Below, one piece after another: positions 1-64,000 of a stretch of 64,000 nt of DNA. Below the pieces are notes generated by a model. The model did no database searches. It saw nothing but the letters and a program-made list of their open reading frames with translations, and had not been told where the DNA came from. The stretch is from Zobellia barbeyronii (GTDB lineage: Bacteria; Bacteroidota; Bacteroidia; Flavobacteriales; Flavobacteriaceae). The DNA lies in assembly GCF_018603515.1 (NCBI RefSeq), contig NZ_JACATN010000001.1, positions 62,001-126,000 of the forward strand. The letters run 5' to 3'. Position 1 is the first letter of the stretch; each line of letters starts with the position of its first letter. The position numbers and the translations under genes are program-made.

Positions 1-1220
1 ATGATATTACTTTGGTTGACCAACATGTTACTATTGTCCTTAACGGCAAAAAAGTGGTAGATAATGCTCCGATCTTAGGGGCTACAAAGGGAGCACTTGA
101 TGCGGACGATACCAAACCCGGTCCCATTTACTTTCAGGGCGATCATACAGCTGTTAACTATAGAAATATCATGCTTAGTCCTAGAATCAACCCAAATTAT
201 ATACAAAAGGATTCCAGTGATTCCGAATTTTCAAAGTTTGACATCAATGGAGACAACAATTTAATAGCTACAGAAATTCCTTTATTCGAACAAGATGTTT
301 TTGACCAAGCAGATGCCAATGTTGATTGGCAATTATCCATGAAAGAGTTTAAAAGTTATAACGCCTATAAAAAACGAATACAGTCCGAACGCGCACTGAT
401 ACCTAAAAACGCAAGAGCATTTAGTGACATTCCTTATATACAAGATGGTCATAACAGACACACATTAGATCTTTATTTACCAGATAGTACAAAGTTCAAA
501 AAGCCCTATCCGCTTGTAATATGGGTTCATGGAGGTGGTTGGCAAAAAGGCACCAAGCAACTTTTTGGGAAGCAGGCCTTTCTCTTAAAGCATGGTTTTG
601 CAATGGCTTCAATAAATTATCGCCTTACTAGAGAATCGCAATTCCCAGAACAGGTTTATGATTGTAAGGCAGCTATCCGCTACCTCAGAAAATACGCCGA
701 TCAATATAAAATAGATGCCAACCGGTTCGGACTCTGGGGTTCATCGGCAGGTGGACACTTGGTTTCTTTGATAGGTACTACCGGCGGCTTACAAGAATTA
801 GAAGGAAGCCTTGGCGTGACAGATGCTTCTAGCGAGGTGCAAGCCGTTTGCGATTGGTTTGGCCCATCAGATTTAAATCAAATGAACGCCTCTTCAACAG
901 ACAAATCAAAAGGCGAAAAACAAAACACTAAACCCATCGTGAAGTTCCTTGGAGGACCTTTTACAGAAAAGCAAGAGGCTGCAAGAAAAGCTAGCGCCAT
1001 AAACTACATTTCAAACAACGATCCGCCATTTTTAATTATGCATGGCAATAAAGACCCCTTAGTGCCAATTGAACAAAGTGAACTGTTTTACCAAGCGTTG
1101 CAAAAAAAAGGAGTGGATTCTGAATACATCATCGTAAAAGATGCCGGACATACTTTCTTTACGGGTGAAAAGGAACATGCTAAGGTTGTAAATTTTTTCA
1201 ATGAAAAACTAAAGAAATAA
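1..1220 (+). CDS. DUF1080 / EF-hand / alpha-beta hydrolase fusion (5' partial)
   Basis: The frame is open to the window edge, so the gene starts upstream. The first ~55 visible residues resemble the end of a 3-keto-disaccharide hydrolase (DUF1080) sandwich (LNGKKVVDNAP, then GPIYFQGDH and VNYRNIML). Two EF-hand/dockerin-like loops follow (FDINGDNN, ADANVDWQ). The rest is an esterase of the BD-FAE type: HGGGW oxyanion hole, nucleophile motif GSSAGGH with its Ser codon at 744-746, and Asp in KDPLVP and His in DAGH as the likely remaining triad. It lies 21 bp before a sulfatase and probably shares its transcript. Family knowledge suggests deacylation of an algal polysaccharide or oligosaccharide outside the cytoplasm; the substrate is not visible. 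The signal peptide would be upstream. Confidence 0.8.
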   Translation, partial: DITLVDQHVTIVLNGKKVVDNAPILGATKGALDADDTKPGPIYFQGDHTAVNYRNIMLSPRINPNYIQKDSSDSEFSKFDINGDNNLIATEIPLFEQDVFDQADANVDWQLSMKEFKSYNAYKKRIQSERALIPKNARAFSDIPYIQDGHNRHTLDLYLPDSTKFKKPYPLVIWVHGGGWQKGTKQLFGKQAFLLKHGFAMASINYRLTRESQFPEQVYDCKAAIRYLRKYADQYKIDANRFGLWGSSAGGHLVSLIGTTGGLQELEGSLGVTDASSEVQAVCDWFGPSDLNQMNASSTDKSKGEKQNTKPIVKFLGGPFTEKQEAARKASAINYISNNDPPFLIMHGNKDPLVPIEQSELFYQALQKKGVDSEYIIVKDAGHTFFTGEKEHAKVVNFFNEKLKK

Positions 1221-1241
1221 TCGAACAAAAACATAAACTTG

Positions 1242-2774
1242 ATGATTAAGCACATATTCCATTTTGTAAAATTCTTATTCTTGGGCACCACCACAATTCT
1301 TGCACAAACCCAAGAAAGGCCCAATGTAGTTATCATTTATGGCGATGATGTAGGTTATGGCGATGTTGGGGCATATGGTTCTACTATGATTCCAACACCT
1401 AATATTGACAAACTAGCCAAAGAGGGCATTCGTTTTACGGATGGACATTGCTCTGCAGCAACCTGTACCCCGTCACGCTATTCGTTGCTCACAGGAGTAT
1501 ATGCTTTTCGAAATAATATAAATGTTCTGCCTCCCGATGCTCCGTTGACCATCTCTACCGACGCATATTCGTTGCCTAAACTTTTTAAAGAGGCCGGGTA
1601 TACCACAGGCGTAATAGGAAAATGGCATCTAGGCCTTGGTTCTAAAAATGTAAAGACCGATTGGAATGGCAATGTAAAACCCGGCCCATTAGAAATAGGC
1701 TTTGACAGTAGCTTTTTGTTGCCTTCCACCAATGATAGGGTTCCCTGCGTTTTTTTGGATAATTACACTGTACTTGGTTTGGATAGGAAAGATCCGCTTT
1801 TCGTTAATCGCAAATTGGAACCTGTACAGAATCAAAAGAACACCCAATACCCAGATGGGATAAAAAATCCTGAGGCAATGACGTATTATTTAAATTCGGG
1901 AAGCGGCCATAACAATAGTGTCATTAATGGTATTGGGCGTATTGGATATATGTCAGGAGGAAAATCTGCACTTTGGAACGATGAGACCATTTCTGATGTC
2001 TTTATAGAAAAAACAAAGGCTTATATCAAAGAGCACAAGAACGAACCTTTCTTTTTGTACTATGCCGCGCAGGATATACATGTGCCAAGGGCTCCACATC
2101 CAAGATTTAGAGGCTCAACAGAACTTGGCTACCGTGGAGATGCCATGGTGCAATTTGATTGGGCTACCGGGGAAATTATGAAAGCCTTGGAAGAAAACGG
2201 ACTCACCGAGAATACCATTGTTATCTTCTCCAGTGATAACGGCCCCACTTACGATGATGGATATGATGATGGCACGACCATTGACCGTTCTTTCGGGGAG
2301 AATGATAGAGGCCACGATGCTTCGGGAATCTATAGAGGAGGTAAATACCAAATTTATGAAGGAGGAACACGAGTACCGTTTATTGTTCGATGGCCTGAAC
2401 GGATAAAACCGGGAGTCTCTGACGCCATGGTCAACCAGATTGACTTTATCGCTTCTTTTTCGGAACTACTTGACCAAAAAATACCGGATAATCAAGCCAT
2501 GGATAGTCAAAACACACTCAATGCCTTTTTGGGAATCAATCCAAAAGGAGCTACATATATGCTTGAAGAAAATAGAACGCAAAAGGCAATACGAAAAGGC
2601 GATTGGAAATATATTATTGGGGCATTCAAGAAAACTAAAGATACCGGACCAGAACTCTACAATCTTAAGACTGATCCCGGCGAGCAGAATAATATTATTG
2701 CACTTCACGTGGACATTGCCAAGGAAATGGATGCCCAATTGAGAAGTATTATTAATAAAACCGAAGGCAAATAA
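1242..2774 (+). CDS. Secreted formylglycine-dependent sulfatase (family S1)
   Basis: A 510-residue sulfatase removing sulfate esters, probably from an algal glycan in the periplasm or at the surface. I choose ATG 1242 rather than the TTG just before it. A signal peptide ends near ILAQ. Metal-binding GDDVGYGD lies near residue 33; the formylglycine motif CTPSR has Cys75; GKWHLGLG follows, and FSSDNGPT carries the second metal-binding Asp/Asn pair. The Cys-type motif needs a formylglycine-generating enzyme, which is not in this window. It sits between the esterase fusion and a second, clearly different sulfatase, which suggests a substrate with at least two kinds of sulfate group. Family S1 is certain; the subfamily and regiospecificity are not. 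Confidence 0.9.
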   Translation: MIKHIFHFVKFLFLGTTTILAQTQERPNVVIIYGDDVGYGDVGAYGSTMIPTPNIDKLAKEGIRFTDGHCSAATCTPSRYSLLTGVYAFRNNINVLPPDAPLTISTDAYSLPKLFKEAGYTTGVIGKWHLGLGSKNVKTDWNGNVKPGPLEIGFDSSFLLPSTNDRVPCVFLDNYTVLGLDRKDPLFVNRKLEPVQNQKNTQYPDGIKNPEAMTYYLNSGSGHNNSVINGIGRIGYMSGGKSALWNDETISDVFIEKTKAYIKEHKNEPFFLYYAAQDIHVPRAPHPRFRGSTELGYRGDAMVQFDWATGEIMKALEENGLTENTIVIFSSDNGPTYDDGYDDGTTIDRSFGENDRGHDASGIYRGGKYQIYEGGTRVPFIVRWPERIKPGVSDAMVNQIDFIASFSELLDQKIPDNQAMDSQNTLNAFLGINPKGATYMLEENRTQKAIRKGDWKYIIGAFKKTKDTGPELYNLKTDPGEQNNIIALHVDIAKEMDAQLRSIINKTEGK

Positions 2775-2816
2775 ACCTTTAAATTCTGAATAATAATTAT
2801 AGAAAGTCTAGCTAAA

Positions 2817-4409
2817 ATGAATCACCCAAAATATTTTCTAATATTCTTATTCGTCGTTCTAATAAATTGTAAAAGCGCAAATACAAAAACTCAAGTTAAC
2901 GAGGTTCTTACAGCACAAAAACCAAATATAATTTGGATTATTACCGATGAGCACAACTTTAGAACCTTAGGCTGCTATCGCAATCAATTAACTCCAGACC
3001 AAGCATTGCAATGGGGACCAGATGCCTTTGCAGAAACACCTAATATTGATTCGTTAGCAAAAAACGGAACAATTTTCAATCGCATGTATGCTAGTGCACC
3101 CGTTTGCACACCGTCCAGAGCTTCTATGTTTACAGGTATTTACCCAGCAACACTAGGAATTCCTAATAACTCCAATAAAATAGGAGATGGTAAATATTTA
3201 AAACCAGATGTTACAACTATTGCCGATGTTTTAAGTAGAGCGGGGTATTTTACAGGGTATTCAGGAAAATGGCATTTAGCGGAAAGCAGAGATAAATCTG
3301 GAAATAAAGATAAAGATGAGTGGTGGTCACCATATCCCGTTGGTGTCCCAGAAGACCATTACGGATTTCAAGATACTAAATTCATGTTCCTAGGCGGACA
3401 TGATAAGTACAAAGGAATTGACGCTGCCGGAAACCCATACAGAGCTGATAAAAAAGTAAAATTAATTGGAACCGATCAATACGGACAGCCTCTTTTTAAA
3501 GACAGTAAGTCTAACAATGTTAAACATACTACAGATTGGTTGGCAGATAGAACTATAGACTTTATAAATGAGCATAAGAACAAACCTTTTTATTATGTAG
3601 TTAGTATACCAGATCCTCATACTCCAAATACCGTAAGAGCTCCCTATGATACAATGTTTGCAGATGTAAACATAGAATTACCTGGAACTTACGGTAATGC
3701 ATATAAAAACAAGGATAACAAAGCATTGCCTAAGTGGCAAAAGCCAGATGGGAAAACCAAAAATCCCGAAAAATTAAAGAAGGAAATACAGCAATATTTG
3801 GGCATGGTAAAACTTATTGATGACAATGTTGGCCGTATCATACAAAAGCTAAAAGATGATGGCATTTTTGAAAACACAATTGTTGTTTTCTCATCAGATC
3901 ATGGCGATTTATTAGGAGAACATGGGCGTGTTAATAAAGGAACAATTCATGAAGGTTCTGCTAAAATACCTTTTATAATGGCGCAAGGAAGTAAAGGTGA
4001 ATCACCATTAGTTCCAAGAGATTTTGTAGTAAACAAAGCTGCTAATAATACTGATTGGATGCCTACTTTTTTAAGCATGTTAAATATAGATTGCCCCAAC
4101 GTAGCCGGAAGAGACTTGTCTCCTCTACTATCTAATAAACAACCAGAAAAATGGAATGATGTTACATTTTCAAAACTAGGTTTTTATGCAGCTATTAGTG
4201 ATCAATACAAACTTTATGTAACAGCTAAAGAAGAACCTTGGCTATTAGATATTAAAGCGGACCCCAATGAAACGACAAATTTTATCAATAATGCGGAATA
4301 TGTTCAGGTAATAAAAAAAATGGCGAAAGACCTAAAGGGTTACATGAAAAACAACAATGATGATAACAAAGCCATTACCGAAAAATTAGGCTATTTAATT
4401 TTAAATTAA
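2817..4409 (+). CDS. Lipoprotein formylglycine-dependent sulfatase (family S1)
   Basis: A 530-residue sulfatase with a lipoprotein signal (LINC, Cys18), so it is probably membrane anchored, unlike its upstream neighbour. The formylglycine Cys97 is in VCTPSRASM, followed by GKWHLAES, and FSSDHGDLLGEHG supplies the later metal ligands. The first metal motif is ITDEHN, with Glu where many sulfatases have a second Asp. It is only weakly similar to the preceding sulfatase, so the pair likely acts on different positions. The gap of 42 bp fits co-transcription. The closest families I can think of are S1 members acting on galactans or choline-sulfate-like esters, and I cannot choose between them. Confidence 0.88.
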   Translation: MNHPKYFLIFLFVVLINCKSANTKTQVNEVLTAQKPNIIWIITDEHNFRTLGCYRNQLTPDQALQWGPDAFAETPNIDSLAKNGTIFNRMYASAPVCTPSRASMFTGIYPATLGIPNNSNKIGDGKYLKPDVTTIADVLSRAGYFTGYSGKWHLAESRDKSGNKDKDEWWSPYPVGVPEDHYGFQDTKFMFLGGHDKYKGIDAAGNPYRADKKVKLIGTDQYGQPLFKDSKSNNVKHTTDWLADRTIDFINEHKNKPFYYVVSIPDPHTPNTVRAPYDTMFADVNIELPGTYGNAYKNKDNKALPKWQKPDGKTKNPEKLKKEIQQYLGMVKLIDDNVGRIIQKLKDDGIFENTIVVFSSDHGDLLGEHGRVNKGTIHEGSAKIPFIMAQGSKGESPLVPRDFVVNKAANNTDWMPTFLSMLNIDCPNVAGRDLSPLLSNKQPEKWNDVTFSKLGFYAAISDQYKLYVTAKEEPWLLDIKADPNETTNFINNAEYVQVIKKMAKDLKGYMKNNNDDNKAITEKLGYLILN

Positions 4410-4473
4410 GTAAACCTCAACCAAGGAAAAATAACCTGTAAGCAGTGTTTGCGGCTTGAATAAAATAAAAAAC

Positions 4474-5775
4474 ATGAAAAAACTAGTATCAGTGATAGTA
4501 TTTGTAATAGCTAATTCGCTGTTTTCACAATCTGTAACCATCCCTAAAGACCAATCTTTTTATAATCCTGATATTAAACCTTATCATAGGACAATCAAAA
4601 AACCAAACCATTCAAATAATCACTCCCAGCTCATTCAAGACGCCATTGATGAAATTGAGCAAAAAGGAGGAGGTATTCTAACTATTGAAGCAGGAAATAA
4701 CAATGTTTATATCATAAACGAAGAAATTAGAATTAAGTCCAATGTTCACATTAAAGTAAATCCTAATGTAATTTTTAAGAGCACTAGCCCAAGGAAAATT
4801 GCATTTTTTTCGGCAGGAAAATACGAACCTCAAAGAGTTACCAATTTTAGCTTAACCTCTACAGATGCAAAGAAGTACTTTACATTTGATTTCTTGAACC
4901 GACCTGCTGGAAAAAAAATTACTACAAAAGCCTTAACCCTTGGTGGTGTTCAAAACTTCAAGGTTTCAAATTTCAAAATCAATGATAATTCTACACCTCA
5001 TTCAGGAATTACAGTAAACCTATTAGAAGTTTCTAGAAAGAAATATCTATTTGCCAAGGATGGCATTGTTGAGAATATTAAAATTACCAATAGTCATTAC
5101 GGTTATGGCTTGGTACAATGTCAAGCTGCAGAAAATGTTTTATACCGTAATTTGATTGGAGAAGGTGGCGCCACACTTAGGTTAGAAACCGGGGCTATAG
5201 GAAAGCCTTATTTAGCAGATAAATCTATTATTATAAACAACGTATATGGTAAAAATATAGTTTGTAAAAATGGACAAGCAGCTGTTACACTTTCTCCTCA
5301 TACGATTAAAAATGGCAAAGTGTTTATAGATGACCTCACTGCGGATAGTTGTGAGGCAGGAGCCATTGTTGCTGCAGGGTTTTTAAGTGCAAAAAAAGAA
5401 CAAAGAGATAAAAAGGGAAATGCAATCAATGGCCACACTTATGGATATTTTGATGCAAATTCAGTAATCTCCAATTTAAAAGTAATTTACGGAACCAATG
5501 CACAGTTAAGACCTTCAAGAAGACCCTTTGTACCCTGTGCTCAGAGAAATTTGATCAGTACACATAAAAGTCCAGACCAAGAAAGTTACACAGGACCTAC
5601 AATTGCAGGTATTATTTATTTTGCTAAAGGAGGAACCAGAACAGATAGAGGATTTTATACCGTTAAAACACCCGGTTTGGAGTTGAAAAATTTTCCGTTA
5701 GTAAATGGACAAATGGAGAATAAAGAGTTTGTGGCATCCACCAAAGAGTTTTTAACCGGATGCGATAAAAATTAG
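4474..5775 (+). CDS. Secreted right-handed beta-helix enzyme, GH82 (iota-carrageenase)-like
   Basis: A 433-residue secreted protein; ATG 4474 gives a clean signal peptide (cleavage near LFSQ), whereas TTG 4456 would add six residues. Short strand-turn repeats through residues 60-300 (for example LTLGGVQNFKVSNFKI and NVLYRNLIGEGG) show a parallel beta-helix. Glu238 in LRLETG, with Gln215 23 residues before it and His276 38 residues after it, matches from memory the spacing of the catalytic Glu245, Gln222 and His281 of Alteromonas iota-carrageenase. The catalytic Asp two residues after the Glu is Gly240 here. The linked sulfatases fit a carrageenan role. It could instead be another beta-helix hydrolase or lyase; the GH82 assignment is an inference. 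Confidence 0.55.
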   Translation: MKKLVSVIVFVIANSLFSQSVTIPKDQSFYNPDIKPYHRTIKKPNHSNNHSQLIQDAIDEIEQKGGGILTIEAGNNNVYIINEEIRIKSNVHIKVNPNVIFKSTSPRKIAFFSAGKYEPQRVTNFSLTSTDAKKYFTFDFLNRPAGKKITTKALTLGGVQNFKVSNFKINDNSTPHSGITVNLLEVSRKKYLFAKDGIVENIKITNSHYGYGLVQCQAAENVLYRNLIGEGGATLRLETGAIGKPYLADKSIIINNVYGKNIVCKNGQAAVTLSPHTIKNGKVFIDDLTADSCEAGAIVAAGFLSAKKEQRDKKGNAINGHTYGYFDANSVISNLKVIYGTNAQLRPSRRPFVPCAQRNLISTHKSPDQESYTGPTIAGIIYFAKGGTRTDRGFYTVKTPGLELKNFPLVNGQMENKEFVASTKEFLTGCDKN

Positions 5776-6177
5776 GCAGTACATTGAGAAAACAATACCT
5801 TAAAAAACGTGCAAAAAATTTCAGTGGTTTTCCCTAAGCAAAAAAAATCAGAGCTTATTATACCTAAAATTAAAATTCTTAAATACGTTTAGTCTTTATC
5901 TATATCTACGACAATAACTTCACCTTCTTACGTTGAACTCAAGTTTGAGCTCATTCTATATGTTACATATGATATTTATGGGCCAACCGCTGGCAGTTGT
6001 GCCCATATAATTTAATTAAACCCTAATTATCAGCGTCACATTCATCAACATTATGGGATATCAATGAAAAAATTCCCATCTTTCAATAAGATTAAAATCT
6101 AAATAGGTGCGCTTCAAACCTTAAGCAGAATTGGCTCAGCTATACTGCTTAATATGGTGTTCTCTATTCAATATAAA
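5776..6177. other. Convergent intergenic region
   Basis: This 402-bp AT-rich gap separates the plus-strand sulfatase/beta-helix genes from the minus-strand SusCD group. It holds one convincing hairpin (5977-6007) and a short imperfect palindrome around 5936-5953 (GAACTCAAG facing TTTGAGCTC). I find no coding potential, RNA gene or mobile element. Confidence 0.6.
5977..6007. terminator. Bidirectional terminator-like hairpin between convergent operons
   Basis: TATGGGC (5977-5983) pairs with GCCCATA (6001-6007), and CAAC pairs with GTTG inside after one bulged base, leaving a loop of about 8 nt. The plus-strand side is followed by an AT-rich tail and the minus-strand side reads into ATATCA. Position between two converging operons supports termination in both directions. 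Confidence 0.55.
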
Positions 6178-6639
6178 TTAGTCTATCACTGTTATTGTAA
6201 ATGTTTGCTCCGCTTTCCATGTACCTTCAACATTTGTGGCACCAGTTACGGATTCTTCAAAAGTATTTACTAGTTGCACTTCATGTACGCCAACCTCTGT
6301 AAATAGCACATAGGCAATAGATTCCGAAGTAACAACGCCTCCATTAGGTATAATGAACGGAGTATATATAGTGTCTGTTTCCTTAAAATTAGAGTTTAAG
6401 AACCTACTTCCTTTCGGAATACGCCACTCATGACTTATTGCTCCACGTGATAAATCTTTAAAGGCCAAATATTTATTTATACTTACCGTTTTTTCTATTT
6501 CATTATAGGTATCCGTAGGCGACACCCACCAAGTAAAGCTTGAAAAATCTCCATAAGGTGCTGTATAATCTTCTTCTTCACAACTGGTCAAAAAGACCAT
6601 TGTTAGCAGGCAAATAGATAGGTTTATTATGTACTTCAT
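6178..6639 (-). CDS. PKD-domain lipoprotein in SusE/F position
   Basis: A 153-residue lipoprotein (FLTSC, Cys20) made of a single PKD/Ig-like sandwich: AFKDLSRGAISHEWRIP resembles the PKD strand that carries a conserved Trp, and the chain ends in TFTITVID, a normal domain end. It follows susD by 12 bp in the same operon. By position it is a candidate surface glycan-binding protein that helps the SusCD complex. At one domain it is short for a SusE/F-type protein, but the ends look natural rather than broken. Ligand unknown. Confidence 0.7.
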   Translation of the reverse strand: MKYIINLSICLLTMVFLTSCEEEDYTAPYGDFSSFTWWVSPTDTYNEIEKTVSINKYLAFKDLSRGAISHEWRIPKGSRFLNSNFKETDTIYTPFIIPNGGVVTSESIAYVLFTEVGVHEVQLVNTFEESVTGATNVEGTWKAEQTFTITVID

Positions 6640-6651
6640 TTTTTCTAAGTT

Positions 6652-8391
6652 TTAGTTGATTTCCTGATTATTAAGAATTTCACTCTGGGGAATTGGTAGA
6701 TAAGCGGGGTTTGGTGATGCCCATGCATTTGCTGCATCTGTATATTCTACAAACTCTTTCTTTCCTGGACCTTTTTCTAGCAAACTTTGTTTCCGTAATG
6801 CTTCCTTACCCTTTGCATCTGTATAGCTAAAATCGTTTAGATGAAAAGGTGTCATGCTTAACTCACTGAACCTTTCTTGTGCAACTCCCCATCTACGTAG
6901 ATCTATAAAACGTGTTGAAAAGCCTTCTACGGATAATTCTAATGGATATTCTTTATACATTAAATGCTCCATTAAAGTTGATTCTGTATAAACCTCTCCA
7001 TCAAAATCATGCGGCAAACCATCCGAAACTCCTAAAAGTTGTAACCCCCAACGTTGTCTTATTTGGTTGATGTATGAAAGTGCTCCGTTTATATCCCCAG
7101 TTTTAGTCAAACACTCAGCATACATTAAATAAACCCCCGAAAGGCGGTTAACAACAATGTTTCTACCAGATTTCCAAGGGCTGGTACCTGTATCAAATTC
7201 GGCACTAACAATATCATGGTTTGTATATTTTTTATAGTACGAAAAAGAGGTCTTGTCAAAAGCAGTTACCTGGGGCGCATTGAATAAGTAATAAGGTGAC
7301 AAAGTATCGTTTACTACTGCTATACTTTGTGAGCCTCTTAAAGGTATAGTCCGCAATTGGCCGGTTACATCACCATTAATATAATTCCGGGAATCCTGAG
7401 TATCCATGGGTTCATTGGAGTATTCATATGTAAGCCATGCCGAAGGTAGCAGAATACCCTGTCCTCCAATAGTTCTACCTGCTGCCACGTTTCTACCGCT
7501 AGGTGCTGAATAACGGGAAAGCCTATGAAAAAATGATTGTTCGTCAAAATTGCCGTCCTCCAATTGGTGATCTATTGAATAGTTTATCTCAAAAATAGAT
7601 TCCGAATTAAAATCACCTGTATTCGTAAATAATATAGATACATCTGTTTCCAGACTATAACCATAAGCTCCATTATTGATTACATCTTTAAAATATATCA
7701 TGGCCTTTTCATAATTGCCTTCATATAAATAACTAGTACCCAATATGGTTGCTACTGCACCGGCATCTACACGCGTTTTTTGATCAAATTGTGCCGGTAA
7801 ATTCTGGTAAGCGTACTCCAAATCTTCCCTGAAAAAATTGATTACCTCTTCTGAAGTAGAAAGCTTTTTGGAATAGTCAGTAGATTCTTGAGGAATTTTA
7901 TCTCGAATAATTATTTTACCATCGTTAAAAATATTGTGCAGATAGAAGTGCATTAGTCCTCTAAAGAAACGAGCCTGAGCCATTTGTTCCGTCCATCGCT
8001 CGTTACTTTTTAAATCTGGGGACATTCCGTTAAGTCCCTCAATTACCTGATTTGCCCTCCATATTACACGGTACTTAGAATCCCATTGTTTTCCCACAGC
8101 GGCATTATCTGCCAGTAAACGCTGTTGGTACCAAGGTAGATAGGCTCCAGTAGGGTTGGTTCTTTTACCGGGGTGGGCTAGATCGGTGCGAAAAAATTCG
8201 TCTTCAATATCCAACACCCAATTGTCTAGCATGGCACCATAAACAGATGTTAGGTTAGATTCCGATTCTTCTAAACTAGTCCAGTACGTATCCGTAGAAA
8301 GTGAATTGGGGTTTTGTTCATCCAAATAATCCGAACAGGATTGTAAGGTTCCTGCCAGCATTACTATTACGAAGTATATTTTATTTTTCAT
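6652..8391 (-). CDS. SusD/RagB-type outer-membrane glycan-binding lipoprotein
   Basis: A 579-residue SusD homologue with lipobox LQSC (Cys19) followed by SDYLDEQNPNS, the usual start of mature SusD proteins. Typical blocks are present: the Trp-rich N-terminal SusD-like domain, the TPR-like region with ARFFRGLMHFYL and ATILGTSYLYEGNYEKA, and the C-terminal RFIDLRRWG motif. It caps the partner SusC barrel and selects oligosaccharides for import. It starts 16 bp after susC and is followed at once by the PKD lipoprotein, so the three form one minus-strand operon. Linked sulfatases suggest a sulfated galactan ligand; that is inference. Confidence 0.95.
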   Translation of the reverse strand: MKNKIYFVIVMLAGTLQSCSDYLDEQNPNSLSTDTYWTSLEESESNLTSVYGAMLDNWVLDIEDEFFRTDLAHPGKRTNPTGAYLPWYQQRLLADNAAVGKQWDSKYRVIWRANQVIEGLNGMSPDLKSNERWTEQMAQARFFRGLMHFYLHNIFNDGKIIIRDKIPQESTDYSKKLSTSEEVINFFREDLEYAYQNLPAQFDQKTRVDAGAVATILGTSYLYEGNYEKAMIYFKDVINNGAYGYSLETDVSILFTNTGDFNSESIFEINYSIDHQLEDGNFDEQSFFHRLSRYSAPSGRNVAAGRTIGGQGILLPSAWLTYEYSNEPMDTQDSRNYINGDVTGQLRTIPLRGSQSIAVVNDTLSPYYLFNAPQVTAFDKTSFSYYKKYTNHDIVSAEFDTGTSPWKSGRNIVVNRLSGVYLMYAECLTKTGDINGALSYINQIRQRWGLQLLGVSDGLPHDFDGEVYTESTLMEHLMYKEYPLELSVEGFSTRFIDLRRWGVAQERFSELSMTPFHLNDFSYTDAKGKEALRKQSLLEKGPGKKEFVEYTDAANAWASPNPAYLPIPQSEILNNQEIN

Positions 8392-8407
8392 GATTTATAT
8401 TTTACAA

Positions 8408-11400
8408 TTAAAATGAGATATTAACACCTAATGAATACAACTGTGTCAAAGGAAATTTTGATAGATCTAATCCCCTTTGAGCTATATTTCCTCCGCCTAC
8501 TTCTGGGTCATAACCATCGTAACCGGTTAATGTTAAAGGGTTTTGGGCAGAGACAAAAAGTCGCAGTTTGTTCATTCCAATTTTTTCGGAAACATCAGCG
8601 GGCAACGTATACCCCAATGAAACTAACTTCAGTCTAAAGTAATCGCCGTTTTCTATCCAAAGATCAGTATCCCCATTGTAATTAGGGTGTCTACCTGCTC
8701 TATCTATATAAAAAGGTATATTGGAAGAGGTGTTATCAGGTGTCCACATGTTAACCAGATTTTGGTGCCGACCCCTTGTCATTGCATCTGCCTTTGTTCC
8801 ATTAAGAATTTCAGCACCCACAGAAGCATACCAGTTCATAGATAGGTCAAAATTTTTGTAAGCCCAGTTTAGATTAAAACCAAGTTCAAAATCAGGCAGA
8901 CCACTACCGGAATAAACGCGGTCATTATCGTTTATTACGCCGTCCCCAGCATCAGGAATGCCATCATTATTAGTATCTACTGTAGGCTGATCCGTGTACA
9001 TTAAATCTCCCAAACGTGCGTTTATGTCCAGTTCTTTATACGCCTCCAATTGTGCTTCGTTCTTTATAGTACCATTGGTTTGGTGTAGATAAAATGCTGC
9101 AGCCTCCCTCCCTACTACAAAGACGGTTACAGGAGATCCCAACAATTGGGCATTAGGATTAAAAATCAAATCATTGCCTTCTGCCATTCTAGTAATCTCA
9201 TTTCTATTTTTTGTAAAGGTGGCCCCCATACTTAAAGTACTTTGGCCCAAATTGGCTCTATAATTGGCTCCAATTTCCAAACCTTTGTTGGTCATATCCC
9301 CAATATTAAGCGTAACATTTTGAGGCTGGCCATTTACCACTCCTGTTGACCCAGGCAAACGAATAGGGAACAACATATCCTCTTTATTAGTTACATAATA
9401 ATCTGCGGTTAAAGTAAATTTGTTGTTAAAAAACCCAAGATCTATTCCTATGTTATTTGAAACCGAAGTTTCCCATTTAACGGATGGATTGGCATATTGA
9501 ACAATTGCCGATCCCAATGTGACATTCAGGTCGTTCTCATCAAATATATAGTCACGTTCTTGCGATACCGTTGATGCAAAAACGTAATCGCCAAAACTGT
9601 CATTACCCACAGTACCTTGGCTGGCCCTAATTTTAAAATTGTTGATTGTTGGTAGCAAATTTTTCCAGAAGCCTTCATCGGAAACATTCCAAGCTGCCGA
9701 TATTGAGGGAAATGTCCCCCATCTGAAGTCCTTCCCAAATTTACTTGAGGCATCACGACGAGCAAGTACGCTCAGCAGATATTTACCTTTATAATTATAT
9801 TGCAGTCGTCCAAGAAAACCAACATTTTTTCTCACATAGTTAAACCCTGAATCTGCCGTTTGGTCTTGAGATGATCCGTTTAAAACTTGGACTGCATTGG
9901 ACACTACCCCATTTCGTCCTGCAAGAAAGGATTGAAAATTTCTCTCATCAAAAGAACTACTTACCAATGCATCTATGTTGTGGTTCCCGAACGACTTTTT
10001 ATAGTTTAGACTACCGTCCCAACTAAACGTGCTCAATCTAGAAGCTTCTGCAGAAACACCACTTTTTAAGGGGTCTACTTCAGAAAATCCCGTTGCTATA
10101 TCAATAAGCTCAAATTTTGGACGGAATATATTTCGAATGGTGTTCGTTACGTTCGTTCCTATTCTGGAGGTAAAGTTTAACCCCTCAGCAATATTTCTGG
10201 TAACACTTAAACTTGCATTAATTTTATCTGTCCTTTCCCTATCCCTACGCTTAATATTTTGGGCCACAGTATTCAAAGGAGTTGTAACCCCTCCATTACC
10301 CTCTTCAATATAAAAGACATCTGAATCTTGATCCAAAATGGGGAAGTAAGGCCTATACCTAATTGCGTTTGTCAATAGATTATCCGTAGCTCTTTTATTA
10401 TCCTCTAAAATATAGCCTACACTAGCATCTATCTTCCAATTGTCCGTATTATAAGTTGTAGTAGCTCTACCATTGTATCTTTTAAAGTTAGAGCCAGTGA
10501 GCACTCCATCCGCACTAAAATAACCTCCGACTACATTATAGGTAAACCCACTGGCACCACCTGAAACGTTAAGGCCGTATGTTTGGCTTTCTGCATGGTC
10601 TACCAACACAAAATCGGTAAAATCATTATCATTATTCAACCATTCTGGTCTAGCTGGGCCAGGCGAAAAGGCTTCTGGGAAATAATTGTTCTGTTGTGTT
10701 TCAAAATACAACTGATCTTCGGTATTCATTATAGGCGTTCCGGAACCCAATCTTTGTATGCCGTAAGTATGATCAAAATCTACTTTCATAGACCCCTCCT
10801 TACCTCTTTTGGTGGTGATGAGAATTACACCCGCGGCACCACGTGTACCATAAACAGCGGCAGAAGCAGCATCCTTTAATACGTCTATAGTTTCAATCTC
10901 ATTAGGACTCAAACGTGGATCTCCCTGCTGTGGAATACCGTCTACAACAAATAGTGGTGTATTTGATCCACTTAGCGATGTAATTCCCCTAATTTGGATA
11001 TTAGATTGGGCTCCAGGCTCGCCTGAAGATGCCGTAATGTTTACACCGGCAATCTGGCCCTGAAGGGCGCTGCCCAAATCCGGAGTTACAAACTCCTTTA
11101 TAGCTTCTGCCTTTACCTGAGACACTGCTCCGGTCAATTCTTTCTTTTTAACAGTTCCAAATCCGATAACGACAACTTCGTCCAATTCAGAGGCATCAAT
11201 TTCCAAATCAGCATTAATTGTTGTTTTACCACTAATTGCAATTTCCGTGTTCTTATAACCTATATACGAGAATATCAAAGTAGTACCACCCTGTGGCACA
11301 TTTATGCTATATAGTCCATCAAAATCACTGGTTACACCAACGGAAGTTCCTTTTACAACTACATTGGCGCCAGGCAAGGGCATACTATCATCTGAACTTG

Positions 11401-11521
11401 TGATTTTTCCTGTTACTGTAATTTCTTGTGCGTGCATCCATGAAAATGAGAGGCACAGAAGTATGAGCAAACGGAACGATTTGCGTCTTACAGGGTTGGT
11501 TTTTTTTTGAGTTTTTTTCAT
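8408..11521 (-). CDS. SusC/RagA-type TonB-dependent oligosaccharide transporter
   Basis: A 1037-residue TonB-dependent receptor. It has a signal peptide ending near WMHAQ, a carboxypeptidase-regulatory-like domain (residues ~35-105, with ADLEID and DFDGLYSINVPQGG), the SusC signature VVVIGFGTVKKKELTGAV, a plug with YGTRGAAGVILITTKRGK and a long beta-barrel ending in an aromatic-rich strand (SLGVNISF). It imports oligosaccharides through the outer membrane with energy from TonB. It is the first gene of a three-gene minus-strand operon. I see no strong TAnnTTTG element in the 424 bp upstream. Confidence 0.96.
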   Translation of the reverse strand: MKKTQKKTNPVRRKSFRLLILLCLSFSWMHAQEITVTGKITSSDDSMPLPGANVVVKGTSVGVTSDFDGLYSINVPQGGTTLIFSYIGYKNTEIAISGKTTINADLEIDASELDEVVVIGFGTVKKKELTGAVSQVKAEAIKEFVTPDLGSALQGQIAGVNITASSGEPGAQSNIQIRGITSLSGSNTPLFVVDGIPQQGDPRLSPNEIETIDVLKDAASAAVYGTRGAAGVILITTKRGKEGSMKVDFDHTYGIQRLGSGTPIMNTEDQLYFETQQNNYFPEAFSPGPARPEWLNNDNDFTDFVLVDHAESQTYGLNVSGGASGFTYNVVGGYFSADGVLTGSNFKRYNGRATTTYNTDNWKIDASVGYILEDNKRATDNLLTNAIRYRPYFPILDQDSDVFYIEEGNGGVTTPLNTVAQNIKRRDRERTDKINASLSVTRNIAEGLNFTSRIGTNVTNTIRNIFRPKFELIDIATGFSEVDPLKSGVSAEASRLSTFSWDGSLNYKKSFGNHNIDALVSSSFDERNFQSFLAGRNGVVSNAVQVLNGSSQDQTADSGFNYVRKNVGFLGRLQYNYKGKYLLSVLARRDASSKFGKDFRWGTFPSISAAWNVSDEGFWKNLLPTINNFKIRASQGTVGNDSFGDYVFASTVSQERDYIFDENDLNVTLGSAIVQYANPSVKWETSVSNNIGIDLGFFNNKFTLTADYYVTNKEDMLFPIRLPGSTGVVNGQPQNVTLNIGDMTNKGLEIGANYRANLGQSTLSMGATFTKNRNEITRMAEGNDLIFNPNAQLLGSPVTVFVVGREAAAFYLHQTNGTIKNEAQLEAYKELDINARLGDLMYTDQPTVDTNNDGIPDAGDGVINDNDRVYSGSGLPDFELGFNLNWAYKNFDLSMNWYASVGAEILNGTKADAMTRGRHQNLVNMWTPDNTSSNIPFYIDRAGRHPNYNGDTDLWIENGDYFRLKLVSLGYTLPADVSEKIGMNKLRLFVSAQNPLTLTGYDGYDPEVGGGNIAQRGLDLSKFPLTQLYSLGVNISF

Positions 11522-11568
11522 TTTGATTTATTTAACGGTGTGCTAATTATTTGTTAAAACTCCATTAT

Positions 11569-11787
11569 ATGAAGTATAAAACTGTATCCAAGCGTAAAAA
11601 AAATGTAGCTATCCGTAAAAAACACAAATACAATCAATTGAATCTCAATAAATTATATGATTCTCAATTAAAGAGTAGTATTCCTAAAGCTCACTTTATA
11701 CAATATGAGTGGGTTTATGAGATTTATAGGTCTGATAATATATGTGAAGAAATAAGGCCTATTTTAAGAAAGGGGGTAATCCAATAA
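11569..11787 (+). CDS. Small basic hypothetical protein (doubtful)
   Basis: An ATG at 11569 opens a 72-codon frame rich in Lys and Arg at its start (KRKKN, IRKKHK), antisense-facing in the 424-bp gap between susC and the propeller protein gene. A TTG at 11551 would add six residues. No motif, signal or membrane segment is visible and I recognise no family. It may be a real small gene, a fragment of an older gene, or chance in AT-rich DNA. Confidence 0.25.
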   Translation: MKYKTVSKRKKNVAIRKKHKYNQLNLNKLYDSQLKSSIPKAHFIQYEWVYEIYRSDNICEEIRPILRKGVIQ

Positions 11788-11945
11788 TTTTAAACTGTTA
11801 GGACTAAATTGTTATACTATTATATTTTGCAAGAAGTCTTTAAATGGACTTTAAACCAAGTTCATTTTAAAATTTGTTCCTGAAAAGAAACGCTTTAGGT
11901 CTTATAAACAGCTTTTAATTTGGCACGAGTTAGCTACACTTTTAT

Positions 11946-14582
11946 TTAGTAGGATATGTCAATAAAGCGCATTGACCCAGCAGGGACATCTACACTAAAA
12001 GAGTTATCCTTATGTATGAGTTCTTCCCCGCTCAAAATATCTTTTACTGATTTAGGATACCTGTTTTGAAATTGAATGGTAGCGATTCTCTTTTTAGGGT
12101 TGATATAGCCTGGATCAACCAATACTACCCTACTATGGTATTCGTCTATTTTAATGACTGACCAAGATACCCCAGAGACTATTACGGCTAGGTTTTCTAC
12201 ACCTTTTCCTGCGGCTTCTTTCATGATTTGTCCAAATTTAGAAGCAATAATAGATTGGTCATTTTTATATCCATTTTTTCCATCAGTTACAATATATGGG
12301 AAGTCTTTTTTCTTTAAATCAGGCTGGTATTCCACTGGCGCTATTGGAATCATTCCATAAGGTAATGTTGGCATATAGTTTAGCCAACGATAATTTACCC
12401 CCAGCATTTTGGAAAAATCATAATCCGGTATATTGGTGCCCGCCCAATGCATTTGCGCAACCGAAAAAATTGCTTCATCATCATCTTCCTGATATTGCAG
12501 TAAATTATGATGACTATCTACCGAATGGACTAGATGTTCATCTATATTTTTAATTAAATGCCATGACCCTATTGACTGTATATTCTCTTTTTCTACAACT
12601 GGTAGCACCCCCGATGTCATTAAGGCAAAAAGCACATCGTAATTTGGTTCTTCAACAAAGGGGTTATTAAAGATGATACCATAACGAGCTCCGTAAGCAG
12701 CCATAACAACTCCTTGCCTTAAAAAGGGGGAAATAGAATTTTGTCCCCCTGGAGAAAGTGGTCTCCAACTAGTAGGGTTGTCATCCACCAAACGCATTGC
12801 AAAATCATTTATATAGCCGCAAGCATACATACCAATGCGACCCGCTAAGTTTAAGTCTTGTATTCTGTTACTTGTGTCTTCAGAAGCGGGAACCAAAATA
12901 TCATTGTACCGGTCAGAGAAAAAGAGTTCCTTCCATAATGGCAAATGAGATGTTGCCGCCCAGAACATATTTTTATTTCTAAAATAGAGCTTTGCACGAT
13001 TGTGTTTGCGAATTGCCTTGGCAAGCCTAGGCATATAATCATTAACAAAATGTATCACTCTGGGGTCTTCTACATTGTCCATTTCGGCATAAATAAAGCC
13101 ATAACAGGTGTTAGGAGCTACCTCTAATATTTTTTCTAGTGTTTCTATCCGAATATAAAAAGGGTCATTACCATGCCCTGCCCAAAAAGTAAATGGATGT
13201 CCGTTGGCTTCAAATTCTTTAGCCATTTGTATAATATCTTCCCGAGAATCTTTATAGTTCCCCCGCTTATCTTTTTTTAATGCAATGGGCCCCATAATGA
13301 GTTCCAGTTCTGAGCGTTCCGTACTCTCTTTTGGAGCTTTTTGAGTTATAATTTTTATAGGTGCTCCATTAAGCTTTAGAACCTTGTCATTGGGTTGCTT
13401 GGCAGTAATCATTACCCATTCCTTTTTGGATGAACTTTGGTATTCAGGTAACTTAAAATTTAAAGTTTGTTCATAAAGCTTCTGTATGTTTTTCTCGACC
13501 TCAAGCATTCTTCCTCCCTCTTCATATCTAGTCGTAATCCAATCTTGTTTATTCAAGTCAAAAAAGTGTAAGTCGTCACCGCCGTCAACCGTACCGGCTG
13601 CTACGAGTTGATTGGTGTTAGCATCAACGGCAAAGTCATTATATACCATTGCACCATACCTCTCACCGCTTTGTCCTAAGACTTTACCTTTTATATCAAG
13701 AGTTTTTGATATTCCACCATGTTGAAACATAATCAACTCTTGATTTTCAATATAAGTTCCTTGTGAATGCGCATAGCGTTGGGTTTCTTTTTTCGTGCCT
13801 TGGTACTGCATAAGAATCTCAAAATTGCTATTTAAAACCATTATGTAAGATTTGAAATTCAGGTCCCCGAATAATAATATTTCGTCTTTTTGGTCATGGT
13901 CGATATCAGCAATAGTAATATCGGTGACCATAGCACGAGTCATATTTGCATCTGGCACCTTTTTTATAGATAAGGATTTTATTGTTTTTTTGGATAGTGG
14001 GTCCATGAAACCAAAATAATCCCACCTAAATTTATCGTGGGAGTAAGTCATAATAAATAGACTTTCTTTTTTTGCGTCTAAAAATTTACCTGACTCTATT
14101 TTTCTTACAACACCTTTTATTTTGGTAACGGAAACTAAGTTTCCCTTTGCATCCAGCTCGTATAATTTATTATCATTGCCTCCAGCAAAGATCTGAACCT
14201 TTTCATTTTTTATTACTGCCACTTCCGAGAATCGGACCTTGTGTTTCGGCTTAAATTCCCAAAGTAATTCGCCATCAACGTCATGACAGTAAATATTTCC
14301 ATTTGCGCTGGCCGAAATAAGTTCGTCTATACCATCATTATTTATATCCGCAGCATTAATTTCAAACAACACAGCTTTTGGTTCTAGAGTCATTCTCCAC
14401 AATCTTTTTCCTTTAATATCGTGGGCCGAAATAGCACCATCCAGCTCTGAGGTATACAAAAATGAAGTGCTACCAGACTTTGCTACAACAACATGGGTTA
14501 CACCCGCATTATCTTCAACAACTTGTGACTTTAAACAAGTAGTGCATAAAAAGAATGAAATTATGACAAGACGGATAATCAT
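11946..14582 (-). CDS. Secreted beta-propeller protein, possible GH150-type lambda-carrageenase
   Basis: ATG 14582 starts an 878-residue product with a good signal peptide (MIIRLVIISFFLCT, cleavage near LKSQ); a TTG 41 codons upstream is less likely. Residues ~20-340 look like a beta-propeller with FG-GAP-like calcium loops (ADINNDGIDEL, IADIDHDQKDEI) and a PQQ-like blade (GNIYCHDVDGELLWEF). Then comes a linker sandwich and a large C-terminal domain of ~400 residues with motifs such as GHGNDPFYI, YAEMDNVEDP and WRPLSPGGQNS. Overall size and the N-terminal propeller agree with what I recall of the Pseudoalteromonas lambda-carrageenase (GH150). The locus with sulfatases fits. I cannot align it, so the family is a hypothesis. 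Confidence 0.5.
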   Translation of the reverse strand: MIIRLVIISFFLCTTCLKSQVVEDNAGVTHVVVAKSGSTSFLYTSELDGAISAHDIKGKRLWRMTLEPKAVLFEINAADINNDGIDELISASANGNIYCHDVDGELLWEFKPKHKVRFSEVAVIKNEKVQIFAGGNDNKLYELDAKGNLVSVTKIKGVVRKIESGKFLDAKKESLFIMTYSHDKFRWDYFGFMDPLSKKTIKSLSIKKVPDANMTRAMVTDITIADIDHDQKDEILLFGDLNFKSYIMVLNSNFEILMQYQGTKKETQRYAHSQGTYIENQELIMFQHGGISKTLDIKGKVLGQSGERYGAMVYNDFAVDANTNQLVAAGTVDGGDDLHFFDLNKQDWITTRYEEGGRMLEVEKNIQKLYEQTLNFKLPEYQSSSKKEWVMITAKQPNDKVLKLNGAPIKIITQKAPKESTERSELELIMGPIALKKDKRGNYKDSREDIIQMAKEFEANGHPFTFWAGHGNDPFYIRIETLEKILEVAPNTCYGFIYAEMDNVEDPRVIHFVNDYMPRLAKAIRKHNRAKLYFRNKNMFWAATSHLPLWKELFFSDRYNDILVPASEDTSNRIQDLNLAGRIGMYACGYINDFAMRLVDDNPTSWRPLSPGGQNSISPFLRQGVVMAAYGARYGIIFNNPFVEEPNYDVLFALMTSGVLPVVEKENIQSIGSWHLIKNIDEHLVHSVDSHHNLLQYQEDDDEAIFSVAQMHWAGTNIPDYDFSKMLGVNYRWLNYMPTLPYGMIPIAPVEYQPDLKKKDFPYIVTDGKNGYKNDQSIIASKFGQIMKEAAGKGVENLAVIVSGVSWSVIKIDEYHSRVVLVDPGYINPKKRIATIQFQNRYPKSVKDILSGEELIHKDNSFSVDVPAGSMRFIDISY

Positions 14583-15003
14583 TTTTTTGTTTTTAACAGT
14601 TAATGGAGGACTAACTTTATTCGCTGGAGCAGAGTCATTTTCCTGTGTGTTTATCTCAAAAACAGCAATAAGAATAAAACAGTCTAAAGGCTTCACAATT
14701 CCCAACCGGAACTAAAAGGGAAATTCATGATTAAAATTACCATACCTGTATCTTAGAGTAAACGAAATGTAGTTGTATGTATATTCATAGATAAAGTGAC
14801 TATCTTCTAAAAAGAATATGTTGAGTAGTAATAAATGAAGTAAAACTTTTCCTCCCCTAAAATATATACAACAAATAGTGATTAAAAAAAAACGTTGAAA
14901 TGTCTATTTTTCTTCCGGTACCCTAATGCAGATAACTAATACCACAAACCTCCTTTTCGTGGGTAGGTCAATAAGAATGTTACAAAAGAAGATAAGTTAT
15001 CCA

Positions 15004-15018
15004 TATTGGTTACCAATA
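15004..15018. promoter_or_regulatory. 15-bp palindrome, candidate operator
   Basis: TATTGGT and ACCAATA are perfect inverted arms of 7 bp around a central T. It sits in the divergent region between the propeller-protein gene and the regulator gene, where a dimeric transcription factor might bind. No second clear copy was noticed in the window. Confidence 0.4.
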
Positions 15019-15241
15019 AAAAAAATGCTGAAATTACTGAAATGAAATCCAGTACCTTAAAATTTCAATACAAGGTATTATAGTAATAAAAAACAAGTAA
15101 ATAGCTTGAAAAAAAAATAGTCTTCCGCTCCGAAATGAGCTTACTCCTAACTTATACTATGATTGAGATAGATATAGAGTGTGTCTGAATTAAATAAGCT
15201 ATATTATCTATGGCAAGCTCTGTCGCCAAATTTCATATTTA

Positions 15242-15249
15242 TAAATTTG
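15242..15249 (+). promoter_or_regulatory. TAnnTTTG -10 element of the sensor-regulator gene
   Basis: TAAATTTG matches the Bacteroidota -10 consensus TAnnTTTG exactly and lies 32 nt before the ATG at 15282. No clear -33 TTG is seen at the usual distance. Confidence 0.5.
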
Positions 15250-15281
15250 TTTGAAGAACTATAGATTTCATAATATAAAAC

Positions 15282-18113
15282 ATGCTTAACTCCACAACCT
15301 TAAGTTTTGAAAGATATTACAAACTTACGGCCATATTTTTTTTGGTGTTTCAATTTTTATATCCTCAAGAAACACCGCCAATCATACAGTTTTCAGCTTC
15401 AGAATATGGTGCCGAAAATCAAAATTGGGACGTAACACAAAATCATCAAGGCAACATATTTGTGGCAAATAATGAAGGGTTATTGGAATATAATGGATCT
15501 AGGTGGGCTCTATACCCGTCTGTCCACAGTGCTGCAATTCGTTCCCTATCTTCCTATAAGGATAAAATTTATACAGGTAGTTATATGGAGTTTGGTTTTT
15601 GGACCAAAACCAATAATGGGGTTATGGAGTACCATTCTATCTCCCGATCTATAAAAGAAGAATTGTTCGAAGATGAAATTATATGGAATATTGAAGGGTT
15701 GGATAAATACGTGATCTTTCAGTCTTACGATCGCCTTTATTTTTATGATACAGATTCAAAAGAATTAAACTTTACTACGGACAAAGAAAACAACTACAGG
15801 TTATTCAAGGTTGGTCAGAAAATTTATCTTCAGAAATATGATGGAAGAATATTTAATCTTGAAAACGGAACGGAAAAATTAATTGCTACCATACCGAAAA
15901 ACCTCAACATTAAATTTCTACTTAACATCTTCTCCGCAAATGACGGGCTGGTAGTATTGACACGAACCAAAGGGCTGTACAAGATAAAAAATCAAACGCT
16001 TGAAAAATGGAATCTTCCCGCAGATACGTTACTTAAGAACACACGTGTATTCAGAGGTATTCAATTAAGAGATAATAGTTTTATGTTGGGTACCATCTCA
16101 AAGGGTATTGTTTCAATGTCAAAGGATGGTCTAATAACCAGCATAATTAACCAAACGAATGGTTTAATTAACAATACTGTACTAAATTTATTTGAAGACG
16201 CCAACGCTAATATTTGGGCCGCCTTAGACAATGGTCTGGATTGCATAAACAGGCAATCTTATATCAGGGAATATAATGATCGAGACGGTACTTTTGGAAC
16301 AACTTATGCTTCTATTACACACAATGAAAAACTTTATATTGGCACCAATCAAGGACTATTCTACAAAAATGTAGATTCTAATGAAAGTTTAAAATTTATC
16401 AAAGGAACAGAAGGACAAGTTTGGTCACTTTACGCCGCGAACGACGAATTACTATGTGGACACAATAACGGAGTTTTTTCTATTAATGACAATAAGGCAT
16501 CATTAGTTGCGCATGTTGATGGGGTATGGGACTTTAGGACTATTCCCAATCAACCTGACAAGCTTCTGCTTGGCCATTATTCAGGTTTAGCAATAATGAA
16601 AAATGAAGGGAGCGTTTGGAAACTGAGTCATAAAATAGAAGGATTTGAAATTTCTTCTCGCTTTTTCGAAATTCTAGATACTCATGAAGTTTGGGTAAAC
16701 CATGAAACCAAAGGAATTTATCGATTGGAACTAAATAATGACCTGTTGTCTTTTGATTCAGTTACGCTTATTCCCAATATTGAAAAAAGTAAAGGTTCTG
16801 GAATAATAAAGATGGGCAACGATTTACTCTATACAAACCGAAAAGGAGTTTTTAAACTTGAACCCAATACAAAAAAATTTGTTAGGGATTCAACTTTAAG
16901 CCAACTCATTCCAAATGGAGAATACCTATCAGGTAAATTAGTATTTGACAAAAAAGAACGACTATGGAGTTTTAACCAAAACCATATAGCTTATACCCAA
17001 AAAGGTCCATTGAACAATATGCTAGACTTCAACTCAATTCCTATTGAAAACAATTGGAGAGAAATGACCCTTAGCTTTGAAAATATCACCCAATTAGATA
17101 ATAACAAATACCTAATAGGCAAAACTAATGGATACCTGCTGATAGACCTTGACAAGATTCCAAACAAGTCCCATCAACTAGTTATGGATAAGGTCATGGT
17201 TACAAAAAATGAAAATGGCACTAAGAATGTTTCCAAATTTGACGAAGGTGAGTTTCATTATAACGAATCAACCATCAACTTTAATTATAGCGTTCCCCAG
17301 TACAGCAAGTACACGAACGTTAATTATCAATATCAACTAGAAGGGTTGGACGATTCATGGAGCGAATGGACCCCAACACCATCCATTACATTTGAAAAAT
17401 TACCATTTGGAGATTATGTATTCAGGGCCCGTTCAAAAATCGGAAGCCATCAATCAATGAATACTATACAATACAGGTTTGCTATAGCCAGACCATTTTA
17501 CCTCTCCAACACAGCTTTATTAGCTTACACACTACTCATATTTAGCCTTGGCTTCCTTGTTCACAAATCTTACAAAAGCTACTATCGTAGACAGAACAGA
17601 AAAGCGCTACTTGAAAATCAACGGGAAATACAACTAAAATACATTAAAAGCGAACAGGAAATGGTACGCCTTACAAATGAAAAACTAAACCAAGAAATTG
17701 AAAACAAAAATAGTGAGTTGGCCATTTCCACAATGAGCTTAGTAAAAAGAAATGAATTATTAAGAAGAGTTAAAAAAGAACTCAAAAAAAGTAATGAGCT
17801 ATTCGATAAAACGCATCCAGTCATAAAACTGATAGACAAAAATCTAAATAGTTCAAAAGACCGAAAAATTTTCATGGAGGCATTTAATAATACCGATAGA
17901 GAATTTTTAACAAGGGCCAAAGAACTGCATCCCAATTTATCATCAAACGATTTAAAATTCTGCGCCTATTTACGCCTAAACCTTTCATCAAAGGAAATAG
18001 CTCCACTACTTAATATTTCAGTAAAAAGTGTAGAAGTAAGGCGTTCTAGGTTACGAAAAAAACTTGATTTAAAAAGAGAAATAAAACTTACAGACTACAT
18101 TCTCTCCATTTAA
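15282..18113 (+). CDS. Membrane sensor with Reg_prop propellers, Y_Y_Y domain and LuxR-type HTH
   Basis: A 943-residue one-component regulator. After a signal sequence (FFLVFQFLYPQ), residues ~30-640 carry repeated propeller blades of the Reg_prop type (QNWDVTQNHQGNIFVAN, NLFEDANANIWAALDNG). A Y_Y_Y domain follows (YQYQLEGLDDSWSEWT, FGDYVFRARS), then one membrane segment (LLAYTLLIFSLGFLVH), a Lys/Glu-rich coiled coil and a C-terminal LuxR/GerE-like helix-turn-helix (LRLNLSSKEIAPLLNISVKSVEVRRSRLRKKL). It lacks histidine-kinase and receiver domains, so it differs from full hybrid two-component systems. Such proteins usually sense a periplasmic glycan and activate the neighbouring SusCD genes; here susC2 lies 305 bp downstream. 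Confidence 0.9.
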   Translation: MLNSTTLSFERYYKLTAIFFLVFQFLYPQETPPIIQFSASEYGAENQNWDVTQNHQGNIFVANNEGLLEYNGSRWALYPSVHSAAIRSLSSYKDKIYTGSYMEFGFWTKTNNGVMEYHSISRSIKEELFEDEIIWNIEGLDKYVIFQSYDRLYFYDTDSKELNFTTDKENNYRLFKVGQKIYLQKYDGRIFNLENGTEKLIATIPKNLNIKFLLNIFSANDGLVVLTRTKGLYKIKNQTLEKWNLPADTLLKNTRVFRGIQLRDNSFMLGTISKGIVSMSKDGLITSIINQTNGLINNTVLNLFEDANANIWAALDNGLDCINRQSYIREYNDRDGTFGTTYASITHNEKLYIGTNQGLFYKNVDSNESLKFIKGTEGQVWSLYAANDELLCGHNNGVFSINDNKASLVAHVDGVWDFRTIPNQPDKLLLGHYSGLAIMKNEGSVWKLSHKIEGFEISSRFFEILDTHEVWVNHETKGIYRLELNNDLLSFDSVTLIPNIEKSKGSGIIKMGNDLLYTNRKGVFKLEPNTKKFVRDSTLSQLIPNGEYLSGKLVFDKKERLWSFNQNHIAYTQKGPLNNMLDFNSIPIENNWREMTLSFENITQLDNNKYLIGKTNGYLLIDLDKIPNKSHQLVMDKVMVTKNENGTKNVSKFDEGEFHYNESTINFNYSVPQYSKYTNVNYQYQLEGLDDSWSEWTPTPSITFEKLPFGDYVFRARSKIGSHQSMNTIQYRFAIARPFYLSNTALLAYTLLIFSLGFLVHKSYKSYYRRQNRKALLENQREIQLKYIKSEQEMVRLTNEKLNQEIENKNSELAISTMSLVKRNELLRRVKKELKKSNELFDKTHPVIKLIDKNLNSSKDRKIFMEAFNNTDREFLTRAKELHPNLSSNDLKFCAYLRLNLSSKEIAPLLNISVKSVEVRRSRLRKKLDLKREIKLTDYILSI

Positions 18114-18195
18114 TAGTTAAGATAACCCAAATAACACCACTACATTACCACCACAAATTTCCTAAATCCTCATATTTAACTAACATTTTTTATTA

Positions 18196-18250
18196 GTTCC
18201 ATAAAAATCTGACCAGCATAAAACCCTATAAACAATAGAGTTTATGGAAC
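18196..18250. promoter_or_regulatory. Perfect 10-bp inverted repeat upstream of susC2
   Basis: GTTCCATAAA (18196-18205) is repeated inverted as TTTATGGAAC (18241-18250) with 35 bp between the arms. It is ~170 bp before the susC start, in the leader or promoter region. It could be a spaced operator for the adjacent HTH regulator or form an RNA stem in a long leader. Confidence 0.45.
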
Positions 18251-18393
18251 ATGAGGGAGTTCTATTGCAATATGTATGTTTTTGTAGTGTCCTGTTTTCT
18301 TTTTCAAAAGATAAATCTCTCTACTTTGGTAACAGATGGAACTTTATGTTCTTGTTATACAACAATCTACAACTGTCTAAAAAAATCCAACTT

Positions 18394-18401
18394 TAGTTTT
18401 G
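18394..18401 (+). promoter_or_regulatory. TAnnTTTG-like element before susC2
   Basis: TAGTTTTG fits TAnnTTTG but ends only 17 nt before the ATG at 18419, giving a very short leader. It may be the promoter, or a chance match in AT-rich DNA. Confidence 0.3.
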
Positions 18402-18418
18402 AACAAAACCAATACGCT

Positions 18419-21400
18419 ATGATCACCAAATTATTTAACCCAAGAAAAAAGCTAGTGTGGCTTTTGCTAAATATTTTTTCTGCTGTAATCCTCTATTCAC
18501 AAGATCAGCAAAAAATAACAGGATTAGTTCTTGATCAAAATGGAATTCCCTTAGCAGGGGCCTCCATAGTGATAAAGGGTACAACTCAAGGTACATCTAC
18601 CGATTTTGATGGTAATTTCATCTTGAATGCGCCTCTTGATGCCACCACCTTAACCGCTTCGTACATTGGTTACGCCAATGCAGAAGTGCCCATTTCAAAC
18701 AGCCCCATAACTATTAAATTACAGGAAGATTCCAGTCAACTAGAAGAAGTCGTAGTAGTTGGTTATGGTACGCAAAATAAAAGTGATGTGGTAAACGCAG
18801 TAGCCACAACAGATATTGAAAAAGCTATATTAACACCTACAGCAGATGTCAATGAGATGCTAAGAGGTAGAATAGCAGGCTTACAAGTAGATGTAGGAGG
18901 AGGTACTTTAAGGCCAGGAGGGACATCTAATATAATCTTTAGGGGCCAAGGTTCTATTGAGGGTAGCGTTAGTGCCATTTATGTTGTAGATGGCATCATC
19001 AGAGATGGAGGAATTGAAGATATAGATTCTGATGATATAGAATCAATGGAGTTCCTAAAAGATGCATCTGCACAAGCTATTTACGGCTCAAGAGGGGCCA
19101 ATGGTGTAGTTCTAATTACTACCAAAAGAGGCAAGAGCGGCAAAGTCAGTGTAAATTATCACGGGTTCGTATCATCAAAATCCATAGAGCGTAATTTTGA
19201 CGTCTATAACGGACAAGAGTTTGCTCAATTAAGAAGAGAAGCCGCTAGGTCTAATATTGCGGATGGAACTTACCCCAACGAAGAGGATATCTTTTCTGAA
19301 TTAGAATTGGCCTCCATCGCCAACAACGAATTCATTAACTGGGAAGATGAGTTGGTAAAAAACGGTTACGTAAACAGTCAGTCTGTTAGCGTAAGTGGCG
19401 GTACTGAATTCACAAAGGTTTTCGGTAGTGTCAATTACTTTAAGGAAGAGGGTATTATTCCAACTTCCAATTATACTAGAAAAACGTTACGCCTAAACGT
19501 AGATCAAAAAATCAGTGATAAGTTTTCAGTAAATTTTGATCTAAACATCTTGAACGATGATACCGAAAGGGCTGCAAACGTAAATGTAATCACTACTTCA
19601 CCTTTGGGCAGGGCCTATGATGAAGATGGTAACCTAACACAATTTCCAAGTGGCGAGGAACTGTCCGCAGTAAACCCTATCTGGAATTTAAGGGAGCAAG
19701 ATAATGATGAAAAGGGAAATGATTATGTAATAAATGTTACTCCTATTTGGCAAATTACCAAAGACCTACAATATCAATTAAAGACCAACCTTACCAGAAG
19801 AACATCGGAAAGAGGACAGTACCAATCTTCACTAAGTTCCGCTGGTGATGATGTCAATGGCATAGCTAGAATTGACAATAGTTTGACAGAGTCTTATTTA
19901 ATAGAAAACATATTAACCTATGATAAGGCCTTTAACGAAAATAATAGGCTGAATCTGACTTTCGTTCAATCTTCTCAAGAAAATAAATACAGTAGAACAT
20001 TTACCGAAGGACAAGGTTTTACCAATGAAAGTCTTAGTTACGACGGTATTTCTAATGCAGTAGGGAACGTGACTGTTGAACGCGACAAAAATCAACAACG
20101 ACTGGCTTCCTTTATGACTAGGGCCAGATACAATCTCAATAATAAATATCTATTAACTGCAACCGCTAGGGCCGATGGTGCTTCCGTTAATTCACAAGAT
20201 AATAAATGGAGCTTTAACCCCGCAGCTTCCTTTGCTTGGAAAATACATAATGAGGGCTTTTTGGAAGATGTAAATTCTGTTCAAGAACTAAAATTCAGAG
20301 CAAGTTATGGTTCTTTAGTAAATGACCTTGGGCGTGCTTATACCTCTTTATTTACTGCAGACGGACAAAATTACACTTTTGACGGCGAATCCTTTTCAGG
20401 CTACTCACCTTCAGTAATTCTTCCTAACACAGATTTAAAATTCGAAAGAATAACAACACTGAACTTAGGTCTTGATTTTTCATTGTTCAATAGGATTTTG
20501 ACAGGTAATGTCGATTATTACGATGCAAGAACAACAGATTTGTTGCTCCGTAGAGGTGTACCTTCTATAACAGGCTACCAATACACCTTCTTTAATGCAG
20601 GAGAGCTTCAAAACACTGGTATAGAATTAAATCTAACAGCAAATATTATTAATAACGATAATTTTAGATGGTCGGTTTCAACCAATTGGTCCAAAAACAA
20701 AAACAAATTATTAGAACTTTATAACGATGGAGACAATAACCCCATTACTACAGATGATAGTTATGGGTATTATGTAGGACAACCCGTTGGGGTTATATAC
20801 CAATATGAGTTTGATGGTATTTGGCAAGAAGGCGAAGATTTTGCGAATGCTCCACAGGCAAACCCAGAGTCGGCGTTACCACAGGAAAACCTAAGACCCG
20901 GAGATATTAAAATTAAAGACACTAACGGGGTAGATGATAATGGCAATGAAACTGGAATACCCGATGGAAAGATAACACTTGAAGATCGAGTCTATAAAAA
21001 TTCCAATCCAGAATGGTTCGGTTCGTTTTCCACTACAATAGAATATAAAGGCTTTGATTTGTTTGTAGATTTCTATGCTGTTGAAGGTACTACCAAAGTA
21101 AATCCCTTCTTGTCAGATTTCAATAACGGTGGCACACTTTCTGGCAAGCTAAATGGTGTAAAGGTAGATTATTATACTCCCGAGAACCCGTCCACATCAT
21201 TTCCTAGACCTGATTTTGATAGTACTCCGTTATATTTAAATGCATTGGCGGTAACAGATGCGTCCTATTTAAGATTAAGGACAGTTAGTTTAGGTTACAC
21301 GTTGCCCAGTGCTATAACCTCTGATTTAAGTCTTGAGCAAATTAGGTTTTACGTTACCGGAACCAACTTGTTCACCAATACCGATTATATCGGCTATAGT

Positions 21401-21493
21401 CCTGAAGTTAATATTAGAAATACCTTTTCAAATGCCGACACTGGCTATCCAGATGCAAGAAGTTTCACTTTTGGTTTAAGGGTTAAATTTTAA
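18419..21493 (+). CDS. SusC/RagA-type TonB-dependent transporter (second pair)
   Basis: ATG 18419 gives 1024 residues with a signal peptide (WLLLNIFSAVILYSQ); the frame runs 56 codons further upstream, but that stretch is Cys-rich and lacks a better signal, so I treat it as leader. Features are the carboxypeptidase-regulatory-like domain (GIPLAGASIVIKGTTQG), the SusC signature EEVVVVGYGTQNKSDVVNAV, a plug with IYGSRGANGVVLITTKRGK and a barrel ending in FGLRVKF. It is followed after 11 bp by its susD partner. It imports oligosaccharides or related solutes. The linked GH16 suggests a beta-1,3-glucan, but the GDPD gene leaves other substrates open. Confidence 0.95.
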   Translation: MITKLFNPRKKLVWLLLNIFSAVILYSQDQQKITGLVLDQNGIPLAGASIVIKGTTQGTSTDFDGNFILNAPLDATTLTASYIGYANAEVPISNSPITIKLQEDSSQLEEVVVVGYGTQNKSDVVNAVATTDIEKAILTPTADVNEMLRGRIAGLQVDVGGGTLRPGGTSNIIFRGQGSIEGSVSAIYVVDGIIRDGGIEDIDSDDIESMEFLKDASAQAIYGSRGANGVVLITTKRGKSGKVSVNYHGFVSSKSIERNFDVYNGQEFAQLRREAARSNIADGTYPNEEDIFSELELASIANNEFINWEDELVKNGYVNSQSVSVSGGTEFTKVFGSVNYFKEEGIIPTSNYTRKTLRLNVDQKISDKFSVNFDLNILNDDTERAANVNVITTSPLGRAYDEDGNLTQFPSGEELSAVNPIWNLREQDNDEKGNDYVINVTPIWQITKDLQYQLKTNLTRRTSERGQYQSSLSSAGDDVNGIARIDNSLTESYLIENILTYDKAFNENNRLNLTFVQSSQENKYSRTFTEGQGFTNESLSYDGISNAVGNVTVERDKNQQRLASFMTRARYNLNNKYLLTATARADGASVNSQDNKWSFNPAASFAWKIHNEGFLEDVNSVQELKFRASYGSLVNDLGRAYTSLFTADGQNYTFDGESFSGYSPSVILPNTDLKFERITTLNLGLDFSLFNRILTGNVDYYDARTTDLLLRRGVPSITGYQYTFFNAGELQNTGIELNLTANIINNDNFRWSVSTNWSKNKNKLLELYNDGDNNPITTDDSYGYYVGQPVGVIYQYEFDGIWQEGEDFANAPQANPESALPQENLRPGDIKIKDTNGVDDNGNETGIPDGKITLEDRVYKNSNPEWFGSFSTTIEYKGFDLFVDFYAVEGTTKVNPFLSDFNNGGTLSGKLNGVKVDYYTPENPSTSFPRPDFDSTPLYLNALAVTDASYLRLRTVSLGYTLPSAITSDLSLEQIRFYVTGTNLFTNTDYIGYSPEVNIRNTFSNADTGYPDARSFTFGLRVKF

Positions 21494-21504
21494 AATAAGA
21501 AATT

Positions 21505-23109
21505 ATGAATACCGAAAAACTATATATAAGATTAAAGAAGGGGTTTGCCTTACTAACGGTAGTCTTTTTTGCCATATCATGCGAAGATTATTTAGAAGAG
21601 CAACCAAGTACCTTAATAGATTCTGATTACATATATACTACCGAAGAAGGATTAAAGTCAGGAGTAGTAAGTTTATACAAGTTTAATAGGGACAGATATG
21701 ACAACGGCACCGAAGATTTTATGGGAGCCGTATTAATGTCGTCACGAAGCGATCTCGCCTTTAGCAGAACAGGTTACACTGGCTTAATGGGTAGATATGA
21801 AAGAGGAGTCTCTCCTGTAGACCAGGGTGCCAATTTTGTGTCATCGTTATTTTGGAAGCATTTTTATAACATTACCAATAAGGCAACTGAAATCATTAAT
21901 GCCGCCGAGGAATTGGAAGAGATTGATGACGATACAAGAAACCAAGTTTTGGCCGAAGCCAAGTTTTTTAGATCCAACTCTTATTTTTATTTATATCGAA
22001 TGTTCAATAACATTTTCGTTACCACAAATACGGTCACGGTAGACAATGCTTTTGATGTTATTAACGATAAATCGTCGAAAGAAGAAATCTTTGCACTATT
22101 GAATAGCGATTTAGATTTCGCTATAGAACATCTAGACTGGAACGATACTTTTGGTCGTATAACGAAGGGGACTGCAAAACACGTCAAAGCCAAAGTTGCC
22201 ATGTGGGAAGGGGATTGGGAAGAAGCTAAATACCAAGCGGTTTCTCTAATTGAAGAAGGACCTCACAGTTTAATGCCAACTACAGAAGATGTCTTTTCGG
22301 GTGATAGAAATCACGAAGAAGCATTGTTCGTCGTACAATCCCAAGATGATTTATTGGGCGGTGGAGACAACACTATGATGAATGCTAATTATGTCACCCA
22401 GTACTTTCAAATTTCGGGTATAGAGGCCAATATAGCGCAAGGTGGCAGAGGGTTCTCTAGAATCCTACCCAACAGATATTTACTGGATCTTCTTGCAGAA
22501 GATCCCAATGACTCCAGAGATAAGGACACCTATTTTAGATTAAAATACTATTACACATCTGGTGACAGCATCAACCAAGAAATTAAAATCTATAAACCCA
22601 TTACAGATTTAAATAATCCTAGTGAAACTTACACTTCATATTACCAAAGACTTCACCCATCCTGTATAAAGTTTGCTCAAGAAGATGACAATCCAAATTC
22701 CTATCTTCAAAGAAGCAATATAATGGTATTTAGATTAGCGGAGACCTACTTAATAGCGGCAGAAGCCATAATGCGTTCTAGTGGAGACCCTCTACCCTAT
22801 TTAAATGCAGTAAGATTAAGAGCGGGAGCCACACCCGTAACCACTGTAGATGAACAAGCTATATTAGATGAACGAGCACGCGAACTTGCCTTTGAAGGTG
22901 AACGATGGTTTACCTTAAAAAGAATGGGGCAAGAGGTAATAAATAGACAAATTACGAACTATGCTGGCGATGGCGAATACTTTCCTGCCAATTTAGGAGA
23001 AAAAGACCCACGCTCTAATTGGAAACCCTACTATATCCATTTTCCTATTGCAGAAATTGATCTTGACTTATTAGGACCTGGCTATCCACAGAATGATGGT
23101 TATAATTAA
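21505..23109 (+). CDS. SusD/RagB-type outer-membrane lipoprotein (second pair)
   Basis: A 534-residue SusD homologue with lipobox AISC (Cys26) followed by EDYLEEQPSTLID. The TPR-like N-terminal part has AEAKFFRSNSYFYLYRMF and AKVAMWEGDWEEAKYQ; the C-terminal part has RLAETYLIAAEAIMRSSG and the ERARELAFEGERWFTLKRMG block typical of this family. It pairs with the SusC encoded 11 bp upstream. A stem-loop after the gene separates it partly from the glycerophosphodiesterase gene. Confidence 0.95.
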   Translation: MNTEKLYIRLKKGFALLTVVFFAISCEDYLEEQPSTLIDSDYIYTTEEGLKSGVVSLYKFNRDRYDNGTEDFMGAVLMSSRSDLAFSRTGYTGLMGRYERGVSPVDQGANFVSSLFWKHFYNITNKATEIINAAEELEEIDDDTRNQVLAEAKFFRSNSYFYLYRMFNNIFVTTNTVTVDNAFDVINDKSSKEEIFALLNSDLDFAIEHLDWNDTFGRITKGTAKHVKAKVAMWEGDWEEAKYQAVSLIEEGPHSLMPTTEDVFSGDRNHEEALFVVQSQDDLLGGGDNTMMNANYVTQYFQISGIEANIAQGGRGFSRILPNRYLLDLLAEDPNDSRDKDTYFRLKYYYTSGDSINQEIKIYKPITDLNNPSETYTSYYQRLHPSCIKFAQEDDNPNSYLQRSNIMVFRLAETYLIAAEAIMRSSGDPLPYLNAVRLRAGATPVTTVDEQAILDERARELAFEGERWFTLKRMGQEVINRQITNYAGDGEYFPANLGEKDPRSNWKPYYIHFPIAEIDLDLLGPGYPQNDGYN

Positions 23110-23145
23110 AAATACCCCCGAGTAATACTTAAGTGAGTTGAGTAA

Positions 23146-23177
23146 TTTGGGCATGGGTCTTAGGGCCTGTGCCTAAA
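23146..23177 (+). terminator. Stem-loop after susD2
   Basis: TTTGGGCA (23146-23153) pairs with TGCCTAAA (23170-23177), with one G-T pair, and the stem may continue inward through further G-T and G-C pairs. No T-run follows, so it may be a partial terminator or an mRNA-stabilising structure between susD2 and the next gene. Confidence 0.4.
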
Positions 23178-23200
23178 TATTAATGTTTAAAATGTAAAGT

Positions 23201-23983
23201 ATGAGATGTATTGTTCTATTGATAACAATGATTCTAATCGGTTCGTGTTCAGCTACAAAAGAAACTGTCAATTTTTCACAAAATAAAGTCGTCGCCCACA
23301 GAGGTGCATGGAAGGCTAAAAATTTACCAGAAAATTCTATTGCTGCGCTAAAGGAAGCGATTCGAAAACAATACGCAGGTTCCGAATTTGATGTACGCAT
23401 GACTGTGAACGATTCTTTAATAATTACCCATGACCCAGATTATGCCAGTCTGAATATAGAAGAAACCAGTTATGAAGACCTAAGCAAATTTCCGTTAAAG
23501 AATGGAGAGATATTACCTACCCTAAGAGAATATATTTTGGCCGGCCTTGAAAATAATACGACTACACGTCTTGTTTGTGAAATAAAGCCATCCAAAAATA
23601 AGGAAAGAGGACTATTGATTGCCGAAAAAGTCTATCAAATGGTTAATGAACTCAAAGCACAACACATGGTTATATATATTAGTTTTAGCTATGATATTTT
23701 AAAGCGATTGGAAGAACTGAATCCTGAAGTACACACGCAGTATCTAGACGGCAGCAAATCTCCCGAGGTACTAAAGCGTGATGGCATCGATGGTGCCGAT
23801 TATTACTTATCCGTCTTTAAAAAACATCCGGAATGGATTACAAGTGCCAAAAAGAACAAAATAGCCCTAAATGCGTGGACGGTAAACGAAGAAGATGAAA
23901 TGGAGTGGTTCTTAAAAAATAATTTTGATTTTATCACCACAAACGAACCAGAGTTGTTACTTAAGAAAACGACACAACCTTAA
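23201..23983 (+). CDS. Glycerophosphodiester phosphodiesterase lipoprotein
   Basis: A 260-residue GDPD-family TIM-barrel with lipobox IGSC (Cys16). Active-site signatures are VAHRGAW (first His), ENSIAALKEAI, the metal pair EFDVRMT, and THDP (second His), with CEIKPS further on and a typical end (ALNAWTVNEEDEMEWFL then DFITTNEP). It releases glycerol-3-phosphate from glycerophosphodiesters in the periplasm. It starts 91 bp after susD2 on the same strand and precedes a GH16 gene. This may mean that the imported substrate carries a glycerophosphate group, or that the operon also scavenges phosphate. The function is strong; the link to the SusCD pair is inference. Confidence 0.88.
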   Translation: MRCIVLLITMILIGSCSATKETVNFSQNKVVAHRGAWKAKNLPENSIAALKEAIRKQYAGSEFDVRMTVNDSLIITHDPDYASLNIEETSYEDLSKFPLKNGEILPTLREYILAGLENNTTTRLVCEIKPSKNKERGLLIAEKVYQMVNELKAQHMVIYISFSYDILKRLEELNPEVHTQYLDGSKSPEVLKRDGIDGADYYLSVFKKHPEWITSAKKNKIALNAWTVNEEDEMEWFLKNNFDFITTNEPELLLKKTTQP

Positions 23984-24040
23984 AAAAGAGTTCTTTCATG
24001 AAGAATTCAGTTATGACCATTACATTTTCCCCAAGTTTCT

Positions 24041-24048
24041 TATCTTGT
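24041..24048 (+). promoter_or_regulatory. TATCTTG motif before the first GH16 gene
   Basis: TATCTTGT lies 18 nt before the ATG at 24067. Nearly the same word occurs before the genes at 30932 and 33678 at a similar distance, so it may be a variant -10 element. Confidence 0.35.
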
Positions 24049-24066
24049 TTATATAACTAAAATCCC

Positions 24067-24954
24067 ATGCAAAAGCCCTCTATTTTCAAATACCTTCTAC
24101 TTTTAATTTTTGTAGGATTTATTGTTGGCAGTTGCGAAAGCAACCCTAAGAAAAACAAAAACATTGAGCCAGTGGAAGAATCGTCCGAAGCCTACACATT
24201 GGTATGGGCGGATGAATTTGATGGTACTGGCAAACCAAAATCTGCTAATTGGGCCTACGAAACAGGTTTTATTAGAAATAACGAGAGACAATACTATACC
24301 GACAATTCTAAGAACGTTCGTCTCGAGGATGGCTTTCTCATTATAGAAGCCCACAAGGAAAAGGTAACAAACAAGGCATTTGTTTCTGAAGAGGCTGACA
24401 ACTGGATGAAAAATAAGGAGTTTGGAGAGTACTCCTCCGCCAGCTTGACTACTAAGGATATAACCGAATGGAAATATGGCAAAATTAGTGTTCGAGCCAA
24501 GTTGCCGAAGGGTACTGGAACATGGCCGGCTATCTGGATGTTGGGTGAGAATTGGAAAGAAGTAGGTTGGCCAAAATGTGGCGAAATAGATATCATGGAA
24601 CACGTTGGCTATCAAAACGATTCGATTTTCGGTACCGTTCATACTGAATCTTTCAACCACATTAAAGGAACCGAAGTTGGCAAGTCTGTGTTCATTGAAA
24701 ACCCATATGATAATTTCCATGAATATTCTATAGAATGGACTCCCGAGAAAATTGTATTCATATTAGATGGCAATGCTTACCATCAGTTTGAAAACCTGAA
24801 CAAAACCTATGCGGAATGGCCTTTTGACCAAGCTTTTCATTTAAAATTGAACTTAGCCATCGGTGGTAGTTGGGGAGGACAAAAGGGTATAGACGACAGT
24901 ATCTTTCCTCAACAAATGATAATTGATTATGCCAGAGTATATCAAAAGGAGTAA
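24067..24954 (+). CDS. GH16 laminarinase-like lipoprotein (copy 1)
   Basis: A 295-residue GH16 enzyme with lipobox VGSC (Cys23), anchored outside the cytoplasm. The catalytic motif is GEIDIMEHVG: Glu173 nucleophile, Asp175, Glu178 acid/base, the bulged form found in beta-1,3(4)-glucanases rather than in kappa-carrageenases or agarases. WPAIWMLGENW and GSWGGQKGID are further laminarinase-type blocks. It should cut laminarin-like beta-1,3-glucan. It follows the SusCD/GDPD genes. A paralogue lies inverted at 29927-30739; this copy carries about 16 additional residues near 99-122 (including NKAFVSEEADNW) that the other lacks. Confidence 0.92.
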   Translation: MQKPSIFKYLLLLIFVGFIVGSCESNPKKNKNIEPVEESSEAYTLVWADEFDGTGKPKSANWAYETGFIRNNERQYYTDNSKNVRLEDGFLIIEAHKEKVTNKAFVSEEADNWMKNKEFGEYSSASLTTKDITEWKYGKISVRAKLPKGTGTWPAIWMLGENWKEVGWPKCGEIDIMEHVGYQNDSIFGTVHTESFNHIKGTEVGKSVFIENPYDNFHEYSIEWTPEKIVFILDGNAYHQFENLNKTYAEWPFDQAFHLKLNLAIGGSWGGQKGIDDSIFPQQMIIDYARVYQKE

Positions 24955-25350
24955 ATTATTCATTGAATTCGTAAGAAAGTTAATTCTATTATCAATTTCA
25001 GATTCTGCAACAATCTTCATTACACGTAAATTTCATTTCAGATTATTATGGTCTAGAAATTACAACCATCTTTTTTCTAGGTTACCATTAAAAAAAGTAT
25101 ATCATCTTTTATTTAGACTTTACAAAAATCGACATTCGTTTACATTTGAGAAAATCGACAAAATGGAGTATCCAATTATCAAGGAGGTGACGGTTTTTTT
25201 TGTCACTTTTACAGAAACTTAGTATTAGAATTCAGATCTGTCCGATTATACAATCGAAAAAACACAATCAATTCAATTTAACCTTGCAAATTGAGACAAG
25301 AAAAACAGAAACAAAAACCTTCCCCTAATATTCAACAAAATTAGCTCCCG
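24955..25350. other. 396-bp intergenic region
   Basis: No convincing gene. It holds AAGGAGGTGA at 25181-25190, a full match to the 16S anti-Shine-Dalgarno complement, and GTGAC-N10-GTCAC around it. A 42-codon frame from TTG 25200 to TAA 25328 follows at correct spacing but has no recognisable product. The rest is AT-rich without repeats. Confidence 0.5.
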
Positions 25351-26073
25351 ATGAAAAAGCTAAAAACATATTTTAACTGGAGCACTGGTAAGGATGCCGC
25401 ATTAGCATATTACCACCTTCAGAGAGATGACCTATACCAAGTAGACCAATTTATCACCTCTATAAATACACATCACAACCGAGTTTCCATGCACGGCCTT
25501 AGAAGGGAATTGTTATTAAAACAGGTTCAAGAAGTTGGGCTTCCGGTTACAACAATTGAACTTCCAGAGGAACCTACAATGGAAGAATACAACGCACAAA
25601 TGGAGCGCGCTGTCACCAAACTAAAGTCCGCAGGATACGCTCATTGCGGTTTTGGCGATATTTTCTTAGAAGACCTTAGGGCTTATAGAGAAGAGCAACT
25701 AAAAAAATATGATATTAAATGTTGTTTTCCTCTTTGGCAAAGAGACACTAAAGAGCTCTTAGAAGAGTTTTTAGACTTAGGCTTCAAAGCCATAGTTATC
25801 TGTATAAAATCTGAATTATTAGATGCCTCATTTGTGGGAAGAGAAATTGATAGAAATTTCATTAAAGACTTGCCTGCGAATGTTGACCCATGTGGCGAAA
25901 ATGGTGAATTTCATACCTTTTGTTATGATGGTCCTATTTTCAATAATCCTGTCAAATTTACTGTAGGCGAGAAAGTTTACCGGGAGTATAAGAACCCAGA
26001 AAAAGACACTAAAGCAAAAAAACCGGATTTAATGGGTTTCTGGTTCTGCGACTTAATACCGGTTGATGAATAA
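25351..26073 (+). CDS. Dph6-like (diphthine-ammonia ligase family) PP-loop ATPase
   Basis: A 240-residue member of the DUF71/Dph6 ATP-binding family. The N-terminal PP-loop is WSTGKDA (usual SGGKDS), then HGLRRELLLKQVQEVGLP, the family block HCGFGDIFLEDLRAYREEQL, and the C-terminal VDPCGENGEFHTF motif. In archaea and eukaryotes Dph6 amidates diphthine on EF2; bacteria lack diphthamide, so here it is likely an amidoligase or ATP pyrophosphatase with another substrate. It stands alone between intergenic regions of about 400 bp. The family is clear, the substrate unknown. Confidence 0.85.
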   Translation: MKKLKTYFNWSTGKDAALAYYHLQRDDLYQVDQFITSINTHHNRVSMHGLRRELLLKQVQEVGLPVTTIELPEEPTMEEYNAQMERAVTKLKSAGYAHCGFGDIFLEDLRAYREEQLKKYDIKCCFPLWQRDTKELLEEFLDLGFKAIVICIKSELLDASFVGREIDRNFIKDLPANVDPCGENGEFHTFCYDGPIFNNPVKFTVGEKVYREYKNPEKDTKAKKPDLMGFWFCDLIPVDE

Positions 26074-26432
26074 ATGATAAATAAACATCTACATGGATTT
26101 CTTATTTCTTAAAGCCCAAGGAAAAGAAATAGTACCAATAATCTCAATAATTCTTCCAAATAACCAGAATTGCAATATCCCGTTTAAGTCAATCTATTTT
26201 CATTTATTATCATCTTGGTGCTGGTTCATAAAGAAGTATCTTTGTCCTCGTATTATTTTTCAATACCCTTTCGCACTAGCGAATTGCTAAGGCTATTTTA
26301 AGTCCTTATTTTGATTAATAAAACTCTAGCAACCAATTTAATGCCTGATTGCTAGCAAGTAACTCATATAGTGGTTTTAATCCTTACGCCTTGCTCAGCT
26401 CATTACTTTGCAATTCGTTTCAATTCAAAAAA
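26074..26432. other. 359-bp intergenic region with an inverted repeat
   Basis: Contains CTAGCAA (26326-26332) facing TTGCTAG (26349-26355), a perfect 7-bp inverted repeat with a 16-nt loop, 77 bp before the methyltransferase start. A 65-codon frame at 26093-26290 looks like chance (no motif, odd composition). No RNA gene recognised. Confidence 0.5.
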
Positions 26433-27554
26433 ATGGCGCTTTCAAAATCTACAGTAAATAAAACTTCAAAAAAAGAAGATGACAAGTCTGAGCCAATTCT
26501 TGTAAACAAGCCAGAACCTTTTGTATCTGAAACAGGAAAACCCATAATAGTCTTTGACGGCTCTTTAGACCTTAAGCGTACTATTAAAATTTTAGAAGGT
26601 GGGAAGCCTATTTTAATAACTGCTTTTTATAGTGATGGCTTACTGCTTCTTAAAGAGTTGCAATTACATCTAAAGAAAAAGTTACCTAATAAAACCCTTA
26701 AAGAACAACACCAATTCCGTTCTGCTTTTCACAAACTTTCAAATCTAGTTTTAATAGAAATTGTAGACCATAAACTGGCCGTAAAAAAAGCTCCTTCCAT
26801 TGGTTGGTTAGAAAAATTATATCCAGAAGACAACGATTTCATATTATCCTTTCCGCAAGTTCAAGGCCTAAACAGTGCTTGGCAATGGTACAAAAACGGA
26901 ATTACCACTCCTGTGTTACGGAACAAAATACACCCTTATTACGGTACATATTTCTCTACCCGTTTTGAAAAACTGATTCTTTTTGATAACTGGTTAAAAC
27001 GTTATGAAGGACCTAAAAAATCTGCTATTGATGTAGGGGTTGGTACTGGCGTATTATCCTTCCAGATGGTTAAGCATGGTTTTCAAAAGGTTTTTGCCAC
27101 GGATACAAATCCTAATGCCATCATAGGCCTAAAAGAACAATTGGGAGACACGAAGCTTTCCAGAAAAATTGAGCTGGATTATGGTTCTCTTTTTGGAAAA
27201 TGGGACAAACAGACCGAATTAATTGTTTTTAATTCGCCTTGGTTACCAAAAATAGATAGTTCGGATAAAAATGATGAGGCTGTTTATTACGATAAAAAAC
27301 TATTTCCTGATTTCTTTGCCGCAGCAAAAGAGCGCTTGTTACCAGACGGGAAGCTTGTAATTATCTTTTCTAATATAGCCCAGTTAACAAAGTCAACTAA
27401 AGAACACCCTATTAAGAAGGAATTGGAGTCTGGCGGCAGGTTTAAATTAGAAAAGTCTTGGACAAAAGATGTGAAGGGTACTTCAGACAAAACAAAGGAG
27501 GATAAAGATTCTCGCCCTACCGAAGAAATAGAGCTTTGGGTATTGACAAACTAG
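26433..27554 (+). CDS. Class I SAM-dependent methyltransferase
   Basis: ATG 26433 gives 373 residues; an upstream in-frame start would add a low-complexity tail. The C-terminal half is a Rossmann methyltransferase: motif I SAIDVGVGTGVLSFQM, acidic ATDTNPNAI for the ribose, and VFNSPWLP in the place of the NPPY-type motif of HemK/PrmC and RsmC-like enzymes, which methylate amides or bases. The N-terminal ~170 residues are a separate domain that I do not recognise (LDLKRTIKILEGGKPIL). It stands alone and converges on a membrane-protein gene. The substrate is unknown; rRNA or protein is most likely from the motif. Confidence 0.75.
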   Translation: MALSKSTVNKTSKKEDDKSEPILVNKPEPFVSETGKPIIVFDGSLDLKRTIKILEGGKPILITAFYSDGLLLLKELQLHLKKKLPNKTLKEQHQFRSAFHKLSNLVLIEIVDHKLAVKKAPSIGWLEKLYPEDNDFILSFPQVQGLNSAWQWYKNGITTPVLRNKIHPYYGTYFSTRFEKLILFDNWLKRYEGPKKSAIDVGVGTGVLSFQMVKHGFQKVFATDTNPNAIIGLKEQLGDTKLSRKIELDYGSLFGKWDKQTELIVFNSPWLPKIDSSDKNDEAVYYDKKLFPDFFAAAKERLLPDGKLVIIFSNIAQLTKSTKEHPIKKELESGGRFKLEKSWTKDVKGTSDKTKEDKDSRPTEEIELWVLTN

Positions 27555-27674
27555 TCCCAAATAGCTTTTTTTCATTCAGCATGTTAGCTTTAAAGCAGTT
27601 TTAAGATGGTATTAGATTTTGATAAATCTTATCCTTCTTAGAGCAGCAAACTGCAACCATTCTATGAATAGCTT

Positions 27675-28322
27675 TTATTTTTGACTTATCTCATTTCTAA
27701 TAGATAGTACATGGGACAAGTAAACTACAGGAACAATATAAGCTGGTAAATAGATATAAGGGAATTTCAATAGGGCTATGTTAGGCTGATTGAATGCGAA
27801 TTGCTGTATTGGTAATGGAGAAGATAGAATTGCAATTACAACAATAATCGTCAAGAAAAGTATTCCAACATTATTCCATAGTATCACAAACAATTTTGGC
27901 AATTTGTTTCTTGTAATTAGAAGGTTTACGAATACGATCAATGCTGAAATACCAACTAAAATATCAAAATTATAACCGGTAAAGGTCATCAATTCCGGAA
28001 TCAACTTTCTTAAAAAGAGTTGATACAATACTAATTCCACTGGTATTCTTAATATATGTACAGCCAATAACATGCTGTAATTCAAACAATCCTTCCTGAC
28101 TACTTTATAAAAATATGTAGCCACGACTATACCCAAAAATATCACCAGTAAAAATCTTGGAGGCTTGGTTTCTGTATTTTCAAAAAATCCGGAATACGCC
28201 AGTACTCCAGTTACTATAAGCAGTATCACACTCAAAAACAGGACTCTCCTGTTACGACCAGTTCCCAAATAGAAGAAAACTAGCGATAAAATGGTAATGA
28301 GTATAAAAATTAGACTGAGCAT
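27675..28322 (-). CDS. Polytopic membrane protein of unknown function
   Basis: A 215-residue protein with six or seven hydrophobic segments, starting LSLIFILITILSLVFFYLG and including FLLVIFLGIVVATYFY and LFLTIIVVIAILSS. A short charged tail ends the chain. I do not recognise the family. It is the last gene of a four-gene minus-strand group, 8 bp after a DUF1569 gene, so it may be co-expressed with the small proteins upstream. Confidence 0.7.
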   Translation of the reverse strand: MLSLIFILITILSLVFFYLGTGRNRRVLFLSVILLIVTGVLAYSGFFENTETKPPRFLLVIFLGIVVATYFYKVVRKDCLNYSMLLAVHILRIPVELVLYQLFLRKLIPELMTFTGYNFDILVGISALIVFVNLLITRNKLPKLFVILWNNVGILFLTIIVVIAILSSPLPIQQFAFNQPNIALLKFPYIYLPAYIVPVVYLSHVLSIRNEISQK

Positions 28323-28330
28323 TTTTAAAG

Positions 28331-28774
28331 TTATTTCCCAAATTGACTTAAGTGATGGTCTGTATGCTTATAAACAAATTGTCCAATCTGCTCTTTACTC
28401 ATTTTCCCAAAAAAGGGATGTACAAAGTTGATGTTGGAAAATGTTGGGTACTCCTGTAAAAAGGCAACCCATTTCTTTTGCTCATTTTCAAAATTTCCGG
28501 TTCCCGTAATTTTCATTTCAGGATGCGTAGGCTGATTTTTTTTTATGGAACTTTCATCCTTTAAAATTCCCTTTAAAGCCATTGAACCAAACAACCGGCC
28601 AATAAATAAACGTTTGTATGTTTTCTTTCCTAAAAACATCTCTTCACCCAAAACGCAATGTTTCACCATTTGATAGGCATTCATTTTACCCCATTGCGCA
28701 ATGTCATTAGCCTCTAATGTATTGATTCTTAAAACCAACTCCTCTATTGTATTTTGGTCAAATATCGTTTTCAT
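28331..28774 (-). CDS. DUF1569 / DinB-like protein
   Basis: A 147-residue soluble protein. GKMNAYQMVKHCVLGEEMF resembles the first helix of DinB-like four-helix bundles of the DUF1569 family, with His later in HPFFGKMSKEQIGQFVYKHTDHHLSQFG as possible metal ligands. DinB-like proteins bind a metal and some act as thiol transferases; the role here is unknown. It is 13 bp from the YCII-type gene upstream and 8 bp from the membrane-protein gene downstream. Confidence 0.75.
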   Translation of the reverse strand: MKTIFDQNTIEELVLRINTLEANDIAQWGKMNAYQMVKHCVLGEEMFLGKKTYKRLFIGRLFGSMALKGILKDESSIKKNQPTHPEMKITGTGNFENEQKKWVAFLQEYPTFSNINFVHPFFGKMSKEQIGQFVYKHTDHHLSQFGK

Positions 28775-28787
28775 ATGGGTTCAGGTT

Positions 28788-29138
28788 TTAAGATTCCATA
28801 GGAATAACGTTTCTAACCTCAACAGACCCACCTAGCGTGAGAATAGGACAACCTTTAGCCATTTCCGTAGCATCTTTTAATGAAGAGGATTTAACGACCA
28901 TATTACCGCTTAAGGTTTCATTATTAGAAACATTAATAGTGTTTTCAACTTGACCATCTTTAAGTATTAGATTCCCTTCAAAACCTATTCTGCAAGTACT
29001 TACTAATTTAGCCTGCGAAGCAATAGTGCCTATAAATGCACCCCATTCTTTCTGCATTGTAGCAATTTGTGTTGCAGTAGGTTGTTTGTTGCTCGGTTCC
29101 ATATGGAAGAGAAACATAAATTCTTTTTGATTTTCCAT
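28788..29138 (-). CDS. YCII-related (DGPF-type) small protein
   Basis: A 116-residue protein resembling the YCII/DGPF fold: EFMFLFHMEPS at the start, a central sandwich (LILKDGQVEN), and SLKDATEMAKGCPILTLGGSVEVRNVIPME, the usual family ending. Members are dimeric alpha-beta barrels, some near sigma factors, with mostly unknown activity. It is the first of three closely spaced minus-strand genes, 81 bp after a Crp-type regulator. Confidence 0.8.
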   Translation of the reverse strand: MENQKEFMFLFHMEPSNKQPTATQIATMQKEWGAFIGTIASQAKLVSTCRIGFEGNLILKDGQVENTINVSNNETLSGNMVVKSSSLKDATEMAKGCPILTLGGSVEVRNVIPMES

Positions 29139-29219
29139 TCGTTTACAGTTTTACTAATTATCTATGTTGTAAAGTTGCGAACAACAGAGAACATAAAACT
29201 TGTCCTATGGCAAGAAAAC

Positions 29220-29801
29220 CTATTCCTCAGAAATTTCTTTTCTGAGCCTACTTAGAGAAGTGTCCGTAATACCAAGAAAGGAAGCAATATGCTTTAAAGA
29301 AACATTTTGTATTACGTGTGGCTTTTCTTTCATCAGCCTTAAATACCTATCCTTTGCCTGATCTGCAATCATGGATACACTTTGCTGTTTTAATGAGAAG
29401 TAACTACTCACAAGTGTTGTACGGCCTTGTTCTCTAAAACTTCTTATGTTATGAAAAAGCGTTTGAAATGTATCAAAATCTAATTGCCAACAAATACAAT
29501 CCGTTAAAGCCTGAATATTTTCCCTTGTAGGGTTTCGCAGGAAAAAGGATGTCCAGTCAATAACAATATCTCCCGTGGAATAAAAATTAGTTGAGATATC
29601 ATTGCCTTCCGTATCTATAACAAACGAACGCACAAACCCACTTTCTACAAACCAATATTGATTTTCCGTAGTACCCTCTTGCAAAAGAAAATCGCTTTTG
29701 GTAAAGGAAACTTGTTTGAATTCAGGAAAAATTAAATCTATTTCTTCAGCGGAGAAATCTTGAGCTCTGAAAATGTTATTCAAAAAATGTTGGTCTTTCA
29801 T
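29220..29801 (-). CDS. Crp/Fnr-family transcriptional regulator
   Basis: A 193-residue regulator. Residues ~20-115 form a cyclic-nucleotide-binding-like beta-roll (FLLQEGTTENQYWFVESGFVRSF); the C-terminal helix-turn-helix is VSLKHIASFLGITDTSLSRLRKEI. The cNMP-binding Arg-Ser signature is absent, so it may sense something else or nothing. It precedes the YCII/DUF1569/membrane-protein group on the same strand and may control it. Upstream on its strand, TAGTTTTG and TATTTTGC resemble -10 elements. Confidence 0.88.
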   Translation of the reverse strand: MKDQHFLNNIFRAQDFSAEEIDLIFPEFKQVSFTKSDFLLQEGTTENQYWFVESGFVRSFVIDTEGNDISTNFYSTGDIVIDWTSFFLRNPTRENIQALTDCICWQLDFDTFQTLFHNIRSFREQGRTTLVSSYFSLKQQSVSMIADQAKDRYLRLMKEKPHVIQNVSLKHIASFLGITDTSLSRLRKEISEE

Positions 29802-29926
29802 ATCTTGTATTTCACTTGGGTAGTTTTCTTTGATAGTGCAAAATACATTATTACAAAACTATATTGAAGCCCAAATTTATATTTCATAAATCTATTAGAA
29901 CCAAGCCTCAAACACTTGTAAAAGTT

Positions 29927-30739
29927 TTACTGAAGTTGATAAACCCTTGCATAATCTACAGTCATTTGTTGCGGGAACACGCTTTCATCAATACCTTGTT
30001 GACCACCCCAAGAACCACCAACAGCAAGGTTTAATTTCAAATGAAAAGGTTGGTCAAATGGCCATTCTGCTTCTGTCTTTCCTACATTTTCAAATTGATG
30101 ATATACGGTACCATCCAAAATAAAATCTATTTTCTCTCGTGTCCATTCAACAGCGTACACATGAAATTCTTCATATGGGGAATCTACAAAAACCGATTTA
30201 CCAACCTCGGTTCCTATGGTGTGATTAAAGGCTTCCGTATGGACAGTACCAAAAATTACATCCTTATCAAAACCTACATGTTCCATAATATCAATCTCGC
30301 CGCACTCTGGCCATCCAACCTCTTCCCAATTTTCACCCAACATCCAAATGGCGGGCCACATTCCGACGCCTTTGGCGAGTTTGGCCCTCACCTCTATCTT
30401 TCCGTATTGCCATTCAGCAAGATTTTTGGTTGTTATACTCGCAGAAGTGTAAGAAGCGTCATTTTGTCTGGGCTCTTTATGCGCTTCAATAATTAAAAAA
30501 CCATCGGCAAGTCGTACATTTTTTAGACTGTCTGTATAATACTGTTCTTCTTCGTTTCTAATAAATCCAATTTCGTATTCCCATTTCTCCGAATCTAGCT
30601 GGCCTACGCCTTCAAATTCATCGCTCCAGACCAATTTATATTCCGTTTCCAATTCATTACGACCAATACTATCATCTTCCTTAGTTTCCTTACAAGCCAA
30701 AAGACTAAAAAATGAGAGTATAACAAGATAATTTTTCAT
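29927..30739 (-). CDS. GH16 laminarinase-like lipoprotein (copy 2)
   Basis: A 270-residue GH16 lipoprotein (LLAC, Cys16). Catalytic motif CGEIDIMEHVG with Glu148, Asp150 and Glu153, plus WPAIWMLGENW and GSWGGQQGID as in copy 1 at 24067. The two proteins look ~65% identical over the catalytic domain by eye, in opposite orientation, 5 kb apart. This one lacks the extra stretch near residues 90-95. It stands alone, with its own -10 element and an operator-like palindrome upstream, so it may be expressed apart from the SusCD2 genes. Confidence 0.92.
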   Translation of the reverse strand: MKNYLVILSFFSLLACKETKEDDSIGRNELETEYKLVWSDEFEGVGQLDSEKWEYEIGFIRNEEEQYYTDSLKNVRLADGFLIIEAHKEPRQNDASYTSASITTKNLAEWQYGKIEVRAKLAKGVGMWPAIWMLGENWEEVGWPECGEIDIMEHVGFDKDVIFGTVHTEAFNHTIGTEVGKSVFVDSPYEEFHVYAVEWTREKIDFILDGTVYHQFENVGKTEAEWPFDQPFHLKLNLAVGGSWGGQQGIDESVFPQQMTVDYARVYQLQ

Positions 30740-30767
30740 AAAAATAGATTTAGGGCTGATTTATCAA

Positions 30768-30780
30768 ATTGATAATCAAT
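30768..30780. promoter_or_regulatory. 13-bp palindrome in the GH16 copy 2 leader
   Basis: ATTGAT and ATCAAT are perfect 6-bp arms around a central A. It lies directly downstream of the -10 element (30781-30788) and over the expected start of transcription, a normal place for a repressor site. Confidence 0.4.
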
Positions 30781-30788
30781 CAAATATA
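30781..30788 (-). promoter_or_regulatory. TAnnTTTG -10 element for GH16 copy 2
   Basis: On the minus strand the sequence is TATATTTG, an exact TAnnTTTG, 41 nt before the start codon at 30739. No good -33 element was seen. Confidence 0.5.
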
Positions 30789-30900
30789 CAGAAACATCAT
30801 CAACTATTTTGTTACAATCAACTCCCCAAAAGTTAAATTCCCCTTAGTAATTGAGCACCATTTAAACCGCATCTTGTTCACTTAAAAAGTCTAATTAATG

Positions 30901-30908
30901 TATCTTGC
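30901..30908 (+). promoter_or_regulatory. TATCTTGC motif before the PLP-enzyme gene
   Basis: TATCTTGC ends 23 nt before ATG 30932, and a TTG at 30874-30876 lies 24 nt upstream as a possible -33 element. The same octamer precedes the gene at 33678. An AAAGGTGA stretch then sits 6 nt before the ATG as a ribosome-binding site that decides this start. Confidence 0.4.
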
Positions 30909-30931
30909 TAACCTATTTAAAGGTGAATTTT

Positions 30932-32776
30932 ATGGACGCGAATAAAGTGTTGAATTACATTGAAGAAGTATTAGAAAATATGCCTGCTGGATGGTTGAAT
31001 CTAACAACACACCGGCTAGATATTTATAATGAAAATTTAGCAAAAACTCAATTCTTACAGCAGTTTGAAGCCTTATTTAATGATGCTAATTCTACATCAG
31101 AAGCGTTAAGCAACTTACCCACCGCTTACGATTATATTAGATTAGGCCACCCTTTATCTTGTATTCTAGAATGGGTAATTGCTCACTTAAATAATCTGGA
31201 AGCAGATAATGTAATTAGCTTTTCATCAAAGACGATTCCCGTTTTAGCCATTCTAAGAAAAAACTTATTAGAAGGTAAAAATACTCGAATAACTTATTCA
31301 GGTGAATTACCAGAATGTTTTAATGCCGAAGTTGTAAAACGGGTTTATGGCTATAACTTTGAATTGAGGAAAATTGAAAAAGCTTCAACTATTACAAAGT
31401 TTGATGGCAGTACCATCTTCATTTCTGAACAAGAAGAAATTGGCTCAATTGACCATAATCCAAATATTGATTTTTTCATCAACTTAAATTCTCAACTAGG
31501 AAGTATCCTAATAGTAAATGGCAAGGAAAATAAGAGCTATATTTCAGACATTCAGCATGTAAGAAGAAGAGAGACCATTGCCATGACACCAGCAAATTCT
31601 ATAATTGCTTTAAAGTCAATCATCAGGCAATCTTCTGCTAATATCAAAATTACCAGTACTGAGGCTAACAAAACACAGGTCTTGGACGCCATTGCCACAG
31701 TTACTGGCTCAAATACAAAGGCTTTGCTTGCTTCTAGTGGACTTTCTATGCAGTATGCCATTATGATGGGTCTGATCCATGATGCTTTAGACAATCATAA
31801 AGGAAAGGCAATCAAGATTATTGTTCCTCCCAACTGTTATGGTGGCACCAATGATCAGGCAAGACGTGTAGCTGCTTGTATTGACAATGTAGAAATTGTA
31901 GATTTACTAGTAGATGGTGATAATGATATGGTGCAAAGTATTGATACCATTTTAAATAAAATAGCACACGAAGATGCCGTTCCGTACATCATTGCAGAGA
32001 TTCCAACAAACCCTAGAGTAGAGGTTCCCAATCTCATAAATTTAAAGGCTGTTTTAACTAAAGAGCGTAAAACGGATAACGGTGAATTTGCTATTGATCC
32101 CGTTTTTATTTTAGACCAAACATTTTGCCCTAATGTTCACTTTTTAGGCGAAAATGCCATTCTCTCTACCGTTAGAACCATTTCATATGTTAGTGGCTCT
32201 AAATTCCCCAGTGGCGGGCAATGTACTGCTGGTTATTGTGTAGGGAATACAAAAACGGAAGCTTTGATGGACAAAATAGAAACACATCTTAGACTTTGCG
32301 ATAATGAAGCTACAGATTATCAAGTTGAAATATTGGCAAAGCAATTACCATCTATGAATCAAAGAATTCATGATGCTTATAAAAACACTCGCGAATTTGT
32401 AAACTATATTCATGAGACCTTACCAGGAGCAAAAATTAATTTTGTTTCAGAAGAATTGGCCTCAGAAGGATTTACGCCATCTGTTTTTTCATTAGACCTT
32501 CCCACCAAAGGCAATACCCCTGAGGAAAAAGAAGCGTATAAGAGAGCAATGAACCTTAAGTTAATCAACTTAATGATTACCGAAATTCCTAACGAGAGTA
32601 AGTTCTGTGTGAGCTACGGGCAGTTAAAAGGTTGTTATTGGACTATACCTGCTACTTCTACTCAAGGAACGACTAAAGAAGGCGACAAAGATTATATAGT
32701 AAGAGTATCACTTTCACCAAGTTTGGACCTGGACCTTCACAAAAAAGTGTTTTCAAAATTTGTTGAGAGTATTTGA
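30932..32776 (+). CDS. Cystathionine gamma-synthase-like PLP enzyme with long N-terminal domain
   Basis: ATG 30932, supported by AAAGGTGA upstream, gives 614 residues; a TTG at 30905 is unlikely. Residues ~225-614 follow the fold type I Cys/Met-metabolism enzymes: ALLASSGLSMQYAIMMGL near the cofactor phosphate, DQTFCPNVH for the ring-binding Asp, and VSGSKFPSGGQC with Lys424 as the probable Schiff-base lysine. Normal family members are ~380-430 residues, so the first ~220 residues are an added domain that I cannot identify. The enzyme should act on a sulfur amino acid or a related substrate. No biosynthesis genes are adjacent. Confidence 0.75.
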   Translation: MDANKVLNYIEEVLENMPAGWLNLTTHRLDIYNENLAKTQFLQQFEALFNDANSTSEALSNLPTAYDYIRLGHPLSCILEWVIAHLNNLEADNVISFSSKTIPVLAILRKNLLEGKNTRITYSGELPECFNAEVVKRVYGYNFELRKIEKASTITKFDGSTIFISEQEEIGSIDHNPNIDFFINLNSQLGSILIVNGKENKSYISDIQHVRRRETIAMTPANSIIALKSIIRQSSANIKITSTEANKTQVLDAIATVTGSNTKALLASSGLSMQYAIMMGLIHDALDNHKGKAIKIIVPPNCYGGTNDQARRVAACIDNVEIVDLLVDGDNDMVQSIDTILNKIAHEDAVPYIIAEIPTNPRVEVPNLINLKAVLTKERKTDNGEFAIDPVFILDQTFCPNVHFLGENAILSTVRTISYVSGSKFPSGGQCTAGYCVGNTKTEALMDKIETHLRLCDNEATDYQVEILAKQLPSMNQRIHDAYKNTREFVNYIHETLPGAKINFVSEELASEGFTPSVFSLDLPTKGNTPEEKEAYKRAMNLKLINLMITEIPNESKFCVSYGQLKGCYWTIPATSTQGTTKEGDKDYIVRVSLSPSLDLDLHKKVFSKFVESI

Positions 32777-32831
32777 TTTGGCAGAAGAAATACTCCTGCC
32801 CAAGAACTAAGAAACGGCTGGTTTTGTAGCT

Positions 32832-33614
32832 ATGAAATACATTAGTAAAATGGATATAAGGCCGTATTTAAACCGAATAAACTTTACTGACTGTCCGGAA
32901 GTCAATAAACGTGTTCTTTATGACCTTCAGAAAAAGCACCTTCTAAATATTCCGTTTGAAAATTTGGATATCCACTATGGAAGAGAAATAAATCTTTCGA
33001 TAGCTCATATTTATAAGAAAATAGTCCTTGATAAACGTGGCGGATTCTGTTACGAGCTAAACGGATTATTTCATCAACTTCTAAAAGAAATTGGTTTTAA
33101 AGCAAAACTGATTTCAGCTCGCGTTCATGTTAAAAATGAAGAATATAGTCCTGAGTATGACCATATGGCTATTATCGTTGATTTGGAAAATCAAGATTAC
33201 TTGGTAGATGTTGGTTTTGGAAAATTCACTTTAGAACCTCTAGAATTAATAACAAACCAAAAGATTACTGATAGTCTTGGCCAGTTTCAGTTTGACACCT
33301 ATAAAAAGGATTACTACCGTGTAAACGAACTAAAAAGCAGTGATTTAATCCCACAATACATTTTTAAAACTAAAGAGCGGAAATTATCTGAATTCGCTAA
33401 AAGATGTGCATTCCACCAGACAAGCGATGAGTCTCATTTCAGCAAGAAGAAATTAATCTCCATTGCAACAAATGAAGGAAGAATAACGCTCAACAATTCG
33501 CAGTTAAAAATTACCAAAGCAGGAATAGAGGAAGAGGTAAAGTTTGATGAAAGTGAGTTTGAAACGAAATTGAAGCACTACTTTGACATAGAAATTAAAA
33601 AAGATAGTTACTAA
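32832..33614 (+). CDS. Arylamine N-acetyltransferase
   Basis: A NAT-family enzyme that transfers acetyl from acetyl-CoA to arylamines or hydrazines in the cytoplasm. The triad is complete: Cys73 in RGGFCYELN, His111 in YDHMAI and Asp126 in LVDVGFGK, counted from ATG 32832. Starting at Met7 (32850) would give Cys67/His105/Asp120, close to the typical Cys69/His107/Asp122, so either start is possible. Family block NIPFENLDIHYG is also present. It lies 55 bp after the PLP-enzyme gene on the same strand; a functional link is not obvious. Confidence 0.93.
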   Translation: MKYISKMDIRPYLNRINFTDCPEVNKRVLYDLQKKHLLNIPFENLDIHYGREINLSIAHIYKKIVLDKRGGFCYELNGLFHQLLKEIGFKAKLISARVHVKNEEYSPEYDHMAIIVDLENQDYLVDVGFGKFTLEPLELITNQKITDSLGQFQFDTYKKDYYRVNELKSSDLIPQYIFKTKERKLSEFAKRCAFHQTSDESHFSKKKLISIATNEGRITLNNSQLKITKAGIEEEVKFDESEFETKLKHYFDIEIKKDSY

Positions 33615-33652
33615 TAAAGTATAAAACCATTCCAAACCTATCTCAACTCTAG

Positions 33653-33660
33653 TATCTTGC
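33653..33660 (+). promoter_or_regulatory. TATCTTGC motif before the 73-residue protein gene
   Basis: Identical to the octamer at 30901-30908 and 17 nt before ATG 33678. Repeated position suggests a variant -10 element in this genome. Confidence 0.35.
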
Positions 33661-33677
33661 AATAATAAACCGTCATT

Positions 33678-33899
33678 ATGAAATTAAACTTGTTGTCTTG
33701 TGATGCTCAGAGACCGGATAAAAGAGCAATTGCCCAATGTATTACAGAAATTTCTAATGTAGGTAACTCTTTAGCTCATGAACTTACCGATATCCTTTTA
33801 GAAGGAGATGCCGTAGACATTGAAGTTGAGGATAAAAATTCTGGCTCTGCCCTAAGAGCATTGCGTAAATTAAGTGTTGATTACGAAATTATAGAATAA
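33678..33899 (+). CDS. Conserved-looking small protein, unknown function
   Basis: A 73-residue acidic protein starting MKLNLLSCDAQRPDKR. Two helices seem likely (AIAQCITEISN, LAHELTDILL), then a strand VDIEVEDKN, a helix SALRALRKLS and a last strand VDYEIIE. The pattern resembles a compact alpha-beta fold with a possible ligand loop, faintly like the C-terminal domain of ribosomal L7/L12, but I make no assignment. It has its own promoter-like motif and stands between NAT and the lyase gene. Confidence 0.6.
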   Translation: MKLNLLSCDAQRPDKRAIAQCITEISNVGNSLAHELTDILLEGDAVDIEVEDKNSGSALRALRKLSVDYEIIE

Positions 33900-34033
33900 G
33901 CCAAAACTGAATTCCATTTCTTTACAATACTCTATTCAAGGTCTAGCAATCACCGTACTTTAAACTAGTAAACTATATCGTTACGTATCTAAACAGCTAA
34001 TTTTTCAATTTATAGGGATTGTATTTTTAGTTT

Positions 34034-34064
34034 TTGGAAAGTTGTAATCTTTCGCTTAGGTTTG
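34034..34064 (+). promoter_or_regulatory. Full Bacteroidota-type promoter for the heparinase-like gene
   Basis: TTG at 34034-34036 (within TTTTTGG) and TAGGTTTG at 34057-34064 are separated by 20 nt, fitting TTG-N17-23-TAnnTTTG. The start codon at 34117 is 52 nt downstream of the -10 element. Confidence 0.55.
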
Positions 34065-34116
34065 ATTGCTTGTACATTAAATGTTTCAAGCGTGTATCTC
34101 AACAAAACGAAATATT

Positions 34117-36117
34117 ATGTACAAGAGAATATCTATTTCTTCCCTCCTCTTCACCTTATTGTTAACGAGTTTTACATTCGCTCAAGACACTCAAGAATTA
34201 GAAGCCGAACAGGCAGCAAATAAAAAATTAAAAGGTGAAAGTGTGCTTGTTAATTTGATGAAAACAAAAAACTCTTCATTAAAAAAAGAGCTTGAAGGTG
34301 TACATCCAAGAGTTTTTCTAACGCAATCTGAAATTGAAGGATTAAAAGATAAAACCAAATCTCAAAAAGAACTTTGGCAAACCGCCCTTTCCAGAGTTAG
34401 GGCTATGACTATTGAACCAACGCCGGCGCCAGCGCAAGACCGTAGGGTTCAAAACCCAGTTGGTCTAGGAATTCCCGAAGCAGCTCTTGCTTATAAAATA
34501 ACAGGCGAAAAAAAATACTTAGATGCTGCCAAGAAATATATGGAAGCAGCACTTTCCTATGACGTTTGGGGATATGTATATAACAAACCAGATGTTGATT
34601 TAGCTGCCGGCCATCTACTCTATGGGCTGGGTTGGGGTTACGACTTACTTTACCACGATTTAACTCCTACTGAACGCGAAAAATACAAGGCAAAATTAAT
34701 ACGACAGGCTAGGTTGCTGTATGATTTTTATAAGCCAAAATCAGGTAAAACATACGCTTATAGTCAAAACCACACTTTCATTCCTATGACCGGTTTGGCA
34801 GTAGCCGCTTATGCCTTACAAGGCGAAACACCGGAAGCTAATGACTGGGCAGCTTTACCACGAGCAATTTACGAAGGTGTTTTAGGAACCTATTCTGATG
34901 ACGGATTTTACTATGAAGGTATTGAATATTGGATTTTTTCCACACCATGGCTTATTCATTATTTAGATGTGCAATTGCATGCTACAGGAGAGGACCTATT
35001 TGAAGCAGCACCAGGTTTAAAATTGATTCATAAATATATAGCCCACGCAACATTACCAGGCGGCGAATTCCATTTTGATTATGGTGACACCTATACCGGA
35101 GGTCTTACCCGTTCTAAAAAAAGTGAAGATTATAGTCGCGAGCGCATAGACGGTCACTTTCAAAGTAGCTATAACATTCTGTATAATCTTGCCAACAAGT
35201 TTCAGAATGGGGAAGCGCAAGGTGTTGCTAATTGGCTGAAGGAGAAAGGGCAAGTAAGCGCAGAAGAAATGTGGACTTTTATTTGGTATAACCCTACCGT
35301 AAAAACCATACCAATTGAAAAACAAGAAACATGGCACTATTTTAAAGACCATGATGTTGTTTTTTGGCGTTCGAGTTGGGATGATGATGCTACTGCATTT
35401 TCATTTAAATGCGGACCATCTGAAGGTCACGCTGCAATAGAAAAACAGCTAAAATATCCTGAATGGCGTTTATCTAGTGGACATGCTCACCCAGACGCAG
35501 GCAGTTTTATTATCTGGGCAAATGGAGAATATTTAACCGGAGATTCCGGTTATGAAGGACTAACAATGACGCAAAGTCATAATACCCTTGTATTTGACGG
35601 AAAAGGACAGAATCATGAAGGTGAAGGACATGATATTTTTTACGGTATTCCTTATGAGAGAATCAATAAAATTAGAATTATAGATGCTCAGTTAGATGCT
35701 AATCAAGTTTCTATTTTAGCTGATGTTACCGCAGCGTACGAACCTGAGGTTGGCGTTAAAAAATTCACTCGTAAGTTTGAATTTAAGGCTCCGGGTAGTT
35801 TTACTATAACCGATGATATTGAAACAAATTCCCCTAAAATTATCACTTCGTTTTTACACGCAGATAATACTATAAATCAGATTTCAGAGAACACATTTGA
35901 ATTTGAGCCTAAAGAAACCAGCCTTTTGGTAAAAATTATCGCTCCTAAAATATTTGAAACAAAAGTGGATGCTAATATTTTAACGGCACCAGGAAAACCA
36001 GGATTTGTAGACGAAGGTGGTGATGAAGAAAGAGGCGTAAAGCTTGCTATCACAACAAAGGAAAAGGTTTCTACAGCTGAATTTGCAATGAAGTTAACCA
36101 TTAAGAAAGAAAAATAA
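34117..36117 (+). CDS. Heparinase II/III-family polysaccharide lyase
   Basis: ATG 34117 gives 666 residues with a signal peptide (SLLFTLLLTSFTFAQ); a start 12 codons upstream is weaker. The first ~340 residues are an alpha/alpha toroid with SQNHTFIPM (Asn-His pair typical of neutralising residues) and DGFYYEGIEYW (candidate catalytic Tyr). The C-terminal half is the heparinase II/III beta-sandwich with SSGHAHPDAGSFIIW, whose His and Asp usually bind metal or substrate. Families with this layout (PL12, PL15, PL17, PL21 and others) cut uronate-containing glycans such as alginate or glycosaminoglycans. The gene has its own promoter and no SusCD neighbour; the substrate is unknown. Confidence 0.85.
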   Translation: MYKRISISSLLFTLLLTSFTFAQDTQELEAEQAANKKLKGESVLVNLMKTKNSSLKKELEGVHPRVFLTQSEIEGLKDKTKSQKELWQTALSRVRAMTIEPTPAPAQDRRVQNPVGLGIPEAALAYKITGEKKYLDAAKKYMEAALSYDVWGYVYNKPDVDLAAGHLLYGLGWGYDLLYHDLTPTEREKYKAKLIRQARLLYDFYKPKSGKTYAYSQNHTFIPMTGLAVAAYALQGETPEANDWAALPRAIYEGVLGTYSDDGFYYEGIEYWIFSTPWLIHYLDVQLHATGEDLFEAAPGLKLIHKYIAHATLPGGEFHFDYGDTYTGGLTRSKKSEDYSRERIDGHFQSSYNILYNLANKFQNGEAQGVANWLKEKGQVSAEEMWTFIWYNPTVKTIPIEKQETWHYFKDHDVVFWRSSWDDDATAFSFKCGPSEGHAAIEKQLKYPEWRLSSGHAHPDAGSFIIWANGEYLTGDSGYEGLTMTQSHNTLVFDGKGQNHEGEGHDIFYGIPYERINKIRIIDAQLDANQVSILADVTAAYEPEVGVKKFTRKFEFKAPGSFTITDDIETNSPKIITSFLHADNTINQISENTFEFEPKETSLLVKIIAPKIFETKVDANILTAPGKPGFVDEGGDEERGVKLAITTKEKVSTAEFAMKLTIKKEK

Positions 36118-36225
36118 ATTCAGGCATTTGATGGTTTATCAAGCAAAAGCACTCTTATAGTATGAACTAAAAGACACTTTGACGTTTATTGGTGCAAATG
36201 CCCTCACTTTCAGATTTTTCTTGAT

Positions 36226-36233
36226 TACTTTTG
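36226..36233 (+). promoter_or_regulatory. TAnnTTTG -10 element, leaderless helicase transcript
   Basis: TACTTTTG fits TAnnTTTG exactly and ends only 4 nt before ATG 36238, so transcription would start at or next to the start codon. There is no ribosome-binding site, as expected for a leaderless mRNA. Confidence 0.5.
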
Positions 36234-36237
36234 CAAA

Positions 36238-37605
36238 ATGAATACTTTCGAAGATTTCAAAATTAAAAAGCAGTTACAAAAGGCTATTGTAGATTTAGGG
36301 TTTGATGAACCAACACCTATTCAACAAGAGTCCTACTCCACCATTCTTGGCGGTAACGATTTTGTTGGGATTGCCCAAACCGGAACGGGAAAGACAATTG
36401 CATTCCTGCTACCTATCTTGCAGGAATTGAAGTATTCAGATCAAAAACACCCTAGGGTTTTAATCCTAGCGCCTACTAGAGAACTGGTAATTCAAATAGT
36501 AGAGCAAATAGAAAAACTAACGCCATATCTAAGTGTAAGGGCACTGGGTGTGTACGGTGGCTCTAACAATATAAACAATCAGAAAAGAGCTGTAGCGGAA
36601 GGTCAAGATATTATTGTAGGTACGCCTAGAAGATTATATGACTTGGTGCTTGCTAATGTACTTCGACTAAAATCAATCAAAAAATTAGTTATTGATGAAG
36701 TTGATGTTATGTTAGATTTTGGCTATAAAACGCAGCTAAGAAACATCTTTGAGTATCTACCAACAAAGCGTCAGAACATCCTTTTTTCTGCCACTATGAC
36801 TACTTACGTAGACCAATTAATGAACGATTTCCTAGTTAACCCGGTTAAGAAAACCATTTCTATAAGTGGTACACCTTTGGAAAGTATTAGTCAAGAAGCC
36901 TATGCTGTTCCTAATTTCTATACCAAGGCCAACTTATTACATCATCTGTTAGAAGATAGAGATGAGTACAACAAAGTATTAATCTTTGTAGGCAGTAAGA
37001 TCAGTGCCGATAGACTTGCTGAAACATTAGAAAATTTCGAATCTGAAATTTCTGTAATTCACTCAAGTAAAGAACAAAACCACCGTACAAAATCCATAGA
37101 GAAATTTGAAAACGGTAAAAGTAGAATCCTTATCGCGACAGATGTAATTGCTCGTGGTATTGATATTGATAAAATTAGTACGGTAATTAGTTTTGATACA
37201 CCTTACTACCCAGAAAACTACATCCACAGGATTGGTAGAACCGGTAGAGCGGGCGAACAAGGAAGGTCTATTCTCTTTTACAATGAAAAAGAGACTGAAT
37301 TAAAAGAGGCTATTGAAAGCTTAATGAACTACAAAATACCTTTCAATGAGCTTCCTAAGGAAGTAGAAATTAGCTCTGAACTAACACCTGAAGAAGACGT
37401 TAAACCTGTAGATCCCCACGCAGAGCTAGATGACGATGATTCTCCTATTCAAAAAGGAGCTTCCTTTCATAAGAAATCTGCCAAGAATAGCAAAGTACAA
37501 GCAGAGGTAAAAAGCTACGAGAGAAAATTAAAAAAGAAGTATAAAAAACCACAGAAACGAGGAGATAAAATCCAAAATAAAAATAGTAGCAAGAAGAAAT
37601 GGTAA
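36238..37605 (+). CDS. DEAD-box family ATP-dependent RNA helicase (DEVD variant)
   Basis: A 455-residue helicase with a Q motif (FDEPTPIQQES), Walker A AQTGTGKT, APTREL, GTPRRL, SAT, and HRIGRTGR; domain two has LIATDVIARGIDID. Motif II reads DEVD (153-156) instead of DEAD, keeping both acidic residues needed for magnesium and hydrolysis. A long Lys-rich tail (residues ~390-455) is typical of RhlE/CsdA-like enzymes that bind structured RNA. It likely remodels RNA in ribosome assembly or at low temperature. The transcript appears to be leaderless. Confidence 0.93.
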   Translation: MNTFEDFKIKKQLQKAIVDLGFDEPTPIQQESYSTILGGNDFVGIAQTGTGKTIAFLLPILQELKYSDQKHPRVLILAPTRELVIQIVEQIEKLTPYLSVRALGVYGGSNNINNQKRAVAEGQDIIVGTPRRLYDLVLANVLRLKSIKKLVIDEVDVMLDFGYKTQLRNIFEYLPTKRQNILFSATMTTYVDQLMNDFLVNPVKKTISISGTPLESISQEAYAVPNFYTKANLLHHLLEDRDEYNKVLIFVGSKISADRLAETLENFESEISVIHSSKEQNHRTKSIEKFENGKSRILIATDVIARGIDIDKISTVISFDTPYYPENYIHRIGRTGRAGEQGRSILFYNEKETELKEAIESLMNYKIPFNELPKEVEISSELTPEEDVKPVDPHAELDDDDSPIQKGASFHKKSAKNSKVQAEVKSYERKLKKKYKKPQKRGDKIQNKNSSKKKW

Positions 37606-37695
37606 CCTTCTAATAAATCCTAAGCTAAAAAATAAAATTTCTTTTTGTACTCATTTGGATAATAGGTCTGATTTATAACCTGACCAAGAAATATA

Positions 37696-38721
37696 TTAAG
37701 ATATAAAGTTACCATAGGCAATGACAATAATACCACCTGTCATTGCAAGTAATCCCGAGTATAAAAAACGCTTGCTCTTCCCTCCGGCATTTGTCCACTC
37801 GCCAGAGAATACCCCTAATAAATTAGCGACCATAATACAGCCTGTTTGAAATACTGCAAAACCAACAGATGTACCCAAGGGCCCCAAATTATAGGCTCCC
37901 AAGCCATATATAATCAAGGAGGCCACATAAATAATTGCCATTATAGCAATTAATACAATGTTTTTTGTGCTTGCTATTGAAGCAAACTTATTCCATGATT
38001 TACTTTTGCTTAACTGATATACAAAATATAAAACCGTAACAACACCACTACCAATAAAGGACGGAAGCATTACAGCCAATCTTGCTATCCATGGAGCATT
38101 ACCAAATTGCTCTTGAGAAATAGCTCCTATATGACCAATATTATCTGCTACGTGATAGGACAGATTAAAACCGGCGGCACAAATACCCCCTACAATACAC
38201 ATAATAATACCTGTCTTCATATTTTTAGAAGAACTACTATCACTCGTGATAGATTCATTAGACTCCCGCAAAAGTCCTGCTTTTCCGTTTAGTATAATTC
38301 CGCCCATGATTATCAAAATCCCTAGCACAATCACCATTCCACCCGGAGTTTGCAATTGTTCCATATTCCCCATAAAAAAAGGTATCATAGAGCCTACTAA
38401 GGTGGCAACTCCTATTAGCAAAGAGAAGCCTAAAGCCATTCCTATTTTAGAAATACTAATTCCCCAAAGAAGGTTGCCTATTCCCCAGAGCAGACTTAAA
38501 AAGAATACGCTTACAAAAACTGAAGATGGAACTTGTGCATAGGTATCGCCTAATCCGTTTACTAAAATAAAAGAAGCTAGTACGGGAACAATGAACATGG
38601 CGAATAGCCAGAAGCTACCCCACAAATTAGCTACCTCATAACGTTTTATGTATTTACTTGGAAAAGCATAAAAACCTAGCATAATTGCTGCCAAAAGCAC
38701 CCAGAAAAATCCTAGTATCAT
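37696..38721 (-). CDS. RhaT-like (DMT superfamily) sugar permease
   Basis: A 341-residue inner-membrane protein with about ten transmembrane segments and the RhaT-type start (LGFYAFPSKYIKRYEVANLWGSFW shortened in the family as a conserved N-terminal block), GNLLWGISISKIGMALG, and a second half with GGICAAGFNLSY and GLGAYNLGPLGTSVGFAVF. E. coli RhaT imports L-rhamnose with protons. It is the last gene of a seven-gene operon led by a secreted GH2 enzyme, so it probably imports the sugar or related product released outside. The substrate need not be rhamnose. Confidence 0.8.
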   Translation of the reverse strand: MILGFFWVLLAAIMLGFYAFPSKYIKRYEVANLWGSFWLFAMFIVPVLASFILVNGLGDTYAQVPSSVFVSVFFLSLLWGIGNLLWGISISKIGMALGFSLLIGVATLVGSMIPFFMGNMEQLQTPGGMVIVLGILIIMGGIILNGKAGLLRESNESITSDSSSSKNMKTGIIMCIVGGICAAGFNLSYHVADNIGHIGAISQEQFGNAPWIARLAVMLPSFIGSGVVTVLYFVYQLSKSKSWNKFASIASTKNIVLIAIMAIIYVASLIIYGLGAYNLGPLGTSVGFAVFQTGCIMVANLLGVFSGEWTNAGGKSKRFLYSGLLAMTGGIIVIAYGNFIS

Positions 38722-38745
38722 ATTCCTTTTTCTTAATGAAAATTT

Positions 38746-40203
38746 TTATTCTGAATAATCTAGATAGATAGTTCTTTTCTGTAAGTGGTCTTCTATACCG
38801 TATACACCATCTTCACCTCCTGTACCTGATGTTTTATGACCAGAATGATAGCCTTGAATATAACCTACGATGTGTTTGTTTATAAAGATTGTACCCACTT
38901 CTAATTGGTCAATTGCTTTCTGGTGGGTTCTATAGTCATTAGAATATAAGTAAGCCGACAAGCCTTCTTCCCTTGCGTTAGAATAGGCCATTGCTTCTTC
39001 AAAACCTGAAACCTTCATAATGGGTAATACTGGCGCAAATAACTCGTGTTTAGTTGTAGCATCTCCGTTTTTTACATTAGTTAAAACCGTTGGCTCATAC
39101 CAATTACCCCTTTCAAACTCTGCTCCTTGAGGTCTTTTGCCTCCTAGCACTAATTCTGCTCCTTCGGCAATATTATCTTTTACCAACTGGTCTACTCTTT
39201 CTAACCCTTTGGTACTCACATTTGGTCCCATATTAATAGTACTATCAAACGGATTTCCTGTTTTTATTTGTTTCACGCGTTGTACAAGTTTGTCTGTAAA
39301 CTCATCCGCAATTTTTTCATCTACCATGACCATTTCATTACAAATACATACTTGACCACAATTCGCATAACGCGAAATTACGGCAGCTTCCACCGCCTTA
39401 TCCACATCTGCATCTGCACAAACAATAAAAGGGGCCTTTCCTCCTAGCTCTAATATTAAACCGGTAATATTATTTGCCGCAGCACGGTACATAGCTCTAC
39501 CCGCATTGGTACTACCTGTAAGACTAATAAGTTTTGTAATAGGACTTTCTACTAATAAAGAAGCTACTTCTACACTTTTGGCAGACACCATATTTACCAC
39601 TCCTTTAGGTAACCCGGCCTCAGCTACTAAACGACAAAATTCTGATGCCGTAGTTGGCGTTAATTCGTGTGGTTTTAAGATAATTGTATTCCCGGTGGCC
39701 AACGCAGGCCCTAACTTTCGGCCTATTAGTGCCAATGGGTAATTAAAAGCACATAAAGCAACGGTAACCCCATAAGGCACTTTATATATGGTTAAGCGCT
39801 CATTTGCATTATCCGATGGAAATACTGCTCCTTGAATTCTACGAGCAGCTTCGGCTCCGTAGGTCATGTAGCGAATAGTGTCATCTACTTCCCCTAAGGC
39901 TTCCATGTAGGTTTTACCTTGTTCATGTACTAAAAGTTTGGCAAAATGCTCTCGTTCTAATTTTAGACGGTCTGCAATAGCATAGATATAGTTAGCCCTG
40001 CTTTGTGCCGGTAAAAGTTTCCATTCAAATCCAGCTTTTTCTGAGGTTTCCAATGCATACTGAACATCTTCTGTAGTACAGGCAGTAACCGTAGCAAATA
40101 CGGTATTGTTTGCAGGGTCTTCAACCTCTATTTTTTCTCGGATAGCCGAGTCTAACCATTCTCCGTTAATGTAACACCTATAATGCTTTATATCTTGTTG
40201 CAT
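38746..40203 (-). CDS. AldA-type NAD(P)-dependent aldehyde dehydrogenase
   Basis: A 485-residue aldehyde dehydrogenase. Catalytic Glu252 is in ILELGGKAP and Cys286 in [10 protein letters not shown], a Cys context similar to E. coli AldA (lactaldehyde/glycolaldehyde dehydrogenase). [19 protein letters not shown] and KPHELTP are NAD-binding blocks. The C-terminal [16 protein letters not shown] region also fits the AldA branch. It is 16 bp after the crotonase gene in the operon. It could oxidise lactaldehyde from a deoxy-sugar, or an aldehyde produced by a CoA-ester lyase in the same pathway. Confidence 0.88.
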
Positions 40204-40219
40204 ACTCTTATTTTTTCCG

Positions 40220-40999
40220 TTACTTAAATTTTGGGCTTCGCTTTTCTACAAATGCCTGGAAACCTTCTTTAGCATCAAATGTATTGTACAGAGTAGCTAC
40301 CAAAGTTGCTTCATGCTCTAATGACTCTTGTAATGACATTCCTTTATGTTCCTGCACATAATGTTTAATGGCCGCCATAGCTTGCCCTGCTCCTTGCGCT
40401 AATGCATTCACATAATCAGCAACCTTTTGTTCAAAATCTTTCTTTGCATACAATTGATTAAACAGACCAAAATCATATGCTTTTTGTGGCGAAATGGAAT
40501 TTCCAGTTACTAACAGTTCCATAGCTCTACTAGCGCCTATTAAATCTATTAAACGAGGAGTTCCTCCATTACCCGGCATCAATCCCAATTTAACTTCTGG
40601 GAGTCCAATTAAATAATCGCCTTGGGCAGCCAAGCGGATATCACAAGCCATTATCATTTCTAATCCGCCTCCCAATACATGGCCTCTTATTGCGGAAACA
40701 ATTATTTTTTTACTTGATACCATTGCTTTACAAACTTGATTAGCAGCTACCACCATTTCGGCATTCTGCTCCGTTGTATTGCTACTGAATATCTTTATAT
40801 CGGCGCCAGCACAGAAAAACTTTTCAGAAGTGCTGTTTATCAATATTACTTTAACAGCGGCATCTGCACTTGCATCTTTTATTGATTGACTAATATTTTC
40901 TAAGAAGCCTTTGTAATAACTGTTCGCCTTAGGTCTATTTAAGCTAATGATGGCTACAGCGGCTTCTTTTTTAACTACTACCTGTTCTTCTAAACTCAT
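40220..40999 (-). CDS. Enoyl-CoA hydratase/isomerase (crotonase) family protein
   Basis: A 259-residue crotonase. The oxyanion-hole block [11 protein letters not shown] and both catalytic Glu positions are kept: Glu114 in [13 protein letters not shown] and Glu135 in [19 protein letters not shown]. This fits hydration of an enoyl-CoA, or the hydratase-lyase reaction of the ferulate type. The gene is 2 bp after a CoA transferase gene and 16 bp before the aldehyde dehydrogenase gene, which suggests transferase, then hydratase, then aldehyde oxidation. This order is an inference. Confidence 0.9.
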
Positions 41000-41001
41000 C
41001 T

Positions 41002-42144
41002 TTATGCAAATTCCGTATTTATCTTTTCTGTATGCTCTCCTAAAATAGGACTTCCCTTTTCAGATTTCAACCACGCTCCGTTTATCTGAATGGGGCAACG
41101 TGTAGTTTCATATCCATATCCATCAGACATTTGGACTTTTTGAACCATTTCTAAAATTTTGAAAGCTTCCTTGTCAAACAAGGTTTTCCAATCCATAATT
41201 TCGGCACACCAAATATCAGCAGGTTCTAAAACTGCCAACCATTCTTTGGTATCTTTTGTTTTCAAGTGATTTGCCAAAATGCCCTTAATTTCATCACGCT
41301 GGCTAAACCAACTATCAACTTCGGGATAGTTTAATAATTCCAAACAACCCAACAACTCCCCTATAAAAGGAATAGAACCCATGGCCAAAGCTATGTTTCC
41401 ATTTTTGGTTTTGTAAACACCATACGGCGCTCCCAAATAAGCGTGTGCAGAATTAGTTTTTGGGCGTTCAGTAGGTTGCCCACCGTCTCTAAAGAAGCAG
41501 GTTACGGATTCAAACTGATATTCCAAAGCCGATTCTAGCATACTAACCTCAACCTTGCCACCTTTACCGGTGGTTAGTTTTCGATACAAACAAGCCAAAA
41601 TACCTTGGGCCAAATGTGCACCAGATAAGATATCTATTACTGCTAAACCAATAGGCACGGGTCCTGCACCATCGTTTCCGTTTAGTTGGGTCAAACCTGA
41701 TACGGATTGCAACAATAAATCCAACCCTGGTTTATTCTTCCAAACACCTTCTTTTCCGTAGCCCGTTAATTCTGCATAAACGATATTAGAATTGATAGAT
41801 TGAATCGTATCAAAATCGATTCCCAATTTATCTGCTACTCCTGGTCTAAAATTATGCAATAGGACATCTGCTTTTGCAATAAGCGTATATACTTTTTCTC
41901 GTTCTTGCGCAGATTTCATATCTGCAACGTAACTTTGTTTATTTCTATTGATGGCATGAAACATAGAGGATTCACCATTCATAATCACGTTGGAACAATA
42001 TAATTGTCTTCCCATATCGCCGCTAACTGGCTTTTCGACCTTTATTACTCTTGCTCCTAAATCGGCTAATCGCAAACTTGCCGATGGTCCTGATAAATAC
42101 TGACTAAAATCAATTACTAATATGCCTTCTAATGGTTTTTTCAT
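41002..42144 (-). CDS. Family III CoA transferase (CaiB/BaiF), second copy
   Basis: A 380-residue family III CoA transferase. The N-terminal LEGILVIDFSQYLSGPSASLRLADLGARVIKVE block, read in short parts, is standard; HNFRPGV and ELTGYGKEG follow. The nucleophilic Asp is Asp171 in LAVIDILSG, close to Asp169 of formyl-CoA transferase. It is similar throughout to the protein encoded 2 bp upstream in the operon. These proteins form interlocked dimers, so two tandem paralogues could form a mixed dimer or act on two different acids. The CoA donor and acceptor are unknown. Confidence 0.9.
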   Translation of the reverse strand: MKKPLEGILVIDFSQYLSGPSASLRLADLGARVIKVEKPVSGDMGRQLYCSNVIMNGESSMFHAINRNKQSYVADMKSAQEREKVYTLIAKADVLLHNFRPGVADKLGIDFDTIQSINSNIVYAELTGYGKEGVWKNKPGLDLLLQSVSGLTQLNGNDGAGPVPIGLAVIDILSGAHLAQGILACLYRKLTTGKGGKVEVSMLESALEYQFESVTCFFRDGGQPTERPKTNSAHAYLGAPYGVYKTKNGNIALAMGSIPFIGELLGCLELLNYPEVDSWFSQRDEIKGILANHLKTKDTKEWLAVLEPADIWCAEIMDWKTLFDKEAFKILEMVQKVQMSDGYGYETTRCPIQINGAWLKSEKGSPILGEHTEKINTEFA

Positions 42145-42146
42145 GA

Positions 42147-43292
42147 CTAATTCAGATTAAACTCATTATCAATTAAACCATTATCTTCTCCTACTTTTGG
42201 TGCAGATTTCCTGCTAAAAATTCGCTCTCCATCTATACGAATAGGACAACGAGTGGTCTTCATGATAATACCATCAGAAGTTTCTACATCTTGGTCCATT
42301 TTAAGCACTTTATAAGCGTCATGATCTAGAATCGTTTTATAATCAAAAACAGCCGAAACTCTAAAATCTAATGGTTCAAAAAGGTCTAACCAGTATTGGG
42401 TAGTTTCTTTTATAAGATGCTCTCTTAGAAAATCCATAATAGCATCTCTTTCTGTAAACCAAGTTTCTTTAGCTAAAAACTGATTGGGCAATGACAGCCC
42501 CATTGCTTTAACCAATTCATCTAACGGAGTTAAGGCTATAGCCATATAGCTGTCTTTTGTTTGGTATAGTCCATATGGCGCAGCAACATAAGCATGTGCA
42601 CTTCCTTTCTTTACACGCTTTGGTAATTGATTCCCATCGTTTAAATAGGTAGTTAATAATTCAAACTGAATATCTAACGTAGACTCCAGTAAACTAACTT
42701 CAATCTTAGCTCCCTTACCGGTTTTTGTTCTGCTGATAAGAGCGGCTAAAATTCCCTGTACCAAATGAACCCCAGTAAAAATATCTGAAGTAGCCAATCC
42801 TGATGCGGTGGGGTTATCTTCTGCATTACCAGATAAATTTACAAATCCCGATAAAGATTGAATTAATAAATCCTGACCCGGTTTTTTGGCCCAAGGACCA
42901 ACAGGACCATAGCCCGAAACCACACCATAAATTATTTTAGGATTGATGCTATGTACCGTATCATAATCCAGCCCAATTTTTTCCATTACTCCTGGACGAA
43001 AGTTATGTGTCATGACATCTGCCTGCGCAATTAGTTTCTTAACACGCTCTAAATCGTTGGCATCTTTTAAATTTGCTGCGTAGGATTGTTTGTTTCTATT
43101 GGCCGTATGAAATACCATGCTACTTTCATCAATAAACAAATTTTTGAGTGCAATTTGCCTACCTGCTTCTCCTGTTCTAGGACGCTCAATTTTTATTACT
43201 CTAGCCCCTAAATCTGCCATTTTCAATCCAGCGGAAGGTCCAGCCATAAACTGTGCAAATTCTAAAACTGTAATTCCTTCTAATGGTAGCAT
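42147..43292 (-). CDS. Family III CoA transferase (CaiB/BaiF), first copy
   Basis: A 381-residue family III CoA transferase with the same blocks as its neighbour: FAQFMAGPSAGLKMADLGA, THNFRPGVMEKIG, SGYGPVGPW, and Asp170 in LATSDIFTG as nucleophile. It differs enough from the downstream paralogue (about half of positions by eye) that the duplication is old. It begins 2 bp after the solute-binding-protein gene. It should activate a carboxylic acid by transferring CoA from another acyl-CoA without ATP. Confidence 0.9.
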   Translation of the reverse strand: MLPLEGITVLEFAQFMAGPSAGLKMADLGARVIKIERPRTGEAGRQIALKNLFIDESSMVFHTANRNKQSYAANLKDANDLERVKKLIAQADVMTHNFRPGVMEKIGLDYDTVHSINPKIIYGVVSGYGPVGPWAKKPGQDLLIQSLSGFVNLSGNAEDNPTASGLATSDIFTGVHLVQGILAALISRTKTGKGAKIEVSLLESTLDIQFELLTTYLNDGNQLPKRVKKGSAHAYVAAPYGLYQTKDSYMAIALTPLDELVKAMGLSLPNQFLAKETWFTERDAIMDFLREHLIKETTQYWLDLFEPLDFRVSAVFDYKTILDHDAYKVLKMDQDVETSDGIIMKTTRCPIRIDGERIFSRKSAPKVGEDNGLIDNEFNLN

Positions 43293-43294
43293 GT

Positions 43295-44467
43295 CTATAA
43301 TTTTATTGATTTTAAATACAAGGTATTCAAGGTATCTAAAACCTCTTTTGCATCTCCTCCATTTTTCATGTACTCATGAATAGGTGCTCCTGCATTATCT
43401 TGAAAGAACATATGCCCATGATAACGTGGGCGTAAAAAAGCTCTATCTAAAGCAGGCAGCGTATCCTTAAAGAAATCCATACAAACTGCATTGGTTTCTT
43501 TATTTGTCCATACAGAACGGTGTCCCGGTTGGCCGCCATTATCAAAGAAAAGTCCCGCTTGCGTTTCTGGTGCTGCAACGTACTCCGCATATTTTAACGC
43601 CATTTCTGTATTCTCACTACTAGCCGAAATTGCTAAACCTGTACCCCCCAGAGTACTTATTAGCTTTTGACCACCAATAGAAGTCATATCATGAAACTTC
43701 AGTAATTTTCTTGCATATCCTTTACGAGAGTAATTGGTATAACCATAAGCAAATGGTGAATAAGCATACGTATCCCCTAAAGTCATTGCTTCATAGACTT
43801 TAATAGGATTCATATCATAACATTCGTCTGCAATATACTGTCCTAAATCCCGTAGCATTTTCAATGCTTTTATCCCTATTTCTTCAGATATAAAATATTC
43901 TTGAGATAAAGACACGTCTTCTCCCAAGGTACAACATACCATATAGAAGCTCATGAGCGTATCTTGTGGAATACCGGGTATAGCTACTTTACCCTCTTTT
44001 GCCAAATCCACCAAATCATTCCATGTTTTTGGAGTTTCCTTCAATAAATCCGGACGACTAGCGGCCACCGGTGTTGCAGCATCAATAGCCAAAGCACTTT
44101 GGTACCCTTCAAAACAATAGCTTTCATGAGATTTACCCACAGAATTGTTCTCTTGGTCTTCCAAAAAAGCTTTTGGCAAATGTTCGTTTAAAGGAACAAT
44201 AACTCCCGTACGGGCCGCAAAACCTGCCCAAGGGTGATCAATAACTAAAAGGTCATAGCGCTTCGCTAATTCATTAATAGGCTCGTCAGCAAACGCCTGC
44301 AAAGACCTTTTTTCCCAAGTAATTTCTACATTAGGATTTAACTCATGAAAACGCTGCGCAGTTGCCACAACCGAAGTAAATCCTCTGCTATGATCCCAAG
44401 TAATTCCCTTTAATTGTATTCTCTTATTTTTCAATTTTATTTTTTTTAAATCCTTACTATTAATCAA
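43295..44467 (-). CDS. Solute-binding-protein homologue without signal peptide
   Basis: A 390-residue protein resembling family 1 ABC sugar-binding proteins: GITWDHSRGF at the start of lobe one, YDLLVIDHPWAG, PKTWNDLVDLAKEGKVAIPG, and LGGTGLAISASSENTEMALKYAEYVA, all typical of this fold. The N-terminus (INSKDLKKIKLKNKRIQ) is Lys-rich and hydrophilic with no signal peptide. The start is TTG 44467, overlapping the GH2 stop by 8 bp; no earlier or later ATG would produce a signal. No ABC permease or ATPase is in the window. It may bind a pathway metabolite in the cytoplasm, or be an enzyme derived from this fold. Function unknown. Confidence 0.75.
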   Translation of the reverse strand: MINSKDLKKIKLKNKRIQLKGITWDHSRGFTSVVATAQRFHELNPNVEITWEKRSLQAFADEPINELAKRYDLLVIDHPWAGFAARTGVIVPLNEHLPKAFLEDQENNSVGKSHESYCFEGYQSALAIDAATPVAASRPDLLKETPKTWNDLVDLAKEGKVAIPGIPQDTLMSFYMVCCTLGEDVSLSQEYFISEEIGIKALKMLRDLGQYIADECYDMNPIKVYEAMTLGDTYAYSPFAYGYTNYSRKGYARKLLKFHDMTSIGGQKLISTLGGTGLAISASSENTEMALKYAEYVAAPETQAGLFFDNGGQPGHRSVWTNKETNAVCMDFFKDTLPALDRAFLRPRYHGHMFFQDNAGAPIHEYMKNGGDAKEVLDTLNTLYLKSIKL

Positions 44468-47012
44468 AACCTATTGCTGTTGGTCTTTGAATGCCACTAT
44501 CGTAATCTTTTCCGTTTTCGCGGGTAAACTCGTCAAAGAAGAAATAGTAAGAACCATACCCTCCATGGGCATTGCCATTTTCCATTTCTAAGCGTTCTTC
44601 TTTCCATTCTTGAAAACGTTTTGTTGCTTGGGCCTGATCTCCTATCAAGAAGAAATAGTCATTATGCGAAATTTGCTTTCCGTCATTATCCAACAATTCC
44701 AATTCCACATAAAATCTCCCTTTCACCTTACCTAAAACATCCTCGCTGATTGAAAACAATTGCTTTACACTATTCTCATCTATTGCAGCAACATCATAAG
44801 TTTTCTTGAACAACGTCTTCTTTTCGTCATTACTAACTTTAAATTTAATGGTGCAATCCTCATAGGACTTATAGAAATCATTAACCACCCATATATTCCC
44901 TACAAAAGGTTCATCTGTATGCCATCTACGTTTATTAAATTCAAAATTCACTAATAATGGCTGATATGCTTTTTGAACATAGTAGTACGAGTTTTTAGGC
45001 TTTTGATAATTATCTACAATGGCCCATTTCATATCCGGTCCGTAGGTAATGTAATGACACAATGCAATTGCACTTAAACTTGGTTTATCTCTACGAAAGT
45101 GTTCTATTCCATTTTGAAAAATGATTCCTTGTGCATCTTGTGTGGCATTTACAAATTCCTCTAATGAGCCTTTCATTTCACTACCAAACACATCCCAATT
45201 CTGCATACGTAGACGTGTTAAATCTGCCCAGTGATGTCCCCAGCTTAATCCCGGAGGCCACATTTCATCCTTAGGAATAAATTTCTTTAAACTCTCTACA
45301 GAAGGTACAGAAGTAATAGCAAATTCTGGAACAATAGGATAGCCATCTGCTTTGGTTTGATACCAATCTTCATGCAGCCACTCGCCCATATCATAAAAAT
45401 AACGCAGTGCGTGTACCGCTTCTTTAGGCTTAAAACCTGCTTGCTGAGCAACATGGTCTGTCATTGGAGAATCTGGTACATAAGGTAACTTGGCATACGC
45501 CTGTAATGAATCTCCCAAACGCTCCAAAAATTTTCTTCCTGCTATTGGATCACGCGTACGGAACATCATTTCTTCTCCTCCTTCCATCATAATTAATGAC
45601 GGATGGTTTCTACGCTCTTTAATCACCTTAACACCTTCATTGAATATCTGAGCAACATTCTCCTCTTCCATTGGGATATTACCTGTCCCAAGTGGAATCA
45701 TATCTTGCCAAATGGTCAAGCCCATTTCATCTGCATATTGATAGAATTCAGGAATTTCCGGTGGGTGCCATCCAAAGATTCGAATGTTGTTCATGTTCAT
45801 CTCTTTGGCCATTTTAATCAGCTCAAAGTATTCTTCTTTAGATGTTCTTCCCGTAAAAATATCTACTGGACCACCCCAACATGCAGAACGAATGAAATGA
45901 AATTTGCCATTTATATAGGTTGATCTTGGAAACGTAACATCTACATCTTTTACAAAACCAGGGTTCCATTTAGAAGTAACCTCCCGGATTCCAAAAGTGG
46001 TTTCATTATAATCGTGCCATACTTCGTTGTCTTTAAGTGAAATACGGGCCAGATATAAATTAGGGTCTCCTAAATCCCATGGCCACCATAGTTTGGGTTT
46101 ATCTAAATGAATATTCTTCACTACCTTATGTAAGCCAGGAGCCACTAGTTGGTTGAATTCTATTTTAGTTTCTTCGGATTCAAAATTTTTCCCTTTTAAA
46201 GAAACAGCAAAATTCATGTCCTTGGCCGTAGCATTTGTGTTTTCAATAGTTAACTCCATGCTAACATCTGCAGAGCCATCTTCGTTTATTGTAGTATTTG
46301 CGTAGACATCATTAAAACGAACTTTACCACTACGCACCATTTTTACAGGGCGCCAAATACCCATAGGAGCCAGATCTCTCCAATAATCTCCAAACCAAGG
46401 TGTTTTTTTACCCGCAACAAACGCATTTACCTGTGGCGCAGGGTCAATCTTGACCACTAGCATATTCTGCCCTTTTAGATAATCGTGTTCACTTATTCGT
46501 AAATAGTCGTTAACATTAAAAGAGAATCCAGAAAGTGCCCCTTCATTCTTTCCTAAATAATGTCCGTTTAGCCAAACCTCACAACTGTAATCAACTCCTT
46601 CAAACTTGATGTCCACTACTTGGTTTTCAACACCCTCTTTTACTTGAAATTGGTATGCATACCACCATTCATATTGCTGCACCCATTGTGCTTTTACACT
46701 ATTTCTGCCAAAATAAGGATCATCAATAACACCGGCTTTCCATAAATCCGTATAGACATCTCCAGGCACTTCTGCATTGTTCCAAACCAAGGTTTCTATA
46801 TCTTCTGAAGGCAATTTGTGCAGCCCTCTTTTGATACCCTCTCCTGGCAGCATCATTTTCATCCGCCATTTCATACCACTAAAATCCCTAACTGACTGTT
46901 CTTTGTTCTCATGCGAGAAAGTAGTATTAGGCTGCGAGTAGCCCCCGGAACTAAACAGCATTATTGTTAGTATAGACCACCAAATTTTTCCATTTTTGAA
47001 AATATGTTCCAT
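44460..47012 (-). CDS. Secreted GH2-family glycoside hydrolase, beta-mannosidase-like
   Basis: ATG 47012 gives 850 residues with a signal peptide ending near GGYSQ. Order: sugar-binding jelly roll (EVWLNGHYLG, residues ~75-225), Ig-like domain, then a TIM barrel with NIRIFGWHPPEIPEFY. The candidate nucleophile is Glu563 in VPEFAITS, matching SEFG of beta-mannosidases. The acid/base is probably Glu481 in MEGGEE, where the usual Asn before it is Glu480. It is the first gene of the seven-gene operon and should remove a sugar or glycosidic group from a substrate outside the cytoplasm. Family clear, specificity not. Confidence 0.85.
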   Translation of the reverse strand: MEHIFKNGKIWWSILTIMLFSSGGYSQPNTTFSHENKEQSVRDFSGMKWRMKMMLPGEGIKRGLHKLPSEDIETLVWNNAEVPGDVYTDLWKAGVIDDPYFGRNSVKAQWVQQYEWWYAYQFQVKEGVENQVVDIKFEGVDYSCEVWLNGHYLGKNEGALSGFSFNVNDYLRISEHDYLKGQNMLVVKIDPAPQVNAFVAGKKTPWFGDYWRDLAPMGIWRPVKMVRSGKVRFNDVYANTTINEDGSADVSMELTIENTNATAKDMNFAVSLKGKNFESEETKIEFNQLVAPGLHKVVKNIHLDKPKLWWPWDLGDPNLYLARISLKDNEVWHDYNETTFGIREVTSKWNPGFVKDVDVTFPRSTYINGKFHFIRSACWGGPVDIFTGRTSKEEYFELIKMAKEMNMNNIRIFGWHPPEIPEFYQYADEMGLTIWQDMIPLGTGNIPMEEENVAQIFNEGVKVIKERRNHPSLIMMEGGEEMMFRTRDPIAGRKFLERLGDSLQAYAKLPYVPDSPMTDHVAQQAGFKPKEAVHALRYFYDMGEWLHEDWYQTKADGYPIVPEFAITSVPSVESLKKFIPKDEMWPPGLSWGHHWADLTRLRMQNWDVFGSEMKGSLEEFVNATQDAQGIIFQNGIEHFRRDKPSLSAIALCHYITYGPDMKWAIVDNYQKPKNSYYYVQKAYQPLLVNFEFNKRRWHTDEPFVGNIWVVNDFYKSYEDCTIKFKVSNDEKKTLFKKTYDVAAIDENSVKQLFSISEDVLGKVKGRFYVELELLDNDGKQISHNDYFFLIGDQAQATKRFQEWKEERLEMENGNAHGGYGSYYFFFDEFTRENGKDYDSGIQRPTAIGFD

Positions 47013-47049
47013 AATTTTTACAATTAAAGTAGAATACAAAGATGTAAAA

Positions 47050-47084
47050 AAATCTTTAATTTTTTAAATATAAATTAAAGATTT
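47050..47084. promoter_or_regulatory. Perfect 13-bp inverted repeat, candidate IclR operator
   Basis: AAATCTTTAATTT (47050-47062) and AAATTAAAGATTT (47072-47084) are perfect inverted arms with a 9-bp centre. They fill the 102-bp divergent gap between the GH2-led operon and the iclR-type gene, where IclR proteins normally bind. The right arm abuts the -10 element of the regulator gene. Confidence 0.6.
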
Positions 47085-47091
47085 ATATTTG
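47084..47091 (+). promoter_or_regulatory. TAnnTTTG -10 element of the IclR-family gene
   Basis: TATATTTG is an exact TAnnTTTG, 23 nt before ATG 47115 and touching the inverted repeat, so binding there would block this promoter (autoregulation). On the other strand only a weak CATCTTTG (47037-47044) is seen for the operon. Confidence 0.5.
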
Positions 47092-47114
47092 AATAAAAAT
47101 AAAAAACCCAATTG

Positions 47115-47861
47115 ATGAGTAAATACAAAGCACCTGCTTTAGAGAAAGGATTAGACATTTTAGAGTATTTGTCCGAAAGAGCTATCCCCCAAACTCAGGC
47201 AGAAATATCACAAGGACTTGACAAGAGTCCTAATGAAATTTACAGAATGTTAGCTTGCTTAGAAGACCGGAAATACATAAACAAAACCTCTACCGGCCAG
47301 TATTCACTTTCCATGAAAATGTATCAGCTATCACACAGACATAGTCCTGTAGAAGGGTTGGTAAGGTCCGCAAAGCAACATATGGACGACTTGGCCAACA
47401 GAACCAATCAATCTTGCCATTTAAGTATTTTACATTATGGAGAACTTTTAATTATATCACAATCTGAAAGCCCCGGTGCCGTATCGCTTTCCATTAAAGT
47501 AGGAAGCTTATTTCCGTTATTACAAACCTCATCAGGAAAAGTTTTACTCGCTTTTGAAAATGAAGAGAAACGAAATTACATTTTAGAAACCAGTGATTAT
47601 TACAAAGAACAAGATGAACATTATAGAAGTGGTTTTCTGAAGGATATTAATGCCATTCAGAAAAACGGGTATCACCTAACCAGTAGCGAACTTACAGTTG
47701 GGGTAACGGACATTTCAGTACCTGTAATTGGATTGAACAAAGATATTATGTGTGTTTTGGCCATATCTAGTTTAAACCCAATAACCCGCAAACAAGATAA
47801 CAACATACTCATTGAAGAGTTAAAGCAGACTGCCGATAAAATAACGGCAGAACTAAGTTGA
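47115..47861 (+). CDS. IclR-family transcriptional regulator
   Basis: ATG 47115 gives 248 residues. A winged helix-turn-helix occupies residues ~5-70 (ALEKGLDILEYLS, TQAEISQGLDKSPNEIYRMLACLEDRKYI), followed by the IclR effector-binding domain (CHLSILHYGELLIISQSE, LQTSSGKVLLAF, LTVGVTDISVPVIG). IclR proteins commonly respond to small organic acids or aromatic compounds and control neighbouring catabolic operons. It is divergent from the seven-gene operon and very likely controls it, through the inverted repeat in the gap. Confidence 0.92.
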   Translation: MSKYKAPALEKGLDILEYLSERAIPQTQAEISQGLDKSPNEIYRMLACLEDRKYINKTSTGQYSLSMKMYQLSHRHSPVEGLVRSAKQHMDDLANRTNQSCHLSILHYGELLIISQSESPGAVSLSIKVGSLFPLLQTSSGKVLLAFENEEKRNYILETSDYYKEQDEHYRSGFLKDINAIQKNGYHLTSSELTVGVTDISVPVIGLNKDIMCVLAISSLNPITRKQDNNILIEELKQTADKITAELS

Positions 47862-47869
47862 TAAACCAG

Positions 47870-48841
47870 TTACCCTAAGATATTCTTCCTACTCATTCTG
47901 GATGCCACCGTACTGATTATTAATAATTGTATGGCATGGAATATCATAAGTGGCAAAAGGATTATACCTATAGAAGCTAGGTTTCCAAATATTATTTTAG
48001 AAAACACTGTTCCGTGTACCAATGATTTTTTTGTTCCACAGAATTGGGCAGTAATTTGATCTGCTTTATTGAACCTCATCTTCTTTGCCAAGAAACCCGT
48101 TAAAGAAAAGACGATACCAAACAATATTAAAACGGCTACAAAAAGCATCAATAAATCCAAAACAGATACCGTACTGAATATATCCCCCTCAAACGATTCT
48201 GCAAAACTCTTATAGATGATAAGTAGAATTACGGATTTATCAAACAAGGTTAAGCGCTTATTATACTTTTGAGCAAATTCACCTAAAAAGCGTTGCAGAA
48301 GAATACCCACTACTACCGGTAAAATTATTTGAATAAATAGTTTTATATAAATATCGGTGAAATCAAAATCTGTCTGCGCACTCTGTACAAACAAGCCCAT
48401 CCACAAAGGAGTAAGAACAACACCTATTATCCCAGATATACTGGCATTAAAAATAGCTGCAGGAATATTACCCTTTGCCATAGAAACCATAACAACAGAT
48501 GAAGATACGGTTGATGGTAGCGCTGCCAAGAAAAAAAATGCCAACCAAATGGTTTCCTGTGCTTCATTTTGAATAAATGGCCTAAATATCAAAATTAACA
48601 GCGGAAATATCAAAAAGGTAGACCCTTGCACCAGAAGATGCAATTTCCAGTTCTTAATTCCTGCTTTTAATTTTGTAGGACTCAATTTAAGTCCATAAAA
48701 GAAAAATATAAGCGAAATTCCTATCGCACTAATTGTGTCTATTGGAATTTTACTTTCAGGTGTTCCCCATTGAGGAAAAACATATGCTATGCCAATTACC
48801 GCTATAACAGACAAAACAAATCCATCAACCTTTAATTTCAT
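47870..48841 (-). CDS. BASS-type (bile acid:sodium symporter family) transporter
   Basis: A 323-residue inner-membrane protein with about ten transmembrane segments, resembling the SBF-like family (PF13593): start DGFVLSVIAVIGIAYVFPQWG, the crossover-type motif FFLAALPSTVSSSVVMVSMAKGN, and AQFCGTKKSLVHGTVFSK in the second half. Members export or import organic anions with sodium. It converges with the IclR gene, 8 bp apart. Whether it belongs to the same metabolic system is unclear. Confidence 0.85.
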   Translation of the reverse strand: MKLKVDGFVLSVIAVIGIAYVFPQWGTPESKIPIDTISAIGISLIFFFYGLKLSPTKLKAGIKNWKLHLLVQGSTFLIFPLLILIFRPFIQNEAQETIWLAFFFLAALPSTVSSSVVMVSMAKGNIPAAIFNASISGIIGVVLTPLWMGLFVQSAQTDFDFTDIYIKLFIQIILPVVVGILLQRFLGEFAQKYNKRLTLFDKSVILLIIYKSFAESFEGDIFSTVSVLDLLMLFVAVLILFGIVFSLTGFLAKKMRFNKADQITAQFCGTKKSLVHGTVFSKIIFGNLASIGIILLPLMIFHAIQLLIISTVASRMSRKNILG

Positions 48842-49208
48842 AAATATTTGCTTTGTTACGCTCTAATAATATTCTCGTCAAAACAGGAAAAAATTCCAAT
48901 AATCACAATTGCTATAGGCTTTTGAACCTTACTGCTTTTTAAGTATCGTTTATGTGACTAAATTAAACTATTGCAAAAATAGTACAGTATCCATTGTTTA
49001 ATTGCTCTTTCAATATTTACTTTATCCATATTAAAATTTTAATATAAAACGTTAGCTCTTAAAACATGAAATCTTAAAATTTCTTTAAAAAAAACATAAA
49101 TAATACTTATACAAAAAGCTTTCATTAAGTTAGCAGACTGGTTCAGAACATTTCTCGTTCTGGCTTAGTTTCCGCTCATACCATTTTATACATTTAACCA
49201 CCCAAATT
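48842..49208. other. 367-bp intergenic region before the NCS1 permease gene
   Basis: AT-rich divergent region. It contains an 18-bp perfect palindrome at 49028-49045 and small repeats (GAAAT-N6-ATTTC near 49068, AGAAC-N7-GTTCT near 49145). No gene recognised and no exact TAnnTTTG facing either gene. Confidence 0.5.
49028..49045. promoter_or_regulatory. 18-bp perfect palindrome, candidate operator
   Basis: ATATTAAAA followed at once by TTTTAATAT, all A/T. It is 163 bp before the NCS1 permease start. A dimeric regulator could use it, but an A/T-only palindrome can also arise by chance in this composition. Confidence 0.35.
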
Positions 49209-50933
49209 ATGAACGCTTCGGAGGATTATAGTGCATTAAAACAACTGAATGAGGAGCAGCTACCAATTTCAAAACATAAATTACATGGTTGGGCACATTT
49301 TTTGGGCCTATATGCAGGTGAGCATGTAGCCGCAACAGAATTTGTAATAGGCGCCACCTTTGTTGCCCTTGGCGCTAAAACGACAGATATTATACTGGGC
49401 CTCTTGGTTGGTAATATTTTAGCTATTTTAAGCTGGACCTTCATTACCGCGCCTATTGCCGTAGAGACTCGCCAGAGTCTTTATACCTATTTGAATAAAA
49501 TTGCGGGCGATTCAATGACCAAGCTATATAACTGGGCTAACGTAATTATATTCACCGTAATATCTGCGGCTATGATTACAGTTTCCTCTACAGCCGTTAG
49601 ATTCGCGTTTGATATTCCCGCACAGCTTAATTGGTATCCCACCAATGCATTTTTTGTAATAGTGGTACTCCTAGTGGGAACTATAGTTGTCTTTGTTGCT
49701 ATGTATGGTTTTAAGGCCGTTTCTGAATTTTCTAGCATTTGTGCCCCTTGGCTTTTTGTTATGTTTAGTAGTGGAGCCCTTGTGCTTATGCCTGCTTTAT
49801 CCGAAGCCGTTTTAGGTAAAACTGAGTTGAACGGATGGAGCGACTTTTTACTTATTGGAGACCAATCTATTTGGACCGGTATAAACAGTGCTGGAGAACC
49901 GGGCATAGGTCTACTAGAGGTTATAGGATTTGCATGGGCCGCAAATACCATTACGCACTTTGGTCTAATAGATATGGCTTTACTCCGTTACGCAAAGAAA
50001 AGTTCATACGGACTAGCTACCAGTTCAGGTATGCTATTCGGACATTTTGTTGCTTGGATCTGTGCAGGTATTATGGGTGCAGGTACGGCCGTTTTATTAA
50101 AGAAAAGTATTACTGAACTTGATCCTGGCGATGTTGCCTATTACGCGCTTGGCCTTTCTGGTTTTGTTATCGTTATAATTGCTGGATGGACTACCGCCAA
50201 TGCCAACCTTTATAGAGCAGGCTTAGCTGCTCAGGCCATATTCTACAAACACTCAAGAAGAAAAACAACCTTGGTGGTGGGTATTGTTACTGTTGTGGTA
50301 GCGTGCTTCCCATTCGTTTTCACCCAAATGCTTCCCTTATTAACTTACGCAGGACTTCTAGTTGTACCTGTTGGCGCCATTGTTTTTGCCGAGCATGTAA
50401 TTTTCCCTCGCATAGGTCTTACCAGATATTGGGTATCCTATAAAAACGTAAAAACTAGTGTTCCGGCCGTTGCTTCGTGGGGGCTAGGATTAGTCTTTGG
50501 TTTTGGTCTCAATGCCATGAACGTTATATCCTTCTATTATTTATTTATACCTACTTGGATATTCACTATCTTACTCTATACGCTTTTGGCAAAGAAATAT
50601 GGTGCAGCAGAAAGTTACCCTGCAGAAGAAGCACTTGACAAACAGCGAAATGAAAAAATAATAGCCTACCAAGACGAACAAGCTGAAAATGATCCTCCTC
50701 ATTTGGATGACAAATCCGGTTTTACAAAACTACTTCGTGTAGTTGCCTATGGCAGCTTAATCATCACTATGGTTCTTGCTATCATCACCATGTTCTGGAG
50801 TCCGGATATGGCACAATACGAAATTAACCGCGATATTTTTTACACCTATGCATTTATCTGCACGTTAACTTATTTTGCAACGGCCTATTGGGTCTTGCAA
50901 AGAAATAAAGCACTGAATAAAAGCGATCATTAA
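49209..50933 (+). CDS. NCS1-type (cytosine/purine permease family) transporter
   Basis: A 574-residue permease with about 12-14 transmembrane segments and the NCS1 layout: GLYAGEHVAATEFVIGATFVALG and LLVGNILAILSWTFITAPIAVETR near the start, FAWAANTITHFGLIDMALLRYAKK in the middle, and IIAGWTTANANLYRAGLAAQA later. Known NCS1 members carry nucleobases, allantoin, hydantoins or thiamine. The next gene, 13 bp downstream, is a mannitol 2-dehydrogenase, and no purine or pyrimidine gene is near, so it may carry a polyol or sugar acid. That substrate is an inference from context. Confidence 0.8.
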   Translation: MNASEDYSALKQLNEEQLPISKHKLHGWAHFLGLYAGEHVAATEFVIGATFVALGAKTTDIILGLLVGNILAILSWTFITAPIAVETRQSLYTYLNKIAGDSMTKLYNWANVIIFTVISAAMITVSSTAVRFAFDIPAQLNWYPTNAFFVIVVLLVGTIVVFVAMYGFKAVSEFSSICAPWLFVMFSSGALVLMPALSEAVLGKTELNGWSDFLLIGDQSIWTGINSAGEPGIGLLEVIGFAWAANTITHFGLIDMALLRYAKKSSYGLATSSGMLFGHFVAWICAGIMGAGTAVLLKKSITELDPGDVAYYALGLSGFVIVIIAGWTTANANLYRAGLAAQAIFYKHSRRKTTLVVGIVTVVVACFPFVFTQMLPLLTYAGLLVVPVGAIVFAEHVIFPRIGLTRYWVSYKNVKTSVPAVASWGLGLVFGFGLNAMNVISFYYLFIPTWIFTILLYTLLAKKYGAAESYPAEEALDKQRNEKIIAYQDEQAENDPPHLDDKSGFTKLLRVVAYGSLIITMVLAIITMFWSPDMAQYEINRDIFYTYAFICTLTYFATAYWVLQRNKALNKSDH

Positions 50934-50946
50934 ACGCACACTTATC

Positions 50947-52431
50947 ATGAAGGAATCTATAGAATTAAGCCAAAAAAATCTATCTCGTCTACCAAAGGAC
51001 ATTAGCATACCAAAATATGACCGTGACTCGGTTACGGCAGGAATAGTTCATATTGGTGTAGGCGGTTTTCATCGTTCGCATGAAGCTGTTTATACAGATA
51101 CGTTATTACACGGACCAGATGCTTCCTCGTGGGGCATTTGTGGAGTAGGCCTTAGAGAAGGGGACCGCCACATGGCCGATATATTAAAAAAACAAGATTA
51201 CCTCTACACTTTAATTGTCAAGCATCCAGATGGCAAAGTAGAAACTCAAGTAGTAGGCTCCATCATAGATTTTATGCTCTCTGTGGACAATCCACAAGCG
51301 GTTATTGATAAGATGGCGGATAAGGATATTAAAATCATTTCCCTGACCATAACTGAAGGTGGTTACAATTTTAAACCTTCAAATGGTGAATTCGATTTTG
51401 ATAATGCAGATGTAAAGTATGACCTAGCTAATCCTGAAACTCCTAAAACCGTATTTGGGTATTTGACTGCTGCTTTAAGAAAACGTAAAAACGCAGGTAT
51501 TCCCGCCTTTACCGTTCAATCTTGTGATAATATTCAGCATAATGGTACTATGGCCGCTAAGATGCTCTCTGCTTTTGCTGAGAAACAAGACCCGGAATTA
51601 GCAGAATACATCAAAAAAGAAGTGCGTTTTCCTAACGCAATGGTAGATAGAATTACTCCGGTTACTACCCAGAATGATATGGATTACCTTACCGAGACCT
51701 TTGGTTTAAAAGATGAATGGCCCGTAACCTGTGAGCCTTTCCACCAGTGGGTTATTGAAGATAATTTCAGCAATGGCCGTCCGGCATGGGAAAATGTAGG
51801 CGCGCAGTTTGTTCCCGATGTTACGCCTTACGAAAAGATGAAAATCCGCCTTTTAAACGCTGGACATTCCGTTCTTGGCCTGTTAGGATCTATTCAAGGA
51901 TTTGATACTATAGACAATACGGTTTCCGACCCTCTTTTTGGCAGTTATCTTCGAAAATTTATGGATATTGAAGTAACTCCAGTATTGGATACAGTAGAAG
52001 GCGTAGACCTGAATGCCTATAAGGATAGTTTAATAGAACGTTTTGGCAATCCCAACATTAAGGACAACCTTGCTCGTATCTGTCTTGAGAGCTCTGCTAA
52101 ACTTCCCAAATTTTTAATTGCCACTATTCATGATAATCTTGCAAACGGTGGTAGTATTAAATATGCGACCCTAGTAATTGCCGCGTGGTGTTATTATAGC
52201 GATAAAGGAGTGAATCAACATAACGAACCTTTGGACATTGTTGACGCTATGAAAGATGAACTTCATACTGCTGCAAAAGGCACAGCCACAGATAAACTAT
52301 CGTTTATTCGGTTGGAGTCTATATTTGGGGATTTGGTGAATAAAAAAGAATTCACCGATTTATATACTCAAATGATTGACATTATTTATACCAATCCTGA
52401 TGTAGCTCAGCAAATGAAAAAAATGATTTAA
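50947..52431 (+). CDS. Mannitol 2-dehydrogenase-family polyol dehydrogenase
   Basis: A 494-residue long-chain polyol dehydrogenase. The Rossmann start is IVHIGVGGFHRSHEAVYTD. The catalytic set K-N5-H is Lys299, Asn304 and His307 in KIRLLNAGH, exactly the spacing of Lys295/Asn300/His303 in the Pseudomonas mannitol 2-dehydrogenase, and length also matches (493). It oxidises D-mannitol to fructose or a related polyol or uronate (fructuronate reductases are in the same family). Mannitol is abundant in brown algae, which fits the habitat. It forms a two-gene unit with the upstream permease and ends at a strong terminator. Confidence 0.9.
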   Translation: MKESIELSQKNLSRLPKDISIPKYDRDSVTAGIVHIGVGGFHRSHEAVYTDTLLHGPDASSWGICGVGLREGDRHMADILKKQDYLYTLIVKHPDGKVETQVVGSIIDFMLSVDNPQAVIDKMADKDIKIISLTITEGGYNFKPSNGEFDFDNADVKYDLANPETPKTVFGYLTAALRKRKNAGIPAFTVQSCDNIQHNGTMAAKMLSAFAEKQDPELAEYIKKEVRFPNAMVDRITPVTTQNDMDYLTETFGLKDEWPVTCEPFHQWVIEDNFSNGRPAWENVGAQFVPDVTPYEKMKIRLLNAGHSVLGLLGSIQGFDTIDNTVSDPLFGSYLRKFMDIEVTPVLDTVEGVDLNAYKDSLIERFGNPNIKDNLARICLESSAKLPKFLIATIHDNLANGGSIKYATLVIAAWCYYSDKGVNQHNEPLDIVDAMKDELHTAAKGTATDKLSFIRLESIFGDLVNKKEFTDLYTQMIDIIYTNPDVAQQMKKMI

Positions 52432-52476
52432 AATGTCTTTTTTTTAATTAACAAGACAGCATAATATATTTTGTTA

Positions 52477-52505
52477 AGGGCTTCGGTAAATCGAAGCCCT
52501 TTTTA
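52477..52505 (+). terminator. Rho-independent terminator after the polyol dehydrogenase gene
   Basis: A perfect 9-bp stem AGGGCTTCG/CGAAGCCCT with a 6-nt loop (GTAAAT), followed by TTTTTA. This is the clearest terminator of the window. Confidence 0.92.
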
Positions 52506-52634
52506 TTTCTATAACTCTATCTGAAATTTTATACCCCAATTAATGGTCTACGGGGGATATCCCTATTTTATTCGAAGTTATTTTTAAGGTTAAAATCTTC
52601 TCCAAAAACATCAACCCCTACTAAGTTCAACCTT

Positions 52635-52642
52635 TAATTTTG
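52635..52642 (+). promoter_or_regulatory. TAnnTTTG -10 element of the YihY gene
   Basis: TAATTTTG matches TAnnTTTG and lies 31 nt before ATG 52674. A 10-bp palindrome GGGATATCCC (52554-52563) lies further upstream. Confidence 0.45.
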
Positions 52643-52673
52643 TACTCTCATAGGATTAAACCAAATCGCATTT

Positions 52674-53579
52674 ATGGCATCTTCCAGTACCGAAGAAAAA
52701 TTCAAATTAAAACATCTACCTAGGTTAATTGTAGACACCTACAAAGCTTGGGAAGCAGATGACCCTTTTCGCCTTAGCGCGATTGTGGCTTACTATGCGG
52801 TGCTTTCACTACCCGGACTTTTGGTCATCATCATTAATGTGGTAGGCTCCGTTTGGGGTACGGAAATTGTGCAAGGAGAATTAACACAAGAAATATCAAG
52901 TGCCTTAGGTCGTGATGCTGCTGAAGCTATACAATCTATGATGGTTGAAACACAAAATAAAGACCGTAGCACCATGGCCAGTATTCTTGGTATTGGAACC
53001 CTAATTTTTGGTGCTACCGGGGTTTTTTATCATCTACAACTCTCACTTAATCAAATTTGGGGAGTTGAGCCCAAACCTGATTCCAATTTTATAAAAATGT
53101 TGATTGACAGGGCTAGGAGCTTCGCTTTTATTCTCGCAATCGGATTTTTATTATTAATTAGTTTTTTAGTTACCGCAGCCATTTCAGCATTGAACGGATA
53201 TATCAGGAGCATACTCCCAGAGGTCATTGTCTACATTGCCTATATTCTAGATTTTGTAGTTTCTGTAGGGATTATTACAGTGCTCTTTGCTTTAATCTTT
53301 CGCTATCTTCCCGATGCTAAAATACGCTGGAAAACCGTCTGGATCGGTTCTCTCATAACCGCTGTTTTATTTGTATTAGGTAAATCATTGTTAGGCTACT
53401 ATTTTGGTGAAGCAGACCCTGGTTCAACCTATGGTGCAGCAGGCACAATAGTTCTAATTCTCTTATGGGTATCCTACTCCTGTTTGATTCTCTTTTTTGG
53501 TGCTGAATTTACTTGGGTCTATGCCAAACGATACGGACATGGCGTACCACTTAAATCTTCTGAAGAACTTATTGAATAA
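52674..53579 (+). CDS. YihY/BrkB-family membrane protein
   Basis: A 301-residue inner-membrane protein with about six transmembrane segments and the family blocks LSAIVAYYAVLSLPGLLVI, GATGVFYHLQLSLNQIWGV, RSFAFILAIGFLLLI, FRYLPDAKIRWKTVWIGSL and YGAAGTIVLILLWVSYSCLILFFGAEFT, given here in separate parts. Once called ribonuclease BN, the family is now seen as a transporter or envelope protein of unclear role. It opens the stress/envelope cluster with its own -10 element, after the terminator of the polyol genes. Confidence 0.9.
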   Translation: MASSSTEEKFKLKHLPRLIVDTYKAWEADDPFRLSAIVAYYAVLSLPGLLVIIINVVGSVWGTEIVQGELTQEISSALGRDAAEAIQSMMVETQNKDRSTMASILGIGTLIFGATGVFYHLQLSLNQIWGVEPKPDSNFIKMLIDRARSFAFILAIGFLLLISFLVTAAISALNGYIRSILPEVIVYIAYILDFVVSVGIITVLFALIFRYLPDAKIRWKTVWIGSLITAVLFVLGKSLLGYYFGEADPGSTYGAAGTIVLILLWVSYSCLILFFGAEFTWVYAKRYGHGVPLKSSEELIE

Positions 53580-53732
53580 CTAGGTTTTATTCGGCATACT
53601 TAAAACTTCAGTCCACCTCTACCCTCTCATTTTTACGGTTATAGTTAATATTTATATTGATGTGATTAAGCTATGCCGTGGGTTATTGAAATCTTTACAT
53701 CAGTTAAATATTCAATTTATAAAAAAGAAAAA

Positions 53733-54476
53733 ATGGACATAAAAGGTAAAGTAATCATCATTACAGGAGCATCTAGTGGAATAGGCGAAGCTACAGCACT
53801 AAAACTCTCTAATGAAGGAGCAAAAGTGGTGCTTACCGCTAGACGTAAAGAAAAACTAGAAGAGTTAAAGAAGAAAATAGAAGGCCAAGGTGGTGAAGCT
53901 TTGATAGTAACTGGAGATGTCACTAAAAAATCTGACTACGAGGAGTTGGTCAAAAAAACACTTGAGGAGTTCAAAACTATAGATGCATTAATTAACAATG
54001 CTGGTTTAATGCCCCTTTCTTTTGTAGAAAAGCTAAAGACAGATGAGTGGGAGAAGATGGTAGATGTAAACATTAAAGGTGTTTTAAACGGAGTTGCTGC
54101 AGTACTACCAACTATGATAAAAAACAAAAGTGGAAATATCATTAATATATCTTCAAGCGCAGCACACAAATACTTTCCGGGAGGAGCAGTTTATTGCGCT
54201 ACAAAATCTGCTGTAAAAATGTTTTCCGAAGGTCTGCGACAAGAGCTTGCACCTAAATATGGCATAAATGTTACTTCTATTGAGCCAGGAGCGGTATCAA
54301 CAGAACTCACGAATACTATTACCGATGAGGACATAAAGGAGATGTTCAAGGATATGCAAAAAATGACTTTCCTAGAAGCGGAAGATATTGCCGAGGCTAT
54401 TTATTACACGTTAGTACAACCAGCTCGCGCCAATATTAATGACGTATTTATCATGCCAACACAGCAGCAACAATAG
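53733..54476 (+). CDS. Short-chain dehydrogenase/reductase
   Basis: ATG 53733 gives 247 residues; an in-frame ATG 20 codons upstream adds a non-typical tail. Cofactor motif TGASSGIG near residue 12, NNAG, the catalytic Ser in NIISSSAA and YCATK (Tyr and Lys). The residue pattern TARRKEKL after strand two, with Arg residues, suggests NADP. It belongs to the YdfG-like NADP-dependent alcohol dehydrogenases. It lies 25 bp before a small Rho_N protein gene in a run of stress-type genes. Substrate unknown. Confidence 0.93.
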   Translation: MDIKGKVIIITGASSGIGEATALKLSNEGAKVVLTARRKEKLEELKKKIEGQGGEALIVTGDVTKKSDYEELVKKTLEEFKTIDALINNAGLMPLSFVEKLKTDEWEKMVDVNIKGVLNGVAAVLPTMIKNKSGNIINISSSAAHKYFPGGAVYCATKSAVKMFSEGLRQELAPKYGINVTSIEPGAVSTELTNTITDEDIKEMFKDMQKMTFLEAEDIAEAIYYTLVQPARANINDVFIMPTQQQQ

Positions 54477-54500
54477 GCTACTAACATAAAAGAAACGACA

Positions 54501-54740
54501 ATGGACATTCCCAGCATAAAAAACGAAGACCAGTATGAGGCACTCCGTGAAAAAGGTTATAGCAAAGAGAAGTCTGTCCGCATAGCCAATTCACCTAACA
54601 GCGGTAAAAAAGGCGGCAAGGCAAAACCTTATGAAGAACGGACAAAAGAGGAGCTCTATGAACAAGCCAAAAATATTGGTATTGACGGGCGCTCCAAAAT
54701 GGACAAAGCGGAGCTTATCCATGCCTTAAGAAATAACTAG
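54501..54740 (+). CDS. Small Rho N-terminal-domain protein
   Basis: A 79-residue soluble protein. The first half (YEALREKGYSKEKSVRIAN, then GKKGGKAKPYEE) resembles the DUF7218 segment; the second half (TKEELYEQAKNIGIDGRSKMDKAELIHALRNN) is a Rho_N/SAP-like helix-extended-loop-helix fold that can bind RNA or DNA. Such proteins are common in stress-gene clusters. It sits 25 bp after the SDR gene and 29 bp before an AI-2E family gene. Confidence 0.82.
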   Translation: MDIPSIKNEDQYEALREKGYSKEKSVRIANSPNSGKKGGKAKPYEERTKEELYEQAKNIGIDGRSKMDKAELIHALRNN

Positions 54741-54768
54741 TACTACACTCATCTAATACATACAGCTA

Positions 54769-55797
54769 ATGAAAACTATAAACCCCAAAGTAATACGCCA
54801 GCTTTTTGTGCTATTGTTAATAGTACTTATTGGCGGGCTCATATTTCAAGAAATGGCACCTTATTTCTCTGGGGTTTTGGGTGCTATTACTTTGTATGTT
54901 TTACTGAAGAAACCCATGGCCAAATTGGTCAAAAAGGGCTGGAAACCTACCCTAGCCGCTAGTTTCTTAATGTTTGCTTCTGTATTGATTATTCTTATAC
55001 CGGTTTCTGGAGCGGTTCTTATGTTGGGAAACAAGGTGAGCGAAGCGGTCAAGAATTCCGAAAAGGTTACCAAAGCCTTAAAAACACAGCTTCAGAGCAT
55101 AGAGAACTATACAGGCTATGACCTCTCTTCTCAAATAGATGCTTCGGAAGTTTCTGGTTGGTTATCCAAGAGCTTACAAGGTTTTGCAGGAAGTACGTTT
55201 ACGTCAGTCATTGCCATAGGAATCATGTATTTCTTTCTTTATTTTATGTTGACGAACCGTAAAGAAATGCGTGAGTCTCTTTATGAATATATTCCCATAA
55301 GCACAGAAAACCTAAAAACTATTGGTACTAAAATAAGACGAATGGTACGTGCAAATGCACTGGGAATTCCATTAGTAGCTATTGCCCAAGGTGTAGTCGC
55401 ACTTATAGGATTTCTGATTTTTGGCATTGAAAACCCATTTTTTTGGGCAGTAATCGTAGCTATTGGATCTATGGTTCCATTTGTTGGAAATATGTTGGGT
55501 ACATTACCTGTGTTTGTTCTGGCCTTATCCACTGGCGATTATTTTCAAGCTTGGGGTATTTTAATATACGGGATAGTGGTAGTGGGCTCCACTGATAATA
55601 TTATCAGGCTATATGTGCTGAAAAAATTGGATGATGTACATCCTTTAATAACTATGATCGGTGTTTTAATTGGGATACCCCTTTTTGGATTTATCGGTTT
55701 AATATTCGGCCCATTATTCGTTAGTCTATTTCTTATTATCGTACAGATTTATAAAGAAGAATACGGTAAAGAAAGTAGTGATAACACAACTGTGTAA
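54769..55797 (+). CDS. AI-2E family transporter (copy 1)
   Basis: A 342-residue membrane protein with about eight transmembrane segments in the PF01594 order: N-terminal helix hairpin (QLFVLLLIVLIGGLIF), a soluble stretch with a coiled coil (residues ~80-135), and the C-terminal blocks AIAQGVVALIGFLIFGI, AVIVAIGSMVPFVGNMLGTLPVFV and DVHPLITMIGVLIGIPLFGFIGLIFGP, cited in part. Members export signals, ions or solutes (TqsA, and sodium/proton antiporters). A second, distant copy is at 60732. Confidence 0.9.
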   Translation: MKTINPKVIRQLFVLLLIVLIGGLIFQEMAPYFSGVLGAITLYVLLKKPMAKLVKKGWKPTLAASFLMFASVLIILIPVSGAVLMLGNKVSEAVKNSEKVTKALKTQLQSIENYTGYDLSSQIDASEVSGWLSKSLQGFAGSTFTSVIAIGIMYFFLYFMLTNRKEMRESLYEYIPISTENLKTIGTKIRRMVRANALGIPLVAIAQGVVALIGFLIFGIENPFFWAVIVAIGSMVPFVGNMLGTLPVFVLALSTGDYFQAWGILIYGIVVVGSTDNIIRLYVLKKLDDVHPLITMIGVLIGIPLFGFIGLIFGPLFVSLFLIIVQIYKEEYGKESSDNTTV

Positions 55798-55953
55798 CTT
55801 CATCCTACCTGACCAAATTCATCTGATTTCACCAAGAAAATTAACGGTATCACTCCGTACTATATCTCAATCGCTTTAGCACTAATAATGCCATCTTTTG
55901 AGACAAGTTCCTTTCATCTATATATGTAATATAGCAGTAAAATATACTGAGAG

Positions 55954-56559
55954 ATGAACGATGGAGAAAATACAAGATTAGAAAATATAGCAGATACCGA
56001 ATACGAAATATTCGCACTATTAAAGCAGCGGTATAGCCCTAGAGTATTCAGAGAAAATTTGATTACTAAAACGCATACTCACCAACTTTTTGAAGCTGCG
56101 CGATGGGCTCCAAGCTCTAATAACCTGCAACCATGGCGATTTATTTATGCTGAGAGAGGAACTGATGCTTATAAAAAAATCTATGATTGCCTGAGCGATT
56201 TCAACAAGAGTTGGGCAGGGAATGCGCCATTATTGGTACTGGCTATCTATAAGACACATTTAGATAATGGTGATGAGAATTTTCACGCTCCTCATGATTT
56301 AGGGTTGTCCTTAGGCAACATGGCGGTTCAGGCACAATATCTAGGTATTGGCCTCCACCACATGGCAGGTCTTGATTGGAAAAAAGCCGAAAAAGAATTT
56401 AACGTTCCCAAGGAATACCACATATCCTCAGCAATTGCTGTGGGCTACTACGGTGGTGATTCTAACAAATTACCAGATGACCTAAAAGAACAGGAAACTG
56501 CAGACAGGAAACGAATGCCTTTGTCGTCTTTTGCCTTTAACGGCGATTGGGACGCATAG
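55954..56559 (+). CDS. Nitroreductase-family FMN enzyme
   Basis: A 201-residue nitroreductase. FMN contacts are expected at RYSPRVFRENL, then EAARWAPSSNNLQPWRFI, and DLGLSLGNMAVQAQYLGIGLHHMAG, the standard blocks. It reduces quinones, nitro compounds or similar acceptors with NAD(P)H, or acts in protection from oxidative damage. It lies ~160 bp after the AI-2E gene and 58 bp before an NADP oxidoreductase gene. No unusual feature; the physiological substrate is unknown. Confidence 0.92.
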   Translation: MNDGENTRLENIADTEYEIFALLKQRYSPRVFRENLITKTHTHQLFEAARWAPSSNNLQPWRFIYAERGTDAYKKIYDCLSDFNKSWAGNAPLLVLAIYKTHLDNGDENFHAPHDLGLSLGNMAVQAQYLGIGLHHMAGLDWKKAEKEFNVPKEYHISSAIAVGYYGGDSNKLPDDLKEQETADRKRMPLSSFAFNGDWDA

Positions 56560-56617
56560 ATAAAGGAATTAAAATCAGATTATCCGCAACTGCGGATGTA
56601 ACATAAAACAAACAGTT

Positions 56618-57259
56618 ATGAAAATAGGAATTATAGGAAGTGGAAACATAGGAGGAAATTTAGGAAAGCATTGGGCAAAAGCAGGGCACGAAGTACTTTT
56701 TAGCTCACGTCATCCAGAAGAATTAAAAGACTTAGCAAGCGAAGCTGGAAACAACGCACAGGCAATGGGCATCAAAGAAGCTTTTGAGGCCAATGCAGAT
56801 GTTTACTTGTTAGCAATGCCTTTTAAAGCAGTTGATGAGATGGCTAAAACTTACGCCTCACAATATAGCAATAAGCTTATCATAGATGCCACAAATCCGT
56901 ATCCGGAAAGAGATGGTGAAATGGCTCAGAAGGTGCGAGATGCCAATTATACAGCATCAGAATATACTGCCATGAAATTCAGTTCAGCTAAAACTGCAAA
57001 AGCATTCAATTCTATTAAAGCCGACGATTTGCGTGACAAAGCTTTTAAAAGCACCGATAAGCTAACCATACCCTATGCTGCCCAAGATATCGAGAGCAGA
57101 TACGTGACAAAAAAACTAATTGAAGATATGGGTTTTGATACGCTCTATGTGGGCAATCTTACCGACACCAAAATAATGGACCCAGACCAGGCCATTTACG
57201 GTAAGTCCTTACCGCATGATGAGTTAAAACAATTGGTAGATTCCATAAGAATGTATTAG
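56618..57259 (+). CDS. F420-dependent-type NADP oxidoreductase family protein
   Basis: A 213-residue Rossmann protein starting KIGIIGSGNIGGNLGKHWAKAGHEVLFSSRHPEEL, shortened here as GSGNIGG and SSRHPE: the Ser-Arg-His pattern suggests NADP. Then LLAMPFKAVDEMA and DATNPYPERDGEMA are normal for the NADP_oxidoreductase F420-type family. Flavobacteria do not make F420, so it likely uses NADPH with a flavin or other acceptor. It is next to a nitroreductase gene, and the two might act together in redox protection. Confidence 0.88.
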   Translation: MKIGIIGSGNIGGNLGKHWAKAGHEVLFSSRHPEELKDLASEAGNNAQAMGIKEAFEANADVYLLAMPFKAVDEMAKTYASQYSNKLIIDATNPYPERDGEMAQKVRDANYTASEYTAMKFSSAKTAKAFNSIKADDLRDKAFKSTDKLTIPYAAQDIESRYVTKKLIEDMGFDTLYVGNLTDTKIMDPDQAIYGKSLPHDELKQLVDSIRMY

Positions 57260-57322
57260 TAGTATGCTTATCAATCTCATATAAAATAGAGATTTAGATT
57301 AGAATAAATATCATATTAAAAA

Positions 57323-57342
57323 GGATGTGCAAAAGCTCATCC
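57323..57342 (+). promoter_or_regulatory. Small hairpin in the hpf leader
   Basis: GGATG and CATCC pair, with GC/GC inside around AAAA. It lies 29 nt before ATG 57372 and may affect the 5' end of the transcript or its translation. No T-run follows. Confidence 0.3.
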
Positions 57343-57371
57343 ACTTAAAAATTTAATCAAAAATATATAAT

Positions 57372-57671
57372 ATGCAAATCATTTACGAATATCACGATGT
57401 ATCTGCCAGCGGCCGTTTAGAAGGACTTGTTAAGGAAAAACTAGAAAAATTAGAGCACAAATATGATTTTGTACATCGTGCAGATGTATTCTTTAAAAAG
57501 GAAAACCGAAGCGATGATCAAGAAATGTTTTGTGACATTCGTTTGAGTATGCCCGGACCACGAATTTTTGCCTCATCTAATGCCGAAACTTTTGAAGCGG
57601 CCATGAGTAAAACCGTTCGTGATTTACAAGATCAATTGAGAAAAGTAAAGGATAAGATGTCGGCTCACTAG
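57372..57671 (+). CDS. hpf: Short ribosome hibernation-promoting factor
   Basis: A 99-residue member of the HPF/RaiA (sigma-54 modulation) family: IIYEYHDVSASGRLEGLVKEKLEKLEHKYD, cited here as its first block, then VFFKKENRSDD, and the helix FEAAMSKTVRDLQDQLRKVKDKM. It binds the small ribosomal subunit and inactivates ribosomes under starvation or stress. It lacks the long C-terminal dimerisation domain, so it is the short type. Its position in a cluster of stress genes fits. Confidence 0.93.
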   Translation: MQIIYEYHDVSASGRLEGLVKEKLEKLEHKYDFVHRADVFFKKENRSDDQEMFCDIRLSMPGPRIFASSNAETFEAAMSKTVRDLQDQLRKVKDKMSAH

Positions 57672-57709
57672 CCGCCATCTTATCAATTTGTAACCCAAAA
57701 AAAATAGAT

Positions 57710-57871
57710 ATGAAACCGACATCATTAATTGGCATCGCTTCGGCTTTGGCAAATAGCAGAAAATTAAAACTGGCCCTCGTAGGAATGCAATTCGCTTATT
57801 TGGGATATAAGCTATTGCAGAAAAACGAGACAAGTAAAGGCAAGAAAAAAAGAAAGAAATTAAAAGCATAA
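57710..57871 (+). CDS. 53-residue basic protein with one hydrophobic segment
   Basis: ATG 57710 to TAA 57871 encodes MKPTSLIGIASALANSRK, then a hydrophobic stretch LALVGMQFAYLGYKLL, then a Lys-rich tail ending KKKRKKLKA. It lies 38 bp after hpf and 46 bp before the SLC13 gene on the same strand. The design (one membrane helix, strongly positive end) suggests a small membrane protein. I do not recognise it. Confidence 0.6.
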   Translation: MKPTSLIGIASALANSRKLKLALVGMQFAYLGYKLLQKNETSKGKKKRKKLKA

Positions 57872-57879
57872 CAAATTAT

Positions 57880-57906
57880 GGTAGTACACAATTCTGGCGT
57901 ACTACC
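57880..57906 (+). promoter_or_regulatory. Hairpin just before the SLC13 gene
   Basis: GGTAGTAC (57880-57887) pairs perfectly with GTACTACC (57899-57906), loop 11 nt, ending 11 nt before ATG 57918. No T-run, so it is more likely a leader structure that influences translation or RNA processing, or an operator, than a terminator. Confidence 0.45.
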
Positions 57907-57917
57907 GAATATATAAA

Positions 57918-59741
57918 ATGACCTGGGAAATAACTTTAATGTTTTGTGTTCTACTGGTAACCGTATTACTATTTGTATTCGAGGTTTTTCCAGTAGATAA
58001 AATTGCCTTCTTAATTATTGTTTCCCTTACTTTATTAGGCTTAGTTGAACCTGAAGAAGCTATTAGTGGCTTTTCTAACAGCGCTACAATTGCTGTTCTT
58101 GCCTTAATGATTCTTGCCATTGCCTTAGAAGAAAATGGTGTTATCAATTGGCTTGCATCAGGTATGGGGCGGGTAAAGGGTTTACCCCTGTATGTTATGG
58201 CACCCATATTCATGTTTGTTACCGCAGGCATCTCCGCTTTTATTAGTACCACTGCCGTGGTCATTGTTTTCATCAAAATAGTGAACCAGCTTTCGGAGAA
58301 ATACAATGTATCTCAAAGTAAATTATTACTGCCCATCTCCTTTGCCGGTATTCTAGGAGGTTCTTGTACACTAATGGGTACCTCAACCAACTTAATAGTA
58401 AACTCCGTAGCAACAGATTTAGGTGCCGAAAAATTGGGCTTCTTTGAATTCTCCATGCTCGGGCTAATATTTCTTGGAATATCAATCGTTTACCTTACTC
58501 TAACGTTACACTGGTTGCCTTGGGGAAAAGGTAAAAACTTGGATGAGGATTATAATCTAAACAGCTATGTAACCCATGTTCATATAAATGCAGATTCTCA
58601 ATTGGTAGGTAAAACTATTAAAGAAAGTTTTCTTTTTGAGAATCCAGATGTTTCGCTTTTAAAGCTAACGAGAAACAATAGAGTTCATAATTCCCCGGGG
58701 AAGTATATCACCTTTAAGGCCAATGATGAGTTGCTATTAATGTGCGACTTAGAAAACCTAACCCGAATAAATGAGTCTGAAAACCTCAGCCTTAACGAAG
58801 AACAATACTTTGCTCCACTAGAGCTTAATAGCTCTAAAGAAAAAGATAAAAAAGAGAACGAACTTGATGCCCGAATATTTATAGAGTTGCTTATGCTTCC
58901 GGGAGCCCAGTTTCTTGGTAAAACCTTAGGTAACCTAAGAAGTTCTATGATGCAGGATATTGTGCCCGTCGCCATTAAAAAAAGAAAAACGTTAACCAAC
59001 TTAAAAGAAAGATTGGTTCGCAGCAGCATGAACAAATTGGTATTGAAAGTGGGTGACCGCCTGCTTTTAGAGACCTCCAAAGAAAAGCTCGAAACCATAA
59101 ATAATATGGAGAATGTTATACTCCTCCAAGAGTTTGACAAAGTAAGCTCCAACTCTAAATACAAACTTTATTTCTCTTTAGGTGTGCTCCTACTGGTTAT
59201 AGGTTTAGCAGCTACCGGAACATTATCTATAATGGTAAGCGCACTTACCGGTGTTTGTATATTATTATTGACCAACAATCTGGACCTAACCACTGTTTAC
59301 AAGAAGGTAAACTGGCAAATTTTCTTTTTGTTGGCAGGTATGATTCCTTTAGGTGTTGCCATGCACAACACAGGTGCAGATGCATTTATTTCAGAAAAAC
59401 TACTGGGTTTCCTGTTTGACCAACCTGGATACGTGGTTATAGGAACCCTATTTTTTTCTACGATGATTTTAAGTGCAGTCATAAGTAATAATGCTACGGC
59501 AATTATAATGACACCCATATCTATAGCCGTAGCACAGGGCATGCAGTTAGACTTTAAACCCTTTATTCTGGCAGTAATGTTTGCTGCTAATTTTAGCTTT
59601 TTCACCCCTGTTGGGTACCAGACCAACACCTTAATCTATAGTCTAGGAAACTATAGATTTAGTCACTTTCTGGGAATTGGCGGCCTTTTGAGCCTCATTC
59701 TGGCAGTAGTGGCTACATTTTTATTAACCAACATGTTATAA
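57918..59741 (+). CDS. SLC13-family anion permease with two RCK_C domains
   Basis: A 607-residue permease of the DASS/SLC13 type. The first half has FVFEVFPVDKIAFLIIVSL, EEAISGFSNSATIAVLALM and GGSCTLMGTSTNLIVNSVA (substrate/sodium SNT-like motif). Residues ~205-410 form two soluble RCK_C (TrkA-C) domains (SQLVGKTIKESFLFENPDV, GAQFLGKTLGNLRSS). The second half repeats the membrane unit, with VISNNATAIIMTPISIAVA and TPVGYQTNTLIYSLG. Such proteins often carry sulfate or dicarboxylates with sodium. Sulfate would fit an organism with sulfatases, though the gene lies far from them. Confidence 0.9.
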   Translation: MTWEITLMFCVLLVTVLLFVFEVFPVDKIAFLIIVSLTLLGLVEPEEAISGFSNSATIAVLALMILAIALEENGVINWLASGMGRVKGLPLYVMAPIFMFVTAGISAFISTTAVVIVFIKIVNQLSEKYNVSQSKLLLPISFAGILGGSCTLMGTSTNLIVNSVATDLGAEKLGFFEFSMLGLIFLGISIVYLTLTLHWLPWGKGKNLDEDYNLNSYVTHVHINADSQLVGKTIKESFLFENPDVSLLKLTRNNRVHNSPGKYITFKANDELLLMCDLENLTRINESENLSLNEEQYFAPLELNSSKEKDKKENELDARIFIELLMLPGAQFLGKTLGNLRSSMMQDIVPVAIKKRKTLTNLKERLVRSSMNKLVLKVGDRLLLETSKEKLETINNMENVILLQEFDKVSSNSKYKLYFSLGVLLLVIGLAATGTLSIMVSALTGVCILLLTNNLDLTTVYKKVNWQIFFLLAGMIPLGVAMHNTGADAFISEKLLGFLFDQPGYVVIGTLFFSTMILSAVISNNATAIIMTPISIAVAQGMQLDFKPFILAVMFAANFSFFTPVGYQTNTLIYSLGNYRFSHFLGIGGLLSLILAVVATFLLTNML

Positions 59742-59752
59742 GAAAAAATATT

Positions 59753-60652
59753 ATGGAAAGTAAATTCTCAATAGAAGACTCAATAAGTAAGTTATGGGAC
59801 AAGTTAGACGGGTGGCTAGATGCCATTGTACTAAAACTTCCCAATATTGTTATGGCCATCTTTATTATGGTGCTGTTTTATTTCATTGCGCGGGGCATTC
59901 GTAAACTAATGCAAAAGTTCTTGCTTAACCGTATCAGCCAGCAGTCCATTCAAGATATAATTGCACGATTTATTTTCTTGGCTGTTATTTTAGTTGGGTT
60001 CTTTATAGCCTTGGGTGTATTGGAACTAGATAAGGTTCTTACCAGTATTCTTGCAGGTGCAGGTGTTGTTGGTCTGGCTATTGGCTTAGCATTACAAGGA
60101 ACTTTAAGCAACACTTTTGGCGGACTTATACTTTCTTTTATGCCGAAAATAAATATTAACGACTTTATAGAAAGTGATGGTGTAAAGGGTTTTGTTTCAG
60201 AAATCAGCCTAAGAAATGTTGTGGTGCGCCAGCCAGACAATAATTATGTAATTATACCCAACTCCAAATTTGTTGATGGGTCTTTTAAAAACTATTCGCT
60301 TAGTGACAGAAGTAAGATTGTTGTTAGCTGTGGTGTTGGTTATGAGAGTAAACTACAAGACGTAGAAGATTTGGTCGTAAAAATTATTGGTGATAGTTTC
60401 CCTCAGAAAAACAACGAAGCAGTAGAATTTTATTTTACTGAATTTGGAGATAGCTCCATTAATTTTATGGTTCGTTTTTGGATTGATATGAAAGGTGCTA
60501 AACAAGAACATGCTGCCAGACATGAAGCAGTAAAGTTGATTAAATCTCACTTTGACGAGAAAGACATTAATATTCCTTTCCCTATCCGTACGTTGGATTT
60601 TGGCAAGAATACATTGAATATGAATACCAATTCAATCAAAGGGCAATCTTAA
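59753..60652 (+). CDS. MscS-type mechanosensitive channel
   Basis: A 299-residue small-conductance channel. Three transmembrane parts (LPNIVMAIFIMVLFYFIARG, FIFLAVILVGFFIALGVL) lead to the pore helix block SILAGAGVVGLAIGLALQGTLSNTFGGLIL, cited in two parts with its Gly/Ala pattern, and then the cytoplasmic beta domain (VVRQPDNNYVIIPNSKF). It releases solutes on osmotic downshock, useful in a marine or intertidal bacterium. It starts 11 bp after the SLC13 gene and probably shares its transcript. Confidence 0.94.
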   Translation: MESKFSIEDSISKLWDKLDGWLDAIVLKLPNIVMAIFIMVLFYFIARGIRKLMQKFLLNRISQQSIQDIIARFIFLAVILVGFFIALGVLELDKVLTSILAGAGVVGLAIGLALQGTLSNTFGGLILSFMPKININDFIESDGVKGFVSEISLRNVVVRQPDNNYVIIPNSKFVDGSFKNYSLSDRSKIVVSCGVGYESKLQDVEDLVVKIIGDSFPQKNNEAVEFYFTEFGDSSINFMVRFWIDMKGAKQEHAARHEAVKLIKSHFDEKDINIPFPIRTLDFGKNTLNMNTNSIKGQS

Positions 60653-60731
60653 AATAGTAGAAAGAGAAATAAAATCTCGGACTTAATTTAACAGCTTATT
60701 TGAAGTAAATTAATTTACCCAATACCCATCC

Positions 60732-61832
60732 ATGAAATCAAATGAGATAGCCAGTGGAATTTTGAAAGCAGTAGCCGCAGTAAGCGGCTTTCTGCTTCTC
60801 TTATTTCTAATTTACGAACTACAATCCATAGTGGCATATTTGGTCATATCTGGTGTTGTGGCCCTCATAGGAAGACCAATTGTTCTTTTCCTAAAACAGC
60901 ACTTTAGGCTACCTAACATTATGGCCGTAATTCTCACAATGCTACTTTTAACCGCATTGTTTGGAGGTATTATTGTATTGATTGTACCGCTACTTACCGA
61001 ACAGGGAAAAAATCTATATCTATTTGATTTTGGGGTAATACAAGCTGAATTTGATAAACTGTACGTTATAGTTTCCGAGTATTTTGGGACAACTAAAAAG
61101 GTTGTTGAAGATTTAGTGCAAAATGCAGCTTTGGATGAAAATGCGGTAAAAGGATTGAGCAAAGATTTGGTCCCGTCATTTTTCAAATCCATTTTGGAGG
61201 TACTGGACATTATTGGTATTGGTATATTCTCCGTTTTATTTATTTCGTTTTTCTTTCTTAAAGACAGCAAAATTATTCAACGGTCCATTTTAGCATCTGT
61301 ACCTGATAATCACAGAATGAAAACTATGCGATCTATAGCAAAGATTAAAAACCTATTGTCTCGCTACTTTGTTGGGCTACTGTTTCAACTGTTCATTCTG
61401 TTTTCGTTGTATGCCGTAACTTTAATTCTGGTAGGATTGGAGAATGCCATTCTCATTGCTTTTATGTGTGCTCTGTTTAATGTTATCCCTTATTTAGGAC
61501 CAATGATAGGTGCTATTATTATGGTAATGTTTACGGTTACCAGTAATCCAGAATTAGATTTTAGTACTATGATTCTACCAAAAGTAGGCTATGTACTTCT
61601 TGGAGTAACGATTGGCCAGCTTATAGATAATTTTTTCTCTCAACCCATTATATTTAGTAACAGCGTAAAGTCGCATCCGTTAGAAATATTCTTGGTGATA
61701 CTATGTGCGGGTCTGCTATTTGGAATTGTTGGTATGATGGTGGCCGTTCCTGGCTACACTGTTATAAAGGTAATTTTAAAACAATTTGTTTCTAAAAATA
61801 AAATAGTTACAGCCCTAACTAGAGGGCTGTAA
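60732..61832 (+). CDS. AI-2E family transporter (copy 2)
   Basis: A 366-residue membrane protein of the same family as that at 54769 but clearly diverged. Blocks: SIVAYLVISGVVALIGRP near the start, a soluble loop with FGTTKKVVEDLVQNAALDENAVK, then GIGIFSVLFISFFFLKDSK, FNVIPYLGPMIGAIIMVMF and SHPLEIFLVILCAGLLFGIVGMM, the usual C-terminal signature. Substrate unknown. Its last codons overlap a strong hairpin (61806-61833). Confidence 0.9.
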   Translation: MKSNEIASGILKAVAAVSGFLLLLFLIYELQSIVAYLVISGVVALIGRPIVLFLKQHFRLPNIMAVILTMLLLTALFGGIIVLIVPLLTEQGKNLYLFDFGVIQAEFDKLYVIVSEYFGTTKKVVEDLVQNAALDENAVKGLSKDLVPSFFKSILEVLDIIGIGIFSVLFISFFFLKDSKIIQRSILASVPDNHRMKTMRSIAKIKNLLSRYFVGLLFQLFILFSLYAVTLILVGLENAILIAFMCALFNVIPYLGPMIGAIIMVMFTVTSNPELDFSTMILPKVGYVLLGVTIGQLIDNFFSQPIIFSNSVKSHPLEIFLVILCAGLLFGIVGMMVAVPGYTVIKVILKQFVSKNKIVTALTRGL

Positions 61833-61833
61833 C
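61806..61833 (+). terminator. 11-bp hairpin overlapping the AI-2E stop codon
   Basis: GTTACAGCCCT (61806-61816) and AGGGCTGTAAC (61823-61833) pair perfectly around AACTAG. The stop codon TAA lies in the right arm. No T-run follows on the plus strand; a minus-strand gene converges, so it may end transcription from both sides. Confidence 0.65.
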
Positions 61834-61889
61834 TTATAGATGTTCTGCAATAAGAGTCTTTTATTTCTACTATATCTAGACCAGAATAA

Positions 61890-62075
61890 TTAGAAGGCTA
61901 CACCAGATGTAACAAGTGCAATTCCTAAAATAACTAAAGCGGCTACGATAATAAAGAATCCTTTTTTAGTGATTCCATTTTTCTGAAAGATATACTCTTC
62001 CTTAGGATCGTGAGCTTCCTTAGCAAATTCAGTTTTTTCATTTCTTATCTTCTCGTCTTTCATTGTATTTTCCAT
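61890..62075 (-). CDS. 61-residue single-pass membrane protein
   Basis: ATG 62075 (MENTMKDEK) begins a 61-residue protein: a charged soluble part (KTEFAKEAHDPKEEYIFQKNGITKKG) and one C-terminal membrane helix (FFIIVAALVILGIALV) ending SGVAF. An in-frame start 21 codons upstream is less likely, since the poly-A/T stretch lies between. It converges with the AI-2E gene. No known family recognised; the tail-anchored design suggests a small stress or envelope protein. Confidence 0.6.
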   Translation of the reverse strand: MENTMKDEKIRNEKTEFAKEAHDPKEEYIFQKNGITKKGFFIIVAALVILGIALVTSGVAF

Positions 62076-62301
62076 ATTTTTTTTGTTTTTCGACTTACTT
62101 AAAATTTTCAAAAACGACTCAGATTCATTCAAAATCATGAGTTTTTACATCGTTTTACTCTAATATACATTCATTTTTTACTTTATTATGGCGTTTTACC
62201 AAAACGGTTAATCTAAAAATTGATTGAGTTCAAACCGGATATGATAATAGAGATATCTTTAACCTCATCAGTACATTACAACCATCAACCCCATTACACA
62301 G

Positions 62302-63372
62302 ATGACCAAAGAGAAACTATTAAGTCAGTTATTGAGAGCACCAGAATTGGCGATTGAAAATCTCAATTTGGTTTATATAGATAATGGTAAAATGCCTATT
62401 TCCCGTTCCAGAAAAGGAAAGAGTTTCATCTATTTACACAAACAGAAACCTGTTACGGATAAAAAAGAACTGGAGCGTATTACCAGTCTGGTTTTACCAC
62501 CGGCATGGGAAGATGTAAAAATCACAGATTTATCTAACGGCCATCTACAAGCTGTTGGTAAGGATTTAAAAAATAGAAAACAATACCGTTATCATCCTAC
62601 TTGGGTAAAAATTAGAAAGCAGACCAAATTCTACAAGATGGCTCTGTTTGGTAAAAAGCTACCACTTATTAGAGAACAGGTAGAAAAAGACCTTGCACTA
62701 AAAAAATGGTCAAAAGCCAAGGTTGTTGCGCTCATTATAAAACTTATGGATGAAACCCATATACGCATAGGCAACGAGCAATATGCAAAGCGCAATAAAT
62801 CATACGGGCTTTCTACCATGCGTAAAAGGCATGTAGAAGTTTTTAAAAACAATTTTAAGTTTGAGTTTGTAGGTAAAAAGGGCAAAAAACACTCCATTAC
62901 CGTTCGTAATAAAAAGTTGATGCGCCTTATTAGCCGTTGTGAAGATATACCGGGTTGGGAGCTTTTTCAATACTATGATGAAGATGGCGATAAACAATCC
63001 GTAGACAGTTCTATGGTAAACGAATATCTACATGATATAAGCGGAGAATTTTTTACCGCCAAGGACTTTAGAACTTGGGCAGCTTCAGTTGTGTTCTTTG
63101 ATACACTTTTAGACCTTGGCCTTGCCGAAACTGAAAAGGATGCCAAGAAAAATCTACTCGTAGGTTTTGATGCTGCAGCAACCGCCTTAGGAAACACCAG
63201 AAATGTATGCCGTAAGTATTATGTGCATCCCGTCTTGGTTACTTCCTATGAAGACGGTTCTCTAAAAGAATGGTTTGATAAGGCAGACAAAAGCGATTCC
63301 AAATCCGAGCATTTCTCTACTTCAGAAATGGTTATGCTTGAACTTTTTGAACAGTACACTCCCCAGTTTTAG
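62302..63372 (+). CDS. Poxvirus-type DNA topoisomerase IB
   Basis: A 356-residue bacterial topoisomerase IB that relaxes supercoiled DNA through a 3'-phosphotyrosine. The catalytic-domain blocks are present: LMDETHIRIGNEQYAK, YGLSTMRKRHVEV, KDFRTWAASV and the active site TRNVCRKYYVHP, where Tyr307 (second Tyr, before VHP) is the probable nucleophile. The N-terminal part (YIDNGKMPISRSRKGKSF, LPPAWEDVKI) matches the family start. Length agrees with bacterial members (~340-380). It stands between stress-type genes, a frequent place for this enzyme. Confidence 0.94.
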   Translation: MTKEKLLSQLLRAPELAIENLNLVYIDNGKMPISRSRKGKSFIYLHKQKPVTDKKELERITSLVLPPAWEDVKITDLSNGHLQAVGKDLKNRKQYRYHPTWVKIRKQTKFYKMALFGKKLPLIREQVEKDLALKKWSKAKVVALIIKLMDETHIRIGNEQYAKRNKSYGLSTMRKRHVEVFKNNFKFEFVGKKGKKHSITVRNKKLMRLISRCEDIPGWELFQYYDEDGDKQSVDSSMVNEYLHDISGEFFTAKDFRTWAASVVFFDTLLDLGLAETEKDAKKNLLVGFDAAATALGNTRNVCRKYYVHPVLVTSYEDGSLKEWFDKADKSDSKSEHFSTSEMVMLELFEQYTPQF

Positions 63373-63571
63373 AGCTATTTTACATTTTCTTTCGCATTAA
63401 AGAATAAATGCACACGCTATATATCTGCCCTTTACGGATTGCATCAATAATTCATTTTTTCAGATAAAGACCAACAAAGACTTCCTCGTAAATTTACTAT
63501 CAGTAAGTAAGATGCCATGCGGCACGCATCCCCCAAAAAGCAAGTTGCCGCTCATTTAAAATTAAATTACA

Positions 63572-64000
63572 ATGAGTACATATAGTGAAGAAGTACACAC
63601 AAAATTGAATAACATATTAGAAAAAACATACGACGCGGAAAAAGGCTTTAAAAAGGCAGCGGAACACGCCCAAAGCACAGATTTGAAAACATTTTTTACG
63701 CGCAAGGCAGATGAGCGTTATACGTTTGGACATGATTTAAAAACTGAAATTGCCCGGTACGGACAAGAATTTGACAAAGGTGGAAGTGCCACTGGAGCAA
63801 TGCACCGCGGATGGATGGATGTTAAAGCTTGGTTTAGCGGAGATAATGACGAAGCCATGCTAGAAGAATCCATTACAGGAGAAAAAGCCGCCGTAGATGA
63901 ATATAAAGAGGTATTGAATGAAATTTCTCTACCAACTACAACCGCTACTTTGCTAACCCAGCAAATGAATAAGATTAGTAGCGACCTCAGTAGCATCAAT
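63572..64000 (+). CDS. PA2169/DUF2383 four-helix-bundle protein (3' partial)
   Basis: From ATG 63572 the frame is open to the window end; 143 codons are visible, so few are missing from a usual ~150. It resembles the PA2169/DUF2383 ferritin-like family: EVHTKLNNILEKTYDAEKGFKKAAEHA in the first helix (cited in part), FFTRKADERYTFGHDLKTEIARYG in the second, SATGAMHRGWMDVKAWF between, and ESITGEKAAVDEYKEVL in the third. Such proteins appear under stress; the role is unknown. Downstream context is outside the window. Confidence 0.85.
   Translation, partial: MSTYSEEVHTKLNNILEKTYDAEKGFKKAAEHAQSTDLKTFFTRKADERYTFGHDLKTEIARYGQEFDKGGSATGAMHRGWMDVKAWFSGDNDEAMLEESITGEKAAVDEYKEVLNEISLPTTTATLLTQQMNKISSDLSSIN

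Follow-up and report, generated by a model that had tools for sequence, protein, structure and literature searches.

Here we describe a compact seven-gene cluster of Zobellia barbeyronii, analysed within a window of 64,000 nucleotides (contig NZ_JACATN010000001.1, positions 62,001 to 126,000; all positions below are those of the window). The seven genes occupy 37,696-47,039 on the minus strand with gaps of -8 to 24 bp, and are divergent from iclR. The features are as follows:

37696..38721, minus strand: RhaT-like permease, a probable sugar importer (PF06379, 80.9 bits, cut-off 27)
38746..40203, minus strand: AldA-type aldehyde dehydrogenase (ALDH; PF00171), proposed for a step from sugar aldehyde to sugar acid
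40220..40999, minus strand: crotonase of the enoyl-CoA hydratase/dehydratase type (ECH; PF00378)
41002..42144, minus strand: family III CoA transferase CaiB2 (PF02515, 309.5 bits, gathering cut-off 23.3)
42147..43292, minus strand: family III CoA transferase CaiB1, of a separate clade (PF02515, 319.4 bits, gathering cut-off 23.3)
43295..44467, minus strand: putatively cytosolic protein with a solute-binding-protein (SBP) fold, TTG start, proposed partner of the transferases (PF13416/PF01547)
44460..47039, minus strand: probably exported beta-mannosidase-like GH2 (GH2 domains and Mannosidase_ig)
47063..47093, no strand: palindrome TTTAAATATAAATTAAAGATTTATATTTGAA, 31 bp, between iclR and the operon, a proposed IclR operator
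47112..47861, plus strand: IclR-family regulator (PF01614 and PF09339), divergent from the operon

All eight open reading frames (ORFs) lie where the original prediction had placed them, and the families that it named are those assigned by Pfam (RhaT, Aldedh, ECH_1, CoA_transf_3 twice, SBP_bac_8/SBP_bac_1, GH2 domains with Mannosidase_ig, and IclR). Two starts require small corrections. An internal ATG at 47,012, ahead of a signal-peptide-like stretch, is the likelier start of GH2, and an ATG of iclR lies at 47,115. The intergenic gaps are -8 bp (GH2/SBP), 2 bp (SBP/CaiB1, CaiB1/CaiB2 and CaiB2/ECH), 16 bp (ECH/ALDH) and 24 bp (ALDH/RhaT). The gene order, whose restriction to this strain had been named as evidence against a functional unit, recurs in other Bacteroidota: it is identical in Zobellia uliginosa (L031 and L051, which are one locus), and most of it is kept in other genera. 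Within Zobellia its distribution is patchy, with a CaiB1 match in three of nine genomes, one of which holds just a 40% relative in a different arrangement. Spacing and conserved order suggest that the seven genes are co-transcribed, and gene families and conserved order that they form one catabolic unit with iclR. The core of this unit is a sugar-type SBP without a signal peptide and two paralogous family III CoA transferases. Relatives occur in Cytophagales, one Bacillota strain and Alphaproteobacteria and, in the case of a second SBP (SBP2), in a haloarchaeon.

The top NCBIfam match of the regulator is the PcaR/PcaU/PobR subfamily, at 104 bits, far under the cut-off of 285. A palindrome pattern derived from the window site and related sites matched once in the window versus zero times in 100 shuffles, and the palindrome is the sole site with two or fewer mismatches in its own genome. 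The same motif is present in the iclR intergenic region of eight other loci, picked for alignment, and recurs across genera. Divergent iclR intergenic regions number 25 in the fetched loci (Z. uliginosa being counted twice), and in 21 of them the gene facing iclR belongs to the set: GH2 in 6, RhaT2 in 12 and SBP in 3. As families and conserved order suggest, the IclR regulator noticed earlier faces the operon across a conserved palindrome, from which it would control the operon.

The SBP is predicted to adopt the fold of an ABC-transporter solute-binding protein (AF2 model, pLDDT 91.0, pTM 0.86), with LpqY as the best Foldseek match (7ape, TMq 0.82) and MalE3 (6dtq) and SmoF (7qhv) also found. 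Neither a signal peptide nor a lipobox was visible in it or its relatives by alignment and a crude hydropathy test. The maximum 11-residue hydropathy in the first 45 residues was at most 1.07 in 48 of 51 SBP rows (including one C-terminal fragment and one duplicate) and 1.34 to 1.87 in the other three. ORF and Pfam analysis found no ABC permease among the operon genes. Three related loci (L071, L076 and L077) have an ABC system nearby, with a further SBP of its own, and in L072 such a system is placed between the two SBP genes. The absence of a visible signal peptide argues that this homologue is not an ordinary binding protein. In L046, SBP2 is fused to a Gfo/Idh/MocA oxidoreductase, so that a role in the cytosol and in association with an enzyme is likely. 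The original prediction had the family of this protein right, but did not remark on the missing signal peptide or on the tie to the transferases. That tie is evident among 299 Flavobacteriaceae genomes, where a family III CoA transferase is present in 22 of the 24 that carry the SBP and in 12 of the 275 that lack it (Fisher p = 1.2e-22, phylogeny not corrected for). In a phylum-wide draw, the SBP adjoins such a transferase in 15 of 16 four-kb loci, the window's own included; in 5 of 26 loci an SBP has no CaiB within about 20 kb. Gene content and order, the SBP-transferase association, the lack of a visible signal peptide, the SBP fold of the model and the palindrome are all tool-based.

CaiB1 and CaiB2 are the only PF02515 matches in the genome. 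In the tree, 35 of 36 CaiB1 sequences fall in one clade (support 0.998); CaiB2 aligned with YfdE, formyl-CoA transferase and SUGCT. The best scores of the two transferases are 174-177 bits with the formyl-CoA/YfdE/SUGCT group versus 97-103 with racemases, and at 78 and 93 bits they fall below the cut-off of 413 of the NCBIfam family of L-carnitine CoA-transferase. All 83 homologues taken from the fetched loci have an Asp at the GLAVID position, which was aligned with solved relatives; we take this residue to be the catalytic Asp of family III CoA transferases. In the crotonase, GGGLEM and LPEV align with 2ppy and both active-site Glu positions are present; these motifs presumably hold the two catalytic glutamates of crotonases. 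The best solved relatives of the dehydrogenase are 6j75 and 3k2w (432 and 430 bits), with E. coli AldA at 347. PMC10163077 gives 6J75 as the top PDB match of its 3,6-anhydro-L-galactose dehydrogenase; elsewhere in the same genome, C22:442678-444117 encodes a protein that is a better candidate for this activity and 46% identical to the operon ALDH. The best solved relative of GH2 is beta-mannosidase 5n6u, and a Glu precedes the aligned acid/base Glu in 13 of 13 GH2 sequences (two being the same Z. uliginosa gene). The permease reaches none of the four NCBIfam RhaT equivalog cut-offs, its best score being 240 bits where 369 are required; a 41% relative in the same genome (partial, at the edge of L086) lies beside a probable anhydrogalactose locus. 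Judged by families and conserved order, the earlier proposals that an acid receives CoA by transfer, that the crotonase works on the resulting CoA ester and that an AldA-type dehydrogenase belongs to the same unit appear sound.

Most genes around relatives are of sugar metabolism, which points to sugars rather than phenolics. They include lactonases, fucosidases, agarase relatives, KDG-type kinase, KDPG aldolase, RraA or DHDPS-type aldolases, KduD-like dehydrogenase, fucono-lactonase-family genes and FAH. L057 and L069 have a KDG-type kinase and a KDPG aldolase on the same strand, 5-9 kb upstream. L034 has a KduD-like SDR and a Zn-ADH; over the 211 residues covered, the latter is 87% identical to a Zn-ADH from the anhydrogalactose-type locus of Zobellia itself. 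Of 45 loci, 35 have a crotonase or MaoC hydratase nearby (18 of 26 and 17 of 19 in two locus sets), and both together occur in only three (L054, L062 and L063), which carry both arms. L065, from G315, has lactonase-, SDR-, Zn-ADH- and FAH-like genes; L066, from G316, has the same with no FAH in its stretch. G315 and G316 are Flavobacterium genomes with fucose-type pathway genes, and a search of both families found no sugar-acid dehydratase of the MR-MLE or IlvD/EDD type in either. Of their MR-MLE matches, one is DgcA/epimerase-like, one is MenC-like and one, below the threshold, has the length of an enolase; each genome has one IlvD-family match.

An MR-MLE gene adjoins the CoA genes in alphaproteobacterial L071 and L076, Roseateles L077, haloarchaeal L073 and Bacteroidota L064, and a UxuA-family gene is present in all eight set-1 loci with a lactonase propeller (CaiB in four, crotonase in six); in such loci, the CoA set cannot just stand in for an absent dehydratase. 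At least one MR-MLE match occurs in each of 36 genomes, and L086, in the window's own genome, has an MR-MLE gene (separate ALDH and MR-MLE locus). In L091, an MR-MLE gene accompanies a distantly related SBP (27%), and the 19 kb contain no transferase and no hydratase. On S. meliloti pSymB, CaiB and SBP occur together, but the surrounding 8 kb have no relative of crotonase or MaoC. Roseibium L071 has an aromatic dioxygenase set, together with a reductase, an AMP-binding protein and a thiolase, about 1-2 kb from MaoC on the opposite strand, with a sugar ABC system, a lactonase-type amidohydrolase and a mutarotase on the other side.

We propose, at a probability of roughly 0.4, that the operon takes up and oxidatively degrades one algal sugar, the acid of which is dehydrated or ring-opened as a CoA thioester; we infer substrate and chemistry throughout. 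The exported GH2 would free the sugar, the RhaT-like permease would bring it in, and the dehydrogenase, judging from its family, would convert the sugar aldehyde to the sugar acid. CaiB1 and CaiB2 would transfer CoA to this acid, and the crotonase would take the alpha proton and eliminate the beta oxygen of the thioester, by which an ordinary aldonate would be dehydrated or the ring of a 3,6-anhydro-aldonate opened. The transferases would then hand CoA from product to next substrate, freeing a 2-keto-3-deoxy acid for the KDGal/KDG route (dehydrogenases, kinase, aldolase), encoded elsewhere. The original prediction had AldA oxidize a cleavage product; more likely, the dehydrogenase first makes the acid, as in 3,6-anhydrogalactose catabolism, and CoA transfer follows. 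This sugar-acid scheme is favoured by the SBP-transferase co-occurrence, the nearby hydratase, the sugar-acid neighbours, the dehydratase absence in G315 and G316, the SBP2 fusion and the CoA thioesters proposed for Klebsiella deoxyribonate use (PMC6365646), and the reverse pattern of L091 counts for it too. Against the scheme count the MR-MLE or UxuA genes beside CoA genes, the MR-MLE matches in each of 36 genomes, the SBP loci without CaiB, pSymB without a hydratase and the chemical oddness of an alpha-keto acyl-CoA product. The SBP-fold protein perhaps presents the sugar acid to the transferases, which is a guess. Its extension is possible but doubtful: SBP and both transferases would form a cytosolic assembly that holds the acid and adds CoA, crotonase or MaoC would dehydrate it or open the anhydro ring, CoA would be recycled, and SBP folds would have passed in several phyla from import receptors to substrate-presenting enzyme subunits.

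A retro-aldol crotonase, splitting the sugar-acid CoA ester into glycolyl- or acetyl-CoA and an aldehyde for the AldA-type enzyme, is unlikely. AldA relatives do act on lactaldehyde and glycolaldehyde, and AldA-type genes (at least 67% identity) accompany the crotonase arm in the loci that show both ends (such as L031-L033, L052, L055-L059 and L069; in L036, the one locus without a crotonase, the ALDH is cut by the locus end). The Klebsiella deoxyribonate proposal also ends in C-C cleavage of CoA esters (PMC6365646). However, relatives with MaoC for crotonase mostly lack such an ALDH (L037, L039, L041-L043; L040 has just a 30% relative), the KDG-type kinase, KDPG aldolase and KduD-like neighbours need an uncleaved 2-keto-3-deoxy acid, and 6j75 and 3k2w rank ahead of E. 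coli AldA. Retro-aldol cleavage retains the earlier hydratase-lyase idea, with a sugar acid as substrate.

It is improbable that the CoA step epimerizes C2 of the sugar acid through its acidified alpha proton, isomerizes it or shifts water before an MR-MLE or UxuA dehydratase acts. PF02515 includes alpha-methylacyl-CoA racemases, which are among the matches of both transferases, and several relatives have the dehydratase-type genes beside their CoA genes; yet both transferases score higher with the formyl-CoA/YfdE/SUGCT group, the window operon has no MR-MLE/UxuA dehydratase, and neither G315 nor G316 has an MR-MLE/IlvD dehydratase of sugar-acid type. Equally poor are the prospects of CoA genes that handle a late small acid (lactate, glycolate, glycerate or similar) beside SBP-fold sensors or storage proteins in the cytosol. 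The named family III transferases matched in NCBIfam use oxalate, formate and succinate, and the fold is that of ordinary sugar binders, but the SBP is conserved (72% mean column identity, 19 sequences) and tracks the transferases, and most such acids need no hydratase. The ferulate analogy of the original prediction, in which GH2 would release a phenolic or acyl acid for activation with CoA and subsequent shortening, is highly improbable: although the families have superficial counterparts in synthetase, hydratase-lyase and vanillin dehydrogenase, and the PcaR/PcaU/PobR match and the Roseibium dioxygenase set fit it, ORF and Pfam analysis found no AMP-binding CoA ligase (feruloyl-CoA synthetase) in the window operon, and relatives lie mostly among sugar genes, the other side of the Roseibium locus included.

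Sugar acids are normally dehydrated by metal or iron-sulfur enzymes acting on the free acid. If the CoA-thioester route is true, hooking the acid form of an algal sugar to coenzyme A would be an unusual sugar digestion, and a CoA-based sugar-acid dehydratase a previously undescribed kind. It would extend the breakdown of algal and pectic sugars by one step and explain how some marine and soil bacteria finish sugar pathways seemingly broken in annotation. Signal-less 'extracellular solute-binding proteins' of this type would also have to be annotated differently.

The operon SBP shares its fold with LpqY, MalE3 and SmoF (TM-score about 0.8); unlike them, it has no visible signal peptide or operon ABC permease and is tied to CoA transferases. 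Benzylsuccinate CoA transferase (9fn0) builds one enzyme from two different family III subunits (chains A and B), as would a hypothetical CaiB1/CaiB2 heteromer; its match with CaiB1 is weaker (62 and 100 bits). Klebsiella michiganensis deoxyribonate catabolism also handles a sugar acid as CoA thioesters, as proposed on genetic evidence, with a CoA-transferase in the cluster; in the excerpted text it differs in using a CoA synthetase first, then hydroxyacyl-CoA dehydrogenase and thiolase, and neither SBP nor hydratase is named (PMC6365646). The oxidative pathway of 3,6-anhydro-L-galactose (dehydrogenase, cycloisomerase, KDGal) resembles the operon in the RhaT-like permease, and agarase relatives lie near several related loci; the operon dehydrogenase is nearest to 6j75, but the genome has another candidate for the pathway enzyme. 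By ORF and Pfam analysis the operon has CoA genes instead of a cycloisomerase. In the carnitine system of CaiB and CaiD, CoA arrives by transfer, a crotonase carries out beta-elimination, and CoA is recycled from product to substrate. The likeness would be one of proposed mechanism only, with a sugar acid in carnitine's place: YfdE, formyl-CoA transferase and SUGCT are nearer relatives of the operon transferases than CaiB is, and the operon differs in having two paralogous transferases, a sugar-type SBP, an aldehyde dehydrogenase and a sugar context.

The seven operon genes lie on the minus strand and, from GH2 to the RhaT-like permease, are separated by gaps of −8, 2, 2, 2, 16 and 24 bp, with iclR divergent from them. 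Gene coordinates and Pfam families confirm the compact operon of the original prediction, and the same gene order was found in several other genera of Bacteroidota, though patchily distributed. The interpretation first proposed, a CoA route that starts from an aglycone or acylated sugar freed by GH2 and recalls ferulate degradation, was borne out in part: a conserved operon with a CoA module stands, its role is probably sugar-catabolic, and the likeness to ferulate degradation is not supported. The operon is conserved but patchy, and its unusual CoA module comes with a cytosolic partner of the solute-binding-protein (SBP) fold. Judged from context alone, the substrate may be an agar-type anhydro sugar or an acid of the L-galactose/L-fucose type; Pfam and NCBIfam point to no substrate for GH2 or SBP. 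The two family III CoA transferases, CaiB1 and CaiB2, are the sole PF02515 matches in the Zobellia barbeyronii genome (4.98 Mb, 37 contigs). No description of the gene set was found among the matches listed from the open-licence PMC literature, and it occurs in none of the excerpts of PMC11378808, PMC3454389, PMC10163077, PMC5698469, PMC6365646 and PMC9007349; in that of PMC5698469 the terms IclR and RhaT are absent and 'CoA' matches only 'coastal'. One listed paper, PMC9676036, names both Zobellia and CoA transferases.

The operon and its surroundings (window coordinates)
1239–24954: carrageenan-type utilisation region that encodes two sulfatases and two SusC/SusD pairs, besides a lambda-carrageenase-like protein (11946–14705) and a GH16 (24067–24954)
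4456–5775 and 30905–32776: ORFs of 439 and 623 aa, respectively, without a Pfam match at E 0.001
34081–36117: neighbour of the operon that may be a polysaccharide lyase, given its matches to DUF4962 and Heparinase II/III-like C-terminal
37696–47039, minus strand: the seven-gene operon
47870–48841: PanS-like SBF transporter
49209–50933: 574-aa permease-like ORF without a Pfam match
50947–52431: mannitol-dehydrogenase family gene

The SBP query matched 24 of 299 Flavobacteriaceae genomes; in a phylum-wide draw of 395 genomes, a 19-row SBP profile (E ≤ 1e-20) matched 19. A scan of genome contigs with the SBP gave 19 loci, which include Zobellia, Cellulophaga, Tenacibaculum, Aquimarina, Lutibacter, Flavobacterium, Reichenbachiella and Paradesertivirga, as well as the Bacillota strain Pullulanibacillus camelliae; 145 plasmid records also matched, 90 of them from Sinorhizobium. 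Within Zobellia, a CaiB1 match is present in three of nine genomes, one at only 40%. SBP and transferase travel together: PF02515, present in 34 of the 299 Flavobacteriaceae genomes, occurs in 22 of the 24 SBP-positive ones (the exceptions being genomes G216 and G270) versus 12 of the 275 others (p = 1.2e-22, relatedness ignored). The phylum draw yielded 16 four-kb loci, counting that of the window, and in all of them but L115 CaiB adjoins SBP (15 of 16). Three further loci show variants of their own. A 5.52-Mb Zobellia genome (G300) carries an additional SBP–crotonase–CaiB–SDR set beside a DHDPS-family gene (L092, 4423–9410), together with a SusC/SusD-like pair recognized by ORF size and sequence start; SBP is split across two ORFs on a short metagenomic contig (L068:1433–2589); and on pSymB of Sinorhizobium meliloti a CaiB2-like transferase and SBP form an overlapping two-gene unit (L070:6826–9119).

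Of 28 SBP matches, 26 were followed (the window and 25 loci), with the fragmentary L025 and L026 left out. Each locus gene took the name of its best BLAST match above 60 bits among reference proteins of the window and of the fetched loci, many at 25–40% identity, so that genes may be missed or misnamed; Pfam and NCBIfam scans of locus genes covered representatives. The loci fall into three ARRANGEMENTS: A, B and C.

Gene content of the three arrangements and of a merged cluster
Arrangement A: GH2-SBP-CaiB1-CaiB2-crotonase-ALDH-(RhaT), as in the window
Arrangement B: RhaT2-SBP-CaiB1-CaiB2-SBP2-Gfo/Idh/MocA, with MaoC often added
Arrangement C: SDR, SBP, crotonase, lactonase propeller and UxuA-type gene, in many cases plus an RraA aldolase; CaiB present or absent
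Flavobacterium sp. UMI-01: RhaT2-CaiB1-CaiB2-SBP2-Gfo-MaoC-GH29-(two genes)-GH2-SBP-crotonase-ALDH-RhaT

SBP2 of arrangement B is a second signal-less SBP, which at L046:11855–14134 is fused to the Gfo/Idh/MocA oxidoreductase in one 759-aa ORF. The UMI-01 stretch is a merged cluster with one transferase pair and one SBP; one of the two genes between GH29 and GH2 is sulfatase-like by its sequence start. Of the 26 loci in set 1, 21 have CaiB, 10 a crotonase, 8 MaoC, 18 either hydratase and 0 both; the corresponding numbers for set 2 (19 loci) are 18, 13, 7, 17 and 3, the same Z. uliginosa locus (L031/L051) standing once in each set. Crotonase and MaoC occur together in L054, L062 and L063, loci that carry both arms.

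The crotonase and the transferases retain the expected catalytic features: both Glu-containing motifs in the former, and the family III Asp, in 83 of 83 homologues, in the latter. In the transferase tree, from which L051 was dropped, CaiB1 (35 of 36 sequences, support 0.998) and CaiB2 (36 of 41, 0.847) form separate clades; only Pullulanibacillus and four sequences from Alphaproteobacteria fall outside. No export signal is visible in SBP or its relatives. The AF2 model of SBP (pLDDT 91.0, pTM 0.86) finds its best Foldseek matches in the LpqY–trehalose, MalE3–maltose and SmoF–sulfoquinovosyl binders (TM ~0.8, 13–17% identity). This SBP-fold protein is probably a cytosolic partner within the operon. 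Asn usually precedes the acid/base Glu in the clan of GH2. In the GH2 of the window (44460–47012) and its relatives this position is Glu in all 13 sequences, Z. uliginosa being counted twice, which may mean that the sugar at the cleaved end is unusual. The nearest solved enzyme is the β-mannosidase 5n6u. Downstream of an internal ATG, the window GH2 carries a hydrophobic N-terminal stretch, and a crude hydropathy test gave values above 1.7 in 9 of the 13 sequences and at most 0.8 in 4, again with Z. uliginosa doubled.

Between iclR and the operon the window contains, with one mismatch, the palindrome TTCAwATATAAA-n7-TTTrTATwTGAA (47,063–47,093), which had no match in 100 shuffles; because the patterns were derived from these sites, they match there by construction, and rarity is the informative part. 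The Z. barbeyronii genome contains one further site at three mismatches, and the reversed control pattern gives one match too. In the Zobellia genome G001 and in G248 the pattern matches nowhere but at the operon, and the control has no match; in G019 it matches at the operon and at two more sites, one with two and one with three mismatches, and the control matches as well. In G312 the operon site (L059) has one extra spacer base and is thus missed, the single pattern match (three mismatches) lying on another contig stretch. Nine of 25 scanned iclR intergenic regions, Z. uliginosa counted twice, align on the palindrome and come from both arrangements; these were picked for showing the motif, and the others contain other inverted repeats or none. 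The sigma-70 promoter scan was uninformative (44 sites versus 46.7 expected), and terminator-like sites numbered 15 versus 9.3 expected. Rfam gave no match at gathering score in window 33,000–50,000, and the tRNA scan found none.

The claim that a dehydratase is missing in all relatives was dropped, because L064, L071, L073, L076 and L077, each with an MR-MLE gene alongside the CoA set, and UxuA-bearing loci contradict it: all eight lactonase-propeller loci in set 1 have a UxuA-type gene, with CaiB in 4 and crotonase in 6. L091 combines a distant SBP (27%) with an MR-MLE gene and has no transferase or hydratase. Over 36 genomes, MR-MLE matches are found in all 36, and there is a single IlvD match in 31 of them and a pair in the other 5. 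Two draft assemblies, G315 (L065) and G316 (L066), bear on the other side. Their MR-MLE matches are one DgcA/epimerase-like and one MenC-like (best NCBIfam matches, both below cut-offs) and one of enolase length below the Pfam cut-off, and each has one IlvD-family match. Given these match types, a deoxysugar-type oxidative pathway there seems to lack an MR-MLE- or IlvD-family dehydratase, the two families covered genome-wide (UxuA lies outside them), with the CoA set beside it. With evidence on both sides, a model in which the transferases would put a sugar acid on CoA, and crotonase or MaoC would then eliminate water or open an anhydro ring, is the leading reading and not a settled one. In another Flavobacteriaceae genome, an MR-MLE gene (G084:C44:211259–211867) of the same length as the cycloisomerase-like gene of Z. 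barbeyronii lies ~13–15 kb from the variant A operon.

Sugar genes surround many relatives. In Tenacibaculum L057 and L069, a PfkB kinase and a KDPG aldolase lie 5–9 kb upstream on the same strand (assigned by Pfam/NCBIfam scan in L057 and by similarity in L069); the best NCBIfam matches of the L057 kinase, a KHG/KDPG aldolase–sugar kinase fusion (459.7/700 bits) and KDG/KDGal kinase (212.6/440), are both below cut-off. L057 also encodes a GH50 β-agarase relative (4bq2, E 4e-115), a family shared by L033 (by Pfam Agarase_CBM), L060, L061 and L069. α-L-fucosidase is found at variant B or related loci L034, L072, L073 and L074, and the haloarchaeal L073 combines it with an amidohydrolase, MR-MLE, CoA transferase, AMP-binding protein, SBP2 and MaoC. 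Pectin genes occur at L041. A fucono-lactonase-family gene with dehydrogenases is present in L041, L065, L066 and L067 (199.8/400 bits for the L067 lactonase), accompanied by FAH in L041, L065 and L067 and by none in the L066 stretch.

The nearest solved structures to the window ALDH are 6j75 and 3k2w, and 6J75 is given in the excerpt of PMC10163077 as the best PDB match of its 3,6-anhydro-L-galactose dehydrogenase. Identity of the window ALDH as the canonical anhydrogalactose dehydrogenase was dropped, since a second ALDH candidate adjoins an MR-MLE gene elsewhere in the Z. barbeyronii genome (L086). L034 has a KduD-like SDR (320.8 bits, below the 338.85 cut-off) as well as a Zn-ADH that is 87% identical over the 211 residues available to the Zn-ADH near the second ALDH and MR-MLE gene in L086, an arrangement that resembles the agarose-sugar cluster in the excerpt of PMC10163077.
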